Assembly: GCF_947166265.1 (NCBI RefSeq)
Contig: NZ_CAMVDO010000021.1
Span: 1-51,097 of the forward strand
DNA: 51,097 bases
DNA from: an uncultured Fibrobacter sp.
Lineage (GTDB): Bacteria > Fibrobacterota > Fibrobacteria > Fibrobacterales > Fibrobacteraceae
Direction of reading: 5' to 3'
A program made the position numbers and the translations under genes. The notes under the pieces were generated by a model that was not told the origin of the DNA, did not search any database, and saw only the letters and a list, made by a program, of their open reading frames with translations. This document shows positions 1 to 51,097 of this stretch, piece after piece (positions within the stretch are counted from its first letter, which is position 1; every line of letters begins with the position of its first letter).

Positions 1-11
1 AAACATTAAAG

Positions 12-43
12 ACCGTAGCAATAAAATGCTGCGGCCTTTTTTG
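12..43 (+). terminator. Rho-independent terminator of an upstream gene
   Basis: An 8-bp stem (CCGTAGCA against TGCTGCGG, one G-T pair) with an AT-rich loop is followed by six T residues. It presumably ends a gene lying left of the window. Confidence 0.7.
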
Positions 44-115
44 TATGGGGGAGAGGTGCTTTTTTGCGTGAAAATGTTATTTTTTTGAAAATTTGTAAAA
101 CTCTCGCTCAAGACT

Positions 116-1051
116 ATGCATATCCTAGAAAAAATTAGTGAATTTGTGGGCAAGTGGATGGCGCTTGTCATTTTGGCCACGGCGGCGTTCTCGTTGTTTC
201 TTCCCAAGTCGACCTTGTGGATTGAACTTTCGTGGGTGAATTATCTGTTGATGATTGTGATGTTCGGCATGGGGCTTACGCTTCGGCTGGGCGATTTTAA
301 GCTCGTGTTTACGCGCCCGAAGGAAATTATTATCGGGTGTGCGGCGCAGTTCATCGTGATGCCCGCGCTTGCATTCCTGCTTTCCAAGGCTTTCGGGCTT
401 GATGCGGCCCTGATGGCGGGTGTGGTTCTCGTGGGTACCTGCCCGGGTGGAACCGCGAGCAACGTCATTACCTACCTCTCGAAGGGTGACGTGGCGCTTT
501 CTGTGGGCATGACGAGCGTGAACACTTTACTCGCTCCGATTTTAACGCCGGCGATTACCTACTTGCTTTTGCGCACCACCGTAAACGTGGATGTGATGGC
601 GATGTTCCTTTCCATCGTGAAGGTCGTCATCGTGCCGATTGCACTCGGGTTTGTTATCAACAAGTTTCTGGGTAAGTTTACGACCCGCGCCGTGAAAGTC
701 CTTCCGCTCGTTTCCGTGATTGCCATCGCGATGATTGTGGGGGCTGTCGTCTCGCACAATGCGGCAAAGATTCTTTCTACGGGCGCAATCGTATTCGCCG
801 TGGTGATTCTCCATAACTTGCTCGGTTACGGCTGCGGTTTTGGCCTTGGAAAGTTGCTGAAGTTCTCGACGCCCAAGACGAAGGCTCTTTCCGTTGAAAT
901 CGGTATGCAGAATTCGGGGCTTGCGACAAGCCTTGCGGCGACTGCATTTGCGTCACTTGCCATGGCGACTGTTCCCGGCGCCATCTTCTCGGTGTGGCAC
1001 AACATTTCCGGAGCGATTCTCGCAAACGTTTACCGTCGGTGGGATAAGTAG
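116..1051 (+). CDS. Bile acid:sodium symporter (BASS/SBF) family transporter
   Basis: Predicted inner-membrane secondary transporter of the BASS superfamily, 311 residues, the usual family length. The chain is a near-continuous series of about nine to ten hydrophobic helices. The family signature GTCPGGTASNV lies at residues 107-117, followed by a helix with conserved N and P residues (SVNTLLAPILTP), the crossing-helix region that binds sodium in characterised members. The substrate cannot be read from sequence: bacterial members move bile acids, pantoate or other organic anions. The ATG at 116 lacks a clear Shine-Dalgarno sequence. The gene stands alone, with a terminator upstream and a 130-bp gap before bamA. 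Confidence 0.88.
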   Translation: MHILEKISEFVGKWMALVILATAAFSLFLPKSTLWIELSWVNYLLMIVMFGMGLTLRLGDFKLVFTRPKEIIIGCAAQFIVMPALAFLLSKAFGLDAALMAGVVLVGTCPGGTASNVITYLSKGDVALSVGMTSVNTLLAPILTPAITYLLLRTTVNVDVMAMFLSIVKVVIVPIALGFVINKFLGKFTTRAVKVLPLVSVIAIAMIVGAVVSHNAAKILSTGAIVFAVVILHNLLGYGCGFGLGKLLKFSTPKTKALSVEIGMQNSGLATSLAATAFASLAMATVPGAIFSVWHNISGAILANVYRRWDK

Positions 1052-1159
1052 GCGAATCTCGCTAATTCGTATTCCTGTCGATTTGTTTGTAAAAATTTAC
1101 CGAATTTCCCGTTAGGGGAGTTGCTAGTTTTGTGCGGTTTTAGAATATGGGTGAGGTCT

Positions 1160-1207
1160 ATGAGCTTCAACTTTTGTATTTTTGTGCCGAATTTTGTTTA
1201 TAGGTAG
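1160..1207 (+). CDS. Possible 15-codon leader peptide upstream of bamA
   Basis: A short frame opens with ATG at 1160, preceded by a good Shine-Dalgarno sequence (GGGTGAGG), and stops at TAG 1205-1207. It overlaps the first codons of the bamA frame, which has no ATG of its own near the signal peptide. Its stop codon lies inside an AGGTAGG motif that could serve as ribosome-binding site for a non-AUG bamA start. It may couple translation to bamA, or it may be the true bamA start separated by a frameshift or sequence error. The peptide resembles nothing I know. Confidence 0.35.
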   Translation: MSFNFCIFVPNFVYR

Positions 1208-3995
1208 GTTTATTCTGCGCTTTCGTTGGCTGTTTTTACTTGTTGTATTCGTTGGGCTTGCCGAGGCCCAGCTTTTGGATATGTCCGAAATGTCCGAAAG
1301 CTACATGGTCGAAAATAAGATCCATAAGGTCAAGGTCGAAGGAACTGTCCACATGGACGACCGTGCTGTCCTTAGCCGAATCGGTATTCGCGATGGACAG
1401 AGCTATTCCCCGACGGCCCTCACCGAAAAGGTGCAGTCTTCGGTGACTTCCCTCTACAAGTCCGGTCTTTTTGACGATGTGACAGCCTGGATTGACTATG
1501 TGGGCGATGGCACCGATGTGGACCTCATTTTCAAGATCAAGGAGCTTCCCGCCTTGGATACCGCCGTATTCGAAGGCCCCGACGAAATTTCCGAAGAAGA
1601 CCTGAAACTGAAGGTTCGCCTGATTCCGGGCCAGGTCTACAGCAGGAGCCAGTTGGAACGCGACCGTCAGGCTATCCTGGATTATTACCGTACCGAAGGC
1701 TATCTGCTTGCCGAGGTGGGCTATCGCGAAACGCCGGTCGACGAAAACAAGAACATGGTGACCTTCATTGTCCGCGAGGGTGAAAAGGTCAAGGTTCGTC
1801 AGTTCGATATTCAGGGCAACGATCACGTGCCTGCCGAAGACATCATGGAACACATGGTGACAAAGCTCGACCAGTGGTGGGGCGGCGGCGAATTCAAGGA
1901 AAATATCTTCGAGGCGGACCGCGACACCGTGTTGAACGCTATACGCCATTTTGGCTACCTGGACGCCGAACTTACCGAATACAGTGCCGAATACCTGCCG
2001 GACTCCACGTGCCTGTTCTATATGGGCCGAATGGTCCCGATGGGTGAAAACCTGGATGCCCTCTACAAGCAGCTGAACCTTGCTTTGGGCGATTCCGCGA
2101 CGCCGCTTTACAAGATGGCGGGCAAGCCGACAATGCAGGTGACGCATATTTTCCGCAAGCACCGCGAGGTGGGCGAAATGCCCTGGGTGACTAGACCGAA
2201 GGTCACGGTCAAGACCGAAGAGGATGCCTGGAAAATGTTGAACGACATTATCCGCTACGAAAGTGCCCGCAAGGAATTGCTCGAAATCGTAGATGGTCGC
2301 AAGTGGAAAAACGCGAAAATCGATTCTCTCCGCAAGATCAAGAAACGCTCGACTTACCAGGAAAAGCTTCTGGTGCGCTACATGATCGAAGATATGTTCC
2401 CGGCGCTGAACAAGTATGACAACATCAAGACTTCGAGCGCTATCCTGGTTCATATCCACATGATCGAAGGCCGCAAGTACTATATGGGAGGTCTCCATTT
2501 CTCGGGGAACGAAGTGCTGAACGACAAGATGCTTGCCTATGCCTTCCGCCTCGACAGTGGCGAAGTCTTTGACCAGTACAAGTACGACGCTTCCCGCAAG
2601 GCGCTTCTGGATGCCTATCGCGAAGATGGCTACCTGTTCGCGCAGTACGAAGAAACCCGTACTTTCGAAAATGACTCGATTGTGAACCTGTCCTACAAGA
2701 TGACCGAAGGTCTCCCGGCTCAGATTCACAAGGTGCATATCCACGGCAATACCAAGACGAACGAAAAGGTGATCCGCCGCGAAGTCCGCCTGTATCCGGG
2801 CGACACGTATCGCCAGTCCCTGTTGGAACGTAGCTTCCGCGAAATCATGCAGCTCAACTACTTCGACATGGTCGTGCCCGACATCAAGGTGGTGGGCGAG
2901 CAGGACGTGGACCTCGACTTTACCGTGCAGGAAAAGGAAGCGGGAACAGGTCAGTTTAGCCTGGGTGTTTCCTATAGTGAAAGCGATGGTGTCGTGGGTA
3001 CGGCAAGCGTGTCGATTCCGAACTGCTGTATGGGTAACGGCCAGGCCGCCTCGTTCAGCGTGGAATACGGTATGGACAAGAAGAGCGCCTCGGTGAGCTT
3101 CCAGGAACCCTGGTTCCTCGACAAGCCGATTACCTTGGGTACAAGCCTCAGTTATTCCTGGTGGAACATGTCCAAGTACGACGACCCCGACATTACCCGT
3201 TACGGTGGCTCGGTCTACCTGGGTAAGCGCCTCAAGTGGCCCGATGACTACTTCTACGGACAGATCGGTTACAGCTGGCTCATGAACAAGCAGGGCCCCA
3301 ACATTGACGACAGCTACGTTGTCTATACCGGTGTGGAATCTGCCTTGAACTTCCGCTTGCTCCGCGACGACAAGAACCTGCCGCAGTTCCCGACCGAAGG
3401 TTCTCGCTATGTGCTTGACGTGCAGTGGGCCGACGATGTGCTGTTCAGCGACTTTAGTTTCGTGAAGACCGAACTGACGATCAAGTGGTGGTTCCCGCTG
3501 TTCCGCGACCGCCTGACAATTGCGCTCACCAACCAGTACGGCGTTATCTTCGGCGATCAGCTGCAGTACCGTACGCTCTACAACATGGGTGGCGTGATGG
3601 GTTACGAAGGCATGATGCGTGGATATAGCTCGGGCTCTATCGGATATCGTCGCCTGGGTCGTAGCTACCAGTACACGGGTGCCGAACTCCAGCTCGGCCT
3701 TGTGCCGCAGACCTTCTACCTGTTGCCGTTCTTCTTTGATGCTGGTAACGTGTTCGGTGAACGCTACAATCCGCGCACCAAGGTCCCGAAGCCGAGCCGT
3801 AGCCCGCTCAGCGAATGGGATCCGACGAGCCTCAAGAAGGATATCGGTTTCGGTTTCCGCGTGATTGTGCCGATGCTCGGTATTATCGGCTTCGACTTTG
3901 CATGGCCTTTGGATGTGGGTGAAACCTATAGTGGAACGCAGCGTACCGAAGTGGGCGACATGCAGTTCAACTTTGTCATAGGCCAGGGCTTCTAA
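1182..3995 (+). CDS. bamA: Outer-membrane protein assembly factor BamA
   Basis: Omp85-family protein that inserts beta-barrel proteins into the outer membrane. A signal peptide (hydrophobic core about residues 16-28, ending AEA-Q) precedes POTRA-like domains at roughly 48-122, 125-200 and 203-285. A segment of about 140 residues without obvious POTRA character follows (285-425), then two more POTRAs (427-510, 513-590) and a C-terminal 16-strand barrel ending in Gly-Phe, the usual C-terminal aromatic. At 937 residues it is about 125 longer than E. coli BamA, mostly because of the mid insertion. The start is uncertain: in frame there are only TTG codons (1182, 1194) or ATT/CTG (1212, 1215) just after an AGGTAGG motif. 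The domain assignment is confident, the start is not. Confidence 0.93.
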   Translation: MCRILFIGRFILRFRWLFLLVVFVGLAEAQLLDMSEMSESYMVENKIHKVKVEGTVHMDDRAVLSRIGIRDGQSYSPTALTEKVQSSVTSLYKSGLFDDVTAWIDYVGDGTDVDLIFKIKELPALDTAVFEGPDEISEEDLKLKVRLIPGQVYSRSQLERDRQAILDYYRTEGYLLAEVGYRETPVDENKNMVTFIVREGEKVKVRQFDIQGNDHVPAEDIMEHMVTKLDQWWGGGEFKENIFEADRDTVLNAIRHFGYLDAELTEYSAEYLPDSTCLFYMGRMVPMGENLDALYKQLNLALGDSATPLYKMAGKPTMQVTHIFRKHREVGEMPWVTRPKVTVKTEEDAWKMLNDIIRYESARKELLEIVDGRKWKNAKIDSLRKIKKRSTYQEKLLVRYMIEDMFPALNKYDNIKTSSAILVHIHMIEGRKYYMGGLHFSGNEVLNDKMLAYAFRLDSGEVFDQYKYDASRKALLDAYREDGYLFAQYEETRTFENDSIVNLSYKMTEGLPAQIHKVHIHGNTKTNEKVIRREVRLYPGDTYRQSLLERSFREIMQLNYFDMVVPDIKVVGEQDVDLDFTVQEKEAGTGQFSLGVSYSESDGVVGTASVSIPNCCMGNGQAASFSVEYGMDKKSASVSFQEPWFLDKPITLGTSLSYSWWNMSKYDDPDITRYGGSVYLGKRLKWPDDYFYGQIGYSWLMNKQGPNIDDSYVVYTGVESALNFRLLRDDKNLPQFPTEGSRYVLDVQWADDVLFSDFSFVKTELTIKWWFPLFRDRLTIALTNQYGVIFGDQLQYRTLYNMGGVMGYEGMMRGYSSGSIGYRRLGRSYQYTGAELQLGLVPQTFYLLPFFFDAGNVFGERYNPRTKVPKPSRSPLSEWDPTSLKKDIGFGFRVIVPMLGIIGFDFAWPLDVGETYSGTQRTEVGDMQFNFVIGQGF

Positions 3996-4022
3996 ACCTT
4001 ACCGGAATTCAGTTGTACGTAT

Positions 4023-4056
4023 GAACGGGCTTTTCGAGGCCCGTTCCTATTTTTTT
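4023..4056 (+). terminator. Terminator between bamA and the lipoprotein genes
   Basis: A perfect 8-bp stem GAACGGGC/GCCCGTTC with an 8-nt loop is followed by a T-rich run. It ends bamA transcription, so the following lipoproteins probably have their own promoter. Confidence 0.85.
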
Positions 4057-4098
4057 ATATTATGCCTGACTAAGAACAAACTCTTTTCGGAGTACGAT

Positions 4099-7000
4099 AT
4101 GATGAAGTACTTTTATGGTGCGGTTCTGTGTCTTTTTTTGGGGGCTTGTGGAAGTTCGGGGTCGGGAAGTGACAATGTCAATCAAGAGGAAATTCCCGAA
4201 AGCTCTTCCGATTCTCTCGACAGCCTCCAGAATGTTGAAGACGACGATCCGGTAGATTCGATTCCTGATAGCTATATCAAGGATGTGGCTGTGGATTTTG
4301 AACTGATCCAGGAAGAGGGTAGCTCCTTCAGGGATAATTTTGAAGCCGTTCAGGTGGGCAGGTACCGCTGGATGACATCGAACGTTTCCAAGAATGAAAT
4401 GGTGACGACCAATATGTGCTATGGGGATAGCGCCTCCAATTGCGATTTGTATGGTCGCCTGTTCAAGTATGTTTATGCCGGGGATGCTTGCCCCAATTCC
4501 TACCATGTTCCCACTAAGGAAGACTGGTTTAATCTGATGAGCTTGCGCTTGAAGTATCCCGATCTGGATACCATGCTCAATCTTTCTTACGGTGGTTTCT
4601 GTTCGAACGTTTTTGGATCTACCACCTGTTCCGGGATAGATACCGACGCCTACTACCTGACGGCGGATAGCCTGGTGGCGCACGTTAAGAAGGGAAGCAA
4701 GGGCGTTTCGTTCTCTAAATTCAGCATGAACGATTACTACAGTCTTCGCTGTGTTGGCTATGTGGATATCGTCGAAAATCTCAAGGATCTGCCGACGTGT
4801 AATGAGAGTAGCGCTCAATGGCTGGACAGGTTCTATGTGGTAAAGAAGAAAAGCAACTACTATTGCACGGGGAGCCGGTGGGTTGACGATTTTACGGATG
4901 ATTGCGACAAGTCGCAGAAGAATGTCTACGTGACGTTCAACGACTCCGCATACGTTTGCAAGAATGGTTACTGGCAACTGGCGAGTATCAACGATTCCAG
5001 AACCCCCTGCACCGAAGATATCGACAGCAGCTTGATTGTATTTAACGGAATCCATTACGCCTGTGAAGACCGCCTTTGGCGTAAGTTCAGCGAGGTCGAA
5101 GATTCCCTGGGGTATTGCAGTGGAAAGCGTTTCTTCAAGTTGGATTCCCTTGTCAAGGGGGATTCCTACGCGGTGTATGTCTGCGATGCCTTGGGCTGGC
5201 GCAGTGCCAAGAAGTTCGATTACCTGGGCTATTGTGGCGAGGAACAGTACCGAAAAATCGACACGCTCAAGATGGAAAAAGATACGTCGGTCTATTTCTG
5301 CGACAGTACGGGATGGCGCCTTGCTGAAAATACGGATTATCTGAGAGAATGCAATGCGAAAAACTATGGAAAGGTCGCGTCGTTGAAACTTGAAAATGAC
5401 ACCCTGGTATACGCCTGCGATTCTAGTGGCTGGCGCTATGCCGTCATCGAAGATGTTTATGGCGTATGCGATAGTGCGGGGACTTACAAGATAGCCTCTT
5501 TCGGGGGAAGGAACTATGTTTGCCGCGACAGCGACTGGGATGATTTTACTTCCCTTGAAAACGCTCTTGGAATATGCACTCCCAAACGGCAGGGCGTAAT
5601 TGATACGGTTCCTGACGGATACGACTACATTTGCGACCTGGAAAATTGGCGCAGGACGAAAAAGGACGATTACCTCGGGACATGTACCGCAAAGCGTGAC
5701 GGCGAAATGCGTCGCTATGATGGTTACGGCTACATCTGCAGGGATTCTGTTTGGAGACAGCTTTCCAAGCTGGAGTCGGAACTTGGACTTTGCGAATCGA
5801 GTAACCTCGGAAAGTTGAAACTGACGGATACGGGAATCGATTACATCTGCACGGAAAGCGGCTGGAAAACTGCGAGCCTCTCCGAAGTCATGGGCGAGTG
5901 CAATGCCAAGAACGAGGGTAAACTCGGTACTTACGGCGGAATCAAGTACTACTGCAATGGCGCGAAGTGGTTGCTCGAAGGTGGCCTTACGGAACTGGGG
6001 CAGTGCCTGATTTCCCGGATGGGAACTTTAAAGAAACTGGATGGAATAAGCTATGTGTGTGACAGTTCGGGCTGGCGTTCGCCTCGGTCCCGCGAAACGG
6101 TCATAGGAACCTGCACCGCGAAAAACCAGGACTCCGTGAAGGTGAAAAACGACTCCGCCTTTGTTTGCAAGAATGGGTACTGGTCTATGGTGAGCGTGTC
6201 GGAATACCTGGGGGCTTGTACCAGCAGCAATGAGGGCGAGGTCAAGTCCTACGCTAAGAAGGATTTTGTTTGCTCCGATACGCGTACTTGGCGTGAGCTG
6301 AATGAATTTGAATCGAGAAACGGGGTGTGCGCTCCATCCGTTTACGGAACCATCATACAGGAGGATAGCCGCTATTACTATTGCTATGGTGCCAAGTGGA
6401 AACAGGTGAGTACCGCGTTCGGAAAAATGGGAAGTTGTTCGCTGACGGATACGTCTACCTACATCAGGCCGGATTCGGTTTATTTCTGTAGCAAGGGTAA
6501 CTGGATCTATCTTTCCCCGGCAAACTATCTGGGTGAATGCAATAGTGCTACGCCGCAACAGAAACTTTATGGAAGCATCGTATATTATTGCGATACGACG
6601 GCTTCTGCGAACTGGTTCAAGTTGACGGCGAAGGATAGCGTACAGGGGTATTGCAGGACATCGCTCCTAGGCAAAAGCATGACCTACAAGGATTCCCTGT
6701 TTATCTGTACGGGAAAATGGAATCCTAAGTCGTGGACTCCGGCAACCGAAAAGGAATTCTTGACCGTCTGCGACGAAAATCGTGACGGGGAGACCTTCTT
6801 TAACGGGTTCAACAAATCCAAGTGTGTCAATGGTGAAATTCAGTGTCTCGATCAGAAAATGATGACGGATTCCCGCGACGGTCAGGTGTACAAGTATGTC
6901 GAATTGAAAAGCGGTGAAGTTTGGATGAGCGAGGATATGCGCTACAATGGCGTGGATTCTGCCTGGTGCATGGGCGAACTGAATGTTCCGTGTGAAAGCG

Positions 7001-7383
7001 GAATGCACTATACCTATGCGGCATCGAGAAAGGCGTGCCCTGCGGGTTGGCATATTCCGTCGAAAGACGAATTTATGTACCTGCATCAGATTATGAGGGA
7101 TGTAAGTTCTGTCTATAACAATGGTGACTATAGTTACGTTTATGGATTGTCGATGCTCTCTAACGCTTTTATACAGTTCTATCGGATGAATGGGATAGAA
7201 CCGAGAGCTAGGTATATTGACCACAAGGTAAAATCTTATTGGACGTCTGCGGACACGATGGAATATTACTCGTTTACGGATAGGCTGTATTATACGTTCG
7301 AGGAAGAACCGATAGGCAACTATGTTCCCCAGGAAACGAGTTTTAAAATTCTTGGACTTTCCGTCCGTTGCAAGAAAGACTAG
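4099..7383 (+). CDS. FISUMP-type lipoprotein with about 18 tandem two-cysteine modules
   Basis: Predicted exported lipoprotein of about 1,094 residues. I start it at ATG 4099 (or 4102) because GGAG lies 6-9 nt upstream and the lipobox LGAC follows directly; upstream codons overlap the bamA terminator. A Ser/Asp-rich N-terminal stretch leads to a FISUMP-like lobe (CPNSYHVPTKEDW, then LRCVGY). Next come about 18-19 imperfect repeats of 35-42 residues, each of the form C-x(n)-G-K-x(n)-YxCxxxxW. The C-terminus is a complete FISUMP domain (GEVWMSEDMRYN, CPAGWHIPSKDEF, YWTSAD, LSVRCKK). FISUMP (TIGR02145, Fib_succ_major) is a Fibrobacter paralogous domain of unknown function. The modules, probably disulphide-linked, suggest an extended surface stalk. 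It is 11 nt from the next paralogue, so the two are probably co-transcribed. Confidence 0.88.
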   Translation: MMKYFYGAVLCLFLGACGSSGSGSDNVNQEEIPESSSDSLDSLQNVEDDDPVDSIPDSYIKDVAVDFELIQEEGSSFRDNFEAVQVGRYRWMTSNVSKNEMVTTNMCYGDSASNCDLYGRLFKYVYAGDACPNSYHVPTKEDWFNLMSLRLKYPDLDTMLNLSYGGFCSNVFGSTTCSGIDTDAYYLTADSLVAHVKKGSKGVSFSKFSMNDYYSLRCVGYVDIVENLKDLPTCNESSAQWLDRFYVVKKKSNYYCTGSRWVDDFTDDCDKSQKNVYVTFNDSAYVCKNGYWQLASINDSRTPCTEDIDSSLIVFNGIHYACEDRLWRKFSEVEDSLGYCSGKRFFKLDSLVKGDSYAVYVCDALGWRSAKKFDYLGYCGEEQYRKIDTLKMEKDTSVYFCDSTGWRLAENTDYLRECNAKNYGKVASLKLENDTLVYACDSSGWRYAVIEDVYGVCDSAGTYKIASFGGRNYVCRDSDWDDFTSLENALGICTPKRQGVIDTVPDGYDYICDLENWRRTKKDDYLGTCTAKRDGEMRRYDGYGYICRDSVWRQLSKLESELGLCESSNLGKLKLTDTGIDYICTESGWKTASLSEVMGECNAKNEGKLGTYGGIKYYCNGAKWLLEGGLTELGQCLISRMGTLKKLDGISYVCDSSGWRSPRSRETVIGTCTAKNQDSVKVKNDSAFVCKNGYWSMVSVSEYLGACTSSNEGEVKSYAKKDFVCSDTRTWRELNEFESRNGVCAPSVYGTIIQEDSRYYYCYGAKWKQVSTAFGKMGSCSLTDTSTYIRPDSVYFCSKGNWIYLSPANYLGECNSATPQQKLYGSIVYYCDTTASANWFKLTAKDSVQGYCRTSLLGKSMTYKDSLFICTGKWNPKSWTPATEKEFLTVCDENRDGETFFNGFNKSKCVNGEIQCLDQKMMTDSRDGQVYKYVELKSGEVWMSEDMRYNGVDSAWCMGELNVPCESGMHYTYAASRKACPAGWHIPSKDEFMYLHQIMRDVSSVYNNGDYSYVYGLSMLSNAFIQFYRMNGIEPRARYIDHKVKSYWTSADTMEYYSFTDRLYYTFEEEPIGNYVPQETSFKILGLSVRCKKD

Positions 7384-7394
7384 TGGGGTAAGGT

Positions 7395-9674
7395 ATGAAA
7401 ATTTTTGATAAATTAAATTTGAAGAACAGAGCCTTACTGGGCGGCCTCTCTCTCTTGGCGGCACTCCTTGTCTCCTGTAGTTCCGGTTCCAGTTCGTCTT
7501 CCGATGTGTATGACGAAACCTCGTCGGAATCATCTTCGGAATCTGGGAAGTCTTCTAGTTCACGATTGGCGGAAGGCCCCGTTACGGATGCCGATGTCCT
7601 GGATGTGAACGATTATGACAACAGCGATGAGACTTCGGTGACGGATCCCACATCCGACACGAAATACTCCATCGTTAAGCTTGGAATATACATGTGGCTT
7701 GGCGAGGATGTTAACAAGGTGACGACCGACGTAAAGAACACCTGTTACGAATACGATGAAAGTCTGTGCCCCAAGTACAAGAGATTTTATATGGCAGAAA
7801 ACGCGGAGAGCGTGTGCCCCGAGGGGTTCCGCTTGCCGTCCATATACGAATGGAAACAGTTCCTTGCCGAAAAGAAAATCAAGGTCCTTGGCGGACAATG
7901 CACCAAGAGGGATACTTTGGAATGTTTCGGCCTCGATTCCTCGGCGAGATACCTAGCCCGCTACGATTCTGCCGTTACCATTGAGGCGGATGGCTCGGTG
8001 AGCTATTCGGCGGCCTCTCCCAGGGAATTTTACCATATCCGTTGCGTAAAGCGCAAGTCGATTGTGTCCGATTTATCGGACCTTCCGAAATGCGATAAGA
8101 ATAGCGATTATGGTACGTTGTTTGTGGGTGCCGAGGACGTTGGTTATGCATGTCGTGACGGGGAATGGAAACAGTCGCTTTCCAGGTCTTGCCTTCCCGA
8201 AGAGGCTAAAACCCTGGTAGCCATTCACGACTCGTTGCTGTATGCCTGTATTGATGGTGACTGGACCTTGGCCTCGATTCAGGACGTGGATGAAAAATGC
8301 ACTTCGAAAAACTTGGAACGTGAAATCCTGCTGAATGGCAAGCGGTATGCCTGTACCGATACCGGCTGGATGCTCCTGAAATTCCCTGGCTCGGAATTGG
8401 GCTACTGTTCGGAGTCGACTTTGGGAAAGACCGCCATGGCCCTGCACGACAGTATTTATTACCATTGCGATTCCACGGGTTGGCGTATAGCGAGTCTCAA
8501 TGAAATTCTGGGAACGTGCGATTCTACGAGGTATGGTCGTAGCAAGAGCAGTCGAGGAGAAAAGTTTGTATGCCGTTTCGGTTCTTGGGACCGGTTCTCG
8601 GATGTCGAGGAAAAACTCGGTATATGCACTGCTGAACATGCCGGTGAGGCTTTCATATACGAAGGCAACTTTTATGTGTGTGATACGTCTAGGCTTGCCT
8701 GGCGAATCGATGACGCACTTTTGCATATAGGAAAATGCGACAGTACCCGCTATTTCGATACGGTCGTGGTCGGAGATGTCATTTACCTGTGCAACGACTA
8801 TAACCGCTGGCAGAAGACTTCTGCGAAGAACGGAAAGTATTACCTGTGTACCTCGAAAAATCTGGGCAAGATAAAGGATATAGAAGGCGACAACTTTATT
8901 TGCAAAAAGAATAGCAGCAACGAGTACGTATTTGACTATGCCACGAGCCTGGAATTAAAATTCGGCTATTGCCCGCAGGCGGACACCTCTCATGTCGTAA
9001 GCGGCGATTCCGTGTATTACTGTTACAACGGAAACTGGAAGTACTACGGGAAATATGTTCCTAGGGATACGGTCTCCAAGGACACGGTTGTGAAGGATAC
9101 CGTGAAAAAGGATACGGTTCGTAAGTATCCGATAGCTGATATACCGGAGTGTAATTACTATACGCGTGATTCCGTTTTCTTCACCGGACTGACGGAGTAT
9201 AAATGCATGGTCAGTAATGAAAATTACTACTGGAGACTATATTCGGAAGATTCTGTCCTGAACCAAAAGGGCTATTGGGTGGAAACAATTACTTTAGGGA
9301 CGCAAACCTGGTACTGCTATACGAGGGATAAGTTCACTTGGTATATTGCAACGGGGACGGATGTCTCGCATTATGTACCCCCTGTAGAACCTACGTGCGC
9401 AGAAGGATTCCATATACCCTCGGTTGCGGACTGGAAAAAACTTTTCAACACGATGAATGCAAATGTCCCTGGAGGCGATGCTCTTTGGTACTTTGCGAAT
9501 AAGCCGGGTATTCCTAGAAATTTCGGCCTTGAACTTTATCGGGTCGATGCGTATTGGGCGTCTGACGAGGTGGACGCAAGTAATGCAAGGTGTGTTAAAG
9601 TGAAGGAATCGTCGTATTCCTTTGATACATGCAGGAAGGGCGATCATTTATTTACGATTTGCGTCAGTGATTAA
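7395..9674 (+). CDS. FISUMP-type lipoprotein with about 9-10 two-cysteine modules
   Basis: Paralogue of the preceding gene, 759 residues. ATG follows a GGGGTAAGG ribosome-binding site. A lipoprotein signal (LLVSC) precedes a Ser-rich tether, then an N-terminal FISUMP-like lobe (CPEGFRLPSIYEW, then IRCVKR). About nine or ten repeats of the same C...YxCxxxxW module follow, roughly half as many as its neighbour. A short hydrophilic D-T-V-x-K repeat linker (around residues 556-575) leads to a C-terminal FISUMP domain (TCAEGFHIPSVADW, YWASDE, ARCVKV). The differing repeat number in tandem copies suggests expansion by duplication or recombination. It sits between bamA and ompH/skp and may be a substrate or partner of outer-membrane assembly, which is inference from position only. 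Confidence 0.87.
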   Translation: MKIFDKLNLKNRALLGGLSLLAALLVSCSSGSSSSSDVYDETSSESSSESGKSSSSRLAEGPVTDADVLDVNDYDNSDETSVTDPTSDTKYSIVKLGIYMWLGEDVNKVTTDVKNTCYEYDESLCPKYKRFYMAENAESVCPEGFRLPSIYEWKQFLAEKKIKVLGGQCTKRDTLECFGLDSSARYLARYDSAVTIEADGSVSYSAASPREFYHIRCVKRKSIVSDLSDLPKCDKNSDYGTLFVGAEDVGYACRDGEWKQSLSRSCLPEEAKTLVAIHDSLLYACIDGDWTLASIQDVDEKCTSKNLEREILLNGKRYACTDTGWMLLKFPGSELGYCSESTLGKTAMALHDSIYYHCDSTGWRIASLNEILGTCDSTRYGRSKSSRGEKFVCRFGSWDRFSDVEEKLGICTAEHAGEAFIYEGNFYVCDTSRLAWRIDDALLHIGKCDSTRYFDTVVVGDVIYLCNDYNRWQKTSAKNGKYYLCTSKNLGKIKDIEGDNFICKKNSSNEYVFDYATSLELKFGYCPQADTSHVVSGDSVYYCYNGNWKYYGKYVPRDTVSKDTVVKDTVKKDTVRKYPIADIPECNYYTRDSVFFTGLTEYKCMVSNENYYWRLYSEDSVLNQKGYWVETITLGTQTWYCYTRDKFTWYIATGTDVSHYVPPVEPTCAEGFHIPSVADWKKLFNTMNANVPGGDALWYFANKPGIPRNFGLELYRVDAYWASDEVDASNARCVKVKESSYSFDTCRKGDHLFTICVSD

Positions 9675-9683
9675 AATGATTTT

Positions 9684-9728
9684 AGGGCGTTTTGCGATGA
9701 TTCCTTATCAAGGGCGCCCTATATTTTT
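9684..9728 (+). terminator. Terminator after the lipoprotein pair
   Basis: Inverted repeat AGGGCG (9684-9689) and CGCCCT (9715-9720) with a 25-nt loop, followed by a T-rich stretch. The loop is long, so it may be a weak terminator. Confidence 0.5.
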
Positions 9729-9741
9729 GTAAATTGTATTT

Positions 9742-10260
9742 ATGATGTTTCGAAAACTGATTATACTCCTTTCTCTGGTTTTTGCGACCGTGTCGTTTGC
9801 CGAAGACGGCCTGCGCATTGCGCATGTGGATTCCAAGCTGATCTTTGACGGCTACAAGGGGACCAAAAAGGCGCAGGAAGAATACGACCGCCAGGTGGCC
9901 AAGTGGGAACAGCAGGGCAACTTGCTGCAGAAGGAACTTTCTGCGATCAAGGAAAAGCTCGACAAGCAGGTGCTGATGCTTTCCGACGAAAAGAAACGCG
10001 AACTTGAGGCGGAGTACAACAAGAAGGATATTGAACTCAAGAATTTTATCGACCGTGTGTATGGCCGTAAGGGTGAGCTGATTTCTGAAAACGAGAAGGT
10101 GAGCGCCCCGATTATCCAGCTGATTCGAAAGGCGATCAACGAAATCGCCCTGCAGGAAGGCTACGACATGGTGGTGGACCGTGCAACCGGTGCCGTCGTG
10201 TTTTGGAAAAAGGAAAATGACCTCACCCAGAAGGTCCTGGATTACCTGAACAATCGATAG
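9742..10260 (+). CDS. skp: OmpH/Skp-family periplasmic chaperone
   Basis: Periplasmic holdase chaperone for outer-membrane proteins, 172 residues, normal for the family. A signal peptide (LIILLSLVFATVSFA) is followed by the family start (LRIAHVDSKLIFDGYKG), a long Lys/Glu-rich coiled coil at about residues 45-115 forming the tentacles, and a C-terminal strand region (YDMVVDRATGAVVFWK). In many bacteria skp directly follows bamA; here two large lipoprotein genes lie between them. ATGs at 9742 and 9745 both lack a strong Shine-Dalgarno sequence. Codon use is the GC-richer type of the bamA region, supporting a core gene. Confidence 0.92.
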   Translation: MMFRKLIILLSLVFATVSFAEDGLRIAHVDSKLIFDGYKGTKKAQEEYDRQVAKWEQQGNLLQKELSAIKEKLDKQVLMLSDEKKRELEAEYNKKDIELKNFIDRVYGRKGELISENEKVSAPIIQLIRKAINEIALQEGYDMVVDRATGAVVFWKKENDLTQKVLDYLNNR

Positions 10261-10280
10261 TCTGAATAATCGATAGTCTG
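10252..10280 (+). repeat. 13-bp direct repeat at the skp stop codon
   Basis: AATCGATAGTCTG occurs at 10252-10264 and again at 10268-10280. The first copy contains the skp stop codon, so a short duplication has occurred at the 3' end. Confidence 0.8.
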
Positions 10281-10347
10281 GTACAGGCTGGAGTGGTGGT
10301 TCGGGGCCGTGTGGCCTGTACCGCAGTCCTGAAATTGTTGAAATCGT

Positions 10348-10381
10348 GTCCTCGGTACAGGTTAACCGAGGACTTTTTTTT
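10348..10381 (+). terminator. Strong terminator of skp
   Basis: A perfect 9-bp stem GTCCTCGGT/ACCGAGGAC is followed by eight T residues. Confidence 0.92.
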
Positions 10382-10458
10382 GTTTTAGCCTGTACAAGGC
10401 AGGGGTATTGGGCTGGAAAAGGGATTGGCGGGAAAAGGGATTGTTAGCCCGCAATATT

Positions 10459-10602
10459 CCTTGCTTGCGCAAGGTTGCGGTCTAACCCTATGGGCTCGAT
10501 GCAAGCTGCGCTTGCCTCAAGCTCATAATTTGCCTCTTCGCACTTCGTGCATGAGCCAAATTATGCCGCACCCTCTCCCCCAAGGGGTCTCGGGTCCGAC
10601 CC
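10459..10602. repeat. Cluster of short palindromes in a non-coding gap
   Basis: The region from 10382 to 10618 holds no convincing gene. It carries successive hairpins: CCTTGC/GCAAGG (10459-10474), GCAAG/CTTGC (10501-10515), CATAATTTG/CAAATTATG (10524-10565) enclosing GCAC/GTGC, and GGGT/ACCC near 10592-10602. The 11-mer CACTTCGTGCA at 10541 recurs in the palindromic insertion near 49.7 kb. This looks like degenerate REP-like or MITE-like material. Confidence 0.55.
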
Positions 10603-10618
10603 ATAATCATTCGAATAC

Positions 10619-10644
10619 AAAAAAGGCCTAGCTTTATGCTAGGC
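10619..10644 (-). terminator. Terminator of tRNA-Gly
   Basis: A 7-bp stem GCCTAGC/GCTAGGC is followed, on the minus strand, by six T residues, 15 nt beyond the tRNA 3' end. Confidence 0.85.
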
Positions 10645-10658
10645 TTCTTTTGTATTCG

Positions 10659-10731
<73 letters not shown>

Positions 10732-10762
10732 GAGGTGACCCAATTATAGAATAATATTTTGA

Positions 10763-11839
10763 CTATGTCAAGGGTTGGTGCAAAGAAAAAATCAAAATTC
10801 CGTTCTTTTTTCCTCTCAGCTCGAAAAACCCGGCTTTAATGCACAGGAATCCGTGTGGGAGCGGCAGCGGAAGTTTTGCGAAAAGGTCTTCCGAGATAAG
10901 GAAATCCTGCCCGAGCTTGGAGCAGAGCGTCTGAATGCGGGAGGTCGTGTTCAGGACATCGCCGTGGTAAGCCATTTCGCTCCCGAAGTTGCCGACCTCG
11001 GTCGAAATTACCTTGCCGCAGTGGGCGGCCGCCTTGAACGAGGGGCTTACCCCGTAGCGTTTCAGGAACTTGCTCCTGGTGCGCTGCATGCATTCGGCGA
11101 AGTCGTGGAAACATTCCAGGGGGCGTGCCCTGCGACGGCAGTCCTTCGTTTTCCAGGTCAGGAACACTCCGTCGCCTGCAATCTGGTAAATCTCGCCGTG
11201 GTTTTCTTCGCAGCAGTTGGAAAGGAGCCTGTAGTAGTCGCGGATAAAGTTGCTGTATTTCACGTGGCCCAGTTCTTCGGCGATGGCCGTAGAATGTTTC
11301 ATGTCGATAAACATGAAAATCAGGTCTTCTTCCTTGGGGTCCTGGTACTTGCCGAGTAGCGTGTTGATAAAAACTCGCGTGCCGAATTTCTTGTGGACGG
11401 AGCGCACGAAGGTAATCAGGTGCCCGAGAAGGAATAGCGCAAATATCAGGATGTGGTTGCTCGGCTGCTTGAAAAAGTGGAGCACCTGTTTTAGCGAGTT
11501 TTCGTTAATGAGTCCTTCGCTCTTGTCGATTTCCCAAATGAGAATGCATAAGGTGAGGTTTGCGCAGATGCTTGCGAGGAAAAAACAGGAGCGGATGAGC
11601 AGGGCCGTAACGACCGGCCTCTGGTCCATTTCGTCTTGCAAGATCATGACGTCGTAAATGGAATGCGAAAGCCCGGTGAAAAGGGATAGTTGCAGCATGA
11701 ACAGGATCCTGCCCGGATTGATGCCGTTGCCGGAGCCGTACATGAACAAAAGGGTCGTGCACAGGGTTACCAGAACCCAGCTACTGATATAAAAGCAGAT
11801 TGCCTTGCATTTGCGTTGCGTCAGTCGTGTAATGGCCAT
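10763..11839 (-). CDS. Membrane-anchored class III adenylate/guanylate cyclase
   Basis: Nucleotide cyclase of 358 residues making cyclic AMP or GMP. About four membrane helices (around 15-35, 45-65, 78-102 and 128-148) precede a cytoplasmic class III catalytic domain from about residue 170. The two metal-binding aspartates are visible in FIDMKHST (D179) and AGDGVF (D223). The later block HGDVLNTTSRIQ carries the transition-state Asn/Arg region of the family. Substrate choice is not certain from sequence. The gene lies 8 nt after a small membrane-protein gene on the same strand, so the two are probably one transcript. No strong ribosome-binding site precedes the ATG, which fits translational coupling. 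Confidence 0.88.
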   Translation of the reverse strand: MAITRLTQRKCKAICFYISSWVLVTLCTTLLFMYGSGNGINPGRILFMLQLSLFTGLSHSIYDVMILQDEMDQRPVVTALLIRSCFFLASICANLTLCILIWEIDKSEGLINENSLKQVLHFFKQPSNHILIFALFLLGHLITFVRSVHKKFGTRVFINTLLGKYQDPKEEDLIFMFIDMKHSTAIAEELGHVKYSNFIRDYYRLLSNCCEENHGEIYQIAGDGVFLTWKTKDCRRRARPLECFHDFAECMQRTRSKFLKRYGVSPSFKAAAHCGKVISTEVGNFGSEMAYHGDVLNTTSRIQTLCSKLGQDFLISEDLFAKLPLPLPHGFLCIKAGFFELRGKKNGILIFSLHQPLT

Positions 11840-11847
11840 AGCGCGTA

Positions 11848-12027
11848 TCAGTGGATAAACAGGGGGAGTGCCCAGATCATGGCGATGATGATGATGTCCT
11901 TGTACGATTCGTCAAGAAGCAGGGCCGAGGCAAGAAAGAAAATCGAGGTGGATAACGTAAGAAAAATCAGGAGCGGGAGCCGCTTCTTCAGTTTTTGCTT
12001 CCAGTTTAATTTTTCTTCGTTGTTCAT
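11848..12027 (-). CDS. Small two-helix membrane protein upstream of the cyclase
   Basis: A 59-residue protein with a basic N-terminus (NWKQKLKKR) and two hydrophobic segments (about residues 19-38 and 42-57). I start it at ATG 12027, preceded by AGAGAA. It ends 8 nt before the cyclase gene. I do not recognise a family; its tight coupling suggests a cyclase partner or an N-terminal membrane segment split off as a separate frame. It shares a 66-bp divergent promoter region with hemW. Confidence 0.6.
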   Translation of the reverse strand: MNNEEKLNWKQKLKKRLPLLIFLTLSTSIFFLASALLLDESYKDIIIIAMIWALPLFIH

Positions 12028-12093
12028 ATTCTCTATATAATCTAAATTTTGCAAAATGTTTCAAGGAACCTAAAATTTTTTGTTGTTAAAAAA

Positions 12094-13251
12094 ATGTTTT
12101 GTGTCTATCTTCACATTCCGTTCTGTCAAAAAATTTGCGATTATTGCGATTTTCGGGTAATGCCCGTGCAGCCCCGTATTTATAAGGAATTTGTAAGTTT
12201 TTTATGTAAGCAAATTGTATGTTTAGAACGGAAAAATCCCGGACTCCTGGCGACTGCTCAGACACTTTACCTGGGGGGCGGCACCCCTTCCGTTTTGCCT
12301 GCGGAATACTTGCGCGAAATTTTTGGATGCCTCGCCTCAGTTGGTGTGAATGTGCATAAACTAACCGAAATTTCGATGGAGTTCAATCCGGAATCGACAA
12401 ACGAGGCTTCGGTGGAGGCGGCGCTAGAACTTGGCGTAAACCGTATCAGTCTCGGCTTGCAGACGTTCGATGCGGAGCTGCTCAAGTTGGTGGGGCGTTC
12501 CCATTCGGTCGAGGCGGGAATCCGGGCGTTGAACCTTTTGACATCTAGGCGCGGGTTACAGGTGAATGCGGACCTGATGTTTGACTTGCCGACTCAGAAG
12601 GTGCAGGGTTTCCTGGACGATGTGGACCGCCTTTCGGATTTTCCGTTGAATCATGTGAGCTTTTACGGGTTGAACGTGTCGCCCCGCTCGCGGCTTGGAC
12701 ATAGGGTTTCGCGGGGCGAGCTTGCCATAGACGAGGATATCTACGAACCGATGTACCTGGGCGGCGTAGAAATTTTGGAGCGGAAAGGCCTTAAGCGTTA
12801 CGAAGTCTCGAATTTTGCACGCGAAGGGTTCGAAAGCGTCCATAACCAGAATTACTGGAATTGCGGTGAGTATGCGGGGTTTGGGCCGGGGGCGCACAGC
12901 TTTGTCGGTGGAGTTCGCTACTATGCGCCCGAAATTTATCCGCGCTGGCGCGATTACGTTTCGGCGGGGTGTCCTTCCGAAATGCTGGAGGTCGATGTCC
13001 TGAACCGCGAAAGTAAAATCATGGAACTTCTTTGGCTTTCGCTTCGGCAGTCGAGGGGGCTTTCGTTCGCTGATTTAGAGGCCATGGGCGTCCGTGATGC
13101 GGAAAAACTTGCGGGGCACTGTATCGATAAATGGCTTGGTAAGAATTTTGTAGTAAAATCGGACGGTTCCATACGGCTTTCGGGACGTGGCTGGATATTT
13201 ATGGACGACATCGTGACAGACCTTTCGAACGTATATTCCAACTTGGAATAA
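12094..13251 (+). CDS. hemW: HemW-like radical SAM protein (heme chaperone)
   Basis: Radical SAM enzyme related to oxygen-independent coproporphyrinogen III oxidase but of the HemW branch, which binds heme. The iron-sulphur motif CQKICDYC (C11, C15, C18; CX3CX2C) is followed by the SAM-binding LYLGGGTPS block and the HemW-type HNQNYW(N)CGEYAGFGPGAHS segment near residue 265. Length (385 residues) fits HemW, and HemN's extra N-terminal residues are absent. I start at ATG 12094; the alternative TTG at 12049 falls in the divergent promoter region. It lies opposite the cyclase operon. Confidence 0.88.
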   Translation: MFCVYLHIPFCQKICDYCDFRVMPVQPRIYKEFVSFLCKQIVCLERKNPGLLATAQTLYLGGGTPSVLPAEYLREIFGCLASVGVNVHKLTEISMEFNPESTNEASVEAALELGVNRISLGLQTFDAELLKLVGRSHSVEAGIRALNLLTSRRGLQVNADLMFDLPTQKVQGFLDDVDRLSDFPLNHVSFYGLNVSPRSRLGHRVSRGELAIDEDIYEPMYLGGVEILERKGLKRYEVSNFAREGFESVHNQNYWNCGEYAGFGPGAHSFVGGVRYYAPEIYPRWRDYVSAGCPSEMLEVDVLNRESKIMELLWLSLRQSRGLSFADLEAMGVRDAEKLAGHCIDKWLGKNFVVKSDGSIRLSGRGWIFMDDIVTDLSNVYSNLE

Positions 13252-13385
13252 TCCGTGTTGGAATGCGGGTGAGATACGTGTCACAGCAGAAATTTTTATT
13301 GTCCGTTTTCTAAAAAAAAATCATATCTTTGGAATGTGTGGTATGCAAATTTTTTTTGCGTGTTTTTTCATTTATCGAGGTCGTA

Positions 13386-16127
13386 ATGCAGTGTATCAAG
13401 AAACATTTTCTTTCAGCTTTGGTGCTGTCGGTGCTAGGTCTTTCGACAGCTGTCAGCGCTTTGGAAAATATCGACTGCATCGACTATAGTGGCGAACCCG
13501 ATGGACGTTGCCAGTATTACCGCATTATGGACAATCGCGGTGCTCGACTGTGGGTTGTTCCGCCGGGAGAAGATCCCCGTGACAGGAGCATTGCGGTTCC
13601 GTACGCCAAATTTTATGTGTACGCCCCGCAAGAAGAACAGTTGAATCGCGAGGCTTTTAGGTTTGAGCTGATGTCGAATTCCACGGAAATTCATAACCTG
13701 AGTGCCGTGCAGGCAGACTCGGTGGGGTTTGTGACCATCCGTATCGGTAGCGACTATGAATTGCAAAACTTTGTGCTCGGAACTTCTGACGATGCTGTTG
13801 CAAGCGACCCGGTCGTAAGCATTGTCTACAATTTTTATGTGCCGTACCTCAAGTACTATGTGGAAGGCAAGGAAGTTACCAAAAAGTCTATCCTCTCTTA
13901 CGAAGTGGGCGATACGATGCACGTCAATGTCGAGGCGCTGATTCCCTTTGGCCCGAACAAAGATCGGCTTGATTCTGCGCTCGATAGGGACTTCTACTTT
14001 TCTACCGAAGGTGCAAGCAAGGATCTTGTTTTCTTGAGCGCGGGCGGAGAAAATCTGAAACAGGCGAACGGTTCGGTGGTGATTCGACTCAAGGGGGGCA
14101 AGGGCGAATTTTTGGTGGTGGCCACTAAGGCGATTGACGATGGTTCGAAGTTTAGCTTGAGTTCCTTCGATGATCCGCTCCAACCGAAGCAGTTTATCTT
14201 GAACGAAGAGTTCCCCGGCGAATACCAGTTTACCAATCCCGATATGCCGACGCTCGACCTTGCGGCAATCTACGACACCGACGGTGATGGCATTGGCGAT
14301 AGCATCGCGGCGTGGTTCGGCGGAAATCTCGACTCGGTGGACGTGAAGGATTTCCTGTACAGCTGGCCGAGTGAAAAATCCTACAAGGAATACAGCGGAA
14401 AGGTCAAGCAGAAAAAGAATGTTTATGGACTTCCCGACGTGGACGTGAAACTCCAGACGGAATCGGCGGAAGGTGGCCTGAAGGCATACGTCTGTTCCTC
14501 GGTGGGCGACCGCTGCGATACCCTGAAGACTGCCCTGGTCGATAGCATCGGGGCTGCGATTCAGTCGGCAACACTCCTGAAGGGGAGCGGTGCGACCGAT
14601 ACCTTGATCGTTCGTTTCAACAAGGTGATGGATCCGACTTGGAAGAGTGGTCGGGGACTCAAGCTGAACGGAAAGTCGATCGATGTTTCCGCAATTTCCA
14701 AGGACGGGACTCAGTGGACGTTTACGGTCGAGAAGGGTGTGGTCCAGGTGGGCGACATGCTGAAAATCGAGACTGTCTGCAGCGACAAGGATTGTCCTAG
14801 CGGAATCCTGACCGCAGCCGACGGTGTTCCGACGAGTAGGAACAACCAGGAAGTCCCGGTGCAGAATGCCGGACGCGTCTACGTGGACAGCGACAAGAAC
14901 GGTTTCTACGATCGCAATGGCGACGGCCGCATGGATAGCGCCTCGGTGGGCTTTGAAACTCCCATTACCGAAAGCGATCTCAAAGAAATGGATCTGACCT
15001 TCTACTGGCTCGATAGCGATGGTGAACTGGTGGCGATCAAGCCGAACCTGAAGGACCTTACGATTTCGGACAACGGACATTTGCTCGGCTTTGCCCTTGA
15101 CCCTGAAAAGTACGATATCAAGAAAATGCTCACGGCGATCGATTCGTCGTATTCCAAGGATGGAAGTGTAGAGTACGGGTATGCCACGATTGGAAACAAG
15201 GTAACGGTCGACGGAAAGGATACCGTAGAAGAGACGAAGTACGGAATGCACGACTACATGCCGCCGGTCATTTCTTCGACTTTCCTGAATCCGGAATCGT
15301 TCCAGATGATGGAGCCGGATAAGTTCAAGGTGACCTTCTCCGAGGCGATCGACTACACGAAGGTGAATTTGTCCGATGACTGCCTCGCGTTCTATGTCGA
15401 CGGGGCGTGGGTGCATTTCAGCCTTTCCTCGGCGGAATGGGAAGATGACGGCAAGTCGGTTACGTTGTATATGGAAGCGGGCGAAGACCTTTCGAACCGC
15501 ATGAACCCGGCGGATTCCGTTCGCTTCGATAACTTTACCAATGGCTTGGTGGATCTTGAAGGGAACAACGTTTCTGAAATTTCCCCGGCGGTCATGGTCG
15601 AAGGCGACCCGCGCGTGATTATGAAGACGACGTCGTTTGCCGACTTGAACAAGGCCGAGGAATTCTGGGAAAGGGACGAAGAAAGATGCAAGATGGACGG
15701 AAAGTGCAGTAGCAAGAGCTTTGGAATTATGCGAGTCAAGGATGCCGAAGCCGCTACGGACCAGTCTTCGCTTGGCGTGTTGATGGATATCGGTTTTTCG
15801 ACGATTATGAAAGAAGATTCTCTCGGTGCCTCTGTGCCGGATATGAAAGATATCGGGCTGCACTGGGAACTTTATGTGTACACGAACCTGGGTGGCTATG
15901 TGGGTGGCGCCTCGGAGTCTATCGCCTGTGACGATTCCTTCTTCGACGGGAACTGCCTCGAAAATCCCGACAAGCTTTATGTCCGCTGGAAAATGCGCGC
16001 CGACAATGGCCGCCGCGTGGGTGTGGGAATTTATTTGGCGAAGTTCAAGATTAAGGTGTATGGAGCCAAGGAAGACTTTACGGTTGAAAGAATCTTTAGA
16101 TGGGGCATCACAGCAAAGAAGCGCTAG
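13386..16127 (+). CDS. Large exported protein with calcium-binding-type repeats and a basic C-terminal tail
   Basis: A 913-residue secreted or surface protein. The signal peptide (FLSALVLSVLGLSTAVSA) follows an ATG with GAGG upstream; the frame stays open further 5' but without signal-peptide character. Thrombospondin-type-3-like Asp loops occur (DTDGDGIGDS near residue 297, DRNGDGRMDS near 510). Segments such as TFSEAIDY resemble bacterial Ig-like/SbsA-type domains that report changes on surfaces. The C-terminus has a FlgD-like Ig fold pattern (YVRWKMRADNGRRVGVGIY) and ends in the basic tail RWGITAKKR. The next gene is a diverged paralogue 27 bp away, so the two form an operon. Exact function is unknown; an envelope or cell-surface role is inferred. 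Confidence 0.75.
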   Translation: MQCIKKHFLSALVLSVLGLSTAVSALENIDCIDYSGEPDGRCQYYRIMDNRGARLWVVPPGEDPRDRSIAVPYAKFYVYAPQEEQLNREAFRFELMSNSTEIHNLSAVQADSVGFVTIRIGSDYELQNFVLGTSDDAVASDPVVSIVYNFYVPYLKYYVEGKEVTKKSILSYEVGDTMHVNVEALIPFGPNKDRLDSALDRDFYFSTEGASKDLVFLSAGGENLKQANGSVVIRLKGGKGEFLVVATKAIDDGSKFSLSSFDDPLQPKQFILNEEFPGEYQFTNPDMPTLDLAAIYDTDGDGIGDSIAAWFGGNLDSVDVKDFLYSWPSEKSYKEYSGKVKQKKNVYGLPDVDVKLQTESAEGGLKAYVCSSVGDRCDTLKTALVDSIGAAIQSATLLKGSGATDTLIVRFNKVMDPTWKSGRGLKLNGKSIDVSAISKDGTQWTFTVEKGVVQVGDMLKIETVCSDKDCPSGILTAADGVPTSRNNQEVPVQNAGRVYVDSDKNGFYDRNGDGRMDSASVGFETPITESDLKEMDLTFYWLDSDGELVAIKPNLKDLTISDNGHLLGFALDPEKYDIKKMLTAIDSSYSKDGSVEYGYATIGNKVTVDGKDTVEETKYGMHDYMPPVISSTFLNPESFQMMEPDKFKVTFSEAIDYTKVNLSDDCLAFYVDGAWVHFSLSSAEWEDDGKSVTLYMEAGEDLSNRMNPADSVRFDNFTNGLVDLEGNNVSEISPAVMVEGDPRVIMKTTSFADLNKAEEFWERDEERCKMDGKCSSKSFGIMRVKDAEAATDQSSLGVLMDIGFSTIMKEDSLGASVPDMKDIGLHWELYVYTNLGGYVGGASESIACDDSFFDGNCLENPDKLYVRWKMRADNGRRVGVGIYLAKFKIKVYGAKEDFTVERIFRWGITAKKR

Positions 16128-16154
16128 CTGAAGAGACTTTCCGAGGATACGATT

Positions 16155-19100
16155 ATGATGAAGACTGTAAAATACATATCGACAATGCTTTTGGCTATGG
16201 CCTCCCTTGCCATGGCACAGACGACTATGCCCACGCCGGAAAACCCGGCGACGGGTATCTGGATCCAGCAGGTGGGCGATATCGTACCCCACGCCTCGAC
16301 CAAGGCGACCTTGTACTATACCAAGTACGAACAGAACGACCGTGTCAAGAGCATTAGCTACCAGTACAACGGGGCGGGCTACCTGCTCATGAAACCCTCG
16401 GACCGTAAGACGCTTTGCACCAAGGAGGATTTCTATGAGGCCGATGGCCAAAGGTATTACCTCAAGGGTGCCGATGGCATTGTGCATCACCCCGATGGAA
16501 GCCTCTTGGTGGCAGGGCAGGGCCCGTATGTTCATAAGGTGAGGAAAGACGGTAAGGAAACCGGTAAGGGCTGTATGGAAAAGACAGCAGGCATTAAGCC
16601 CAATGCTCGTGGTATATGGCATTTGATGATGGACCCGACGGGCGACTGGCTGTGGGGTGCCGACATTCCCGGTGCATTGTACCGTTTTTCGACGAAGGAT
16701 GATCCGAAAAAGAGTAACTTCGCGGATACGGGCTACGTGGTTCACCTGAGACATGATAACTCAGATCGCGACAAGACCAATAAGCTTTCGACCATTATTT
16801 GGGATGGTGAAGGCAGGGCGTTTTTCACGTATTCCGAAGCGGCTGGTGGTGGTTGCGAAAAGTATAACTACAACACCAGAAACTATGAGTCCTGTAATCA
16901 GGCCGAAAAGGATAAGGCTAGGTCAAAGGCTTATTTTGGCGTATTTACCGATACGTCGTGGGCAACCGTGAATAGCAGCAACATCGGTAGACTTGGCGGT
17001 TCCATTGGCGACCGCGTGATTGACACTCTAAAAATGAAAATCCTGATCGACTCCCTGGAAGGTGCGCATGGTGGTGCGTATGACCCGTATTCCAAGTCCA
17101 TCTTTGTTTTCGGTGGCGCCCGCATTGTCCAGATTAAGCCCCGCATCAAGGGAGGCGAGGTGACGGCCGAGGAAGTCGCCTCGATAGACCTTCGTAAGTA
17201 TTTCTTCTTGGAAACGGTCGAGAATATGCCTGAACCCAGAACCCCGCAGGTGGGCTGGCGCCTTGACCAGGGAACGACCGATGGGTACGGTCATATCTTT
17301 GTTGCGGCCAATACGGGACACATGGTGTTTGTGGACTTTGCGGCAAACCCGGACAAGTTGATTAACGATAACGTATTGGTTCATGTCCAGTATATCGACA
17401 AGTATCTAGATGACTTGGCTCCGCTTTCGGGCGTGGGCGTAATTCGCGAAGGCGGACATACGGGACACGATACCGAAATTTCGAGTGACTCTTACAGCTC
17501 GTCGATGGTCGAATATGTCGAGTCTTCGAGCAGTGCGAAGTCGAGCAGCAGCTTGACATCTAGTAGCAGTGGCAATGGAAAGAGCAGTTCCAGCGGCAAT
17601 ACTGAACTCGGCTCTAGCTCCAGTGGTAACGGCGATAATCCAGGCTCTAGCTCCAGTGGTAACGGCGATAATCCAGGTTCCAGCTCCAGTGGCAATGGCG
17701 ACAATCCCGGTTCTAGCTCCAGTGGCAATGGCGACAATCCAGGTTCCAGCTCTAGCGGCGAGGGTGGCGACAATCCCGGTTCCAGCTCTAGCGGCGAGGG
17801 TGGCGACAATCCTGGCTCCAGCTCCAGTGGCGAGGGCGGTGACAATCCTGGCTCCAGCTCCAGTGGCGAGGGCGGTGACAATCCTGGTTCTAGCTCCAGC
17901 GGCGAAGGTGACGATTCCGGCTCCAGCTCGTCGAGGGGTAGCGGCAGCGGCGAGGATATCGAAGACAATTCCTCTTCGAGCAGGTACGGCGGTTCCGGTG
18001 AAGATATCGAGGATAAGTCCAGTTCTTCGAGGCGTTACTATGGTGCCGACGACTTTGACATAGACGACGGCTCCGGTTATGACGATTACCCGACGGTAGA
18101 AAGCTTTGAAAAGGGTGACTCCATTGTTGCAAAGACGGTGGTCCTGGAACCGACGGATCTTGATTCGAGCAACCCGAATGTGGTAGTTATCAACGGCAAC
18201 AAGTACCTGTTGGTCAATGATCCGAGTGGAATCCCGATGGATTTGCGTTTCAACTCCGGACTGGATTCTGCAAAGGTGGGCGATGTTGTCGCGATCACCC
18301 TCAACAAGAAAAAGGTGAAGGAATATTTCGGTTCGCCGGATTCCCTGACGGTTGTTTCGAAAACGGCGGTGCAGCTGGTAGACCCGTCGACCGGTGAAAA
18401 GACGGATCAGCTTGTCATCAACCCCGATGGTAGCGTGACGATCTTTGTGACGTCTGACCGCGTGGTGGACGGCGGCTCTATCAAGGTCTACGGCGGAAAC
18501 CAGATGGTGGTTATCGACAATATCAACTTCTACGACCCGATTCCCAATAGCCGCGTCGGCTACATCAAGGATACCGACGGTGACATGGAATTCGACTACG
18601 TGGAAATCCTCTTGACCGATACCTTGTCGAGCAACTACTATCTCGATGATGTTAAGCTGGTGGTGGGTGAAAAGACGCTCACCTGCGTGAACCCCAAGCT
18701 CAACACGGCCCGTGACCGAATCTTGGTCGATGTACGTGACCTTGTACTCCCCGGTGTGGGCGAGTTCCCGAAAGACGCCAAGGCGCTCATCTACTATAGC
18801 GACAAGACCGGCTCGGGAGCCTCTTACGTCCGCGAATCCTCGCTGATTGAAATGGGGAGCAACGTTATCAAGGATGCCTTTGCCATTCGTAACACGAAGG
18901 GCCTGGATTCCCTGTTCCTGCTGTTTAATATCGACCTGATGCCGGTGGATGTGACCTCTCCCGACATGTTGGTGATGCTCAAGCAAGAAGCCAAACGCTA
19001 CGGTATCAACGATGTTTCCAAGGTCTATATGCCGGCAAAGGACATCGTGATTCTGGTGGGTAAGGATTTCAAGCTCAGGGGAAACGACAGGGATAGCGTT

Positions 19101-20432
19101 TCGCTTTATCCGAACGTCTCTTTCGAAAACCTCCAGTATATTACCTCCGACGAATACGACCGCGAAATCAGGGTCAAGGTGATGGATCGTCTGCCTTCGG
19201 CCAAGAACGTGGAATACTGGGATGACGACGGCGACGGTGTTCTGGATAGGATCGTGACGGTATTCGATCGAAAACTCACCAGTGCCGATATCGATGAAAC
19301 CCTGTACATGTCTTATCCGTGGTACAGTTTCCGCGGTATGATGGTTCAGTTGCAGGCTCAACCTTCTAGCTTGACGATTGATCCGGCGGATTCGACCCGA
19401 GTCATCTGGAATGTGACTTACCCGACACGTTTGGCCACGGGAGTTACGAGCATCAGCGAAAAGTTGCCGCAGGCGACCGTTTACACGTATTATTCGATCT
19501 TTAACGAAACCTTCGTGAGCGAAGAGCCCGTTCCGCTGGTTGACCGTATGCCGCCGATTGTGACGAGTGCGACGCTCGATTACGGCAAGAAGGCCGACAC
19601 GTTGCTGGTGACCTTCTCCGAACCGATTCTCACCAAGGATCTCAACGGGTCTGACTATTTCTCCTATATCCACGGAAAGGATACCATCGAGCTAAAACCG
19701 ACCCGTATCGACTGGTCGAATGACGGTCTTACTGCAAAGCTGGTGTTCGACGGAAGCAAGGGAACGATCATGCCGGGAGATTCCCTGTTGATCCATCGCG
19801 GCGCGGTCGATGCCATCAAGGATAACTACGGCAATGTCGCCGGCGAAAATCCGCAGGCGGTCATTATTGGCGGCCTCCTGAACCATCTGGTGGAATCGAC
19901 CAATATGGGTAGTTTCGATATCGATGACGGCACAAAGGACGAAGAAGGCTATACGCTCCAGACGGTAAGCTCGGTGAATTTGCGCTACGTCAAGAGTTCT
20001 ACGACGAAGGAAGACCTGGAACGAGACGGTAAGCTCGGGCAACTGGTGCAGCTGGGCGAACGCTTTGTCCCGCAGCTCCTGGATGGCGCCCAGGTTTCTG
20101 CGGACGGTTCTTTCGACCCGTCGGTGCTCGATTCCCTGAAGCCCGAAGATGTGTACATCTCGTTTATCGTGAACTACTTCGATCACCTGGGACAGTACGT
20201 GAACGACACGACCATTACGGTGCCGTGTAATAGCCCGAAATTTGGCGAAAACTGCCTTGAAACCGACAAGAAGGTCTTTGTGAACTGGAACTTCAAGGAT
20301 CACAAGGGTCGTTTTGTGGGAACGGGTATCTATAGCGTTCAGTTCAAGATGATTGTCCGCTACAAGAACAAGAAGATTGAAGAGGAAATCAAGGACAAGT
20401 GGGGCGTTCGTCGCAAGAAAATGAAGAAGTAG
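16155..20432 (+). CDS. Giant exported protein with Ser/Gly repeat linker and basic C-terminal tail
   Basis: A 1,425-residue exported protein starting at ATG 16155 with GAGG upstream. The signal peptide (STMLLAMASLAMA) leads to an N-terminal region of about 430 residues with propeller-like WLWGADIPGALY and HIFVAANTG strands. A low-complexity linker of about 160 residues follows, built of N-P-G-S-S-S-S-G units. The C-terminal 800 residues are homologous to the preceding protein: DTDGDMEFDY and DDDGDGVLDR Asp loops, a VTFSEPILTKDL Ig-like motif, and a FlgD-like end (VNWNFKDHKGRFVGTGIY). The tail KWGVRRKKMKK parallels RWGITAKKR of its neighbour and resembles the basic terminal domain described on Fibrobacter surface enzymes. 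Role unknown; probably cell-surface. Confidence 0.78.
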   Translation: MMKTVKYISTMLLAMASLAMAQTTMPTPENPATGIWIQQVGDIVPHASTKATLYYTKYEQNDRVKSISYQYNGAGYLLMKPSDRKTLCTKEDFYEADGQRYYLKGADGIVHHPDGSLLVAGQGPYVHKVRKDGKETGKGCMEKTAGIKPNARGIWHLMMDPTGDWLWGADIPGALYRFSTKDDPKKSNFADTGYVVHLRHDNSDRDKTNKLSTIIWDGEGRAFFTYSEAAGGGCEKYNYNTRNYESCNQAEKDKARSKAYFGVFTDTSWATVNSSNIGRLGGSIGDRVIDTLKMKILIDSLEGAHGGAYDPYSKSIFVFGGARIVQIKPRIKGGEVTAEEVASIDLRKYFFLETVENMPEPRTPQVGWRLDQGTTDGYGHIFVAANTGHMVFVDFAANPDKLINDNVLVHVQYIDKYLDDLAPLSGVGVIREGGHTGHDTEISSDSYSSSMVEYVESSSSAKSSSSLTSSSSGNGKSSSSGNTELGSSSSGNGDNPGSSSSGNGDNPGSSSSGNGDNPGSSSSGNGDNPGSSSSGEGGDNPGSSSSGEGGDNPGSSSSGEGGDNPGSSSSGEGGDNPGSSSSGEGDDSGSSSSRGSGSGEDIEDNSSSSRYGGSGEDIEDKSSSSRRYYGADDFDIDDGSGYDDYPTVESFEKGDSIVAKTVVLEPTDLDSSNPNVVVINGNKYLLVNDPSGIPMDLRFNSGLDSAKVGDVVAITLNKKKVKEYFGSPDSLTVVSKTAVQLVDPSTGEKTDQLVINPDGSVTIFVTSDRVVDGGSIKVYGGNQMVVIDNINFYDPIPNSRVGYIKDTDGDMEFDYVEILLTDTLSSNYYLDDVKLVVGEKTLTCVNPKLNTARDRILVDVRDLVLPGVGEFPKDAKALIYYSDKTGSGASYVRESSLIEMGSNVIKDAFAIRNTKGLDSLFLLFNIDLMPVDVTSPDMLVMLKQEAKRYGINDVSKVYMPAKDIVILVGKDFKLRGNDRDSVSLYPNVSFENLQYITSDEYDREIRVKVMDRLPSAKNVEYWDDDGDGVLDRIVTVFDRKLTSADIDETLYMSYPWYSFRGMMVQLQAQPSSLTIDPADSTRVIWNVTYPTRLATGVTSISEKLPQATVYTYYSIFNETFVSEEPVPLVDRMPPIVTSATLDYGKKADTLLVTFSEPILTKDLNGSDYFSYIHGKDTIELKPTRIDWSNDGLTAKLVFDGSKGTIMPGDSLLIHRGAVDAIKDNYGNVAGENPQAVIIGGLLNHLVESTNMGSFDIDDGTKDEEGYTLQTVSSVNLRYVKSSTTKEDLERDGKLGQLVQLGERFVPQLLDGAQVSADGSFDPSVLDSLKPEDVYISFIVNYFDHLGQYVNDTTITVPCNSPKFGENCLETDKKVFVNWNFKDHKGRFVGTGIYSVQFKMIVRYKNKKIEEEIKDKWGVRRKKMKK
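17610..17930 (+). repeat. In-frame minisatellite encoding S4-G repeats
   Basis: About nine to ten tandem units of 33 or 36 bp encode GNGDNPGSSSS (four or so copies) then GEGGDNPGSSSS (five copies). Units are near-identical but use alternating codons, so copy number can change by slippage while the frame is kept. Confidence 0.9.
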
Positions 20433-20467
20433 CTGAAAACGTCGCTTGATTCCTGGAATGTGATATG

Positions 20468-20502
20468 AAAAGCCCGGATTCGTTTAGAATCCGGGCTTTT
20501 TG
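20468..20502 (+). terminator. Very strong terminator of the giant-protein operon
   Basis: A perfect 14-bp stem AAAAGCCCGGATTC/GAATCCGGGCTTTT with a 5-nt loop and trailing T run. It is AT-rich at both ends, so it may also act on the minus strand against the convergent reductase gene. Confidence 0.95.
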
Positions 20503-20567
20503 TGTCGAAATTTATATGCTTGTCTTCGAATCTCTAGTAATGATGAACTAGAAATTCGCCGAAGTCG

Positions 20568-21323
20568 TTAGAAATTGTCCGGACGGTCGAACATGTGCGT
20601 CACGAACTCGGTCACGAGCGTCACGTAGGCATCGTCGCTGAAAAGCGGCTTTTGCAGCAGGTCGATGGTTTCTTGGGTGAGGGAGCCTGTCCTTGCAAGT
20701 TCCGCGCCGCCGGCCTTGTACTTGTTGCGGAGCATTTTCAGGCGGCGCGGGCCTCCGCGGTGGTCGAGGGCGCGCATCTGCGGGCAGGCGATGAGCGTGT
20801 AGCCCTCGTGCCCGAGAATAATGTCGAACTGCTTGCGGATCGGTTCGTAGACTACGTCGATGTCCATCCAGGCGCAGCTCGAAAGCAGGATGATTTTCTG
20901 CCCTTCTTTCTGGAACTGGAGCCCGTGCAGGTTCGAATTCAGCGCGTTCACGCCGTCTTTCAGCTTCTGGCCCATGTAGGGGTGCACCATTCCCACGATG
21001 CGGTCCATCAGGACCTTCATCTGTCCCGGCACACCGAACAGGTACAGGGGAAAGCTCCAGATGACAATGTCGGCGTTCGTGAGCTTTTCGCGCACCCAGG
21101 GCACGTCGTCATCCTTCATGAAGCAGCTGCCGTCTTCGCGTCCCCAGCAACTGAGGCAGCCGCGGCAGGGCTTAATGTTCAGACGGTCGATAAAAAGGTA
21201 TTCGCTCTCGAAGTCTCCGTTTTCTTCAAGCCCTTCCACGAAGGCCTTGGTTGGAATCAGCGTTCCGCTGCGTTCGTTCTTGGGGCTTGCGACCATGATG
21301 AGGATTTTCTTTTTATCTGCCAT
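20568..21323 (-). CDS. Flavodoxin-fold NAD(P)H-dependent FMN reductase
   Basis: Probable FMN-binding oxidoreductase, 251 residues. The N-terminus (KKILIMVASPKNERSGT) has the flavodoxin-like phosphate loop; FPLYLFGVPGQMKVLMDR is the second typical segment of iron-sulphur flavoproteins and NADPH-dependent FMN reductases. The motif PCRGCLSCWGREDGSC (residues 52-67) is a Cys cluster as in iron-sulphur flavoproteins. The C-terminal third is less typical. I start at ATG 21323 (MADKKK); no clear Shine-Dalgarno sequence is visible, and an in-frame ATG at 21356 is possible. It is divergent from the next operon. Confidence 0.82.
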   Translation of the reverse strand: MADKKKILIMVASPKNERSGTLIPTKAFVEGLEENGDFESEYLFIDRLNIKPCRGCLSCWGREDGSCFMKDDDVPWVREKLTNADIVIWSFPLYLFGVPGQMKVLMDRIVGMVHPYMGQKLKDGVNALNSNLHGLQFQKEGQKIILLSSCAWMDIDVVYEPIRKQFDIILGHEGYTLIACPQMRALDHRGGPRRLKMLRNKYKAGGAELARTGSLTQETIDLLQKPLFSDDAYVTLVTEFVTHMFDRPDNF

Positions 21324-21363
21324 GCGTACAAATTTAGAAAAATAATTTTTTTTCATTAATCGT

Positions 21364-21392
21364 TTTACTTGTGAAGAATAAAATGCGATATA
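21364..21392 (+). promoter_or_regulatory. Sigma-70-type promoter, TTTACT-17-GATATA
   Basis: TTTACT at 21364-21369 and GATATA at 21387-21392 are separated by 17 bp, 33 bp before the ATG of the HExxH membrane protein. The same -35/-10 pair with the same spacing precedes two small genes near 40.8 and 42.4 kb. Confidence 0.6.
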
Positions 21393-21425
21393 TGAATGTC
21401 CGGCGCGCAAACAAGGAGGTTCGCC

Positions 21426-22037
21426 ATGTTCTCACTCCCCTCGATGTCCCAGGTAATCGCATGGTTCGGCTGGGGTGACGGTATTGGTGCCGTTGCGGTC
21501 ATCAGCATTATTCTGACTTTGGTCGTAATCGTGGCACCTGTGATTGCGGGGCTTCTCTTGTATGGGCTGGAGCGCGCGCAAATAGAGACAATCGGGTCGG
21601 TGAACCGCGACTTTGCCTATTTCTTCGTGAATTTTTTGACATTCCCCGGTACGTTCGTGCATGAAATGTCGCACCTGTGCTTTGCCGTGATTACGGGGGC
21701 CGAGGTCGACGAAATCTGCATGTTCGAAGATGACGGAGGGCGCATAGGACACATCAGCTACTGTACGCGCGGCCCGTGGTTCATGGTGGCGGTGCAGCAT
21801 ACGCTTTCGGCGGTGGCGCCCACGGTGGTGGGCTTTACGCTCGGCTACTTCTTGCTCCAGTATATCTTTGAAGGGGGCCATTCCGTGTTGGAATACATTG
21901 GGCTCTGGTACTTGGTAATTTCGTTGATAGACCATTCGACCATGAGCGACTCCGACCTAGAACACTATTTTCAGGGCGTGTGGATCTTTATTCTGCCGCT
22001 GTTCCTGCTGTTCTTTTGTTTTGGGTATTTTGGTTAG
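21426..22037 (+). CDS. Multi-pass membrane protein with HExxH zinc-peptidase motif (M50-like)
   Basis: A 203-residue membrane protein starting at ATG 21426 after a strong AAGGAGG site. Four or more hydrophobic helices are visible. The motif HEMSH (residues 79-83) lies at the start of a membrane helix (FPGTFVHEMSHLCFAVITG), as in M50 and related intramembrane zinc metallopeptidases. The usual second M50 motif with the third zinc ligand is not obvious; SLIDHSTMSDSDL is a candidate. It heads a compact operon with a FISUMP-like membrane protein and two unknown proteins, so processing of one of those partners is a reasonable guess but unproven. Confidence 0.7.
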   Translation: MFSLPSMSQVIAWFGWGDGIGAVAVISIILTLVVIVAPVIAGLLLYGLERAQIETIGSVNRDFAYFFVNFLTFPGTFVHEMSHLCFAVITGAEVDEICMFEDDGGRIGHISYCTRGPWFMVAVQHTLSAVAPTVVGFTLGYFLLQYIFEGGHSVLEYIGLWYLVISLIDHSTMSDSDLEHYFQGVWIFILPLFLLFFCFGYFG

Positions 22038-22055
22038 GGGAGCGGGGAGGCTCAA

Positions 22056-22967
22056 ATGAAAAAGTTTCTGACAAAAGCGTTCCTCAAGGAATGTGTCCTG
22101 ACTCTTTTGGCATTTGTCGTAGGCGCTGTCATAGGTACCGTAGGCGCGTGTGCAATCAGGCTACTACTTGACAGTGTAGAAATCAAGTGGAAGCCTTCGT
22201 TGAGCTTTTACTATACGAATTGCCCTGCCAATCAGGTTGACAACTATTATTTCCAGAAGCTCGAGACTTTCGTGGATCCGCGCGACAGCAACGAATATAC
22301 GGTGCTCAAATTCGCCGATTACAAGGGGTGCACCATGTCGGAACATGACTCCGGCTTTTTGGCGGGCGACACCGTGACCTTCCACCTGATGCTCGAAAAT
22401 CTGCGCTACAAGACCAGGTGCAGCAAATGCCTAGATTCTACTTGCGAACGCGGGCGCTACTACCCGTTATACGAACGCGGCCGAGTTTGCCCTGCAGGCT
22501 GGAATATCGCAAGTGCTCATCAGAACGCGGCGCTGTTCTTTGCCGGGAATGCTCGAATCCAATACTGGCCGACATTTTCTCCGATCAAGGTGATTGACCC
22601 GGAGGACCCGAGCGGTCTTAAACGTCTGCGCTCCCGTTCGCATGACACCTGGGGTCTAGTCGATACCGTGGACCTGAACCTGTCCGGTTATTACAATGGC
22701 GAGAAAGGCGTCTTTGAATATGTGGATACCCTGAGTATCGTATGGACGAGTGATGCCATTGCCTCGGTGATTGTGCCGAATGACACGGCCTTGCGGCATT
22801 GGGAACTCCTGAAGTCTATCGTGGAAGAGGAAAGGCTGAAACCCGAGTACCTTTACCCCGTGCGCTGCATCCGCATAGATGACCCGAAACATATTATGGA
22901 TAATCCTGAATCAGACTTGATTTTGTACTACAACAATATGCGGCAACTGCCGTATCTGTACAGGTGA
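22056..22967 (+). CDS. Membrane-anchored FISUMP-like protein
   Basis: A 303-residue protein with one N-terminal membrane helix (residues about 12-38, LTLLAFVVGAVIGTVGACA) and a large extracytoplasmic domain. The C-terminal half carries the FISUMP hallmarks: YYPLYERGRVCPAGWNIAS, SIVWTSDAI and YPVRCIRID. Cysteines in CSKCLDSTC may be disulphide-bonded. Unlike the 4-9 kb paralogues it has no lipobox and no repeats. It follows the HExxH protein by 18 nt and precedes the next gene by 10 nt, all with good ribosome-binding sites. Confidence 0.75.
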   Translation: MKKFLTKAFLKECVLTLLAFVVGAVIGTVGACAIRLLLDSVEIKWKPSLSFYYTNCPANQVDNYYFQKLETFVDPRDSNEYTVLKFADYKGCTMSEHDSGFLAGDTVTFHLMLENLRYKTRCSKCLDSTCERGRYYPLYERGRVCPAGWNIASAHQNAALFFAGNARIQYWPTFSPIKVIDPEDPSGLKRLRSRSHDTWGLVDTVDLNLSGYYNGEKGVFEYVDTLSIVWTSDAIASVIVPNDTALRHWELLKSIVEEERLKPEYLYPVRCIRIDDPKHIMDNPESDLILYYNNMRQLPYLYR

Positions 22968-22977
22968 GGAGGTTGAA

Positions 22978-23622
22978 ATGTTTTTCCGCAAGAAACGCTG
23001 GCTTTGCAAGGAGGTGGAGGACATGCTGCTTGCGCTCCACCCTGTTTTCCACATAAGCGTAAAAGTGATGGTGAGCGGGAATCCCGTGTTTTTCTCGTTC
23101 CGCGATGAACATGGCAACATGATTGTGGACCCTTACGAACGGGGGGTCGTTGGTCTGGATGTGGACTACATGCGCCAAGGCTTTTCGGTAGAAACATTCT
23201 ATGTCGGCAAGGATGGACTTGACCGTTGGCGCGTCCCCTATATTCGGGAACGCCTCGACCAGTATGTGTCTCGATTTCTAAAGACCAACTGGAATACGAG
23301 CCTGAAACAGCTAGATGCCATGCGCGAAGAATTGCGCTTGGCCATCTGCAATAGCATGAACCTGAATATACTTCGCAATAAATACGACAATTCGCCCTCG
23401 ATCACGTTTGCATTCTCGGAGCTCTCGCCCGAAGAAAAACGATGCGTTTGCGATGTCATCTGCAACCTGGACAGCGACGCCGTGTATGTGCAGCTGAATT
23501 TTGTTCTCGACAACATGAACGCCGAACAGATATGCACCACGCTCGATCAACTCGCCCTGTACGATGCAGGGAAAGTGGCGGAATGTGGGGAAGAAGGGGA
23601 GGAGGAAGAGTATGAATCCTAA
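22978..23622 (+). CDS. Hypothetical acidic-tailed protein
   Basis: A 214-residue soluble protein after a GAGGAGG ribosome-binding site. The N-terminal half is beta-rich (FFSFRDEHGNMIVDPYERG), the C-terminal half helical, and it ends in a Glu-rich tail (EEGEEEEYES). The stop codon overlaps the start of the next gene by 11 nt, implying translational coupling. I do not recognise the family. Confidence 0.72.
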   Translation: MFFRKKRWLCKEVEDMLLALHPVFHISVKVMVSGNPVFFSFRDEHGNMIVDPYERGVVGLDVDYMRQGFSVETFYVGKDGLDRWRVPYIRERLDQYVSRFLKTNWNTSLKQLDAMREELRLAICNSMNLNILRNKYDNSPSITFAFSELSPEEKRCVCDVICNLDSDAVYVQLNFVLDNMNAEQICTTLDQLALYDAGKVAECGEEGEEEEYES

Positions 23623-23911
23623 CGATAACATCAACGAACGCTACAAAGCTTTTGAGAAAAAGCCGGGCTCCATGAAATGTGCCCTCGGCAATTTCAACAG
23701 GATAACCGAGAAAAGATACGCGGCGTTCCGTGAAATTATTGAGGATCACTCTGATATCGGTAAGGCGTCCATTGTGATTATGGCAAGGAACCAGGCCTCG
23801 CATATGCTGAAGCTTGCTAATGACGAGAGAATCCCCAAAGACCGTCGAATTCATGAAATCGCGGAAGTCATTGCCCCGATGTATGAAATGTTTTATGACC
23901 GCCTGACTTGA
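23612..23911 (+). CDS. Small helical protein of the MYEMFYDRL family
   Basis: A 99-residue protein starting at ATG 23612 (GGAGGAGGAAGAG upstream), overlapping the previous gene by 11 nt. It is clearly homologous to the 114-residue protein at 44.9 kb: both contain FREI-x(4)-H-x-DIGKA, an IIMA-x-NQA segment and the C-terminal APMYEMFYDRL. Mostly helical, no membrane segment. Function unknown; the two copies sit in different contexts, so it may be a small regulator or immunity-like partner. Confidence 0.7.
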   Translation: MNPNDNINERYKAFEKKPGSMKCALGNFNRITEKRYAAFREIIEDHSDIGKASIVIMARNQASHMLKLANDERIPKDRRIHEIAEVIAPMYEMFYDRLT

Positions 23912-24100
23912 GAGACGATTGAGGGAATGGAAGGGGTATTTGAGGGGGGGGGATGAGGGGTGAAAGGGGGAGGAAATATATGTGCTGTTTTAGAAAAAGG
24001 TGAGTCGGCACGCCTTTTTTGTTATTTTTTGAAGCTTTGTGACATTTTGTGGCTATATTTAGTCTATAAATGATTGATTATTCATGCGAGGATTTTGGCA

Positions 24101-25288
24101 ATGTCCGATAATATTGATTTGAAGTCTGATCTAGAGAAAATTTGCACCGAAATTACATCGGCAAATGCCGTAGATAAACAGAGGCCTTTTTCGAGTCTCT
24201 GGAAAAAATATGTCTTTGAAGTTGGGTATGATGAATTTGCTGAAAAAACTTTGATTGACGGGTATTTATGCAATAGCATTAATTACTGGAAAGATGTCTG
24301 GAAGAAGCAGAAACAGGGAGATATTTTTTTCGAGAAACTTCTGTCTGGTAAAAGAATACAAAGTAAAGAACATGGGACTTTGGTTGTTCTGCTGGGAACA
24401 CTTTCTATTTGTATTAACGAAATTGATACGGCGGGTAAATTTATTAGTCAGGTTTTGCAACTATTGAGCAACGTTCTTCCTGAAAGGTCTGAATTAAATT
24501 TGGATGAATTTGAAGAACGATTTTTAAAAAGAGTCGAAGTACGGCCTGTTGATGAACTGAATTTAAAGGTCAAGGCTAAAAATAAAAAAGTGCTGGCTTT
24601 TTTCAAAGAAGTAAGGAAACGCTATTCAGATGAAAATTTGAAAGGAGATGCGGTGGTAAATCGAGCAAAGCTTGATTTCGTGATTTCGCTGATGTCTGGA
24701 TCGAAGGAAAAAAAGAAAAAAGAATCCTTACAGGAAGAAAAAACTGTGGAAAAAAATAATCCTGATGCTAGTGCGAAAGATCAGGATCTAACTAAAGAAC
24801 TTCAAGAAATTAAAAATAAATATAGTCTTTTAATCGATGCAAAAAAGCGGCTAGAAAGGGAATTGGCTGGTTGTCGTGATTTCTTTCAGCAAAGTAGAGC
24901 TGAATGGAAAAAAGAAAGAGAGGATTATGAAAAACAAAAAGTAGCTCTTCAGAATTCTCTAAATAATCGTAGGCTAGAGGTGGAAGAAAAGAAAGCTGAA
25001 ATCCAGGCTTTAAGAATTCAAACAGAGCAAATGTCTGCGGAACTTGAACAAAAGGAAGCCGTCATTCAGGATAAGAATGAGAGTATCCGGATCCTTAAGG
25101 ACTCACGGGATGATAGGTATGAAAAAAAAATGAAGTCTATTCAAGATAGGCTTGCTGTGTATTATAGCGCATTCCAAGATTGTCGTGATAAACAAATGAG
25201 TGATGTCTTGGGGCGTGTAATGCGTAACTATTTGGAAAATGTTTTTGAAATAATTATGGACAATAAAATGGATTTGAATCAACAATAA
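24101..25288 (+). CDS. Coiled-coil protein heading the Hsp70/Z1 operon
   Basis: A 395-residue protein starting at ATG 24101 (GAGG about 10 nt upstream). The N-terminal 210 residues look globular and helical, with no motif I recognise. A charged linker is followed by a long Lys/Glu-rich coiled coil (about residues 225-350) and a short helical end (SDVLGRVMRNYLENVFEIIMDN). Position directly before an Hsp70-like ATPase invites comparison with GrpE-type exchange factors, but no GrpE motif is visible. The gene is distinctly AT-richer than the genes before 24 kb. It is separated from the next frame by 9 nt, so the two are an operon. Confidence 0.72.
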   Translation: MSDNIDLKSDLEKICTEITSANAVDKQRPFSSLWKKYVFEVGYDEFAEKTLIDGYLCNSINYWKDVWKKQKQGDIFFEKLLSGKRIQSKEHGTLVVLLGTLSICINEIDTAGKFISQVLQLLSNVLPERSELNLDEFEERFLKRVEVRPVDELNLKVKAKNKKVLAFFKEVRKRYSDENLKGDAVVNRAKLDFVISLMSGSKEKKKKESLQEEKTVEKNNPDASAKDQDLTKELQEIKNKYSLLIDAKKRLERELAGCRDFFQQSRAEWKKEREDYEKQKVALQNSLNNRRLEVEEKKAEIQALRIQTEQMSAELEQKEAVIQDKNESIRILKDSRDDRYEKKMKSIQDRLAVYYSAFQDCRDKQMSDVLGRVMRNYLENVFEIIMDNKMDLNQQ

Positions 25289-25297
25289 GGAGAAAAA

Positions 25298-26761
25298 ATG
25301 TCTGAATACATAGGAATTGATTTTGGGACAACCCGAAGCACGATCGTCATTTACAAGGACTCCCAAGATACTAGGGGCATTAGAGACGGAATAACACAAT
25401 TGGGAAATCCCATTCTTTCTATTGCCGCCGTAAATAAGACTAATGGCAAGTGCTATTATGGAATAGATGCCAAAAGTAAAATTAGTGAGGAATATGACTA
25501 TATACCCTCCCTAAAAGATTTATTGTCCGACAAGTACAAGTATGACCGTAATTATGGCGGCGTTGCTGTTACTAGGGATTCGATTCTCAAAGGCTATTTT
25601 GAACACATAAAAACTATCGTTGAGCGACCTGGCGAGTTAGAAATAGTCATGGCGGTTCCCAATGATTTCCCGATGGTTCGCAGGTGTATCTTGCGTTCTG
25701 CGGCAGAGGCTGCTGGATTTAAAATAAAAACTTTTATAACTGAGCCAATTGCGGCATTCTTTGCGAGCTATTCGCATTTGACAGGTTATAACGAGTCTGC
25801 AATTTTAAGAAATTATGAAAATGTCGCGATTTTTGACTGGGGTGGTGGTACCCTGGATGTGACCGTGATGCAACGTTCAGGTAGAATTGTGAAAGAACTG
25901 GCTAAAAAACGCATGGATTGTGCCGGTAATGCAATTGATGAGCGTGTTGCTCGGTGTGTTCATCAATGGATTTCTGAGAAAACAGGGAAAAATAAATCGT
26001 TTGAAGATATGACCTTAAAGACTCAGAACCGAATGAAAATATTTGTAGAAGGAGCTAAAATTAAGCTCAACGGTCAACAGAATGTTGAATCAGTGATGGT
26101 CTCTCATGGTGATTACGATGATTATGGTGAAGTTGAGCAGGAAATCACAAAAGAATCATTCAATAAATGTATAGAATACATTATCGATGCCGCTATAGAA
26201 ACATTAAGAAAAACTATTAATGAATCAAAATTGGGTATTGGTGGCATTGATAAGATTCTCCTAGTGGGGGGGAGTAGTAAACTCCTCCTTCTGCAGAAAA
26301 AAATGAAGGCTGAGTTTGGCGACAAACTGCTGATATCATCAGGCGATTCCGATTGGGGTGTTTCTATTGGCGCCGCCTTGCTTTCTTCTGCACCTGGCGA
26401 TTTTATTGTGAATCAGGATGTTTCGCTTCGCCTAAACGATGGCGATGTTTACCCGCTTATAAAGAAGGAAGAACGAATTTCAAAATATCAAAAAAATCCT
26501 CAGCCTTTTTACTTTGGAAAAGTAGATGATTCCGCAAAGGCTGTTTTTACATTTACCGGATCAGAAGATATTGACAAAAGTCCGGAGAAGTATCTTGGAA
26601 TTCAGACTGCGAATATATGGGATGAGTTGATTCAGCTTGAAGTTTCGATAGATGAAAATATGATTGTAAATATTGTTGCTTCATGTCAAGGCTTGCCCGA
26701 TGGCGCTCGGTGTTGGTCTTATGCAAATTTGTCTTGCTGTTACGAACTTCCGAATGACTAA
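25298..26761 (+). CDS. Hsp70/DnaK-like ATPase with shortened C-terminus
   Basis: Actin-fold ATPase of the Hsp70 superfamily, 487 residues. Phosphate-1 (YIGIDFGTTRSTIVIY, residues 4-19), the TEPIAA connector (148-153), phosphate-2 (FDWGGGTLDVTV, 179-190) and adenosine motif (ILLVGGSSK, about 313-321) are all present, so ATP binding should be intact. The region after the ATPase domain is only about 110-120 residues against 230-250 in DnaK, and I see no canonical substrate-binding beta-sandwich plus lid or acidic C-terminal tail. It has an AAGGAG site 9 nt after the preceding gene. This is not the housekeeping dnaK: sequence and AT-rich neighbours suggest a specialised, mobile paralogue. Confidence 0.85.
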   Translation: MSEYIGIDFGTTRSTIVIYKDSQDTRGIRDGITQLGNPILSIAAVNKTNGKCYYGIDAKSKISEEYDYIPSLKDLLSDKYKYDRNYGGVAVTRDSILKGYFEHIKTIVERPGELEIVMAVPNDFPMVRRCILRSAAEAAGFKIKTFITEPIAAFFASYSHLTGYNESAILRNYENVAIFDWGGGTLDVTVMQRSGRIVKELAKKRMDCAGNAIDERVARCVHQWISEKTGKNKSFEDMTLKTQNRMKIFVEGAKIKLNGQQNVESVMVSHGDYDDYGEVEQEITKESFNKCIEYIIDAAIETLRKTINESKLGIGGIDKILLVGGSSKLLLLQKKMKAEFGDKLLISSGDSDWGVSIGAALLSSAPGDFIVNQDVSLRLNDGDVYPLIKKEERISKYQKNPQPFYFGKVDDSAKAVFTFTGSEDIDKSPEKYLGIQTANIWDELIQLEVSIDENMIVNIVASCQGLPDGARCWSYANLSCCYELPND

Positions 26762-26772
26762 GGGAGGGTAAT

Positions 26773-27645
26773 ATGTCAAATGTTTGTCGTAGAAGCAATG
26801 TGTTCCCTCGAGAACAGAAAAGTATTTGGCGTGATCAGCTTTTTTTGAGCAAGATAAATGATGCCAGATTGTTGCAAAAAATTGAAGATGTCTTTAAAAA
26901 GGATAAATCAGGCGAAAATATAAAGGCTTTTTTTTCTGAAAGCCAAATTTCAATAATGCATTCTCCTGTAACATGTGCTTTTGCCCAGGGGATTACTACA
27001 TATGGACTTGTAGGTAAAAATCGAAAATTGGTTTGTAGATGCCCTTATGCGGCAGATGAGGCAAATCGAGTACGATGTGGCGTTGATTGGGATGTTTGTC
27101 ATGGACTTTATGAAGCTCCTGTAATGGTAGATTTGGGTCCTGAACCCACTGTTGATGTTGCTCAACCTGCTCCGGAGCCCGCCCCCATACCTCCCGCACC
27201 AGATTCTGATGAACATGGTGAGTCAGAACCGGATCAAAAGCCCAGTGTGGTTGAAAAACCGAAGGGAGACGACCTGCCCAAGGATATACCACCGGAAAAA
27301 ACTCCCGAAGATTCAGTACAAAATGTTGTCTTGCCACAACCGAGAATCGCATATCCTGACGCTTTGTCCTTGTCTTGTAGCGGCTATGACGTCAAGGGCG
27401 AAAAGGTTAGAGACGGCGGTTACGAAATACGAATTTCGTCTGGTGGTGTTTTTATTGCCAATGTCAATTCTTTCGGCGTCGTTTTTGGGAAACATCCCAA
27501 GTTGGTAATTGAAGAATTACCTGACAAGGGCTCTTTGGTTTCTTTCGATAACTTTGAAAAAATGAGTATTTGCTTACAACAGGAACCTACCCCAGTCGTT
27601 GATATTGCTATAGGCTTTACCAAGATATCTGTTTGTGTGAAATAA
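26773..27645 (+). CDS. Cys-containing protein with Pro/Glu-rich linker
   Basis: A 290-residue protein starting at ATG 26773 after GGGAGGG, 11 nt after the Hsp70-like gene. The N-terminal domain (about 1-115) ends in a Cys cluster, VCRCPYAADEANRVRCGVDW..C, which could bind zinc. A Pro/Glu/Asp-rich linker (about 118-185) joins it to a beta-rich C-terminal domain (about 190-290, YEIRISSGGVFIANV). The layout suggests an adaptor with two binding domains. I do not recognise either domain. Tight spacing on both sides places it in the same transcript as the Hsp70-like and Z1 genes. Confidence 0.68.
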   Translation: MSNVCRRSNVFPREQKSIWRDQLFLSKINDARLLQKIEDVFKKDKSGENIKAFFSESQISIMHSPVTCAFAQGITTYGLVGKNRKLVCRCPYAADEANRVRCGVDWDVCHGLYEAPVMVDLGPEPTVDVAQPAPEPAPIPPAPDSDEHGESEPDQKPSVVEKPKGDDLPKDIPPEKTPEDSVQNVVLPQPRIAYPDALSLSCSGYDVKGEKVRDGGYEIRISSGGVFIANVNSFGVVFGKHPKLVIEELPDKGSLVSFDNFEKMSICLQQEPTPVVDIAIGFTKISVCVK

Positions 27646-27658
27646 TATTGGAGAAAAA

Positions 27659-30037
27659 ATGAAGTCCATCTTTACATCTGACGAACAAAAAGAGAAAGCT
27701 GAAATACTTAAAGCGGAATTCAACGAAAAGCTAAAGCAACTTGTTGGGTCCAATTACTGTGTTGAAATTCGGAAAATTGTTCCGCCACCTGTTAAAGATT
27801 CGGATGGTTTCGCAAAAATATACCCCCATTTTTGCGAAACCATTCCGTATAGCAAAGAATTACAAGAATGTATTGAAGGTACAATTGCAAAACTTTATGA
27901 ATCAGGATTGTCCCCTTCCGAAGCAAAGAAACCTGGATTGCTGCTAGGAAAAATCCAGTCGGGAAAGACTCGTGCGTTTGTCGGATGTATGGCGCGTGCT
28001 TTTGACAATGGAGTGGATGCCTGTATTATATTGACAAAAGGAACAAACGCTCTTGTTGATCAGACCGTGAAACGTATGAAATACGATTTCAGAGAGTGTA
28101 AAAGGGATGCCCTTCCTAAAATTTTCCCGACGGTATCAATCTATGATATAATGAAAAAACGTGTCCCGTTAAGGAAGTCCCTGATCAATGGCGAAAAGAA
28201 TGTTTATATTGCAAAGAAGCAAGATGAAAACATGCAGATTCTTTTGGATGTTTTCTTAAACTCCGAACTTAGAGAAAAGAATATCCTTATTATTGACGAT
28301 GAAGCCGACTTTGTGTCAAGAGCTTTTATGAAGAAGAAAAGCGATGTCAAAGAAGGGGTTATCGCTTCACAGATTGACAAACTGATAGAAGGACTTCCGA
28401 ATTGTCGTTATTTGCAGGTAACGGCAACGCCGTATTCATTATATCTGCAGCCGGATAATTACGTAGATGTTTCCAATGGTAGGGTCGTTCCGTTTCGCCC
28501 GAGATTTACTGCCCTTGTGCCGATACATGACAAATATGTTGGATCAAAGCAGTATTTTGTTGAATCCCAAGACGACCAATCAATGTATAGTAGCCTGTAC
28601 CATGAGGTTGCACCTGACTGCATTGCTTGCCTAACTACTGATAAGAAAGTTCACGGACATTTCATTAAAAGAGGCATATTGGTCAAAAATGTAGAGAATT
28701 CTCCCAAAATAAAGGATTTGCGCTGGTCTGTTATGCATTACTTTGTTGCATCGGCCATACGTGAAATACAGGAAGAAAATCTTGGGCATGATTCTTATCA
28801 TACAAGCTATGTCATGCATGTTGGTACAGATAAGCTGGACCATGCTTGGGAAGCTGATCTGATAGAAACGTTGCTGAATTCTTGGGCTGATTCCTTGGCA
28901 ACACCCGGTGCTGACATAGCTGGATTTAATACATTGTTTGATGAAATATATGAGAACCTTGAAAAATCTATTTCTTTGGGACGTGCACATGCATCGACTG
29001 CTTCTGACGAAAAAATTTTAACCATTCCTGACAAAGATGTCGTGTATACAAGAGTCCTGGAGTTGATTCAAAACGAAGAATACAATGTCCAATTAGTCAA
29101 TTCTGACCAGAATGTACAAAGTTTGCTAGATGATAATGGACAACTTGAATTAACTCATAAACTAAACTTGTTTATTGGAGCCTTTGTTCTTGATCGTGGC
29201 ATTACCATTAACCATTTATTGGTTTTTTTTTATGGAAGAGAACCTCAAACCAAACAACAGGCTACTGTTTTGCAACATTGCCGAATGTACGGAAATCGTT
29301 CTCTGAATGACATGGCAGTCACCCGTTTGTATTCGCAAAGAACTCTGTACAATGTCCTAAAAAAAGTCAATGAAATGGACGATATGATGAGGGAACGCTT
29401 TGCGGCGACAATAAACGATCCCAAAGCTGATCCGAGTATTGAATTTGTTATTTGCGATAAGAGTAATGGAATTATTCCCTGTAATATGAATAGTGTTGCT
29501 CTTTCGAAGGGGGTTGTTTGGAAGGCTGGAAAATTTGTATTACCCTCTGGGCAACAGACGATCAATTCAGTGGCGAGGTTGAGAGAACTTGTTAGACAAA
29601 TTGGACACTATTTTGCGGGGAAGACTGAGCGCGTGTGCTTTGAAATTGATGCGAAGGATGCTATAGCTATGGTAAATTTGGCTAAAGAACAGTTTGTTTA
29701 TAGTTCAAAATATGAAAATAAGGATTGTGAGTGGGACGGCTTGGATATGATTACGTTAATTGACCGCCTTAAAGATTCCAATGGAAAGATTCTTGTTTAT
29801 ACAAGAACTGGTTGCAATACTAGTCGTGTGAGATCCGATGGCAATGGCTTTATTGATGCTCCGTTAGATGGTCAAAAGGAAAGCCCTTATTTGAAAGCGC
29901 AAGCAACAAATGTACCCGTTCTGGCGATGCAATTGAATGAAGGCAAAAAGGTGCAAGGTTGGTTGGGAGAGCCGTTCTATTGGCCGGTGCTGTGTTTGCC
30001 GCAATCCATGGACAGTATTATGTATTGCCCTCGTTAA
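27659..30037 (+). CDS. Z1-domain SF2-like ATPase
   Basis: A 792-residue ATPase of the Z1 family (PF10593). Walker A GKIQSGKT (residues 97-104), Walker B/DEAD-like IIDDEADFVS (211-220), and VTATPYS (254-260) are in the usual order. A motif VI-like QHCRMYGNR with the following LY element appears in the second half, so both helicase lobes seem present. Z1 domains occur in ATP-dependent restriction systems (CglI, NgoAVII) and in the Mza defence system. Here the partners differ: a coiled-coil protein, Hsp70-like ATPase and Cys/Pro-rich protein, with 13 nt to the preceding gene and a GGAGAAA site. A strong terminator follows. No nuclease motif is clear to me in the C-terminal part. Confidence 0.85.
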   Translation: MKSIFTSDEQKEKAEILKAEFNEKLKQLVGSNYCVEIRKIVPPPVKDSDGFAKIYPHFCETIPYSKELQECIEGTIAKLYESGLSPSEAKKPGLLLGKIQSGKTRAFVGCMARAFDNGVDACIILTKGTNALVDQTVKRMKYDFRECKRDALPKIFPTVSIYDIMKKRVPLRKSLINGEKNVYIAKKQDENMQILLDVFLNSELREKNILIIDDEADFVSRAFMKKKSDVKEGVIASQIDKLIEGLPNCRYLQVTATPYSLYLQPDNYVDVSNGRVVPFRPRFTALVPIHDKYVGSKQYFVESQDDQSMYSSLYHEVAPDCIACLTTDKKVHGHFIKRGILVKNVENSPKIKDLRWSVMHYFVASAIREIQEENLGHDSYHTSYVMHVGTDKLDHAWEADLIETLLNSWADSLATPGADIAGFNTLFDEIYENLEKSISLGRAHASTASDEKILTIPDKDVVYTRVLELIQNEEYNVQLVNSDQNVQSLLDDNGQLELTHKLNLFIGAFVLDRGITINHLLVFFYGREPQTKQQATVLQHCRMYGNRSLNDMAVTRLYSQRTLYNVLKKVNEMDDMMRERFAATINDPKADPSIEFVICDKSNGIIPCNMNSVALSKGVVWKAGKFVLPSGQQTINSVARLRELVRQIGHYFAGKTERVCFEIDAKDAIAMVNLAKEQFVYSSKYENKDCEWDGLDMITLIDRLKDSNGKILVYTRTGCNTSRVRSDGNGFIDAPLDGQKESPYLKAQATNVPVLAMQLNEGKKVQGWLGEPFYWPVLCLPQSMDSIMYCPR

Positions 30038-30049
30038 AACTTAAAAAAG

Positions 30050-30071
30050 CGGACTTCAAAGTCCGTTTTTT
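30050..30071 (+). terminator. Terminator closing the Hsp70/Z1 operon
   Basis: A 6-bp stem CGGACT/AGTCCG with tetraloop TCAA and two T-runs. It separates the four-gene operon from the UvrD-like gene. Confidence 0.9.
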
Positions 30072-30189
30072 ATTTTTTTTCCAAATTAGAGTGCGTTGTT
30101 TGAGAAAATGTTATATATTTAATATGTAGCTTTGAATTTGCGGGCTAGGAAATGATTAACTCATAAAGGGTGTCTGGAAATCATAAATT

Positions 30190-32838
30190 ATGAAAATCCT
30201 TGTACTTGAAAACGTTATTCGCTGTACGAATCTTTTTGGTGAGTATGGTAAGCATGCCGTATCTAAGGAAGTTTTGGCACAAATATTTGCGGAACTTCAA
30301 AATCTTGTGAACTTAGAACGAAATGGCGGCATCCAAAGCTTGAAAGATTACCTCAATATGAATAATGGTAAATCGATGAAGGGCGGCGGAGAACACGTTT
30401 GGAAATATCAGCTTAATGATGGGGATAGGATTCTTTATACTTGGGGGAAATACCTGTCATATTTACAAGATGAAGATAAAGATTCTCTTGTATTACTTGC
30501 TTATGCGGTTCATGATAAGCAAGGATTGGCTGGACAAAAGCTCCCGGCAGAGCAACATTATGAAGATGCTCGCGAAATATTGAAAAAACGTTCTGAATTT
30601 ACAGAGGCTGACATCAAGTCTCAGGAAGATTATAATGCTTTCTGCGATATTGTATTTGATGTTCCGTATCAGGCTAATCATGTAATTTATGTTGTGAGTG
30701 ACGAAAATCTTGCAACGCTTGATTTGAGAAACCTTGATTTTAAGTTGTCGAAGAAACAGAGCGAAATAATTGAAAATTATCAGAAAAAACAGCAGCCTAC
30801 TTTGATTTTGGGCGGTGCGGGAACGGGTAAGACCGTTCTTGCTGTGCATTTATTGAATGATTTCGCCTCAGAAAAGAAATGCGCTTATTTTACACAGTCG
30901 AAGGAATTGCTGAATTCTGTAGAAAATAAATACAAGTCTATTTGTGCTCATCCGGAAGGTGCAGATCCAGAATTTTGGGACATCAACGAATTTTGTCGCT
31001 CAGTTTTAGATGAAGGAAAATGGAGCCGTAAGAATTTTGTTGAAACCTCGCAATTTTTAAATGACTTCGTTGCAAACGATAAAAATGTTCAGCACGTATT
31101 GGAAAAGTATAGCCTTACTCCGATTGACTTGTGGACTGAAATTCGAGGGGTCATAAAGGGTGGTACAAAGTCCGATTGGACTAGAACGAAATTACTGGAT
31201 TCCACGAAATTAGCCCCTGAATACATAGAGCCTTTTAGAGTGCTGAATAGCAAAGGCTTGATTAAAAGGAACGATGCTGACAAAAGATTGTTTGAGCTAG
31301 ATCCGAAGTGGAAATCTATTGATTATGAACAATATGATTTGCCTGATGAAGCTACAGAATTTTTAAACTATTTGATTGAATACTTCGCTAGTTTTGACAC
31401 AAGCAAAACGGAAATGTCCTTTGATGACTACGAGACATTGAATGAAGAAGTCTCCATGGTTGAGCAGTATGCTCGTAAAGATATTTATTGCAAGTGCTAC
31501 GAAAAATACAAACAATGGCTGAGAGTTCGTGGGTTTTATGATGATAATGATTTGGCTTTAAATGCTATTGCAAAGCTGCATGAGGATTTTACAGGCCCGC
31601 AAAACGAACCTGTGGAAAAGATGTTTGATTTTGTCGTGGTAGATGAAATTCAGGATTATACGGAGTTGCAGATTTATTTGATTAGTCGGCTTGTCGACAG
31701 TAGGCGCCTTATTTTGGCGGGCGATAGTAAGCAAATCGTTAATCCGACCGTGTTTAATGAGCGCAAGTTGTGCCGATTGTTCCATGATGAAAATCAAAGA
31801 ATTGAATTGAAAACTGAATTCCTGACACAGAATTTTAGGTGTCAGAAAGAAGTTGTTGCTGTTGCTAATAGGATTGTGACCAAGCGTAGAGAAAAAATTG
31901 GTGCGCAAAAACATGATGTGGATGAAGATGGCTGTCGAGATGGCGAAAAGCCTTTGTGCTTGGCGTGGAATGAAAATAATGTAAAAAAAATGCTTGGGGA
32001 GTTGCTTAAATACCCCAGTGTCGCTTTGCTTGTTCCGAACGACAATGTTAGAAATCAGATAATAAATCTTTATGGTGAAGAAAAATATCGCAATGCTCAG
32101 AACTCGTTGATTTATACAATTGCAGAAATCAAGGGTATGGAGTATAGGTATGTTGTCTGCTGTAATGTCTTGAGTGCTTATGATTCCATGTGGAACGAAA
32201 TTATGGGCCAAAGAACAGCGAAAAAGACAAGGTATCGTTATTATTTCAATTTGTTCTATGTCTCGGTAACAAGGGCTCAGGAATTTCTGTGTGTCATGGA
32301 ACAGAATGAAAAGAGCCTGCTTTACTCGGATTTGAAATCGACTGAAGGTTTATTATGTTGCGAACAGTCCTTTGATGTCCGTAAACTATTCCTAGATCAG
32401 TTGAGGAATGAAGATACGGACTGGTATGCTGATGCTGAGGATAATGAAGATGCAGGGAACTATCTCCGTGCATTGGAAAGCTATCGGAAAGCGAATGCGG
32501 ATAATGAGGATATATGGCGTTGTATGGCCAAGTTGGCGGAACAGGAAAGAGATTATGACAAGTGCGTAAAGTACTTGTTGATTTTGGATCCAGATGATAA
32601 GAAAGTTAATCAGATTGATAATCTTAAGAAGTATATGGAAGAAGTAGAAGAATCCTCTGAATTGAGAAAAATTGGGGAAGTCTATTTGCAACCGGGAATC
32701 TTCTACAAATCAGGATTGGACTTGAATGTTGCTCTGAAGAGTGTTTACGGAGATTCTGATTCTCAGGAATTTATGACGGCTCTAAATGAGTTTGTCAGAA
32801 AAATGAATTCGTATATGGGTTCATTGATTAACGTTTAA
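30190..32838 (+). CDS. UvrD/PcrA-like SF1 helicase with RelE-like N-terminus and TPR-like C-terminus
   Basis: An 882-residue protein. Residues 1-115 resemble the RelE/ParE fold seen in front of some phage-defence helicases (WKYQLNDGDRILYTWGK, LVLLAYAVHDKQ). Walker A is LGGAGTGKT (207-215), Walker B VVVDEIQDYTE (about 480), then LAGDSKQIV, a QNFR motif and a late YVSVTRAQEFL block (motif VI), so all SF1A motifs are present. The C-terminal 150 residues are helical and TPR-like (LESYRKANADNEDIW). It has its own 110-bp upstream region after a terminator. Next gene starts 18 nt later. Probably a separate defence-linked unit. A missing exonuclease domain argues against AddA/RecB. Confidence 0.82.
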   Translation: MKILVLENVIRCTNLFGEYGKHAVSKEVLAQIFAELQNLVNLERNGGIQSLKDYLNMNNGKSMKGGGEHVWKYQLNDGDRILYTWGKYLSYLQDEDKDSLVLLAYAVHDKQGLAGQKLPAEQHYEDAREILKKRSEFTEADIKSQEDYNAFCDIVFDVPYQANHVIYVVSDENLATLDLRNLDFKLSKKQSEIIENYQKKQQPTLILGGAGTGKTVLAVHLLNDFASEKKCAYFTQSKELLNSVENKYKSICAHPEGADPEFWDINEFCRSVLDEGKWSRKNFVETSQFLNDFVANDKNVQHVLEKYSLTPIDLWTEIRGVIKGGTKSDWTRTKLLDSTKLAPEYIEPFRVLNSKGLIKRNDADKRLFELDPKWKSIDYEQYDLPDEATEFLNYLIEYFASFDTSKTEMSFDDYETLNEEVSMVEQYARKDIYCKCYEKYKQWLRVRGFYDDNDLALNAIAKLHEDFTGPQNEPVEKMFDFVVVDEIQDYTELQIYLISRLVDSRRLILAGDSKQIVNPTVFNERKLCRLFHDENQRIELKTEFLTQNFRCQKEVVAVANRIVTKRREKIGAQKHDVDEDGCRDGEKPLCLAWNENNVKKMLGELLKYPSVALLVPNDNVRNQIINLYGEEKYRNAQNSLIYTIAEIKGMEYRYVVCCNVLSAYDSMWNEIMGQRTAKKTRYRYYFNLFYVSVTRAQEFLCVMEQNEKSLLYSDLKSTEGLLCCEQSFDVRKLFLDQLRNEDTDWYADAEDNEDAGNYLRALESYRKANADNEDIWRCMAKLAEQERDYDKCVKYLLILDPDDKKVNQIDNLKKYMEEVEESSELRKIGEVYLQPGIFYKSGLDLNVALKSVYGDSDSQEFMTALNEFVRKMNSYMGSLINV

Positions 32839-32855
32839 CAAAAAGGAAAGCTGTT

Positions 32856-33386
32856 ATGCCTAATATTGAAATTGAAAATTTGATTAAGTCCTTTTCTGAA
32901 TCGGTAAAGCTGGTTCAGCAGGTCAAAGCGCAGATGGACGAAATCCAAGACCAGATTTCTCCAGAAATCAAGAATGTCCATTCAAAATCACAGCAATTGC
33001 TGAACGCAATTGGAGCGAATGCGGAAGAGGTATTCAAGAAGCTGGATGAACGCGAAGAACTGGTGGATGAAAAATGCAAGGCCGCTCTTGAAAAAATAGA
33101 TCAAAAAATGAGTGAAATAGGAAAGGTGCAAGCACCATCTTCTGTAGTCACCAAACCGGCTGTTGTGACTCCGAAAACATCAGATAACAAGGTTGAAGGT
33201 TGCTCGTATAAACTGATTGATGGAAAAGTTGAAATACGATTTGAACGGATCCCCTCTGTTGCCGTTCGAAATCGTTTAAAAGAACATAAATTCGGTTGGT
33301 CTAAGGCAAAGGCCGCATGGATTGGTAATGCTGATAGACATCCCGAAAATGTGACCTTGGCGAAGGAATTGGCCGGGGAAATTTGA
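32856..33386 (+). CDS. Coiled-coil protein with C-terminal LK-xx-GFxWS-type domain
   Basis: A 176-residue protein with AAAGGAAAG upstream. Residues 10-90 form a coiled coil; a short linker leads to a C-terminal module (VEIRFERIPSVAVRNRLKEH, then FGWSKAKAAWIGN). That module matches the small domain found at the ends of polyvalent phage and ICE proteins and some DUF3560-type proteins. It is co-directional with, and probably coupled to, the UvrD-like helicase, and may act as its DNA-binding or oligomerisation partner. Confidence 0.68.
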   Translation: MPNIEIENLIKSFSESVKLVQQVKAQMDEIQDQISPEIKNVHSKSQQLLNAIGANAEEVFKKLDEREELVDEKCKAALEKIDQKMSEIGKVQAPSSVVTKPAVVTPKTSDNKVEGCSYKLIDGKVEIRFERIPSVAVRNRLKEHKFGWSKAKAAWIGNADRHPENVTLAKELAGEI

Positions 33387-33394
33387 TTTTCCCC
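33375..33394. terminator. Convergent hairpin between two operons
   Basis: A 7-bp stem GGGGAAA/TTTCCCC overlaps the end of the coiled-coil gene and lies just before the stop of the minus-strand helicase. There is no clear T-run, so its terminator role is uncertain. Confidence 0.45.
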
Positions 33395-33400
33395 CAGGGC

Positions 33401-36400
33401 CTAGACCTTCTGCACGCCAATCACAACTTCGTCTTCTTTTTTGGATTCTTCACGTTGGGCTCTGCGATTGTCTTTAGATTTTTGTAGCATTTCACGTAAG
33501 TAGCCTAATCTCTCGTACAATCCGTCAAGGTCTCTTCCTTCGCAGTTGGCTATAATCTTGAGGTCATAGCGCGGTATAGTGCGCCAATTATCCAAATCGT
33601 CTTGGATAATCTGTAGGAATTCGTAAATGTCGGATCCAGGAGATGCGACGCTCAGTGCTTCTACAATGACTTTCTTTGCCTTGGCGTAGGCGTCGTTTTT
33701 GGGCATGGTACTGGTGTTCCCTTGCTCAATGCTCTTGGGGTCAAGTTCAGAAAGTTCTTTATAGGCGTCCCAGAAATCCTGGTTGATTGGTAGAGCATCC
33801 TCGTTGACTTTGCATTTTAGGCGCATCGCCAAATCGATTGCGTGAATTAACTTGCGCTCGCCAGCTTCGTTCTGGAAAACACTCCAAAGGAGAGATCCCT
33901 TTTTCTTGAGAACATAAAAGCCGACGTCAGCATCTTCTTTTGCTGCCGAAGCACTCTTGATTCGGTTAGGGAGAGAATTCACCCTTTCGGCGATTTCTGG
34001 GTGGTCTTTTTGAATGTTTGCCCATTCAAGTTTAATTTGGGTGAGCGGGGACATTTCATCAGCGTCTTCAGGGTCGGCGTTCACCATTTCGTATAGGCGA
34101 GATGGCTTAGGATTGTCTTCGTCAGCGGCTAGTACCTGGGCGTCTTCTCCAAGAATCTTGTGAATCATGGCCATCTTGTTTGCAGCGATTTCCCTAGAAT
34201 GAATAACATCACTACCTTGCTCTGTCGGGAAATAGTTGAAGATGTACAGTTTGTCAAATACTTTTTGACCGATACGATTAATTCGTCCAATTCGCTGGAT
34301 AACTCTCGTCGGATTCCAGGGAATGTCGTAGTTAATGACGAGTCCTGCACGGCTAAGGTTCAATCCTTCGCTAAAACGGTCCGAAACTAGCAAAACATCA
34401 AAATTATTTTTTTGCTTTTCTCGCGATGCGTCAAAGTTGTCAAGAACTTCATCGCTTGCGGATTCTGGTGCTAAAACTCGTTCGGCGTAATCTGATTTGT
34501 CGAAGTATCTCTTGACGTGGTCTATGGTGTCGCGGTATTCCGAGAATATGATGACTTTACGACCGGTTACATTGTCCAAGTCCTTGTGTTTGCAATTGAG
34601 GACGCTCCTGACGATATTTATGAGCTGTAACGCCTTTGGGTCTTCCTTCAATAGGTTCAGGTAATCGATTTCCTTAAGGATGTTTTCGAATGTTCCGATA
34701 TCCTTGTCGAGATCGGCAAAGAACTTTTTCTTGTCGAAACACTTGTTCGCGACATCGTAAATTTCATCTTTGTCGCGGCTAGTGCGGGCTTGTTCGGTAC
34801 GGGCAATTTCTTCAAAGAAATTGTCAAATTCCGCAGGGGTAGCATCATTTTCGCAAAGAGTCGTGAAACGATCTAAGAATTTGCGGCTTTGAAAAACAAT
34901 TCCCTTGGTGATGGCAATTTGTTTTACATGTCGATAATACTGGATGGCGTTGGCGACAGTTTTTGCGAATGCTCCGAAAGAACTTTCAAAACGGCGAACT
35001 AACAAACGCCGCATAAACTTGTACATGCCTTCCTGCTGTACGTTATCGCTTTGTTCGTCGTTGGAACTTGCTGTATTGTATGCGTATGGCCTGTAGGCGG
35101 CACCCGTAAATGTTGTGTCGCTTAAGTATTCATTAATGACACGGTCATAGAAGTTGTTTTGTTCTGGGGTGAGTTCAAAGAATTGCTCCTTGGGTGGAAC
35201 GACCTTTGACATCTCCTTTACATCTTTTGCGTAATCCGGGTTCGCTTTGATATCGAGTCTGTTACGGCGGATCGTGACGGGAGCGATAATCTCGCGGACC
35301 TCGTTAGAAATTTTTTGAATGATGTATAATAGTCTTCTACGGATTTTTGCAACTTTATTGGGATCTTTAATATCAACAATGTCTAAAGGTTCATCGCCAA
35401 AAAGAATTTTCCATTTTCGCATGCATTCGTCAAAGTATTTTCCTTCTTTATCAAAAAGATGGGCGAGAAGGTAGCTTGCCGCTACGAATGCGACTGTAAG
35501 ATCCTGGAATTTTTGTTGTAAATCTCCGCCTGCAATTAAGTCTGAATTCCTTAAGTCGGTAAACAACTGCAACAGAGCGGCAAAATCTGCAGGACTATTG
35601 TTAAACGGAGTTGCTGTTAGTAGGATAACATTTCGACCGTTGCAAATACGCCAGAGCTTGGAGTAACTGTCGGTTTCTTGGTTGCGAAAACGGTGAGCTT
35701 CGTCAATAATGATGGTTCCGTAATCGCGTTCTTTGACCTCGTCCCAGAATCCTTCAAAGTCGGATTCAATTCTTCCTAATGATTCTGTGTACCATCCGCG
35801 TTGTGAAAGTTTGAATTTGTTGAGATACATCTCCCAACCGGATTTAGAATCTCCTCTTAAGTTCGGAGGACAAATGACAAGGCCGTTCCCTGTAAGTAAA
35901 TTGCCTAACAGGCTTGCAATAATGGACTTGCCAAGGCCAACCACATCGGCGATGATAACGCCATTCTGCTTATTTTCATTCCTGTTAAGAATGTTTAATG
36001 CGGCAAGTACGGCGTCGCTCTGGTATTTAAAATTATTAAATCCCGCATCCTTCAGTATGCGGTCAATGCGTTCTTCGAGATTCTTGTCGGTAATGTTTTC
36101 TTTTTCGGCAATGGTTTTGACCACTTTGGCGTAGGCCTCAAATGGTGTTACTAGAGCAATGACCGACTCGTTTACCAGAATCTTGATAATGCGTTCCTTG
36201 GTATCGTCGTCCGTCAAAGGAATGGCGTCATCCCACCACTTGTCAAAAAGGATGCTTGCACGGTCGTAATCAAAGCTGTTGATATCTACATTGACTTCAT
36301 TTTGCTTTTCAAGGGCGCTCCAGGTGAGGTTTGCAGAACCGGTGAGCCAATCCACCTCGTCATTTTTCATGGTGAACAGGTACATTTTGGCGTGGTTGGG

Positions 36401-36802
36401 TTCGCGGGTCTTGCGGATTTCGAGGCGACCTTCGCGGAGCAAATCAACAAACAACTTGTTGCGTTCAAAAAATGTTTCGTCATCGACACCTTTGCTAGCA
36501 AATACATTGTGCAGTGAATCGAGGAATGCGTCCTTGTATTCCTGCGAGACCATGCCGCTATGGGTCTTTGCAATTTCGATAATTTTACCCATGTGCTCTT
36601 CGGCTTCCATCCCCACAAGCACCTTGAGCTTGATATCGGGATTCTCTTTTATCGCATCGTGAAGAGGGCCTATACCCGAAAAATAGAAGTAACCGACAAG
36701 CGCCCGCAATTCCTTGGATTTGGAAATGAGCGATTGCAATCTTTCTTTGAAGGAGGTTTTTTGGTCAGAGTCTTTTTGTGTGGTGAGCAAAAATTGTGGC
36801 AT
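33401..36802 (-). CDS. PLD-nuclease/SNF2-type helicase of a restriction-like system
   Basis: An 1,133-residue fusion. The N-terminal domain (about 20-190) has the phospholipase D signature: HAK (137-139) and GSANLT (155-160), so it may cut DNA. The SNF2/SF2 core follows: ADVVGLGKS (285-293, Walker A), IIIDEAHRFRN (364-374), LLTATPFNN (394-402) and, near residue 830, the second-lobe VSDRFSEGLNLSRA and QRIGRINRIGQ motifs. Such PLD-helicases are typical of restriction and DISARM-like loci; this one is fused, unlike DrmD. GAGGAAA precedes the ATG. It lies 129 nt downstream of the methyltransferase gene on the same strand, with a small winged-helix frame in between. Confidence 0.9.
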   Translation of the reverse strand: MPQFLLTTQKDSDQKTSFKERLQSLISKSKELRALVGYFYFSGIGPLHDAIKENPDIKLKVLVGMEAEEHMGKIIEIAKTHSGMVSQEYKDAFLDSLHNVFASKGVDDETFFERNKLFVDLLREGRLEIRKTREPNHAKMYLFTMKNDEVDWLTGSANLTWSALEKQNEVNVDINSFDYDRASILFDKWWDDAIPLTDDDTKERIIKILVNESVIALVTPFEAYAKVVKTIAEKENITDKNLEERIDRILKDAGFNNFKYQSDAVLAALNILNRNENKQNGVIIADVVGLGKSIIASLLGNLLTGNGLVICPPNLRGDSKSGWEMYLNKFKLSQRGWYTESLGRIESDFEGFWDEVKERDYGTIIIDEAHRFRNQETDSYSKLWRICNGRNVILLTATPFNNSPADFAALLQLFTDLRNSDLIAGGDLQQKFQDLTVAFVAASYLLAHLFDKEGKYFDECMRKWKILFGDEPLDIVDIKDPNKVAKIRRRLLYIIQKISNEVREIIAPVTIRRNRLDIKANPDYAKDVKEMSKVVPPKEQFFELTPEQNNFYDRVINEYLSDTTFTGAAYRPYAYNTASSNDEQSDNVQQEGMYKFMRRLLVRRFESSFGAFAKTVANAIQYYRHVKQIAITKGIVFQSRKFLDRFTTLCENDATPAEFDNFFEEIARTEQARTSRDKDEIYDVANKCFDKKKFFADLDKDIGTFENILKEIDYLNLLKEDPKALQLINIVRSVLNCKHKDLDNVTGRKVIIFSEYRDTIDHVKRYFDKSDYAERVLAPESASDEVLDNFDASREKQKNNFDVLLVSDRFSEGLNLSRAGLVINYDIPWNPTRVIQRIGRINRIGQKVFDKLYIFNYFPTEQGSDVIHSREIAANKMAMIHKILGEDAQVLAADEDNPKPSRLYEMVNADPEDADEMSPLTQIKLEWANIQKDHPEIAERVNSLPNRIKSASAAKEDADVGFYVLKKKGSLLWSVFQNEAGERKLIHAIDLAMRLKCKVNEDALPINQDFWDAYKELSELDPKSIEQGNTSTMPKNDAYAKAKKVIVEALSVASPGSDIYEFLQIIQDDLDNWRTIPRYDLKIIANCEGRDLDGLYERLGYLREMLQKSKDNRRAQREESKKEDEVVIGVQKV

Positions 36803-36810
36803 AATTTCCT

Positions 36811-36915
36811 CTAGTTTTTCTTTACGCTCCAGAAGCCGGTTTTGTTGCTGCCGACGCGAACAATAAAGCCTTTTTCCTTAAGCGTACTTATGGCGCGCTT
36901 AATGTTTTTTTTCAC
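36811..36915 (-). CDS. 34-codon winged-helix-like frame between methyltransferase and helicase
   Basis: A GTG-initiated frame on the minus strand encodes a basic peptide ending a wing (IKRAISTLKEKGFIVRVGSN, then KTGFW). This is the recognition helix and wing of winged-helix domains found at the C-termini of AlbA_2/Fic-like regulators. It runs open upstream into the methyltransferase 3' end in another frame and stops 8 nt before the helicase ATG. It is either a tiny DNA-binding protein, a remnant of a deleted regulator, or a frameshifted extension. Confidence 0.55.
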   Translation of the reverse strand: MKKNIKRAISTLKEKGFIVRVGSNKTGFWSVKKN

Positions 36916-36931
36916 TATAGGCGTGCAAGTC

Positions 36932-39900
36932 CTACAAGTCTTCCCCTTGTAAGAAGTCGTCGTCGGCTACAGAGCCGTGAGTTTCATGCGGTTTGTCGTT
37001 GCGAGCATTTCTCCCATCATCATTCTGAGCCGAGGAGCCGGCCTTCACTATTGCAATTTCTTCTGGCTTTAAATCATAGAGTTCATAGACAAGGTTGTCG
37101 ATTTCCTCTTCTAGTTTCGATGTATTTGCAGAAGGGTTTTTCTTTTTTTCGGCCAGGATGGAGTCGACAATTTCCGCAATCTTTTTTGTATTTTCGTTTT
37201 CGGCTAGAGCGATCGGAACTTCACCGAAATATTTCCAAATCAGCTGATAACCATTCTGAATTTGTGTACAATATTTAGAAATAAGCCACCAGCCCATCTT
37301 GGAGTTCAATAGACCCAACAAAGCTTTATTCTCTGTAGGCAGAATCCACATAGAATTGTTGCAATAAAGACCACTTTCATCATATATGAAGCACGGTTTT
37401 ACCTGGAATGCTTGATACATTATTTTCGGTTTTGCAAATTGCGAAAAATAACCGATTTGATCTTGAGTTTCAAACCATTTGTTACCAGTTTTCTTTCTAG
37501 CCTTTATGGCCTCACCATTTATGATATACTTCTTTCCGGTTTGTTCCAACCTTTCTTTTCCAAAAGACAATAGCCAACTTTTTACGCTAGGATAATCGTC
37601 TATATTCAAATTTCGCGCAGGGAAAGAACCTATTAGATATGCTCCAATTTCTGCATTTTGATAAGGTTGAACATCACGTCCTCTAATTACCGAATGAATG
37701 ATTTTTTTCGCACTATTATCTTTTGAAATAATACTATTCTTTGTAGCTTCATCAATCAAAAAAGCCTTAGTCAATCCTGTCAGTACGCCTCGATAAGCTT
37801 CGCCACCGACAAAGTTTTTTAAACGAGGAAACGATTTCTCTACGCGATCTCGTAATTTCTTTTCAGCACTTGAAGACAACACCCAGGATTCCGCTCCAAA
37901 ATCGGCTGTATCAAAAACATCTGATCGTTCAGGAATTTTAGACATATCAGCATCTTTCATATAAGACGCCTTAAATTTCGCTAACGGTTTTGTATTTTGA
38001 AGTAGTGGAATACAAACATAAGTCGTCGCATTAGCAAAAATTTGGTAGTCGCCAAAATCAACAAAATTCAAGATTCTTTTTTTTGTCAAATACAATCGTA
38101 ATTCTTTACCATAACCTGCTTGCATCCACTTATTCGGCATGATGTATGTTAAAACACCATCTTTACATAGCAGATCCATACCCTGTTCAACAAAAAGGCA
38201 ATATATATCACCTGTTTTATTAAAAGTTTCAAACGCCTCATTTTTGTAGGTATCGCTTATCGCTCCCATCGTTTGCAGTTGAATATACGGCGGATTCCCG
38301 ATAACAATATCAAAGCCCTCTTTCCCTTTCCGGCTGAACACATCCCTAAAATAGGTGTGCCACAAGAAGAACGTGTCGTTAGGTACTGGCATCGCATCGA
38401 TTTCCTTGCTCTTTTGGGGCGCAATGTACTTGAGGTATTCCTTAACATTGTTATTGATAGAAAGTGTGAGCGACTCCTTTTTGGCGTGGCTATCCGTCTT
38501 GTAGAACGTGTTCAAGTCTTTTTGAATTTGTTCCATCGCCTGCTTTTCATCAAATACTAGCGACAATTGGCCCTTAGATTGAGCCCTTGTACGCGACCCC
38601 TTTTCACCGGCAAGACCACTTAAGTCAATCCCTTCATAGCTTTCTAGCAGGCTGTTCCCCTGCATAATCTTGAATTCCAAATTGGGGAGCACTTCGGGCG
38701 TTTCTTCATCGACAATCAGGCTAAGCCAAAAACGGAGTCGGGCAATATCCACGGCACCCTTTTCGATATCCACACCGTAAATATTCTGCTGGATAATGTC
38801 GCGCTTCAACGCGGCTATCATCTTCTTGTCATGCTGTCTTTCTGCAGGTTGCAGGCTCTGGCGGCATTTGCAAAGCAAGTTCAAAAGTCCCATGGGAAAC
38901 GCGCCCGAACCAATAGCCGGGTCACAAATCTTCACTTCGGCAAGTTTTGCATCCAGTTGCGTTTTTTCGCTGTCCGTGAATGCGGAGGTGTCTAGCGTCA
39001 AGACAAAGTTTCGAATTCTGGATTCGGTCATTTCGGCAGGCTCAATGACCTTAGAACATTCTGTTTCGAGGTAGGCAATTAGGGACTCGTTCACCATGTA
39101 GTTCACGATTTCCTTGGGCGTATAGAACGCGCCCTTGTCCTTGTTGTCTTCGAGCAAGTTCTCAAAAATCTTGCCGAGCATTTCTGGGTCCACGCTCACT
39201 TCGGCATCGGTGGGGTCATTCTCGTCAATGGTGAAATTGAATCGATCGAAAAAGTCAAAAAGACCACACGCTCTGTCGTCAAAATAGGGATTACGCTTTT
39301 GGGTCCAATCCTTGATATTTGGGGCCTTGCGCTCGGTATCCGAAAATTTCAAATTGCAGAAAACTGCCGCGGGCAACTTGAAATCAAGCTTGTCATCAGC
39401 ATCGCGGTCAAATAGACCACAATTCAAGAACGGGAATCTGTATTTTCTCAAGGTTGCATTCTTGATATGCCGTTCATTCTCCTTGGTATTGAATTCACCG
39501 AAGAAAATTTCTTCAAGAACACTGTCAATAAAGTTTTCTCGGTCTTCCGGAGAAACTTCAAGGAACAAACTCTGCATAAAGTCTCGATCGCCCGTATTCC
39601 AATTGTCGGAATCCGCAAGATTGCCGAGCCAGCCCTTCTTTTGCAAGAACTGGATGAAGACTAGACGGCCCATGAGTTTTTTCACGTAATTGCGTACCGC
39701 CCGTTCCGCATCATCACCATAGATCTCAACAAATTGGTCGTAGATTTCGTGGTTTACGCCACTCATGTCCTTACGTTCGTACTTATTCTTCTTGACTTCT
39801 ATGTAGCGGGCACCGGTAATGTACTGCACGATGTCTTCATAGAACACCTTGTATTCGCGGAAGAATTCGTCGCTTAATTTTTCCACATCAAACGCGGACT

Positions 39901-40426
39901 TGAACTCATCGTAATTTGCGATAGTTTTGCAAAGGCGAGTGCGGAAAGTTTTGTTGTTCTTGCCCGCTTCGACAAAGAAACTTTGACGACGATAATTGTT
40001 CAGTTCCATCTTACCGGCAGAAATTTCTGCCGTCACCAACGAGAGTCTAAAGTTCCCCGGTTCATCGAAGAAGAAAAAGAGCCCTTGTGTGAAAGACCCC
40101 TGTATAGGGCCATTCCCCATGTAGGGGTTGACGAAATTGTCCTTCAAAACTTTTACGGCAATATCGAACTGTTTGCGCCTGGAACTGCGTTCCGTAAGTA
40201 TGCCGTCCATCTGCTTTGCACAGCAAAGAATAGGCTTGGGGCGTCCGTCCTGAGTAAAAAGAGTTGTGGAGCCCAAAATGGTAACACCATCGGTTGCCTG
40301 TTGTTCTGTACCGCCGAATTTTCCGGTTCCTTTTGAATCTCCTCTAAAAAGGGTCTTCAAAAAATTGTCAATGCGGATTATATCGCAATTTTTGATAATG
40401 GCTTCGAACTCGGGGTATGCGGTCAT
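36932..40426 (-). CDS. Eco57I-class adenine DNA methyltransferase with specificity domain
   Basis: An 1,164-residue protein. I start at ATG 40426 (MTAYPEFEAI) because AAGGAG lies 8 nt upstream. Type IIG/Eco57I features are in order: GAFYTPKEIV (432-441), SAM-binding motif I DPAIGSGAF (502-510), GVDIEKGAVDIARL (551-564) and catalytic NPPYIQ (711-716), for N6-adenine methylation. The region after 800 resembles a TaqI-type target-recognition domain. I see no secure PD-(D/E)XK nuclease motif in the N-terminal 400 residues, so cleavage may be left to the adjacent PLD-helicase. This is the first gene of a two-gene restriction-like operon, convergent to the UvrD-like unit. Confidence 0.9.
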   Translation of the reverse strand: MTAYPEFEAIIKNCDIIRIDNFLKTLFRGDSKGTGKFGGTEQQATDGVTILGSTTLFTQDGRPKPILCCAKQMDGILTERSSRRKQFDIAVKVLKDNFVNPYMGNGPIQGSFTQGLFFFFDEPGNFRLSLVTAEISAGKMELNNYRRQSFFVEAGKNNKTFRTRLCKTIANYDEFKSAFDVEKLSDEFFREYKVFYEDIVQYITGARYIEVKKNKYERKDMSGVNHEIYDQFVEIYGDDAERAVRNYVKKLMGRLVFIQFLQKKGWLGNLADSDNWNTGDRDFMQSLFLEVSPEDRENFIDSVLEEIFFGEFNTKENERHIKNATLRKYRFPFLNCGLFDRDADDKLDFKLPAAVFCNLKFSDTERKAPNIKDWTQKRNPYFDDRACGLFDFFDRFNFTIDENDPTDAEVSVDPEMLGKIFENLLEDNKDKGAFYTPKEIVNYMVNESLIAYLETECSKVIEPAEMTESRIRNFVLTLDTSAFTDSEKTQLDAKLAEVKICDPAIGSGAFPMGLLNLLCKCRQSLQPAERQHDKKMIAALKRDIIQQNIYGVDIEKGAVDIARLRFWLSLIVDEETPEVLPNLEFKIMQGNSLLESYEGIDLSGLAGEKGSRTRAQSKGQLSLVFDEKQAMEQIQKDLNTFYKTDSHAKKESLTLSINNNVKEYLKYIAPQKSKEIDAMPVPNDTFFLWHTYFRDVFSRKGKEGFDIVIGNPPYIQLQTMGAISDTYKNEAFETFNKTGDIYCLFVEQGMDLLCKDGVLTYIMPNKWMQAGYGKELRLYLTKKRILNFVDFGDYQIFANATTYVCIPLLQNTKPLAKFKASYMKDADMSKIPERSDVFDTADFGAESWVLSSSAEKKLRDRVEKSFPRLKNFVGGEAYRGVLTGLTKAFLIDEATKNSIISKDNSAKKIIHSVIRGRDVQPYQNAEIGAYLIGSFPARNLNIDDYPSVKSWLLSFGKERLEQTGKKYIINGEAIKARKKTGNKWFETQDQIGYFSQFAKPKIMYQAFQVKPCFIYDESGLYCNNSMWILPTENKALLGLLNSKMGWWLISKYCTQIQNGYQLIWKYFGEVPIALAENENTKKIAEIVDSILAEKKKNPSANTSKLEEEIDNLVYELYDLKPEEIAIVKAGSSAQNDDGRNARNDKPHETHGSVADDDFLQGEDL

Positions 40427-40571
40427 AAAGGCTCCTTGTGGGTTTACTGTGTATATATATCTTTTTTTATATAAAAAAGTCAATTGAAAATTGAAAAAAA
40501 GGCAAATAATCAATTTTTTGATTGGATAGAAGAACTGATTGAGAAAATATATATTAAGATTGATAGAAATT

Positions 40572-40597
40572 GCCCGATGACAATGAAGTCACCGGGC
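40572..40597. terminator. Hairpin after the 39-residue gene
   Basis: Stem GCCCG-TGAC/GTCA-CGGGC with single-base bulges. The T-rich side is on the plus strand; on the minus strand only AATTTC follows, so it is a moderate terminator at best. Confidence 0.5.
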
Positions 40598-40634
40598 TTT
40601 CTTTCACCAACAACGGATACTTAAGGAAATTCTT

Positions 40635-40754
40635 TTACTTGCAACCCTTTGTTGCCCAGGTTCGGTTGTTTTTGTCCTGGATTACAATCTTTTCTTTGGT
40701 GTAGTGGACAAACTTTGTGCCGTTCTTGGCGATATAGATTTTCGGTTGTGCCAT
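40635..40754 (-). CDS. 39-residue basic protein
   Basis: ATG at 40754 follows a GGAGG site and a TTTACA-17-GATATA promoter. The peptide is basic and aromatic-rich, with strand-like segments (KIYIAKNGTKFVHY, KIVIQDKNNRTW) and a C-terminal Gly-Cys-Lys. Its promoter and leader closely match those of the 158-residue gene at 42.4 kb, so the two are probably co-regulated. No family recognised. Confidence 0.6.
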   Translation of the reverse strand: MAQPKIYIAKNGTKFVHYTKEKIVIQDKNNRTWATKGCK

Positions 40755-40783
40755 AAGGGCCTCCTTTTTAAGTCTTCATTATA

Positions 40784-40812
40784 TATATCGTAAGGATTTT
40801 GGCGAATGTAAA
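40784..40812 (-). promoter_or_regulatory. Promoter of the 39-residue gene
   Basis: On the minus strand TTTACA (40812-40807) and GATATA (40789-40784) are 17 bp apart. The surrounding ACTTTACATT and TCCTTACGATATATA are shared with the promoter at 42.4 kb. Confidence 0.75.
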
Positions 40813-40869
40813 GTGAAAAAAGAAAAAATCGCCAGCCAGAGACTGGCGATTCGGTGGTTGATTGCGGGG

Positions 40870-41607
40870 CTATGCCGCCATCAGCAGGCGGAATTCTTCT
40901 TTGAGTCCGCATTCGGCCATGATTTGGATGAGGTTGTTCTTCACGTTTTTCATGTTGGCGCGTTCGCAGCCGATGCGTCTGGCTGCTTCGGCGTCGGAGT
41001 AATTGCCTTCGCGGCAGAGTTCGTACATGATGTTGAACCTGTTGAGTGCCTTGGGGTCGTTGGCGGCAAGGCATTTTTTGATGCGGGCGACAAAATCCTT
41101 TTTGTCGAATTCACAGTCCTGTTCGTTGCGTTCCCCGGTAAAGGGGTTTACGTCGCAATTGTCGATGCGGGAATACGATTCCTCGTCGGAATCGCTGTTG
41201 CTTGTGCAGCGGTCGAGTTCCTCGCGCTTGCTGCGCTTGGCGTTTTTGCGCTTTTCGTCGCGCATGCGCCATTCCCCGATTTTGGCGATGTAGGCGGCAA
41301 AGGGAACCTTTCGGCTTGGCTCGAAATCCGAGACTGCCTTGCAGAAAAGCATATAGGTGGTGCCCGCCTGGTAGGATTGGCGTTCGGCAGGGCTGCAACC
41401 TCTGAGGCTGAAGTCGGAGTCGAGCAGGAACGACTTCTTTGCCACGAGTGTGGTAAAGTCGTCCCCGAAAATGGCCCAAATGGTTTGAATAGCCCTTTCG
41501 TAGTCTTCTGCGCTCGGGGCGGTCTGGACGCGCGCGATGAGTTTGTTGATTTCGGCGGTGGTTGCCTGGATTTTTTTTGTGGTGGTTGCCTGGTTGTTGA
41601 GCGCCAT
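40870..41607 (-). CDS. Sigma-70-like factor, copy A
   Basis: A 245-residue protein with two sigma-like parts. Residues about 38-125 resemble region 2 (IWAIFGDDF, KVPFAAYIAKIGEWRMRDEKR), and 188-226 form a region-4-like helix-turn-helix (SDAEAARRIGCERANMKNV). A variable acidic and Ser-rich stretch joins them. It is very similar to copy C at 45.3 kb, including 154 identical nucleotides (41121-41274 against 45552-45705), and more distantly to copy B. An AAGGAG site precedes the ATG. The 300-bp upstream leader holds a promoter, two dyads and a terminator-like hairpin. Target genes unknown. A phage-type or mobile-element regulator is an alternative. Confidence 0.75.
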   Translation of the reverse strand: MALNNQATTTKKIQATTAEINKLIARVQTAPSAEDYERAIQTIWAIFGDDFTTLVAKKSFLLDSDFSLRGCSPAERQSYQAGTTYMLFCKAVSDFEPSRKVPFAAYIAKIGEWRMRDEKRKNAKRSKREELDRCTSNSDSDEESYSRIDNCDVNPFTGERNEQDCEFDKKDFVARIKKCLAANDPKALNRFNIMYELCREGNYSDAEAARRIGCERANMKNVKNNLIQIMAECGLKEEFRLLMAA

Positions 41608-41660
41608 AAGCTACTCCTTGGGTGTGTGCCCCTATCGGGGCGGGGTGGATTTTTTTAGAC

Positions 41661-41712
41661 AAAAAAAGAGCCCCTTGATTTAAAATTCATTTAAATCAAA
41701 AGGCTCTTTTTA
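41661..41712 (-). promoter_or_regulatory. Leader attenuator-like hairpin before sigma copy A
   Basis: On the minus strand a long near-perfect stem, AGAGCC-TTTTGATTTAAA against TTTAAATCAA-GGGGCTCT, is followed by seven T residues. It sits between promoter and start codon, as an attenuator or leaky terminator would. Copies B and C have counterparts. Confidence 0.75.
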
Positions 41713-41731
41713 AAGTCTTTCTATGTCAAAC

Positions 41732-41746
41732 GATCTACAAGAGATC
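41732..41746. promoter_or_regulatory. Leader dyad GATCTACAAGAGATC (sigma A)
   Basis: A 5-bp inverted repeat GATCT/AGATC with 5-bp spacer lies 16 bp downstream of the -10 box. The identical 15-mer and about 20 bp of flank recur before copy C. Confidence 0.7.
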
Positions 41747-41761
41747 TACTTTACTACAAAT

Positions 41762-41790
41762 AATATATGGCTGCTAGGTGATGCTGTCAG
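41762..41790 (-). promoter_or_regulatory. Promoter of sigma copy A, CTGACA-17-TATATT
   Basis: On the minus strand -35 CTGACA (41790-41785) and -10 TATATT (41767-41762) are separated by 17 bp. The dyad and the leader hairpin lie downstream, before the start codon. Confidence 0.6.
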
Positions 41791-41848
41791 CTAAGGTGGT
41801 GAAAAAATCTCATTCATTCTCATGTCTCTAAATATAGTTTAAACCGGA

Positions 41849-41863
41849 TGTCAAAAGCTGACA
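41849..41863. promoter_or_regulatory. Dyad TGTCA-N5-TGACA upstream of sigma A
   Basis: TGTCAGCTTTTGACA on the minus strand, matched by TGTCATCTTTTGACA upstream of sigma copy B. Both are followed 12 bp later by CTATATTT and then ACATGAGA. Probable operator or upstream promoter element. Confidence 0.65.
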
Positions 41864-41906
41864 GTTTGTCATTTTTTTTGGCGATGTTTTGTAAACTTTT
41901 CTTTTA

Positions 41907-42383
41907 CTAATCCTCGTCTTCACCGTTTTCCCATTCCTCTTCGGCGTCGGATTTCGGGATTTCGATTTCGCTCAGGAGCTTGCCCTTGGTCTTCTTGATG
42001 AAGGCTTTGGTGGTGTCCCAGTCGGCGCGCATGATGTAAATCAGGTAGCGCAGCCCCTCGTAACATTCGATTCCCTTGTGATTTTCGAAGAAATCGGCGT
42101 AGCTTTCGCCTTCGTACAGGGTGTGCTTATTTACAATGTCGGAAATGACGTCTTCGTATTCGGCCGGGTTCACGAGCTTGTCGAAAACGGACTCCTTCGT
42201 CTTGTAAAATGCGGGCATGCCATCAACTTCTGAAAGGGTGTAGAAAACAGGCTTGCCTTTTGCGGTCTGGGGCATGAGTTCCACTTCGGCAACGATAATT
42301 GCCGGATCCGGGCCGCCGCTGTACACTTCTACGCGGGCGTTAATGATCTGGTATTTCGTGTTCTTGGTAACTGCGTGTCCCAT
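41907..42383 (-). CDS. Hypothetical acidic protein (158 residues)
   Basis: ATG at 42383 follows a GGGAGG site and a TTTACA-17-GATATA promoter. The protein is beta-strand-rich early (KYQIINARVEVYSGGPDPAI, VAEVELMPQ) and ends in a run of Glu/Asp (EEEWENGEDED). No membrane segments, no recognised domain. Its leader nearly duplicates that of the 39-residue gene, suggesting one regulon. It lies upstream of sigma copy A on the same strand, but the 300-bp gap with a promoter makes co-transcription doubtful. Confidence 0.7.
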   Translation of the reverse strand: MGHAVTKNTKYQIINARVEVYSGGPDPAIIVAEVELMPQTAKGKPVFYTLSEVDGMPAFYKTKESVFDKLVNPAEYEDVISDIVNKHTLYEGESYADFFENHKGIECYEGLRYLIYIMRADWDTTKAFIKKTKGKLLSEIEIPKSDAEEEWENGEDED

Positions 42384-42412
42384 AAGGGCCTCCCTAAAAA
42401 GTGTTCACTATA

Positions 42413-42441
42413 TATATCGTAAGGAATTTCTCTAATGTAAA
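42413..42441 (-). promoter_or_regulatory. Promoter of the 158-residue gene
   Basis: On the minus strand TTTACA (42441-42436) and GATATA (42418-42413) are 17 bp apart. The sequence up to the GGAGG site matches the leader at 40.8 kb. Confidence 0.75.
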
Positions 42442-42549
42442 GTGAAAATGAAAAAAAAATTAGGACCGTGCAAAAAAAACGCAAAAAGGTGGAGAAATTC
42501 CTAATTTTTCTAAAACCAGCGTATATATATAAAGATAGGGTCCCTTCCT

Positions 42550-42610
42550 ATTCGCCCGGCGTGGGCGGCACGCCGAATAACCCTGATTCCGCAGGCGACT
42601 GCTTGCGGAA
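42550..42610 (+). promoter_or_regulatory. Two hairpins upstream of the Rpn gene
   Basis: ATTC-x4-GGCGT pairs with ACGCC-GAAT (42550-42578), and TTCCGCA pairs with TGCGGAA (42587-42610), directly before the AGGA site at 42611. The second could occlude the ribosome-binding site; either may be part of a mobile-element end. Confidence 0.5.
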
Positions 42611-42625
42611 AGGACGAACTTGTGC

Positions 42626-43651
42626 ATGAACAAGAAAAAAAAGAAACGGATGGTTGTTTCCGGAACCGAATCAGCGACTGTAAATGTAAAACACCGCAAG
42701 CATGATCCATTCTTCCGCTATATTTACGCGATTCCCGCCAACACGCGCACTCTCCTTCGGCTTGCGCGGCGCAGGAACCCCGAACTCCGCAAGATGCTCG
42801 CCTCTGTAGACATGGATTCCCTGGAATTGATTCCGGGCAGTTTTAGCTCTGTCAAGGAATGGGGGCACTCTGATCTCGCGTTCAAGGCGCGCATCAAGGG
42901 CGGTCCCGAAATTTTCGTGGGCATCTTGTTGGAGCACAAGTCCTACCATGAAAGCGACGTACTTTCACAGATTTACCGTTACACCTTCGAGGTCATGCAT
43001 AACAAGGGTGCAACCGATTTCGGCTGGCTCCCGACCAAGGCGATTATCATCTACAATGGATGTGTCGGCTGGAACCCGCTGGCGGAATTCCGCACCAAGT
43101 ACAGGGGGCAGTTCAATGGTCGCGAATTGCCGTTCGAGTGCGTCCTCGTGAATCTCGCCGACATTCCCGACGGGGCCTGCCTTAGGGAGCCGAATGTCGA
43201 GGCTTCAATCGGGGCTTTGGTGATGAAGCATGCCTTCGATGCCGATGGACTGAAAGGAATCGTGGACAAGTTGGCAAAAATGCTTTCCCGGCTGGATAAT
43301 GGCGCAAGGGCTACCCTTGCGGAGAAAATTGTAGTATATTTAGGAGAGTACCTAGATGAAGAAGTCGTTGAGGAATTGCGTATGCGTATGAGTATCGGAC
43401 AGGCCCTGGGCATCAAGACGGCTGGCGACCGTCTCCGTGCCGCAGAACGCGCCGCAGTTCGCCGCGGTCGGAAACGCGGCTTGGAAGAAGGCCGAAAAGA
43501 AGGCCGAAAGGAAGGCATTGAACAGGGGGCCAAGCAGGAACGTGAGAAGAATGATGCACAAAACGCTGCTCGCGATGCTAAACGGGTCAGGTTTCTACGT
43601 TCGCAGAAGGTTCCGGAGTCCGTGATTTCTGCGATGCTTGCGCTCAAGTAA
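42626..43651 (+). CDS. Rpn/PD-(D/E)XK family nuclease (transposase_31-like)
   Basis: A 341-residue protein of the recombination-promoting nuclease family, also annotated as putative transposase. The nuclease core is visible: HSDLAF (D83) then IFVGILLEHKS with E103 and K105, and QIYRYTFEVM. The C-terminal third carries an Arg/Lys/Glu-rich helical tail with E-G-R-K-E-G-type repeats (about residues 275-310) and ends VPESVISAMLALK, as in many Rpn proteins. ATG 42626 follows AGGA at 42611; TTG 42620 is an alternative. Two hairpins precede it. Rpn proteins have been linked to horizontal transfer and phage defence. Confidence 0.85.
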   Translation: MNKKKKKRMVVSGTESATVNVKHRKHDPFFRYIYAIPANTRTLLRLARRRNPELRKMLASVDMDSLELIPGSFSSVKEWGHSDLAFKARIKGGPEIFVGILLEHKSYHESDVLSQIYRYTFEVMHNKGATDFGWLPTKAIIIYNGCVGWNPLAEFRTKYRGQFNGRELPFECVLVNLADIPDGACLREPNVEASIGALVMKHAFDADGLKGIVDKLAKMLSRLDNGARATLAEKIVVYLGEYLDEEVVEELRMRMSIGQALGIKTAGDRLRAAERAAVRRGRKRGLEEGRKEGRKEGIEQGAKQEREKNDAQNAARDAKRVRFLRSQKVPESVISAMLALK

Positions 43652-43719
43652 AGAGATTCCCGAGTTTCTCCGTGCAACCGTAACACGGCAAAATTTGGCC
43701 GCAAAAGGGGCGGCCACGG

Positions 43720-44379
43720 CTATGCTGCCAGGGCCATGCGGCAGTCTTCGACCAGGTTGTAGTCGTTCAGGTGCTGGAGAAGCTGCTTGCGGTAGTTGTT
43801 TGTGGAGGCACGGGTGCAGCCCATGCGGCGGGCGGCCTCGGCGTCGGTGGGGTTCAGGCCGTCGTAGCAGATGTCCATGAGGGTGTCGAAGTAGCGGAGG
43901 AGCGTCGGATTGCCCTTGAGGCTGCGCTTGATGGCATCGATGGCGTCCTTGAGGTAGACGTTGTTTTCCATGTCGTTGGGGGCGCTGCAGTTCTCTATGT
44001 AGTCGAGAGGCTCTTCGCGGTCGTCTCTTTTGGCGTTCTCGCGCTTGTTGGTCTGGAGCTGCCATTTGACCTTGTTGGCTGCGTGGGCCATGAAGGGTAC
44101 GCCGAGGGTGGCGTCGAATTCCTGGGCTGTCTTCAGGAATACTTCGAAGGTCTCTCCCATGACGGCGGCGCGGCGGTCAGCGACGCTGTAGCCGTGGTAG
44201 CCAAAATCGGAGTCCATGTTGTAGGACTGCTTGGCGGCGATTCCTACGATTTTGTCGCCGTATTGCTCCCATATCTGCCCGATGGCGCTTGCGCGGGCTT
44301 CCTCGGTCGGGGCGGTCTGGGCGAGCGCGATGAGGTTGTTGATCGGGGTGGCGGTGGCCGGGGTGTTGTTGTGACGCAT
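43720..44379 (-). CDS. Sigma-70-like factor, copy B (diverged)
   Basis: A 219-residue protein, start ATG 44379 after AAAGGAG; the longer upstream frame passes through the leader hairpin and is rejected. It is diverged from copies A and C but keeps the same plan: N-terminal region with IWEQYGDKIVGIAAKQSYNM, region-2-like VPFMAHAANKVKWQLQTNKR, and a C-terminal helix-turn-helix (TDAEAARRMGCTRASTNNYR). The TDAEAARR(M/I)GC core is almost identical in all three. It is convergent with the Rpn gene. Confidence 0.72.
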   Translation of the reverse strand: MRHNNTPATATPINNLIALAQTAPTEEARASAIGQIWEQYGDKIVGIAAKQSYNMDSDFGYHGYSVADRRAAVMGETFEVFLKTAQEFDATLGVPFMAHAANKVKWQLQTNKRENAKRDDREEPLDYIENCSAPNDMENNVYLKDAIDAIKRSLKGNPTLLRYFDTLMDICYDGLNPTDAEAARRMGCTRASTNNYRKQLLQHLNDYNLVEDCRMALAA

Positions 44380-44444
44380 GGGCGTACTCCTTTGGGTGTT
44401 TGAAGGTGTCCGTCGGCTGGCGGACGGCGAGAAAAGACGACAAA

Positions 44445-44469
44445 AGCCCCTTGATAAGTTTTTTATCAA
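44445..44469 (-). promoter_or_regulatory. Leader hairpin before sigma copy B
   Basis: A 7-bp stem TTGATAA/TTATCAA on the minus strand is followed by GGGGCTTTTG. It corresponds to the TTTTGAT...ATCAAGGGGCT hairpins of copies A and C but is shorter, with a weaker T-run. Confidence 0.55.
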
Positions 44470-44634
44470 AAGACGGTGCTGTACCGTAAATGCAAAAAAA
44501 TGTGGATTTATTTGGTCAAGCCGAGGGCGAGACCATTATATATATAATGCAGGGGAGCGCTCATCGGGGCGCAGGAGGACCAAACAGAGAAAATATCAAA
44601 AACTCTCATGTTTACAAATATAGCTAGAACCAGC

Positions 44635-44649
44635 TGTCAAAAGATGACA
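44635..44649. promoter_or_regulatory. Dyad TGTCA-N5-TGACA upstream of sigma B
   Basis: Second copy of the inverted repeat found at 41849-41863, with the same downstream TATATTT and ACATGAGA context. Confidence 0.65.
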
Positions 44650-44758
44650 CTCGGATTTTAGACCTTAAAAAGTTTTGTAAATTTTACTTAACAGCATACC
44701 CGCAAACCAATTCATAATCGTGCTTATATATCGTTTTCAATTTTCAAAATGTAAAACG

Positions 44759-44790
44759 AAATCGCATTTTTTTTCAAAAAAAAGCGATTT
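44759..44790. terminator. Long A/T hairpin in the 44.4-44.9 kb gap
   Basis: AAATCGC followed by a T-run and A-run closes with GCGATTT, giving a stem of about 15 bp. It is symmetric and could end transcription in either direction. The rest of this gap (44650-44900) shows no gene. Confidence 0.5.
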
Positions 44791-44923
44791 TCAGCCCTAT
44801 TTATAATTTCTTGGGGCAGTCCCGCAGAGTTCGTGTCAGTCTGCAAGCTTTTTTTGTGTTGGTGATTGACTATCGAGTATTGCAAAACGATAAGAGAATG
44901 TACAAGAGAAAAGGAGAGCTCCG

Positions 44924-45268
44924 ATGTCTAAACTGACAGATGATATTGATGAATCTTACCGGCAAATCAAGAATTGGCCCGGCTACATAGAAGGCTGGCT
45001 GAAGACCTTCAAGACGTTTTCTGAGGGAACTTATGGCGTGTTTCGTGAAATCGTACAGGAGCATCCTGATATCGGCAAGGCCGCCATTATTATTATGGCG
45101 CATAATCAAGCTGGAAATTTGCTTACCCGTGTTCGAGATTCCTCCTGTAGTGACGACGATGCCTTTAATGAAGTTGTCGGTGCACTGGCTCCTATGTACG
45201 AGATGTTTTATGACCGTCTGATTCATGAGACCATCGAAAATCTGGATGGGGAACTCGAAGATACATAG
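44924..45268 (+). CDS. Small helical protein of the MYEMFYDRL family, second copy
   Basis: A 114-residue protein after an AAGGAGAG site at ATG 44924, homologous over its whole length to the 99-residue protein at 23.6 kb (FREIVQEHPDIGKAAIIIMA, then APMYEMFYDRL). It stands alone between two sigma-like genes and is convergent to copy C. No membrane segment. Function unknown. Confidence 0.75.
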   Translation: MSKLTDDIDESYRQIKNWPGYIEGWLKTFKTFSEGTYGVFREIVQEHPDIGKAAIIIMAHNQAGNLLTRVRDSSCSDDDAFNEVVGALAPMYEMFYDRLIHETIENLDGELEDT

Positions 45269-45300
45269 GGAGTTGACTAAGGATTTTTTTTCCTTGCAGG

Positions 45301-46035
45301 CTACGCCGCCATCAGTAGGCGGAATTCTTCTTTGAGTCCGCATTCGGTCATGATTTGAAGGAGGTTGCTTTTCACGTTTTTCATGTTGGCGCGTTCGCAG
45401 CCGATGCGTCTGGCGGCTTCGGCGTCGGAGTAATTGCCTTCGCGGCAGAGCTCGTACATGATGTTGAACCTGTTGAGTGCCTTGGGGTCGCGTGCGGCAA
45501 GGCGCTTTTTGAATCGGACTAGCAAATCCTTTTTGTCAAAATCGCAGTCCAGTTCGTTGCGTTCCCCGGTAAAGGGGTTTACGTCGCAATTGTCGATGCG
45601 GGAATACGATTCCTCGTCGGAATCGCTGTTGCTTGTGCAGCGGTCGAGTTCCTCGCGCTTGCTGCGCTTGGCGTTTTTGCGCTTTTCGTCGCGCATGCGC
45701 CATTCTCCGATTTTGGCGATGTAGGCGGCAAAGGGAACCTTTCGGCTCGGCTCGAAATCCGAAACCGCCTTACAGAAAAGCATATAGGCGGTGCCCGCCT
45801 GGTAGGACTGGCGTTCGGCAGGGCTGTAACCCCGGAGACTGAAGTCGGAGTCGATCAGGTAGGAATTCTTTGCCACGAGAGCGGTAAAGTTCTCCCCGAA
45901 AATGGTCCAAAGGGCCTGAATTTCCCTTTCGTAGGCTTCTGGGGTCGGGGCGGTCTGGGCGCGCGTGATGAGTTTGTTGATTTCGGTGGTTGCCTGGATT
46001 TTTTTGGTGGTGGTTGCTTGGTTGTTGAGCGCCAT
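45301..46035 (-). CDS. Sigma-70-like factor, copy C
   Basis: A 244-residue near-twin of copy A, with the same region-2-like segment (KVPFAAYIAKIGEWRMRDEK) and helix-turn-helix (SDAEAARRIGCERANMKN). Differences cluster at the N-terminus and in the 165-185 region; the middle is identical to copy A at nucleotide level, pointing to recent duplication or gene conversion. ATG 46035 follows AAGGAG, with the same GCACACACCC leader sequence as copy A. Confidence 0.75.
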   Translation of the reverse strand: MALNNQATTTKKIQATTEINKLITRAQTAPTPEAYEREIQALWTIFGENFTALVAKNSYLIDSDFSLRGYSPAERQSYQAGTAYMLFCKAVSDFEPSRKVPFAAYIAKIGEWRMRDEKRKNAKRSKREELDRCTSNSDSDEESYSRIDNCDVNPFTGERNELDCDFDKKDLLVRFKKRLAARDPKALNRFNIMYELCREGNYSDAEAARRIGCERANMKNVKSNLLQIMTECGLKEEFRLLMAA

Positions 46036-46090
46036 AAGCTACTCCTTGGGTGTGTGCCCCTGTCGGGGCGGGTTGGAAATTTTTGACAAT

Positions 46091-46123
46091 AAAAAAGAGC
46101 CCTTTGATTTAAATCAAAAGGCT
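46091..46123 (-). promoter_or_regulatory. Leader attenuator-like hairpin before sigma copy C
   Basis: Minus-strand stem AGCCTTTTGATTT/AAATCAAAGGGCT followed by CTTTTTTATT. Same position and sequence family as the copy A leader hairpin. Confidence 0.75.
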
Positions 46124-46138
46124 ATTTATATGTCTAGC

Positions 46139-46153
46139 GATCTACAAGAGATC
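46139..46153. promoter_or_regulatory. Leader dyad GATCTACAAGAGATC (sigma C)
   Basis: Identical 15-mer to that before copy A, followed on the plus strand by the shared CTACAAATAATATATG. Confidence 0.7.
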
Positions 46154-46179
46154 TACTTTGCTACAAATAATATATGTCT

Positions 46180-46195
46180 AAGGCATCAATGCCTT
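46180..46195. promoter_or_regulatory. Palindrome AAGGCAT-CA-ATGCCTT
   Basis: A perfect 7-bp inverted repeat located where the -35 of the sigma copy C promoter would be. Candidate operator; not shared with copies A or B. The gap from here to 46411 holds no gene I can support. Confidence 0.5.
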
Positions 46196-46411
46196 GTGAC
46201 TTCCCTTAATATAGGGGGGGATTCCTTCTCCTATCCCTCTCCCTTCTTGGGTGATAACCCAAGTTGGACATTATGGGGGCTTTTTAGGGGATGCCAACAA
46301 TGCAAAAAATGCCTGGTGTAAATAAAAAAGTGAAAAAAACGTGCCAGCGTGGCACGGCGAAATTATGACCGCGAAAAGCTCTGCAAAATTTCCGTTGCGG
46401 CTGCAGCCCCG

Positions 46412-47674
46412 CTACAGTCCGTTGATGAGGGTGTTCATCTCGCTGATTCTTGAGATGTAGGTGCTTTTAAGCATCGAAATCGCTTCGTCGAAGGGTTTGT
46501 CCCTGTCGGGAAATTCGCTCGACTTATTGCTTATGGGCCACTTGGCGTAGTTTCGCTCGTTTGATTCTTTCGTATATTCGACCAGGGAGTCGATGAAAAA
46601 TGGGATTTGTTCGAAGTTCGTCTTGTATTGTGCCCACCGCTCCTGAATCGTTTTTTTGAAGACGTCATTTGACATCAGTGCGGCAAACCATATGCCGCTT
46701 GTAATTTTCCACCCTTTCACGTTTTTTGCCAAGAAGGTTCCCCAGTCGAAATCCCATACGGGTCCTGCTTTCAGGGGACCATGGTCCTTGTACATAAAGA
46801 CGCTTTTGGGGTGCATGGGTTCGCAGTTTTCGGCAAGTTCGTTGACAATCAGGTAGTCGGCAAAAGACGGAAAATCAAGATAGTCTTCGATGGAAAGAGT
46901 ATCGCAATCTCCATAGAGAATGCATTCAATGGTGTCGATATAGCTTGCGATGTGCGATACCTGTTCCTCGGTTGGTTGGCTTGGACTCTTGATGTTGATG
47001 GGGAGGTCGTTGACAGGGGACCTGAACTTGAATTCTTCGTCGTAGTACTTGTCGAATTCCAAAAGGTAGGCGTCATCGCTGATGTTGAGACGGTTCTTGT
47101 TTATCTGGACTTTTTCGCAGACAAAGTAGTTGCCCAGGAATTTGCCGTTTAAAAAGACTTCCGCGAATTTTCCGCTTGGAACCCAATCGAGTCTTGTTTT
47201 TTTGGCGATTTCGAAGGCGACCGCGTTACGGATAAGCGTTCGGTCAAAATAGTTTGCGAGCAGAATCCATTTTTTTGCCTCTTTCATTCCCATGAAATTC
47301 TGCTTTTGCTCGAATTTTATGGTGTACGGCTTCTTGGGCTTAAGCCACGTTGAATTTCCCCTGCCGCTGATCGTGAGTTCCATGATTTCGCTTTCGGGCG
47401 CTCGCTCGCCCCATACTTGCAGCTTGGCAGGAACCTCCGTTTCGCGGTCCTTGATTTCCTGGCGATCCTCCGTCTCGATGACGATTCTCGGGATGCCTAC
47501 ATAAGGAAATTCCGTGTCGTCAAGAGGAAGGTAGTTCTTGACGTCGTCGCAGGAATCATCGAAACAGTTTGCGCTGTTGCTGCAGGCGGTAAATCCGCAT
47601 GTCACGAACACGGTGAACGTGCATACAAGGAAATGCTGGGCGAATCGCCTGATTGTTGTCTGAAACGCCGTCAT
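46412..47674 (-). CDS. CotH-kinase-family lipoprotein
   Basis: A 420-residue protein starting at ATG 47674 (MTAFQTTIRR, GGA upstream). The signal peptide ends in a lipobox FTAC (Cys31), so it is a predicted lipoprotein. The CotH domain has the diagnostic GRGNSTW (104-110) with KKPYTIKF, WILLANYFDRTLIRNAVA, VFLNGKFLGNY and the metal-binding-type GPVWDFDWGTF. CotH proteins are atypical protein kinases; in fibre-degrading bacteria they are often exported or surface proteins. No partner gene adjoins it. Confidence 0.85.
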   Translation of the reverse strand: MTAFQTTIRRFAQHFLVCTFTVFVTCGFTACSNSANCFDDSCDDVKNYLPLDDTEFPYVGIPRIVIETEDRQEIKDRETEVPAKLQVWGERAPESEIMELTISGRGNSTWLKPKKPYTIKFEQKQNFMGMKEAKKWILLANYFDRTLIRNAVAFEIAKKTRLDWVPSGKFAEVFLNGKFLGNYFVCEKVQINKNRLNISDDAYLLEFDKYYDEEFKFRSPVNDLPINIKSPSQPTEEQVSHIASYIDTIECILYGDCDTLSIEDYLDFPSFADYLIVNELAENCEPMHPKSVFMYKDHGPLKAGPVWDFDWGTFLAKNVKGWKITSGIWFAALMSNDVFKKTIQERWAQYKTNFEQIPFFIDSLVEYTKESNERNYAKWPISNKSSEFPDRDKPFDEAISMLKSTYISRISEMNTLINGL

Positions 47675-47728
47675 GGGGAGTCCTGCGAATATGGGGTAAA
47701 TGTAGATAAAATTTGCAGGGTATAAATA

Positions 47729-47760
47729 AAGACCCCGATGCTTTTGCATCGAGGTCTTTA
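47729..47760 (-). terminator. Terminator downstream of the acyl-CoA dehydrogenase gene
   Basis: Stem AAAGACC-CGATGC/GCATCG-GGTCTTT with a 4-nt loop. T-runs on both sides make it bidirectional; it separates the dehydrogenase from the cotH gene. Confidence 0.85.
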
Positions 47761-48324
47761 AGCTTTATGCGCTTTCGCGTTAGCGAGGTTTACGCCTTCC
47801 TGTAGCTCTCCATCGCTTCCACGCTGAGGCTCTTCACGAAGTTGTAGTGCTTGGCGACTTCAGCTTCAGCAAGGTTCAGGTACACCTTCATGCTCTTTTC
47901 GAACAGTTCCGGTGCCTTGGTGGCGTCGCGGAGCATGAGCTGGCTCATCACGCAGTTGGCGGCGAGTTCATACAAGTGACGGCTGCAGAGGTCGGTGAAC
48001 TCGTTGTTGTTCGCGGCCTTCACAACTTCGATGGCTTCGTTGAACTTCGCGTCCATGGCCTTCGCGCGGGCCTTGAGGCTCTCGTATTCGGCGGCCACTT
48101 CGCCCGCTTCCAGTTCCTCGAGCATCTGGCTGTAGGTTCCGGTGGTGATGTGCGGGAGGGCGGCAACCGTCTGCAACTGCGTCGTGCCTTCGTAAATGGA
48201 GGTGATGCGTGCATCGCGGTAGAGGCGCTGGCAGGCGTATTCGAGCATGTAGCCGGAACCGCCGTGAACCTGGATGCTGTCGTAGGCGTTCAGGTTGGCG
48301 TATTCGGAGTTCATGCAGTCGCAC

Positions 48325-48390
48325 GACCGTTCGGCTTGCGCCTCACTCTCGCCTCCGCCCCAGCTTAACGCATGGGGCTTTGAGGCTCAC
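48325..48390 (-). repeat. Structured 66-bp element, copy 3
   Basis: On the sense (minus) strand it runs from GTGAGCC to ACGGTC. Its first hairpin is GCCCCA/TGGGGC with a 10-nt loop; the second is GGC-GCAA-GCC. Shared core GGCGAGAGTGA links the two. Confidence 0.85.
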
Positions 48391-48628
48391 GGGCAAGCGG
48401 AGTGCATGCAGAGGCGAGCTTCGTGTAAAGCTTGAGTTCGGCCTTTTCTTCGTCGGTGAGCTTGCGGTCACGTTCGATGTCTTCCAGTCCCTTGTAGATA
48501 TCCACGTAGCGGGATGTCTGGTAAAGGAGGGCGCGGCCGGCATCAAGGCGGGCCTTGATGTTGGAAAGCATCTCGTAGATAGCCGGGAAGTTGATGATGG
48601 CCTGGCCGAACTGCTTACGGTGTTATGA

Positions 48629-48693
48629 GACCGTTTCGCTTGCGCTTCACTCTCGCCAACACGACTCGTTGATACGAGTCGCTTTTGGCTCAC
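48629..48693 (-). repeat. Structured 65-bp element, copy 2
   Basis: GTGAGCC to ACGGTC on the sense strand. First hairpin CGACTCGT-ATCA-ACGAGTCG (8 bp); the second is a shortened AGC-GCAA-GC. It interrupts codons between NEALAYA and RKQFG. Confidence 0.88.
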
Positions 48694-48836
48694 AGCGTAG
48701 GCGAGAGCTTCGTTGTAGGCCATCTGGCTGATGCCCACGGACTGTGCTGCAATGCCGAGGCGGGCGCCGTTCATGAGGGCCATCACGTACTTGATAAGAC
48801 CGAACTTGCGGCGGCCACAGAGTTCAGCTCTTACAC

Positions 48837-48901
48837 GACCGTTCGGCTTACGCCTCACTCTCGCCTACACGGCTCATTAAGATGAGCCGCTTTAGGCTCA
48901 C
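48837..48901 (-). repeat. Structured 65-bp element, copy 1
   Basis: GTGAGCC to ACGGTC on the sense strand. First hairpin CGGCTCAT-CTTA-ATGAGCCG (8 bp), second GGC-GTAA-GCC. It follows the codon for the last A of YKNA and introduces an in-frame TAA. Confidence 0.88.
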
Positions 48902-49678
48902 AGCGTTCTTGTAGACAAGTTCGCAAGTCGGGCTTCCGTGAATACCGAGCTTGTTTTCGATGCGGCGCACGTTCACGCCACCGTCGCGCTTGTCGTAGAT
49001 GAACATCGAAAGGCCGCGGCCGTCGTGGGTGCCTTCTTCGGAGCGGGCGAGCACCAGGTGAATGTCGGAGTCACCGTTCGTGATGAAGCGCTTCACGCCG
49101 TTCAGGTACCAGCACTTGTCTTCTTCGCTGTAGGTGGCCTTGAGCATCACGCGCTGCAGGTCGGAACCGGCATCGGGTTCGGTCAGGTCCATGGACATCG
49201 TCTCGCCGGCGCACACGCGCGGGATAAAGCGGGAACGCTGGTCCTCGTCGCCGAATTCATACAAGGTCTCGATGCAGTCCTGCAGGGACCAGATGTTCTC
49301 GAAACCGGCGTCTGCAGAGGCGATCATTTCGTTGATGGCCGTGTAGGCGGTAATCGGGAAGTTCAGGCCGCCGAAGCGGCGCGGCATGGTCACACCGTTG
49401 AGGCCAGCCTTGCGGGTGGCTTCCAGGTTCTCGTAGGTTTTGCTTGCGTAGCGCACGCGGCCGTCTTCGCAGTGGGGGCCTTCGGCGTCCACGTCTTCCG
49501 AGTTCGGGAAGATGGTGTTCGCGGTGATGTCGCCTGCGACTTCGAGCACGCGGTTGTAGCTGTCTATCGCGTCGGCGTAGTCTTCCGGCGCGTAGTCAAA
49601 GCTGTCCTTGTCGGCGTAGCCGTTTTCCTTGAGCTCCACGATGCGCTGCATCAAAGGAGAGCTTTCAAGGTTGAACTG

Positions 49679-49841
49679 GGGGCATCCTCGAAAAAATCCT
49701 TCTAAAAAATTCGGCTGCGACACTTCGTGCAAGTTCGTCACTCGACTTGGTAAAGACCTCCAGTATTCACCAAGTCTCGTTCCTTCTTGCACTCGGTCTC
49801 GCTCGAATTTTTCTGACGAAGTATTTTTCCTCGGCTGCCGG
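49679..49841. mobile_element. 163-bp near-palindromic MITE-like insertion in the dehydrogenase gene
   Basis: Both ends share imperfect 40-bp inverted repeats (GGCATCCTCGAAAAAATCC on one side, the complement of GGAAAAATACTTCG on the other). The centre is a long stem: CGACTTGGT/ACCAAGTC flanked by CAAG/CTTG. There is no coding capacity. It sits after codon 11 of the dehydrogenase. Confidence 0.75.
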
Positions 49842-49880
49842 AATCTCTGGATGGCCTGTGTAAAAATTCGCCGTTGTATA

Positions 49881-50020
49881 AAGGGGGAGGTGTCCCCCTC
49901 GCTTTAGCCCCGGCCCCCGCCCCTATAATCGCTCCCTTCGGGAACCCAAACAAAACCCGCCCCGGCCGGGTCTTACGCTACCCCCACTGCGGGTGCTCAG
50001 ACGCCGCACCCGCAACGCCC
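49881..50020. repeat. GC-rich palindromic intergenic repeat region
   Basis: A C/G-rich block unlike its flanks, with hairpins GGGGGA/TCCCCC, TCCC/GGGA and CGGGTGC-like units, directly upstream of the lost start codon of the dehydrogenase. No gene is visible from 49875 to 50139. Confidence 0.55.
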
Positions 50021-50089
50021 GGGCTTAATACACAGTGCACCCTGTCTTGCGACAGAGTGCTCTATGAATATCATTCTCTTTTACTTAAA

Positions 50090-50129
50090 TTACCCTACAA
50101 ATGTGTAAAAATTGCAAATTGTAGGGTAA
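50090..50129. repeat. 11-bp perfect inverted repeat downstream of the nucleotidyltransferase
   Basis: TTACCCTACAA (50090-50100) and TTGTAGGGTAA (50119-50129) flank an 18-bp spacer. With no T-run it is a poor terminator; a transposon end or operator is as likely. Confidence 0.65.
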
Positions 50130-50139
50130 ATTGTGGAAA

Positions 50140-50820
50140 CTACGCTTCAAGTATCTTGACGATGTTCGGATATTTTGACTTTGCTTCTGAAAGGATTTTA
50201 TTTCTCCATTTCTGCGGAAATTCCAAATAAATCTCCTTGGTGCGCAGGGTTAAATCGTTTCTGTCGATAATCAAGTCGCTCAGGGAACGGATTGTTGCCG
50301 CATCTTTTTCTTTCTTGGCATCATCGTTCCTTAACGGTTGGACAAGAATTTTGTGTAGGACGAATGCCGAAATTTCCGGAACGTTCAAAGAAATCTCATT
50401 GAAAGAAACTTGTTGCGAATACTTGCTTGCAATGTCCATATAGGCAAGCATTTGTGCGGAAAGAGTCAGATGTGGGACCTTTACCACGCTATCGCCATTT
50501 CTCATCTTGGTTACAAGGAATTCAATCTCCAAATCTTCGCGTTCGTATTTCGTCAATCCCGATGCAAGGTCGTTCAGCGGCTCGAAACCCAGTTTTTCCA
50601 GGACATCGGGTATGTTGATTTTCGGGATATTCACATTGGGCTCACGAACCAGAAAATCCAAATCGGTCGTGCGGAGCGCTGGGATTTCGGGAGCGTTGTC
50701 ATAGACGTGTTTGTAAACGAGCAAACACCAGCTTCCAACAAGAATCAGCCTTCTCAATGCGCCCGCATCTTGAAGTTGGGTCAGAATTTCTATAAAGTTA
50801 TTTTCGGGCGAGTTTTCCAA
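50140..50820 (-). CDS. Nucleotidyltransferase-fold protein, possible toxin-type
   Basis: A 226-residue protein. TTG at 50820 is the likely start because AGGAGG lies just upstream. The nucleotidyltransferase signature is LVGS (G29-S30) with TTDLDFLV (D53, D55), the metal-binding pair. The rest is helical. It overlaps the upstream gene by 23 nt on the same strand. Such pairs occur in abortive-infection and toxin-antitoxin modules, but this family is not one I can name. Confidence 0.75.
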   Translation of the reverse strand: MENSPENNFIEILTQLQDAGALRRLILVGSWCLLVYKHVYDNAPEIPALRTTDLDFLVREPNVNIPKINIPDVLEKLGFEPLNDLASGLTKYEREDLEIEFLVTKMRNGDSVVKVPHLTLSAQMLAYMDIASKYSQQVSFNEISLNVPEISAFVLHKILVQPLRNDDAKKEKDAATIRSLSDLIIDRNDLTLRTKEIYLEFPQKWRNKILSEAKSKYPNIVKILEA

Positions 50821-51097
50821 GACTCCTCCTTATTTCGGCAATGTCCTCTTTTACGCTTTTGAACTTGGATTTGATATCCCTTCTCTTGGCGTCTTGCTCC
50901 TCGAATGACTTGGCTTCGGGACTGTTGCCTTGGCATAGATATTCCGTTACTACCTGGTCGCCTTTTCTTGAAACAAGATAGAAGTAAATCTTCTGTCCGA
51001 TTTTCTTTTTTCGCAGAGACCCTTTGGGGAAGGCTTCGAGCATGGCGGAATACTTCGCCTGAAGCCTTTCCAGCCGATCGAGTTCTTCTTTCAATAT
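50798..51097 (-). CDS. Partial helical protein upstream of the nucleotidyltransferase
   Basis: The frame is open to the window edge, so its start may lie outside. About 98 residues are visible: two long charged coiled helices surrounding a basic hairpin-like segment (KKKIGQKIYFYLVSRKGDQ). Its 23-nt overlap with the nucleotidyltransferase suggests translational coupling and a functional pair, with this as the likely partner or antitoxin-like protein. Confidence 0.65.
   Translation of the reverse strand: MLKEELDRLERLQAKYSAMLEAFPKGSLRKKKIGQKIYFYLVSRKGDQVVTEYLCQGNSPEAKSFEEQDAKRRDIKSKFKSVKEDIAEIRRSLGKLARK

What the first reader, a model, noticed from the sequence alone, without database searches (positions are those of the whole stretch)
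24101..30037. Four-gene operon pairing a truncated Hsp70-like ATPase with a Z1-domain ATPase
Gene order is coiled-coil protein, Hsp70-like ATPase with a shortened C-terminus, Cys/Pro-rich adaptor-like protein and Z1 ATPase. Gaps are 9-13 nt, ribosome-binding sites are good and a strong terminator ends the unit. Z1 proteins work in ATP-dependent restriction (CglI, NgoAVII) and in Mza with a MutL ATPase and AIPR nuclease. Here an Hsp70-fold ATPase stands where a GHKL ATPase would be, and no known nuclease or methyltransferase is in the operon. The operon is AT-rich and sits next to a restriction-like pair. I know of no named system with this composition.
Basis: partly seen in the sequence, partly recalled or inferred. 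Interest (0 to 1): 0.85.

Follow-up and report, generated by a model that had tools for sequence, protein, structure and literature searches.

The report
Hsp70 defence cassette driving Z1 helicase
A horizontally acquired four-gene operon in a Fibrobacter-like bacterium joins a Z1-type DNA motor to a coiled-coil/Hsp70/Cys-domain gene set that elsewhere sits inside DISARM-like anti-phage operons (with BREX operons carrying a related coiled-coil/Hsp70 pair), suggesting that bacteria reuse a chaperone-like module to control different anti-phage DNA motors.

Summary
In detail: four co-directional genes (24101-30037; gaps 9, 11, 13 nt; good ribosome-binding sites; strong terminator) encode a coiled-coil protein (CC), an Hsp70, a Cys/Pro-rich protein (CP) and a Z1 SF2 ATPase, inside a low-GC island missing between the same flanks in a congener. 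The Hsp70-Z1 pair itself was not seen elsewhere: none of 25 loci with the closest Z1 relatives carries a detectable Hsp70 relative. What is conserved is CC-Hsp70-Cys-domain, in that order, at the window and six other loci. In three of these it stands before a DISARM-type DrmA helicase, with the Cys domain fused to a UvrD helicase; a related CC-Hsp70 pair lies inside two BREX operons. The Hsp70 belongs to this non-DnaK clade (98/96 sister to a DISARM-like locus), keeps its catalytic residues, and is predicted as nucleotide-binding plus beta substrate domain without a lid: a family feature, not a truncation. Best reading: an exchangeable Hsp70 module gates an SF2 DNA translocase in anti-phage defence; here Z1 replaces DrmAB. 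I found no description of this cassette in the held literature. Antiviral function, physical coupling and what is sensed are inferred. New variant of a known kind; worth testing.

The parts
24101..25288 (+). Coiled-coil protein (CC), 395 aa: helical N-terminal domain, coiled coil, conserved C-terminal helical segment
   Evidence: phmmer to L108 CC 9e-9; C-terminal profile of relatives 18.4 bits vs 7.4 for best shuffle; hhalign P 2e-4. Weaker in the whole-length profile test: 10.0 bits vs 5.9 background
25298..26761 (+). Lidless defence-type Hsp70, 487 aa: nucleotide-binding domain plus beta substrate domain
   Evidence: Pfam HSP70 1.4e-25; AlphaFold mean pLDDT 87, pTM 0.85; Foldseek to DnaK 3e-32; tree sister L108 98/96; D8, T11, K73, E149, D180, T185, D187 present
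26773..27645 (+). Adaptor CP, 290 aa: N-terminal Cys domain (CRC...C...C) about 1-115, Pro-rich linker about 120-190, unassigned beta-rich C-terminus
   Evidence: Profile of relatives built without the window scores it 27.9 bits, E 8e-8; best of 856 background proteins 6.2 bits; hhalign E 1.8e-5. Fold model poor
27659..30037 (+). Z1-domain SF2 ATPase, 792 aa; GKIQSGKT at 97, IIDDEAD 211, VTATPYS 254, DRGITI 512, QHCRMYG 539
   Evidence: Pfam Z1 1.6e-17; 25 clear relatives at 30-38% identity, nearly all full length; motifs located
30044..30071 (+). Intrinsic terminator (hairpin followed by T run)
   Evidence: -14.2 kcal/mol, z -4.97

Best explanation
A horizontally acquired anti-phage (anti-mobile-element) operon in which a conserved regulatory cassette, CC-Hsp70-Cys-domain, controls an SF2 DNA translocase. 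Inferred mechanism: CC is the dedicated partner of the Hsp70 (scaffold or nucleotide-exchange-like). The lidless Hsp70 uses ATP-driven changes between its nucleotide-binding and beta domains to hold the motor inactive, or to assemble it on invading DNA or at a phage protein cue. The Cys-domain protein bridges Hsp70 and motor: it is physically fused to a helicase in the DISARM-like relatives and is a separate protein here. Once licensed, Z1 translocates on DNA and either blocks phage replication directly or works with a nuclease encoded elsewhere. Shown here: gene order, homology of the cassette proteins across loci, the Hsp70 clade, intact catalytic motifs, exchange of the motor, island location. 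Inferred: antiviral function, physical coupling, Hsp70 as gate or loader, and what is sensed.
For: Same gene order CC-Hsp70-Cys-domain at the window and L100, L101, L102, L103, L104, L108. In L100, L102 and L108 the Cys domain is fused to UvrD and followed by DrmA: L100 DrmA is above the NCBIfam cut-off (972 vs 950), L102 DrmB above its own (514 vs 240), and L108 DrmA is 44% identical to both. A related CC-Hsp70 pair lies between PglX and PglZ-BrxL in two BREX loci. Tree: window Hsp70 plus L108 98/96; nine-member clade 100/99; joined with the BREX clade and apart from DnaK 99/99. ATPase residues kept in Hsp70 and Z1. Low-GC island, absent between the same flanks in a congener. Z1 relatives often sit beside type I, type III, C5 or type IIG restriction-modification genes. 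The DISARM nuclease DrmC appears non-essential (PMC9142583), so lack of a nuclease does not exclude restriction.
Against: No experiment and no complex prediction was made. Hsp70-Z1 adjacency was seen once only, so Z1 could share the operon without working with the cassette. No J-domain protein in the operon (no HPD motif in any of the four). What the cassette senses is unknown. CC homology is significant pairwise but weak in one profile test. Whether nearby genes (UvrD, PLD-SNF2, methyltransferase) belong to the system is unsettled.
Confidence: 0.55

Rival explanations
1. Co-transcribed but uncoupled: Z1 is a self-sufficient defence ATPase that landed downstream of an Hsp70 cassette, whose real partner is another protein.
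For: The close Z1 relatives lack the cassette and many sit as single genes next to varied restriction-modification genes; the pairing was found once.
Against: Tight spacing (13 nt), shared terminator and no promoter-sized gap before Z1; in relatives the cassette is followed by another SF2 motor (DrmA) at the corresponding place.
Confidence: 0.18
2. Part of a larger system: the operon works with the UvrD-type helicase gene (30190-32838), the 176-aa protein and the opposite-strand PLD-SNF2 helicase and type IIG-like methyltransferase, which supply a second motor, a nuclease and self-marking.
For: UvrD, PLD nuclease and methyltransferase genes occur in cassette loci or near Z1 relatives elsewhere. 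The low-GC block spans about 24-41.5 kb.
Against: A strong terminator and a 152-nt gap separate Z1 from UvrD; the other pair is on the opposite strand; the window UvrD does not match cassette UvrDs at 1e-3.
Confidence: 0.17
3. RNA- or translation-directed defence like CoCoNuT: the Hsp70 recognises RNA or ribosomes and not a DNA motor.
For: Hsp70-like domains in CoCoNuTs are proposed to bind RNA (PMC11090510).
Against: Those Hsp70s have a degenerate ATP site according to that paper; this one keeps its catalytic residues. No RNase or RNA-binding domain was recognised in the operon, and cassette partners elsewhere are DNA-defence motors.
Confidence: 0.07
4. A housekeeping or stress chaperone operon.
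For: Hsp70 fold.
Against: The genome has its own DnaK; the tree separates the two with 99/99; found in 1 of 168 genomes of the phylum; low-GC island.
Confidence: 0.03

Closest known systems
DISARM-like loci (DrmA/DrmB) carrying CC, Hsp70 and Cys-domain-UvrD (L100, L102, L108; found here)
   Same: Three homologous cassette genes in the same order, followed by an SF2 motor
   Different: Motor is DrmA(B), not Z1; Cys domain fused to UvrD; methyltransferase and NERD-type nuclease-helicase genes nearby in some. The DISARM and YprA-helicase papers read here do not list an Hsp70
BREX loci with CC-Hsp70 between PglX and PglZ-BrxL (L083, L107; found here)
   Same: CC-Hsp70 pair; sister Hsp70 clade (99/99)
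   Different: Longer Hsp70 (611-622 aa), no separate Cys-domain gene recognised after it, BREX core genes; window CC not detectably similar to these CCs
CglI / NgoAVII restriction systems
   Same: Z1-domain SF2 ATPase; in CglI it is a DNA-dependent ATPase that powers restriction (PMC4267653)
   Different: No cognate PLD-B3 nuclease or C5 methyltransferase in the operon; Z1 protein only about 26% identical to the gonococcal relative
Mza
   Same: Z1 ATPase next to another ATPase
   Different: MzaC model far below cut-off; no MutL-type ATPase or AIPR gene in the operon
CoCoNuT Type III (CnuD/CnuCD) and McrB-Hsp70 fusions
   Same: Hsp70 NBD/SBD and coiled coils in a predicted defence system
   Different: McrBC GTPase core and RNA-targeting proposal; degenerate ATP site
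GAP1-N2 conflict systems with HSP70/GrpE (PMC7159879)
   Same: Hsp70, sometimes without substrate domain, in a conflict system
   Different: GTPase-centred, with DnaJ and GrpE; no Z1 or helicase motor

Membership tests
DISARM | DrmA helicase and DrmB (DUF1998) present | tested here: not met
   No DrmA or DrmB in the operon; no DrmA match in the held genome (genome about 97% complete)
DISARM | Shares accessory genes with DISARM-like loci (not a defining DISARM feature) | tested here: met
   CC, Hsp70, Cys domain homologous and in the same order in L100, L102, L108
BREX | PglZ, BrxC and PglX core | tested here: not met
   None in the operon; a PglX-like type IIG methyltransferase lies 6.9 kb away on the other strand
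CglI/NgoAVII (ATP-dependent type II restriction) | Z1 SF2 ATPase | tested here: met
   Pfam Z1 1.6e-17
CglI/NgoAVII (ATP-dependent type II restriction) | Cognate PLD-B3 nuclease and C5 methyltransferase in the operon | tested here: not met
   Operon holds CC, Hsp70, CP, Z1 only
Mza | MzaC model score above cut-off, with MutL-type and AIPR genes | tested here: not met
   38.6 bits vs cut-off 1500; no such neighbours
DnaK/HscA cellular chaperone | Groups with DnaK; has alpha lid; linked to GrpE/DnaJ | tested here: not met
   Separate clade 99/99; no lid in the model; no J-domain gene in the operon
CoCoNuT CnuD | McrB/McrC homologues in the operon | tested here: not met
   None
CoCoNuT CnuD | Hsp70 clade shared with CnuD | not tested
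   No CnuD sequence was put into the tree
CC-Hsp70-Cys-domain cassette (defined here) | All three genes adjacent and in order, Hsp70 in the non-DnaK clade | tested here: met
Anti-phage defence system | Protects against phage | not testable with these tools
   Needs plaque assays

The most novel reading that the evidence does not exclude
CC-Hsp70-Cys-domain is a general, exchangeable sensor/licensing module of prokaryotic immunity: a lidless Hsp70 detects a phage cue (for example an unfolded or assembling phage protein, or a protein-DNA complex) and switches on whichever DNA motor it is paired with: DrmAB, Z1 or, in its sister form, BREX.
Probability: 0.3. Interest if true: 0.9.

Novelty: new variant of a known kind. 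Interest (0 to 1): 0.72.

Why it matters
It would show that a chaperone-type ATPase is a shared control part of several helicase-based defence systems, much as GHKL or AAA+ ATPases are in others. How DISARM and BREX decide when to act is still open; an Hsp70 gate that recurs with different motors makes the question testable by swapping or mutating one small cassette. The Z1 version is the simplest found (four genes, no nuclease or methyltransferase) and so the most convenient to rebuild and study in a laboratory strain.

Tried and rejected
Hsp70-Z1 as the conserved unit: rejected for the held data. Mza, CglI, DISARM and BREX membership: rejected on tested features. A CC relative in a congener (G136, E 4.6e-4): the match has internal stops, overlaps another reading frame and no Hsp70 lies near; taken as chance. 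CP C-terminal half as homologue of the UvrD-fusion C-terminus: no signal (-2.5 bits). CP fold model: too poor to search (pLDDT 49.5). Single-protein scan of viral contigs with the Hsp70: nothing. CC and CP against plasmids: nothing. Hsp70 in 395 genomes of the phylum of a Bacteroidales MAG (best 7e-23, at the level of DnaK) and 145 of the phylum of a Spartobacteria MAG: no close relative (an empty answer without a positive control is weak). Using L100 Hsp70 as query at 1e-27 mostly picked up DnaK.

Full report
OBSERVATION. Pfam names the Hsp70 (1.4e-25) and Z1 (1.6e-17), and nothing above cut-off for CC and CP. PADLOC finds no defence model for the first three and only a generic 'Helicase_II' (4e-41) and a weak MzaC match for Z1. 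GC falls from about 50% to 37-41% at the operon and stays low to about 41.5 kb. In congener G063 the DNA matching window 20568-21339 and 47773-49677 lies about 6.5 kb apart instead of 26.4 kb, and nothing in between matches the island, so the block is a variable insertion.

RARITY. In 168 genomes of the phylum, only this genome has the Hsp70 at E <= 1e-24. Z1 hits in the other genomes are distant partial matches (best 3e-16). The genome has a separate DnaK. The operon is therefore probably a horizontal acquisition (inference).

THE Z1 SIDE. Alignment searches found 22 clear relatives in genome contigs and 3 in viral contigs, nearly all full length (30-38% identity). None of these 25 loci encodes an Hsp70, CC or CP relative by BLAST at E <= 0.01 in the DNA held (several contigs are short: L055 3.4 kb, L029 and L060 with almost no upstream sequence). 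Where neighbours were annotated they include type III, type I, C5 and type IIG restriction-modification genes; others are ordinary metabolic genes. So this Z1 clade is often a single gene beside restriction-modification genes.

THE HSP70 SIDE. A search of 398 genomes in the phylum of a Clostridia MAG found five relatives at E 1e-40 to 1e-60, full length or nearly so; with their surroundings they are loci L100-L104. A viral contig gave the closest (L108, 36% over 492 columns, E 5e-88). All six have a CC-type gene before the Hsp70 and a Cys-domain gene after it (the CC of L104 is cut by the contig start and was recognised by eye). Two further loci (L105, L106) have Hsp70 and Cys domain only. In L100, L102 and L108 the Cys domain is fused to a UvrD helicase and the next gene is DrmA. 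L100 DrmA passes the NCBIfam DISARM_DrmAS cut-off and L102 DrmB passes DrmB_fam; L100 also has a C5-methyltransferase gene upstream; the last gene in L108 has a NERD nuclease domain plus a helicase domain. L101 instead has a PLD nuclease, a UvrD helicase and a PAPS-reductase-like gene. In L083 and L107 a more distant CC-Hsp70 pair stands between PglX and PglZ-BrxL. A plasmid locus (L023) has CC-Hsp70-X near a helicase, a GIY-YIG nuclease and a methyltransferase.

IS THE CASSETTE REALLY THE SAME? Window CP: a Cys-domain profile built without the window scores it 27.9 bits (E 8e-8) against at most 6.2 for 856 background proteins; hhalign agrees (1.8e-5). Shared residues include SN near the N-terminus, CRC and two later cysteines. 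Window CC: phmmer to L108 CC 9e-9; C-terminal segment 18.4 bits vs 7.4 for the best of 400 shuffles; a whole-length profile gives only 10.0 vs 5.9, so CC homology is likely but less secure. Hsp70: the tree puts the window with L108 (98/96), in a clade of nine (100/99), joined with the BREX/plasmid clade and split from DnaK at 99/99. The window branch is long (2.18), which is a caution.

ANATOMY. AlphaFold (15-row alignment) gives mean pLDDT 87 and pTM 0.85: nucleotide-binding domain plus a beta domain ending at residue 487, no helical lid. Foldseek matches are DnaK-type structures, including an engineered DnaK without SBD-alpha. Catalytic positions D8, T11, K73, E149, D180, T185 and D187 are kept. 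Z1 keeps its helicase motifs. CP could not be modelled well.

MECHANISM. See Best explanation. The main argument is exchange: the same three genes stand immediately upstream of, or fused to, different helicase motors, and the Cys domain is covalently joined to a helicase in three loci. That favours control of a DNA motor over general folding. Z1 in CglI is a DNA-dependent ATPase required for restriction (PMC4267653). DrmAB is autoinhibited and activated by DNA, and DrmC appears non-essential (PMC9142583). An Hsp70 gate on such motors is an inference.

NOVELTY. Hsp70s in defence are known from CoCoNuTs (PMC11090510) and GAP1-N2 systems (PMC7159879). The 2025 survey of DrmA-type helicases does not mention Hsp70 (PMC12458937). 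Searches of the held open-access library found no report of this cassette; subscription papers and most preprints are not held, so an existing description cannot be excluded.

Noticed in passing
window 30190-32838 (+) and 32856-33386 (+): UvrD-type SF1 helicase with a 185-aa N-terminal domain that by eye resembles a RelE-type toxin (no Pfam hit), followed by a 176-aa coiled-coil protein; the reading recalls ArmD of ARMADA II but was not tested.
   Followed up: partly
window 33401-36802 (-) and 36932-40513 (-): PLD-SNF2 helicase (DrmD/DpdE-like matches, below model cut-offs) and a type IIG-like Eco57I methyltransferase; relatives of the first occur near Z1 relatives in L050 and L063, of the second in L076.
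   Followed up: partly
L083 6743-9806; L107 6224-9410: BREX operons carrying a CC-Hsp70 pair between PglX and PglZ-BrxL; no description found in the held papers.
   Followed up: partly
L109, L113, L116: Hsp70-like genes next to phage lysozyme genes in viral contigs, a separate clade nearer DnaK.
   Followed up: no
window 16155-20432: 1425-aa protein with a long Ser/Gly/Asn-rich repeat (GDNPGSSSSG).
   Followed up: no
L105, L106: Conserved multi-gene neighbourhood around an Hsp70 plus Cys-domain pair with partly altered Hsp70 active site (for example Y for T11 and S for D187 in L106).
   Followed up: no
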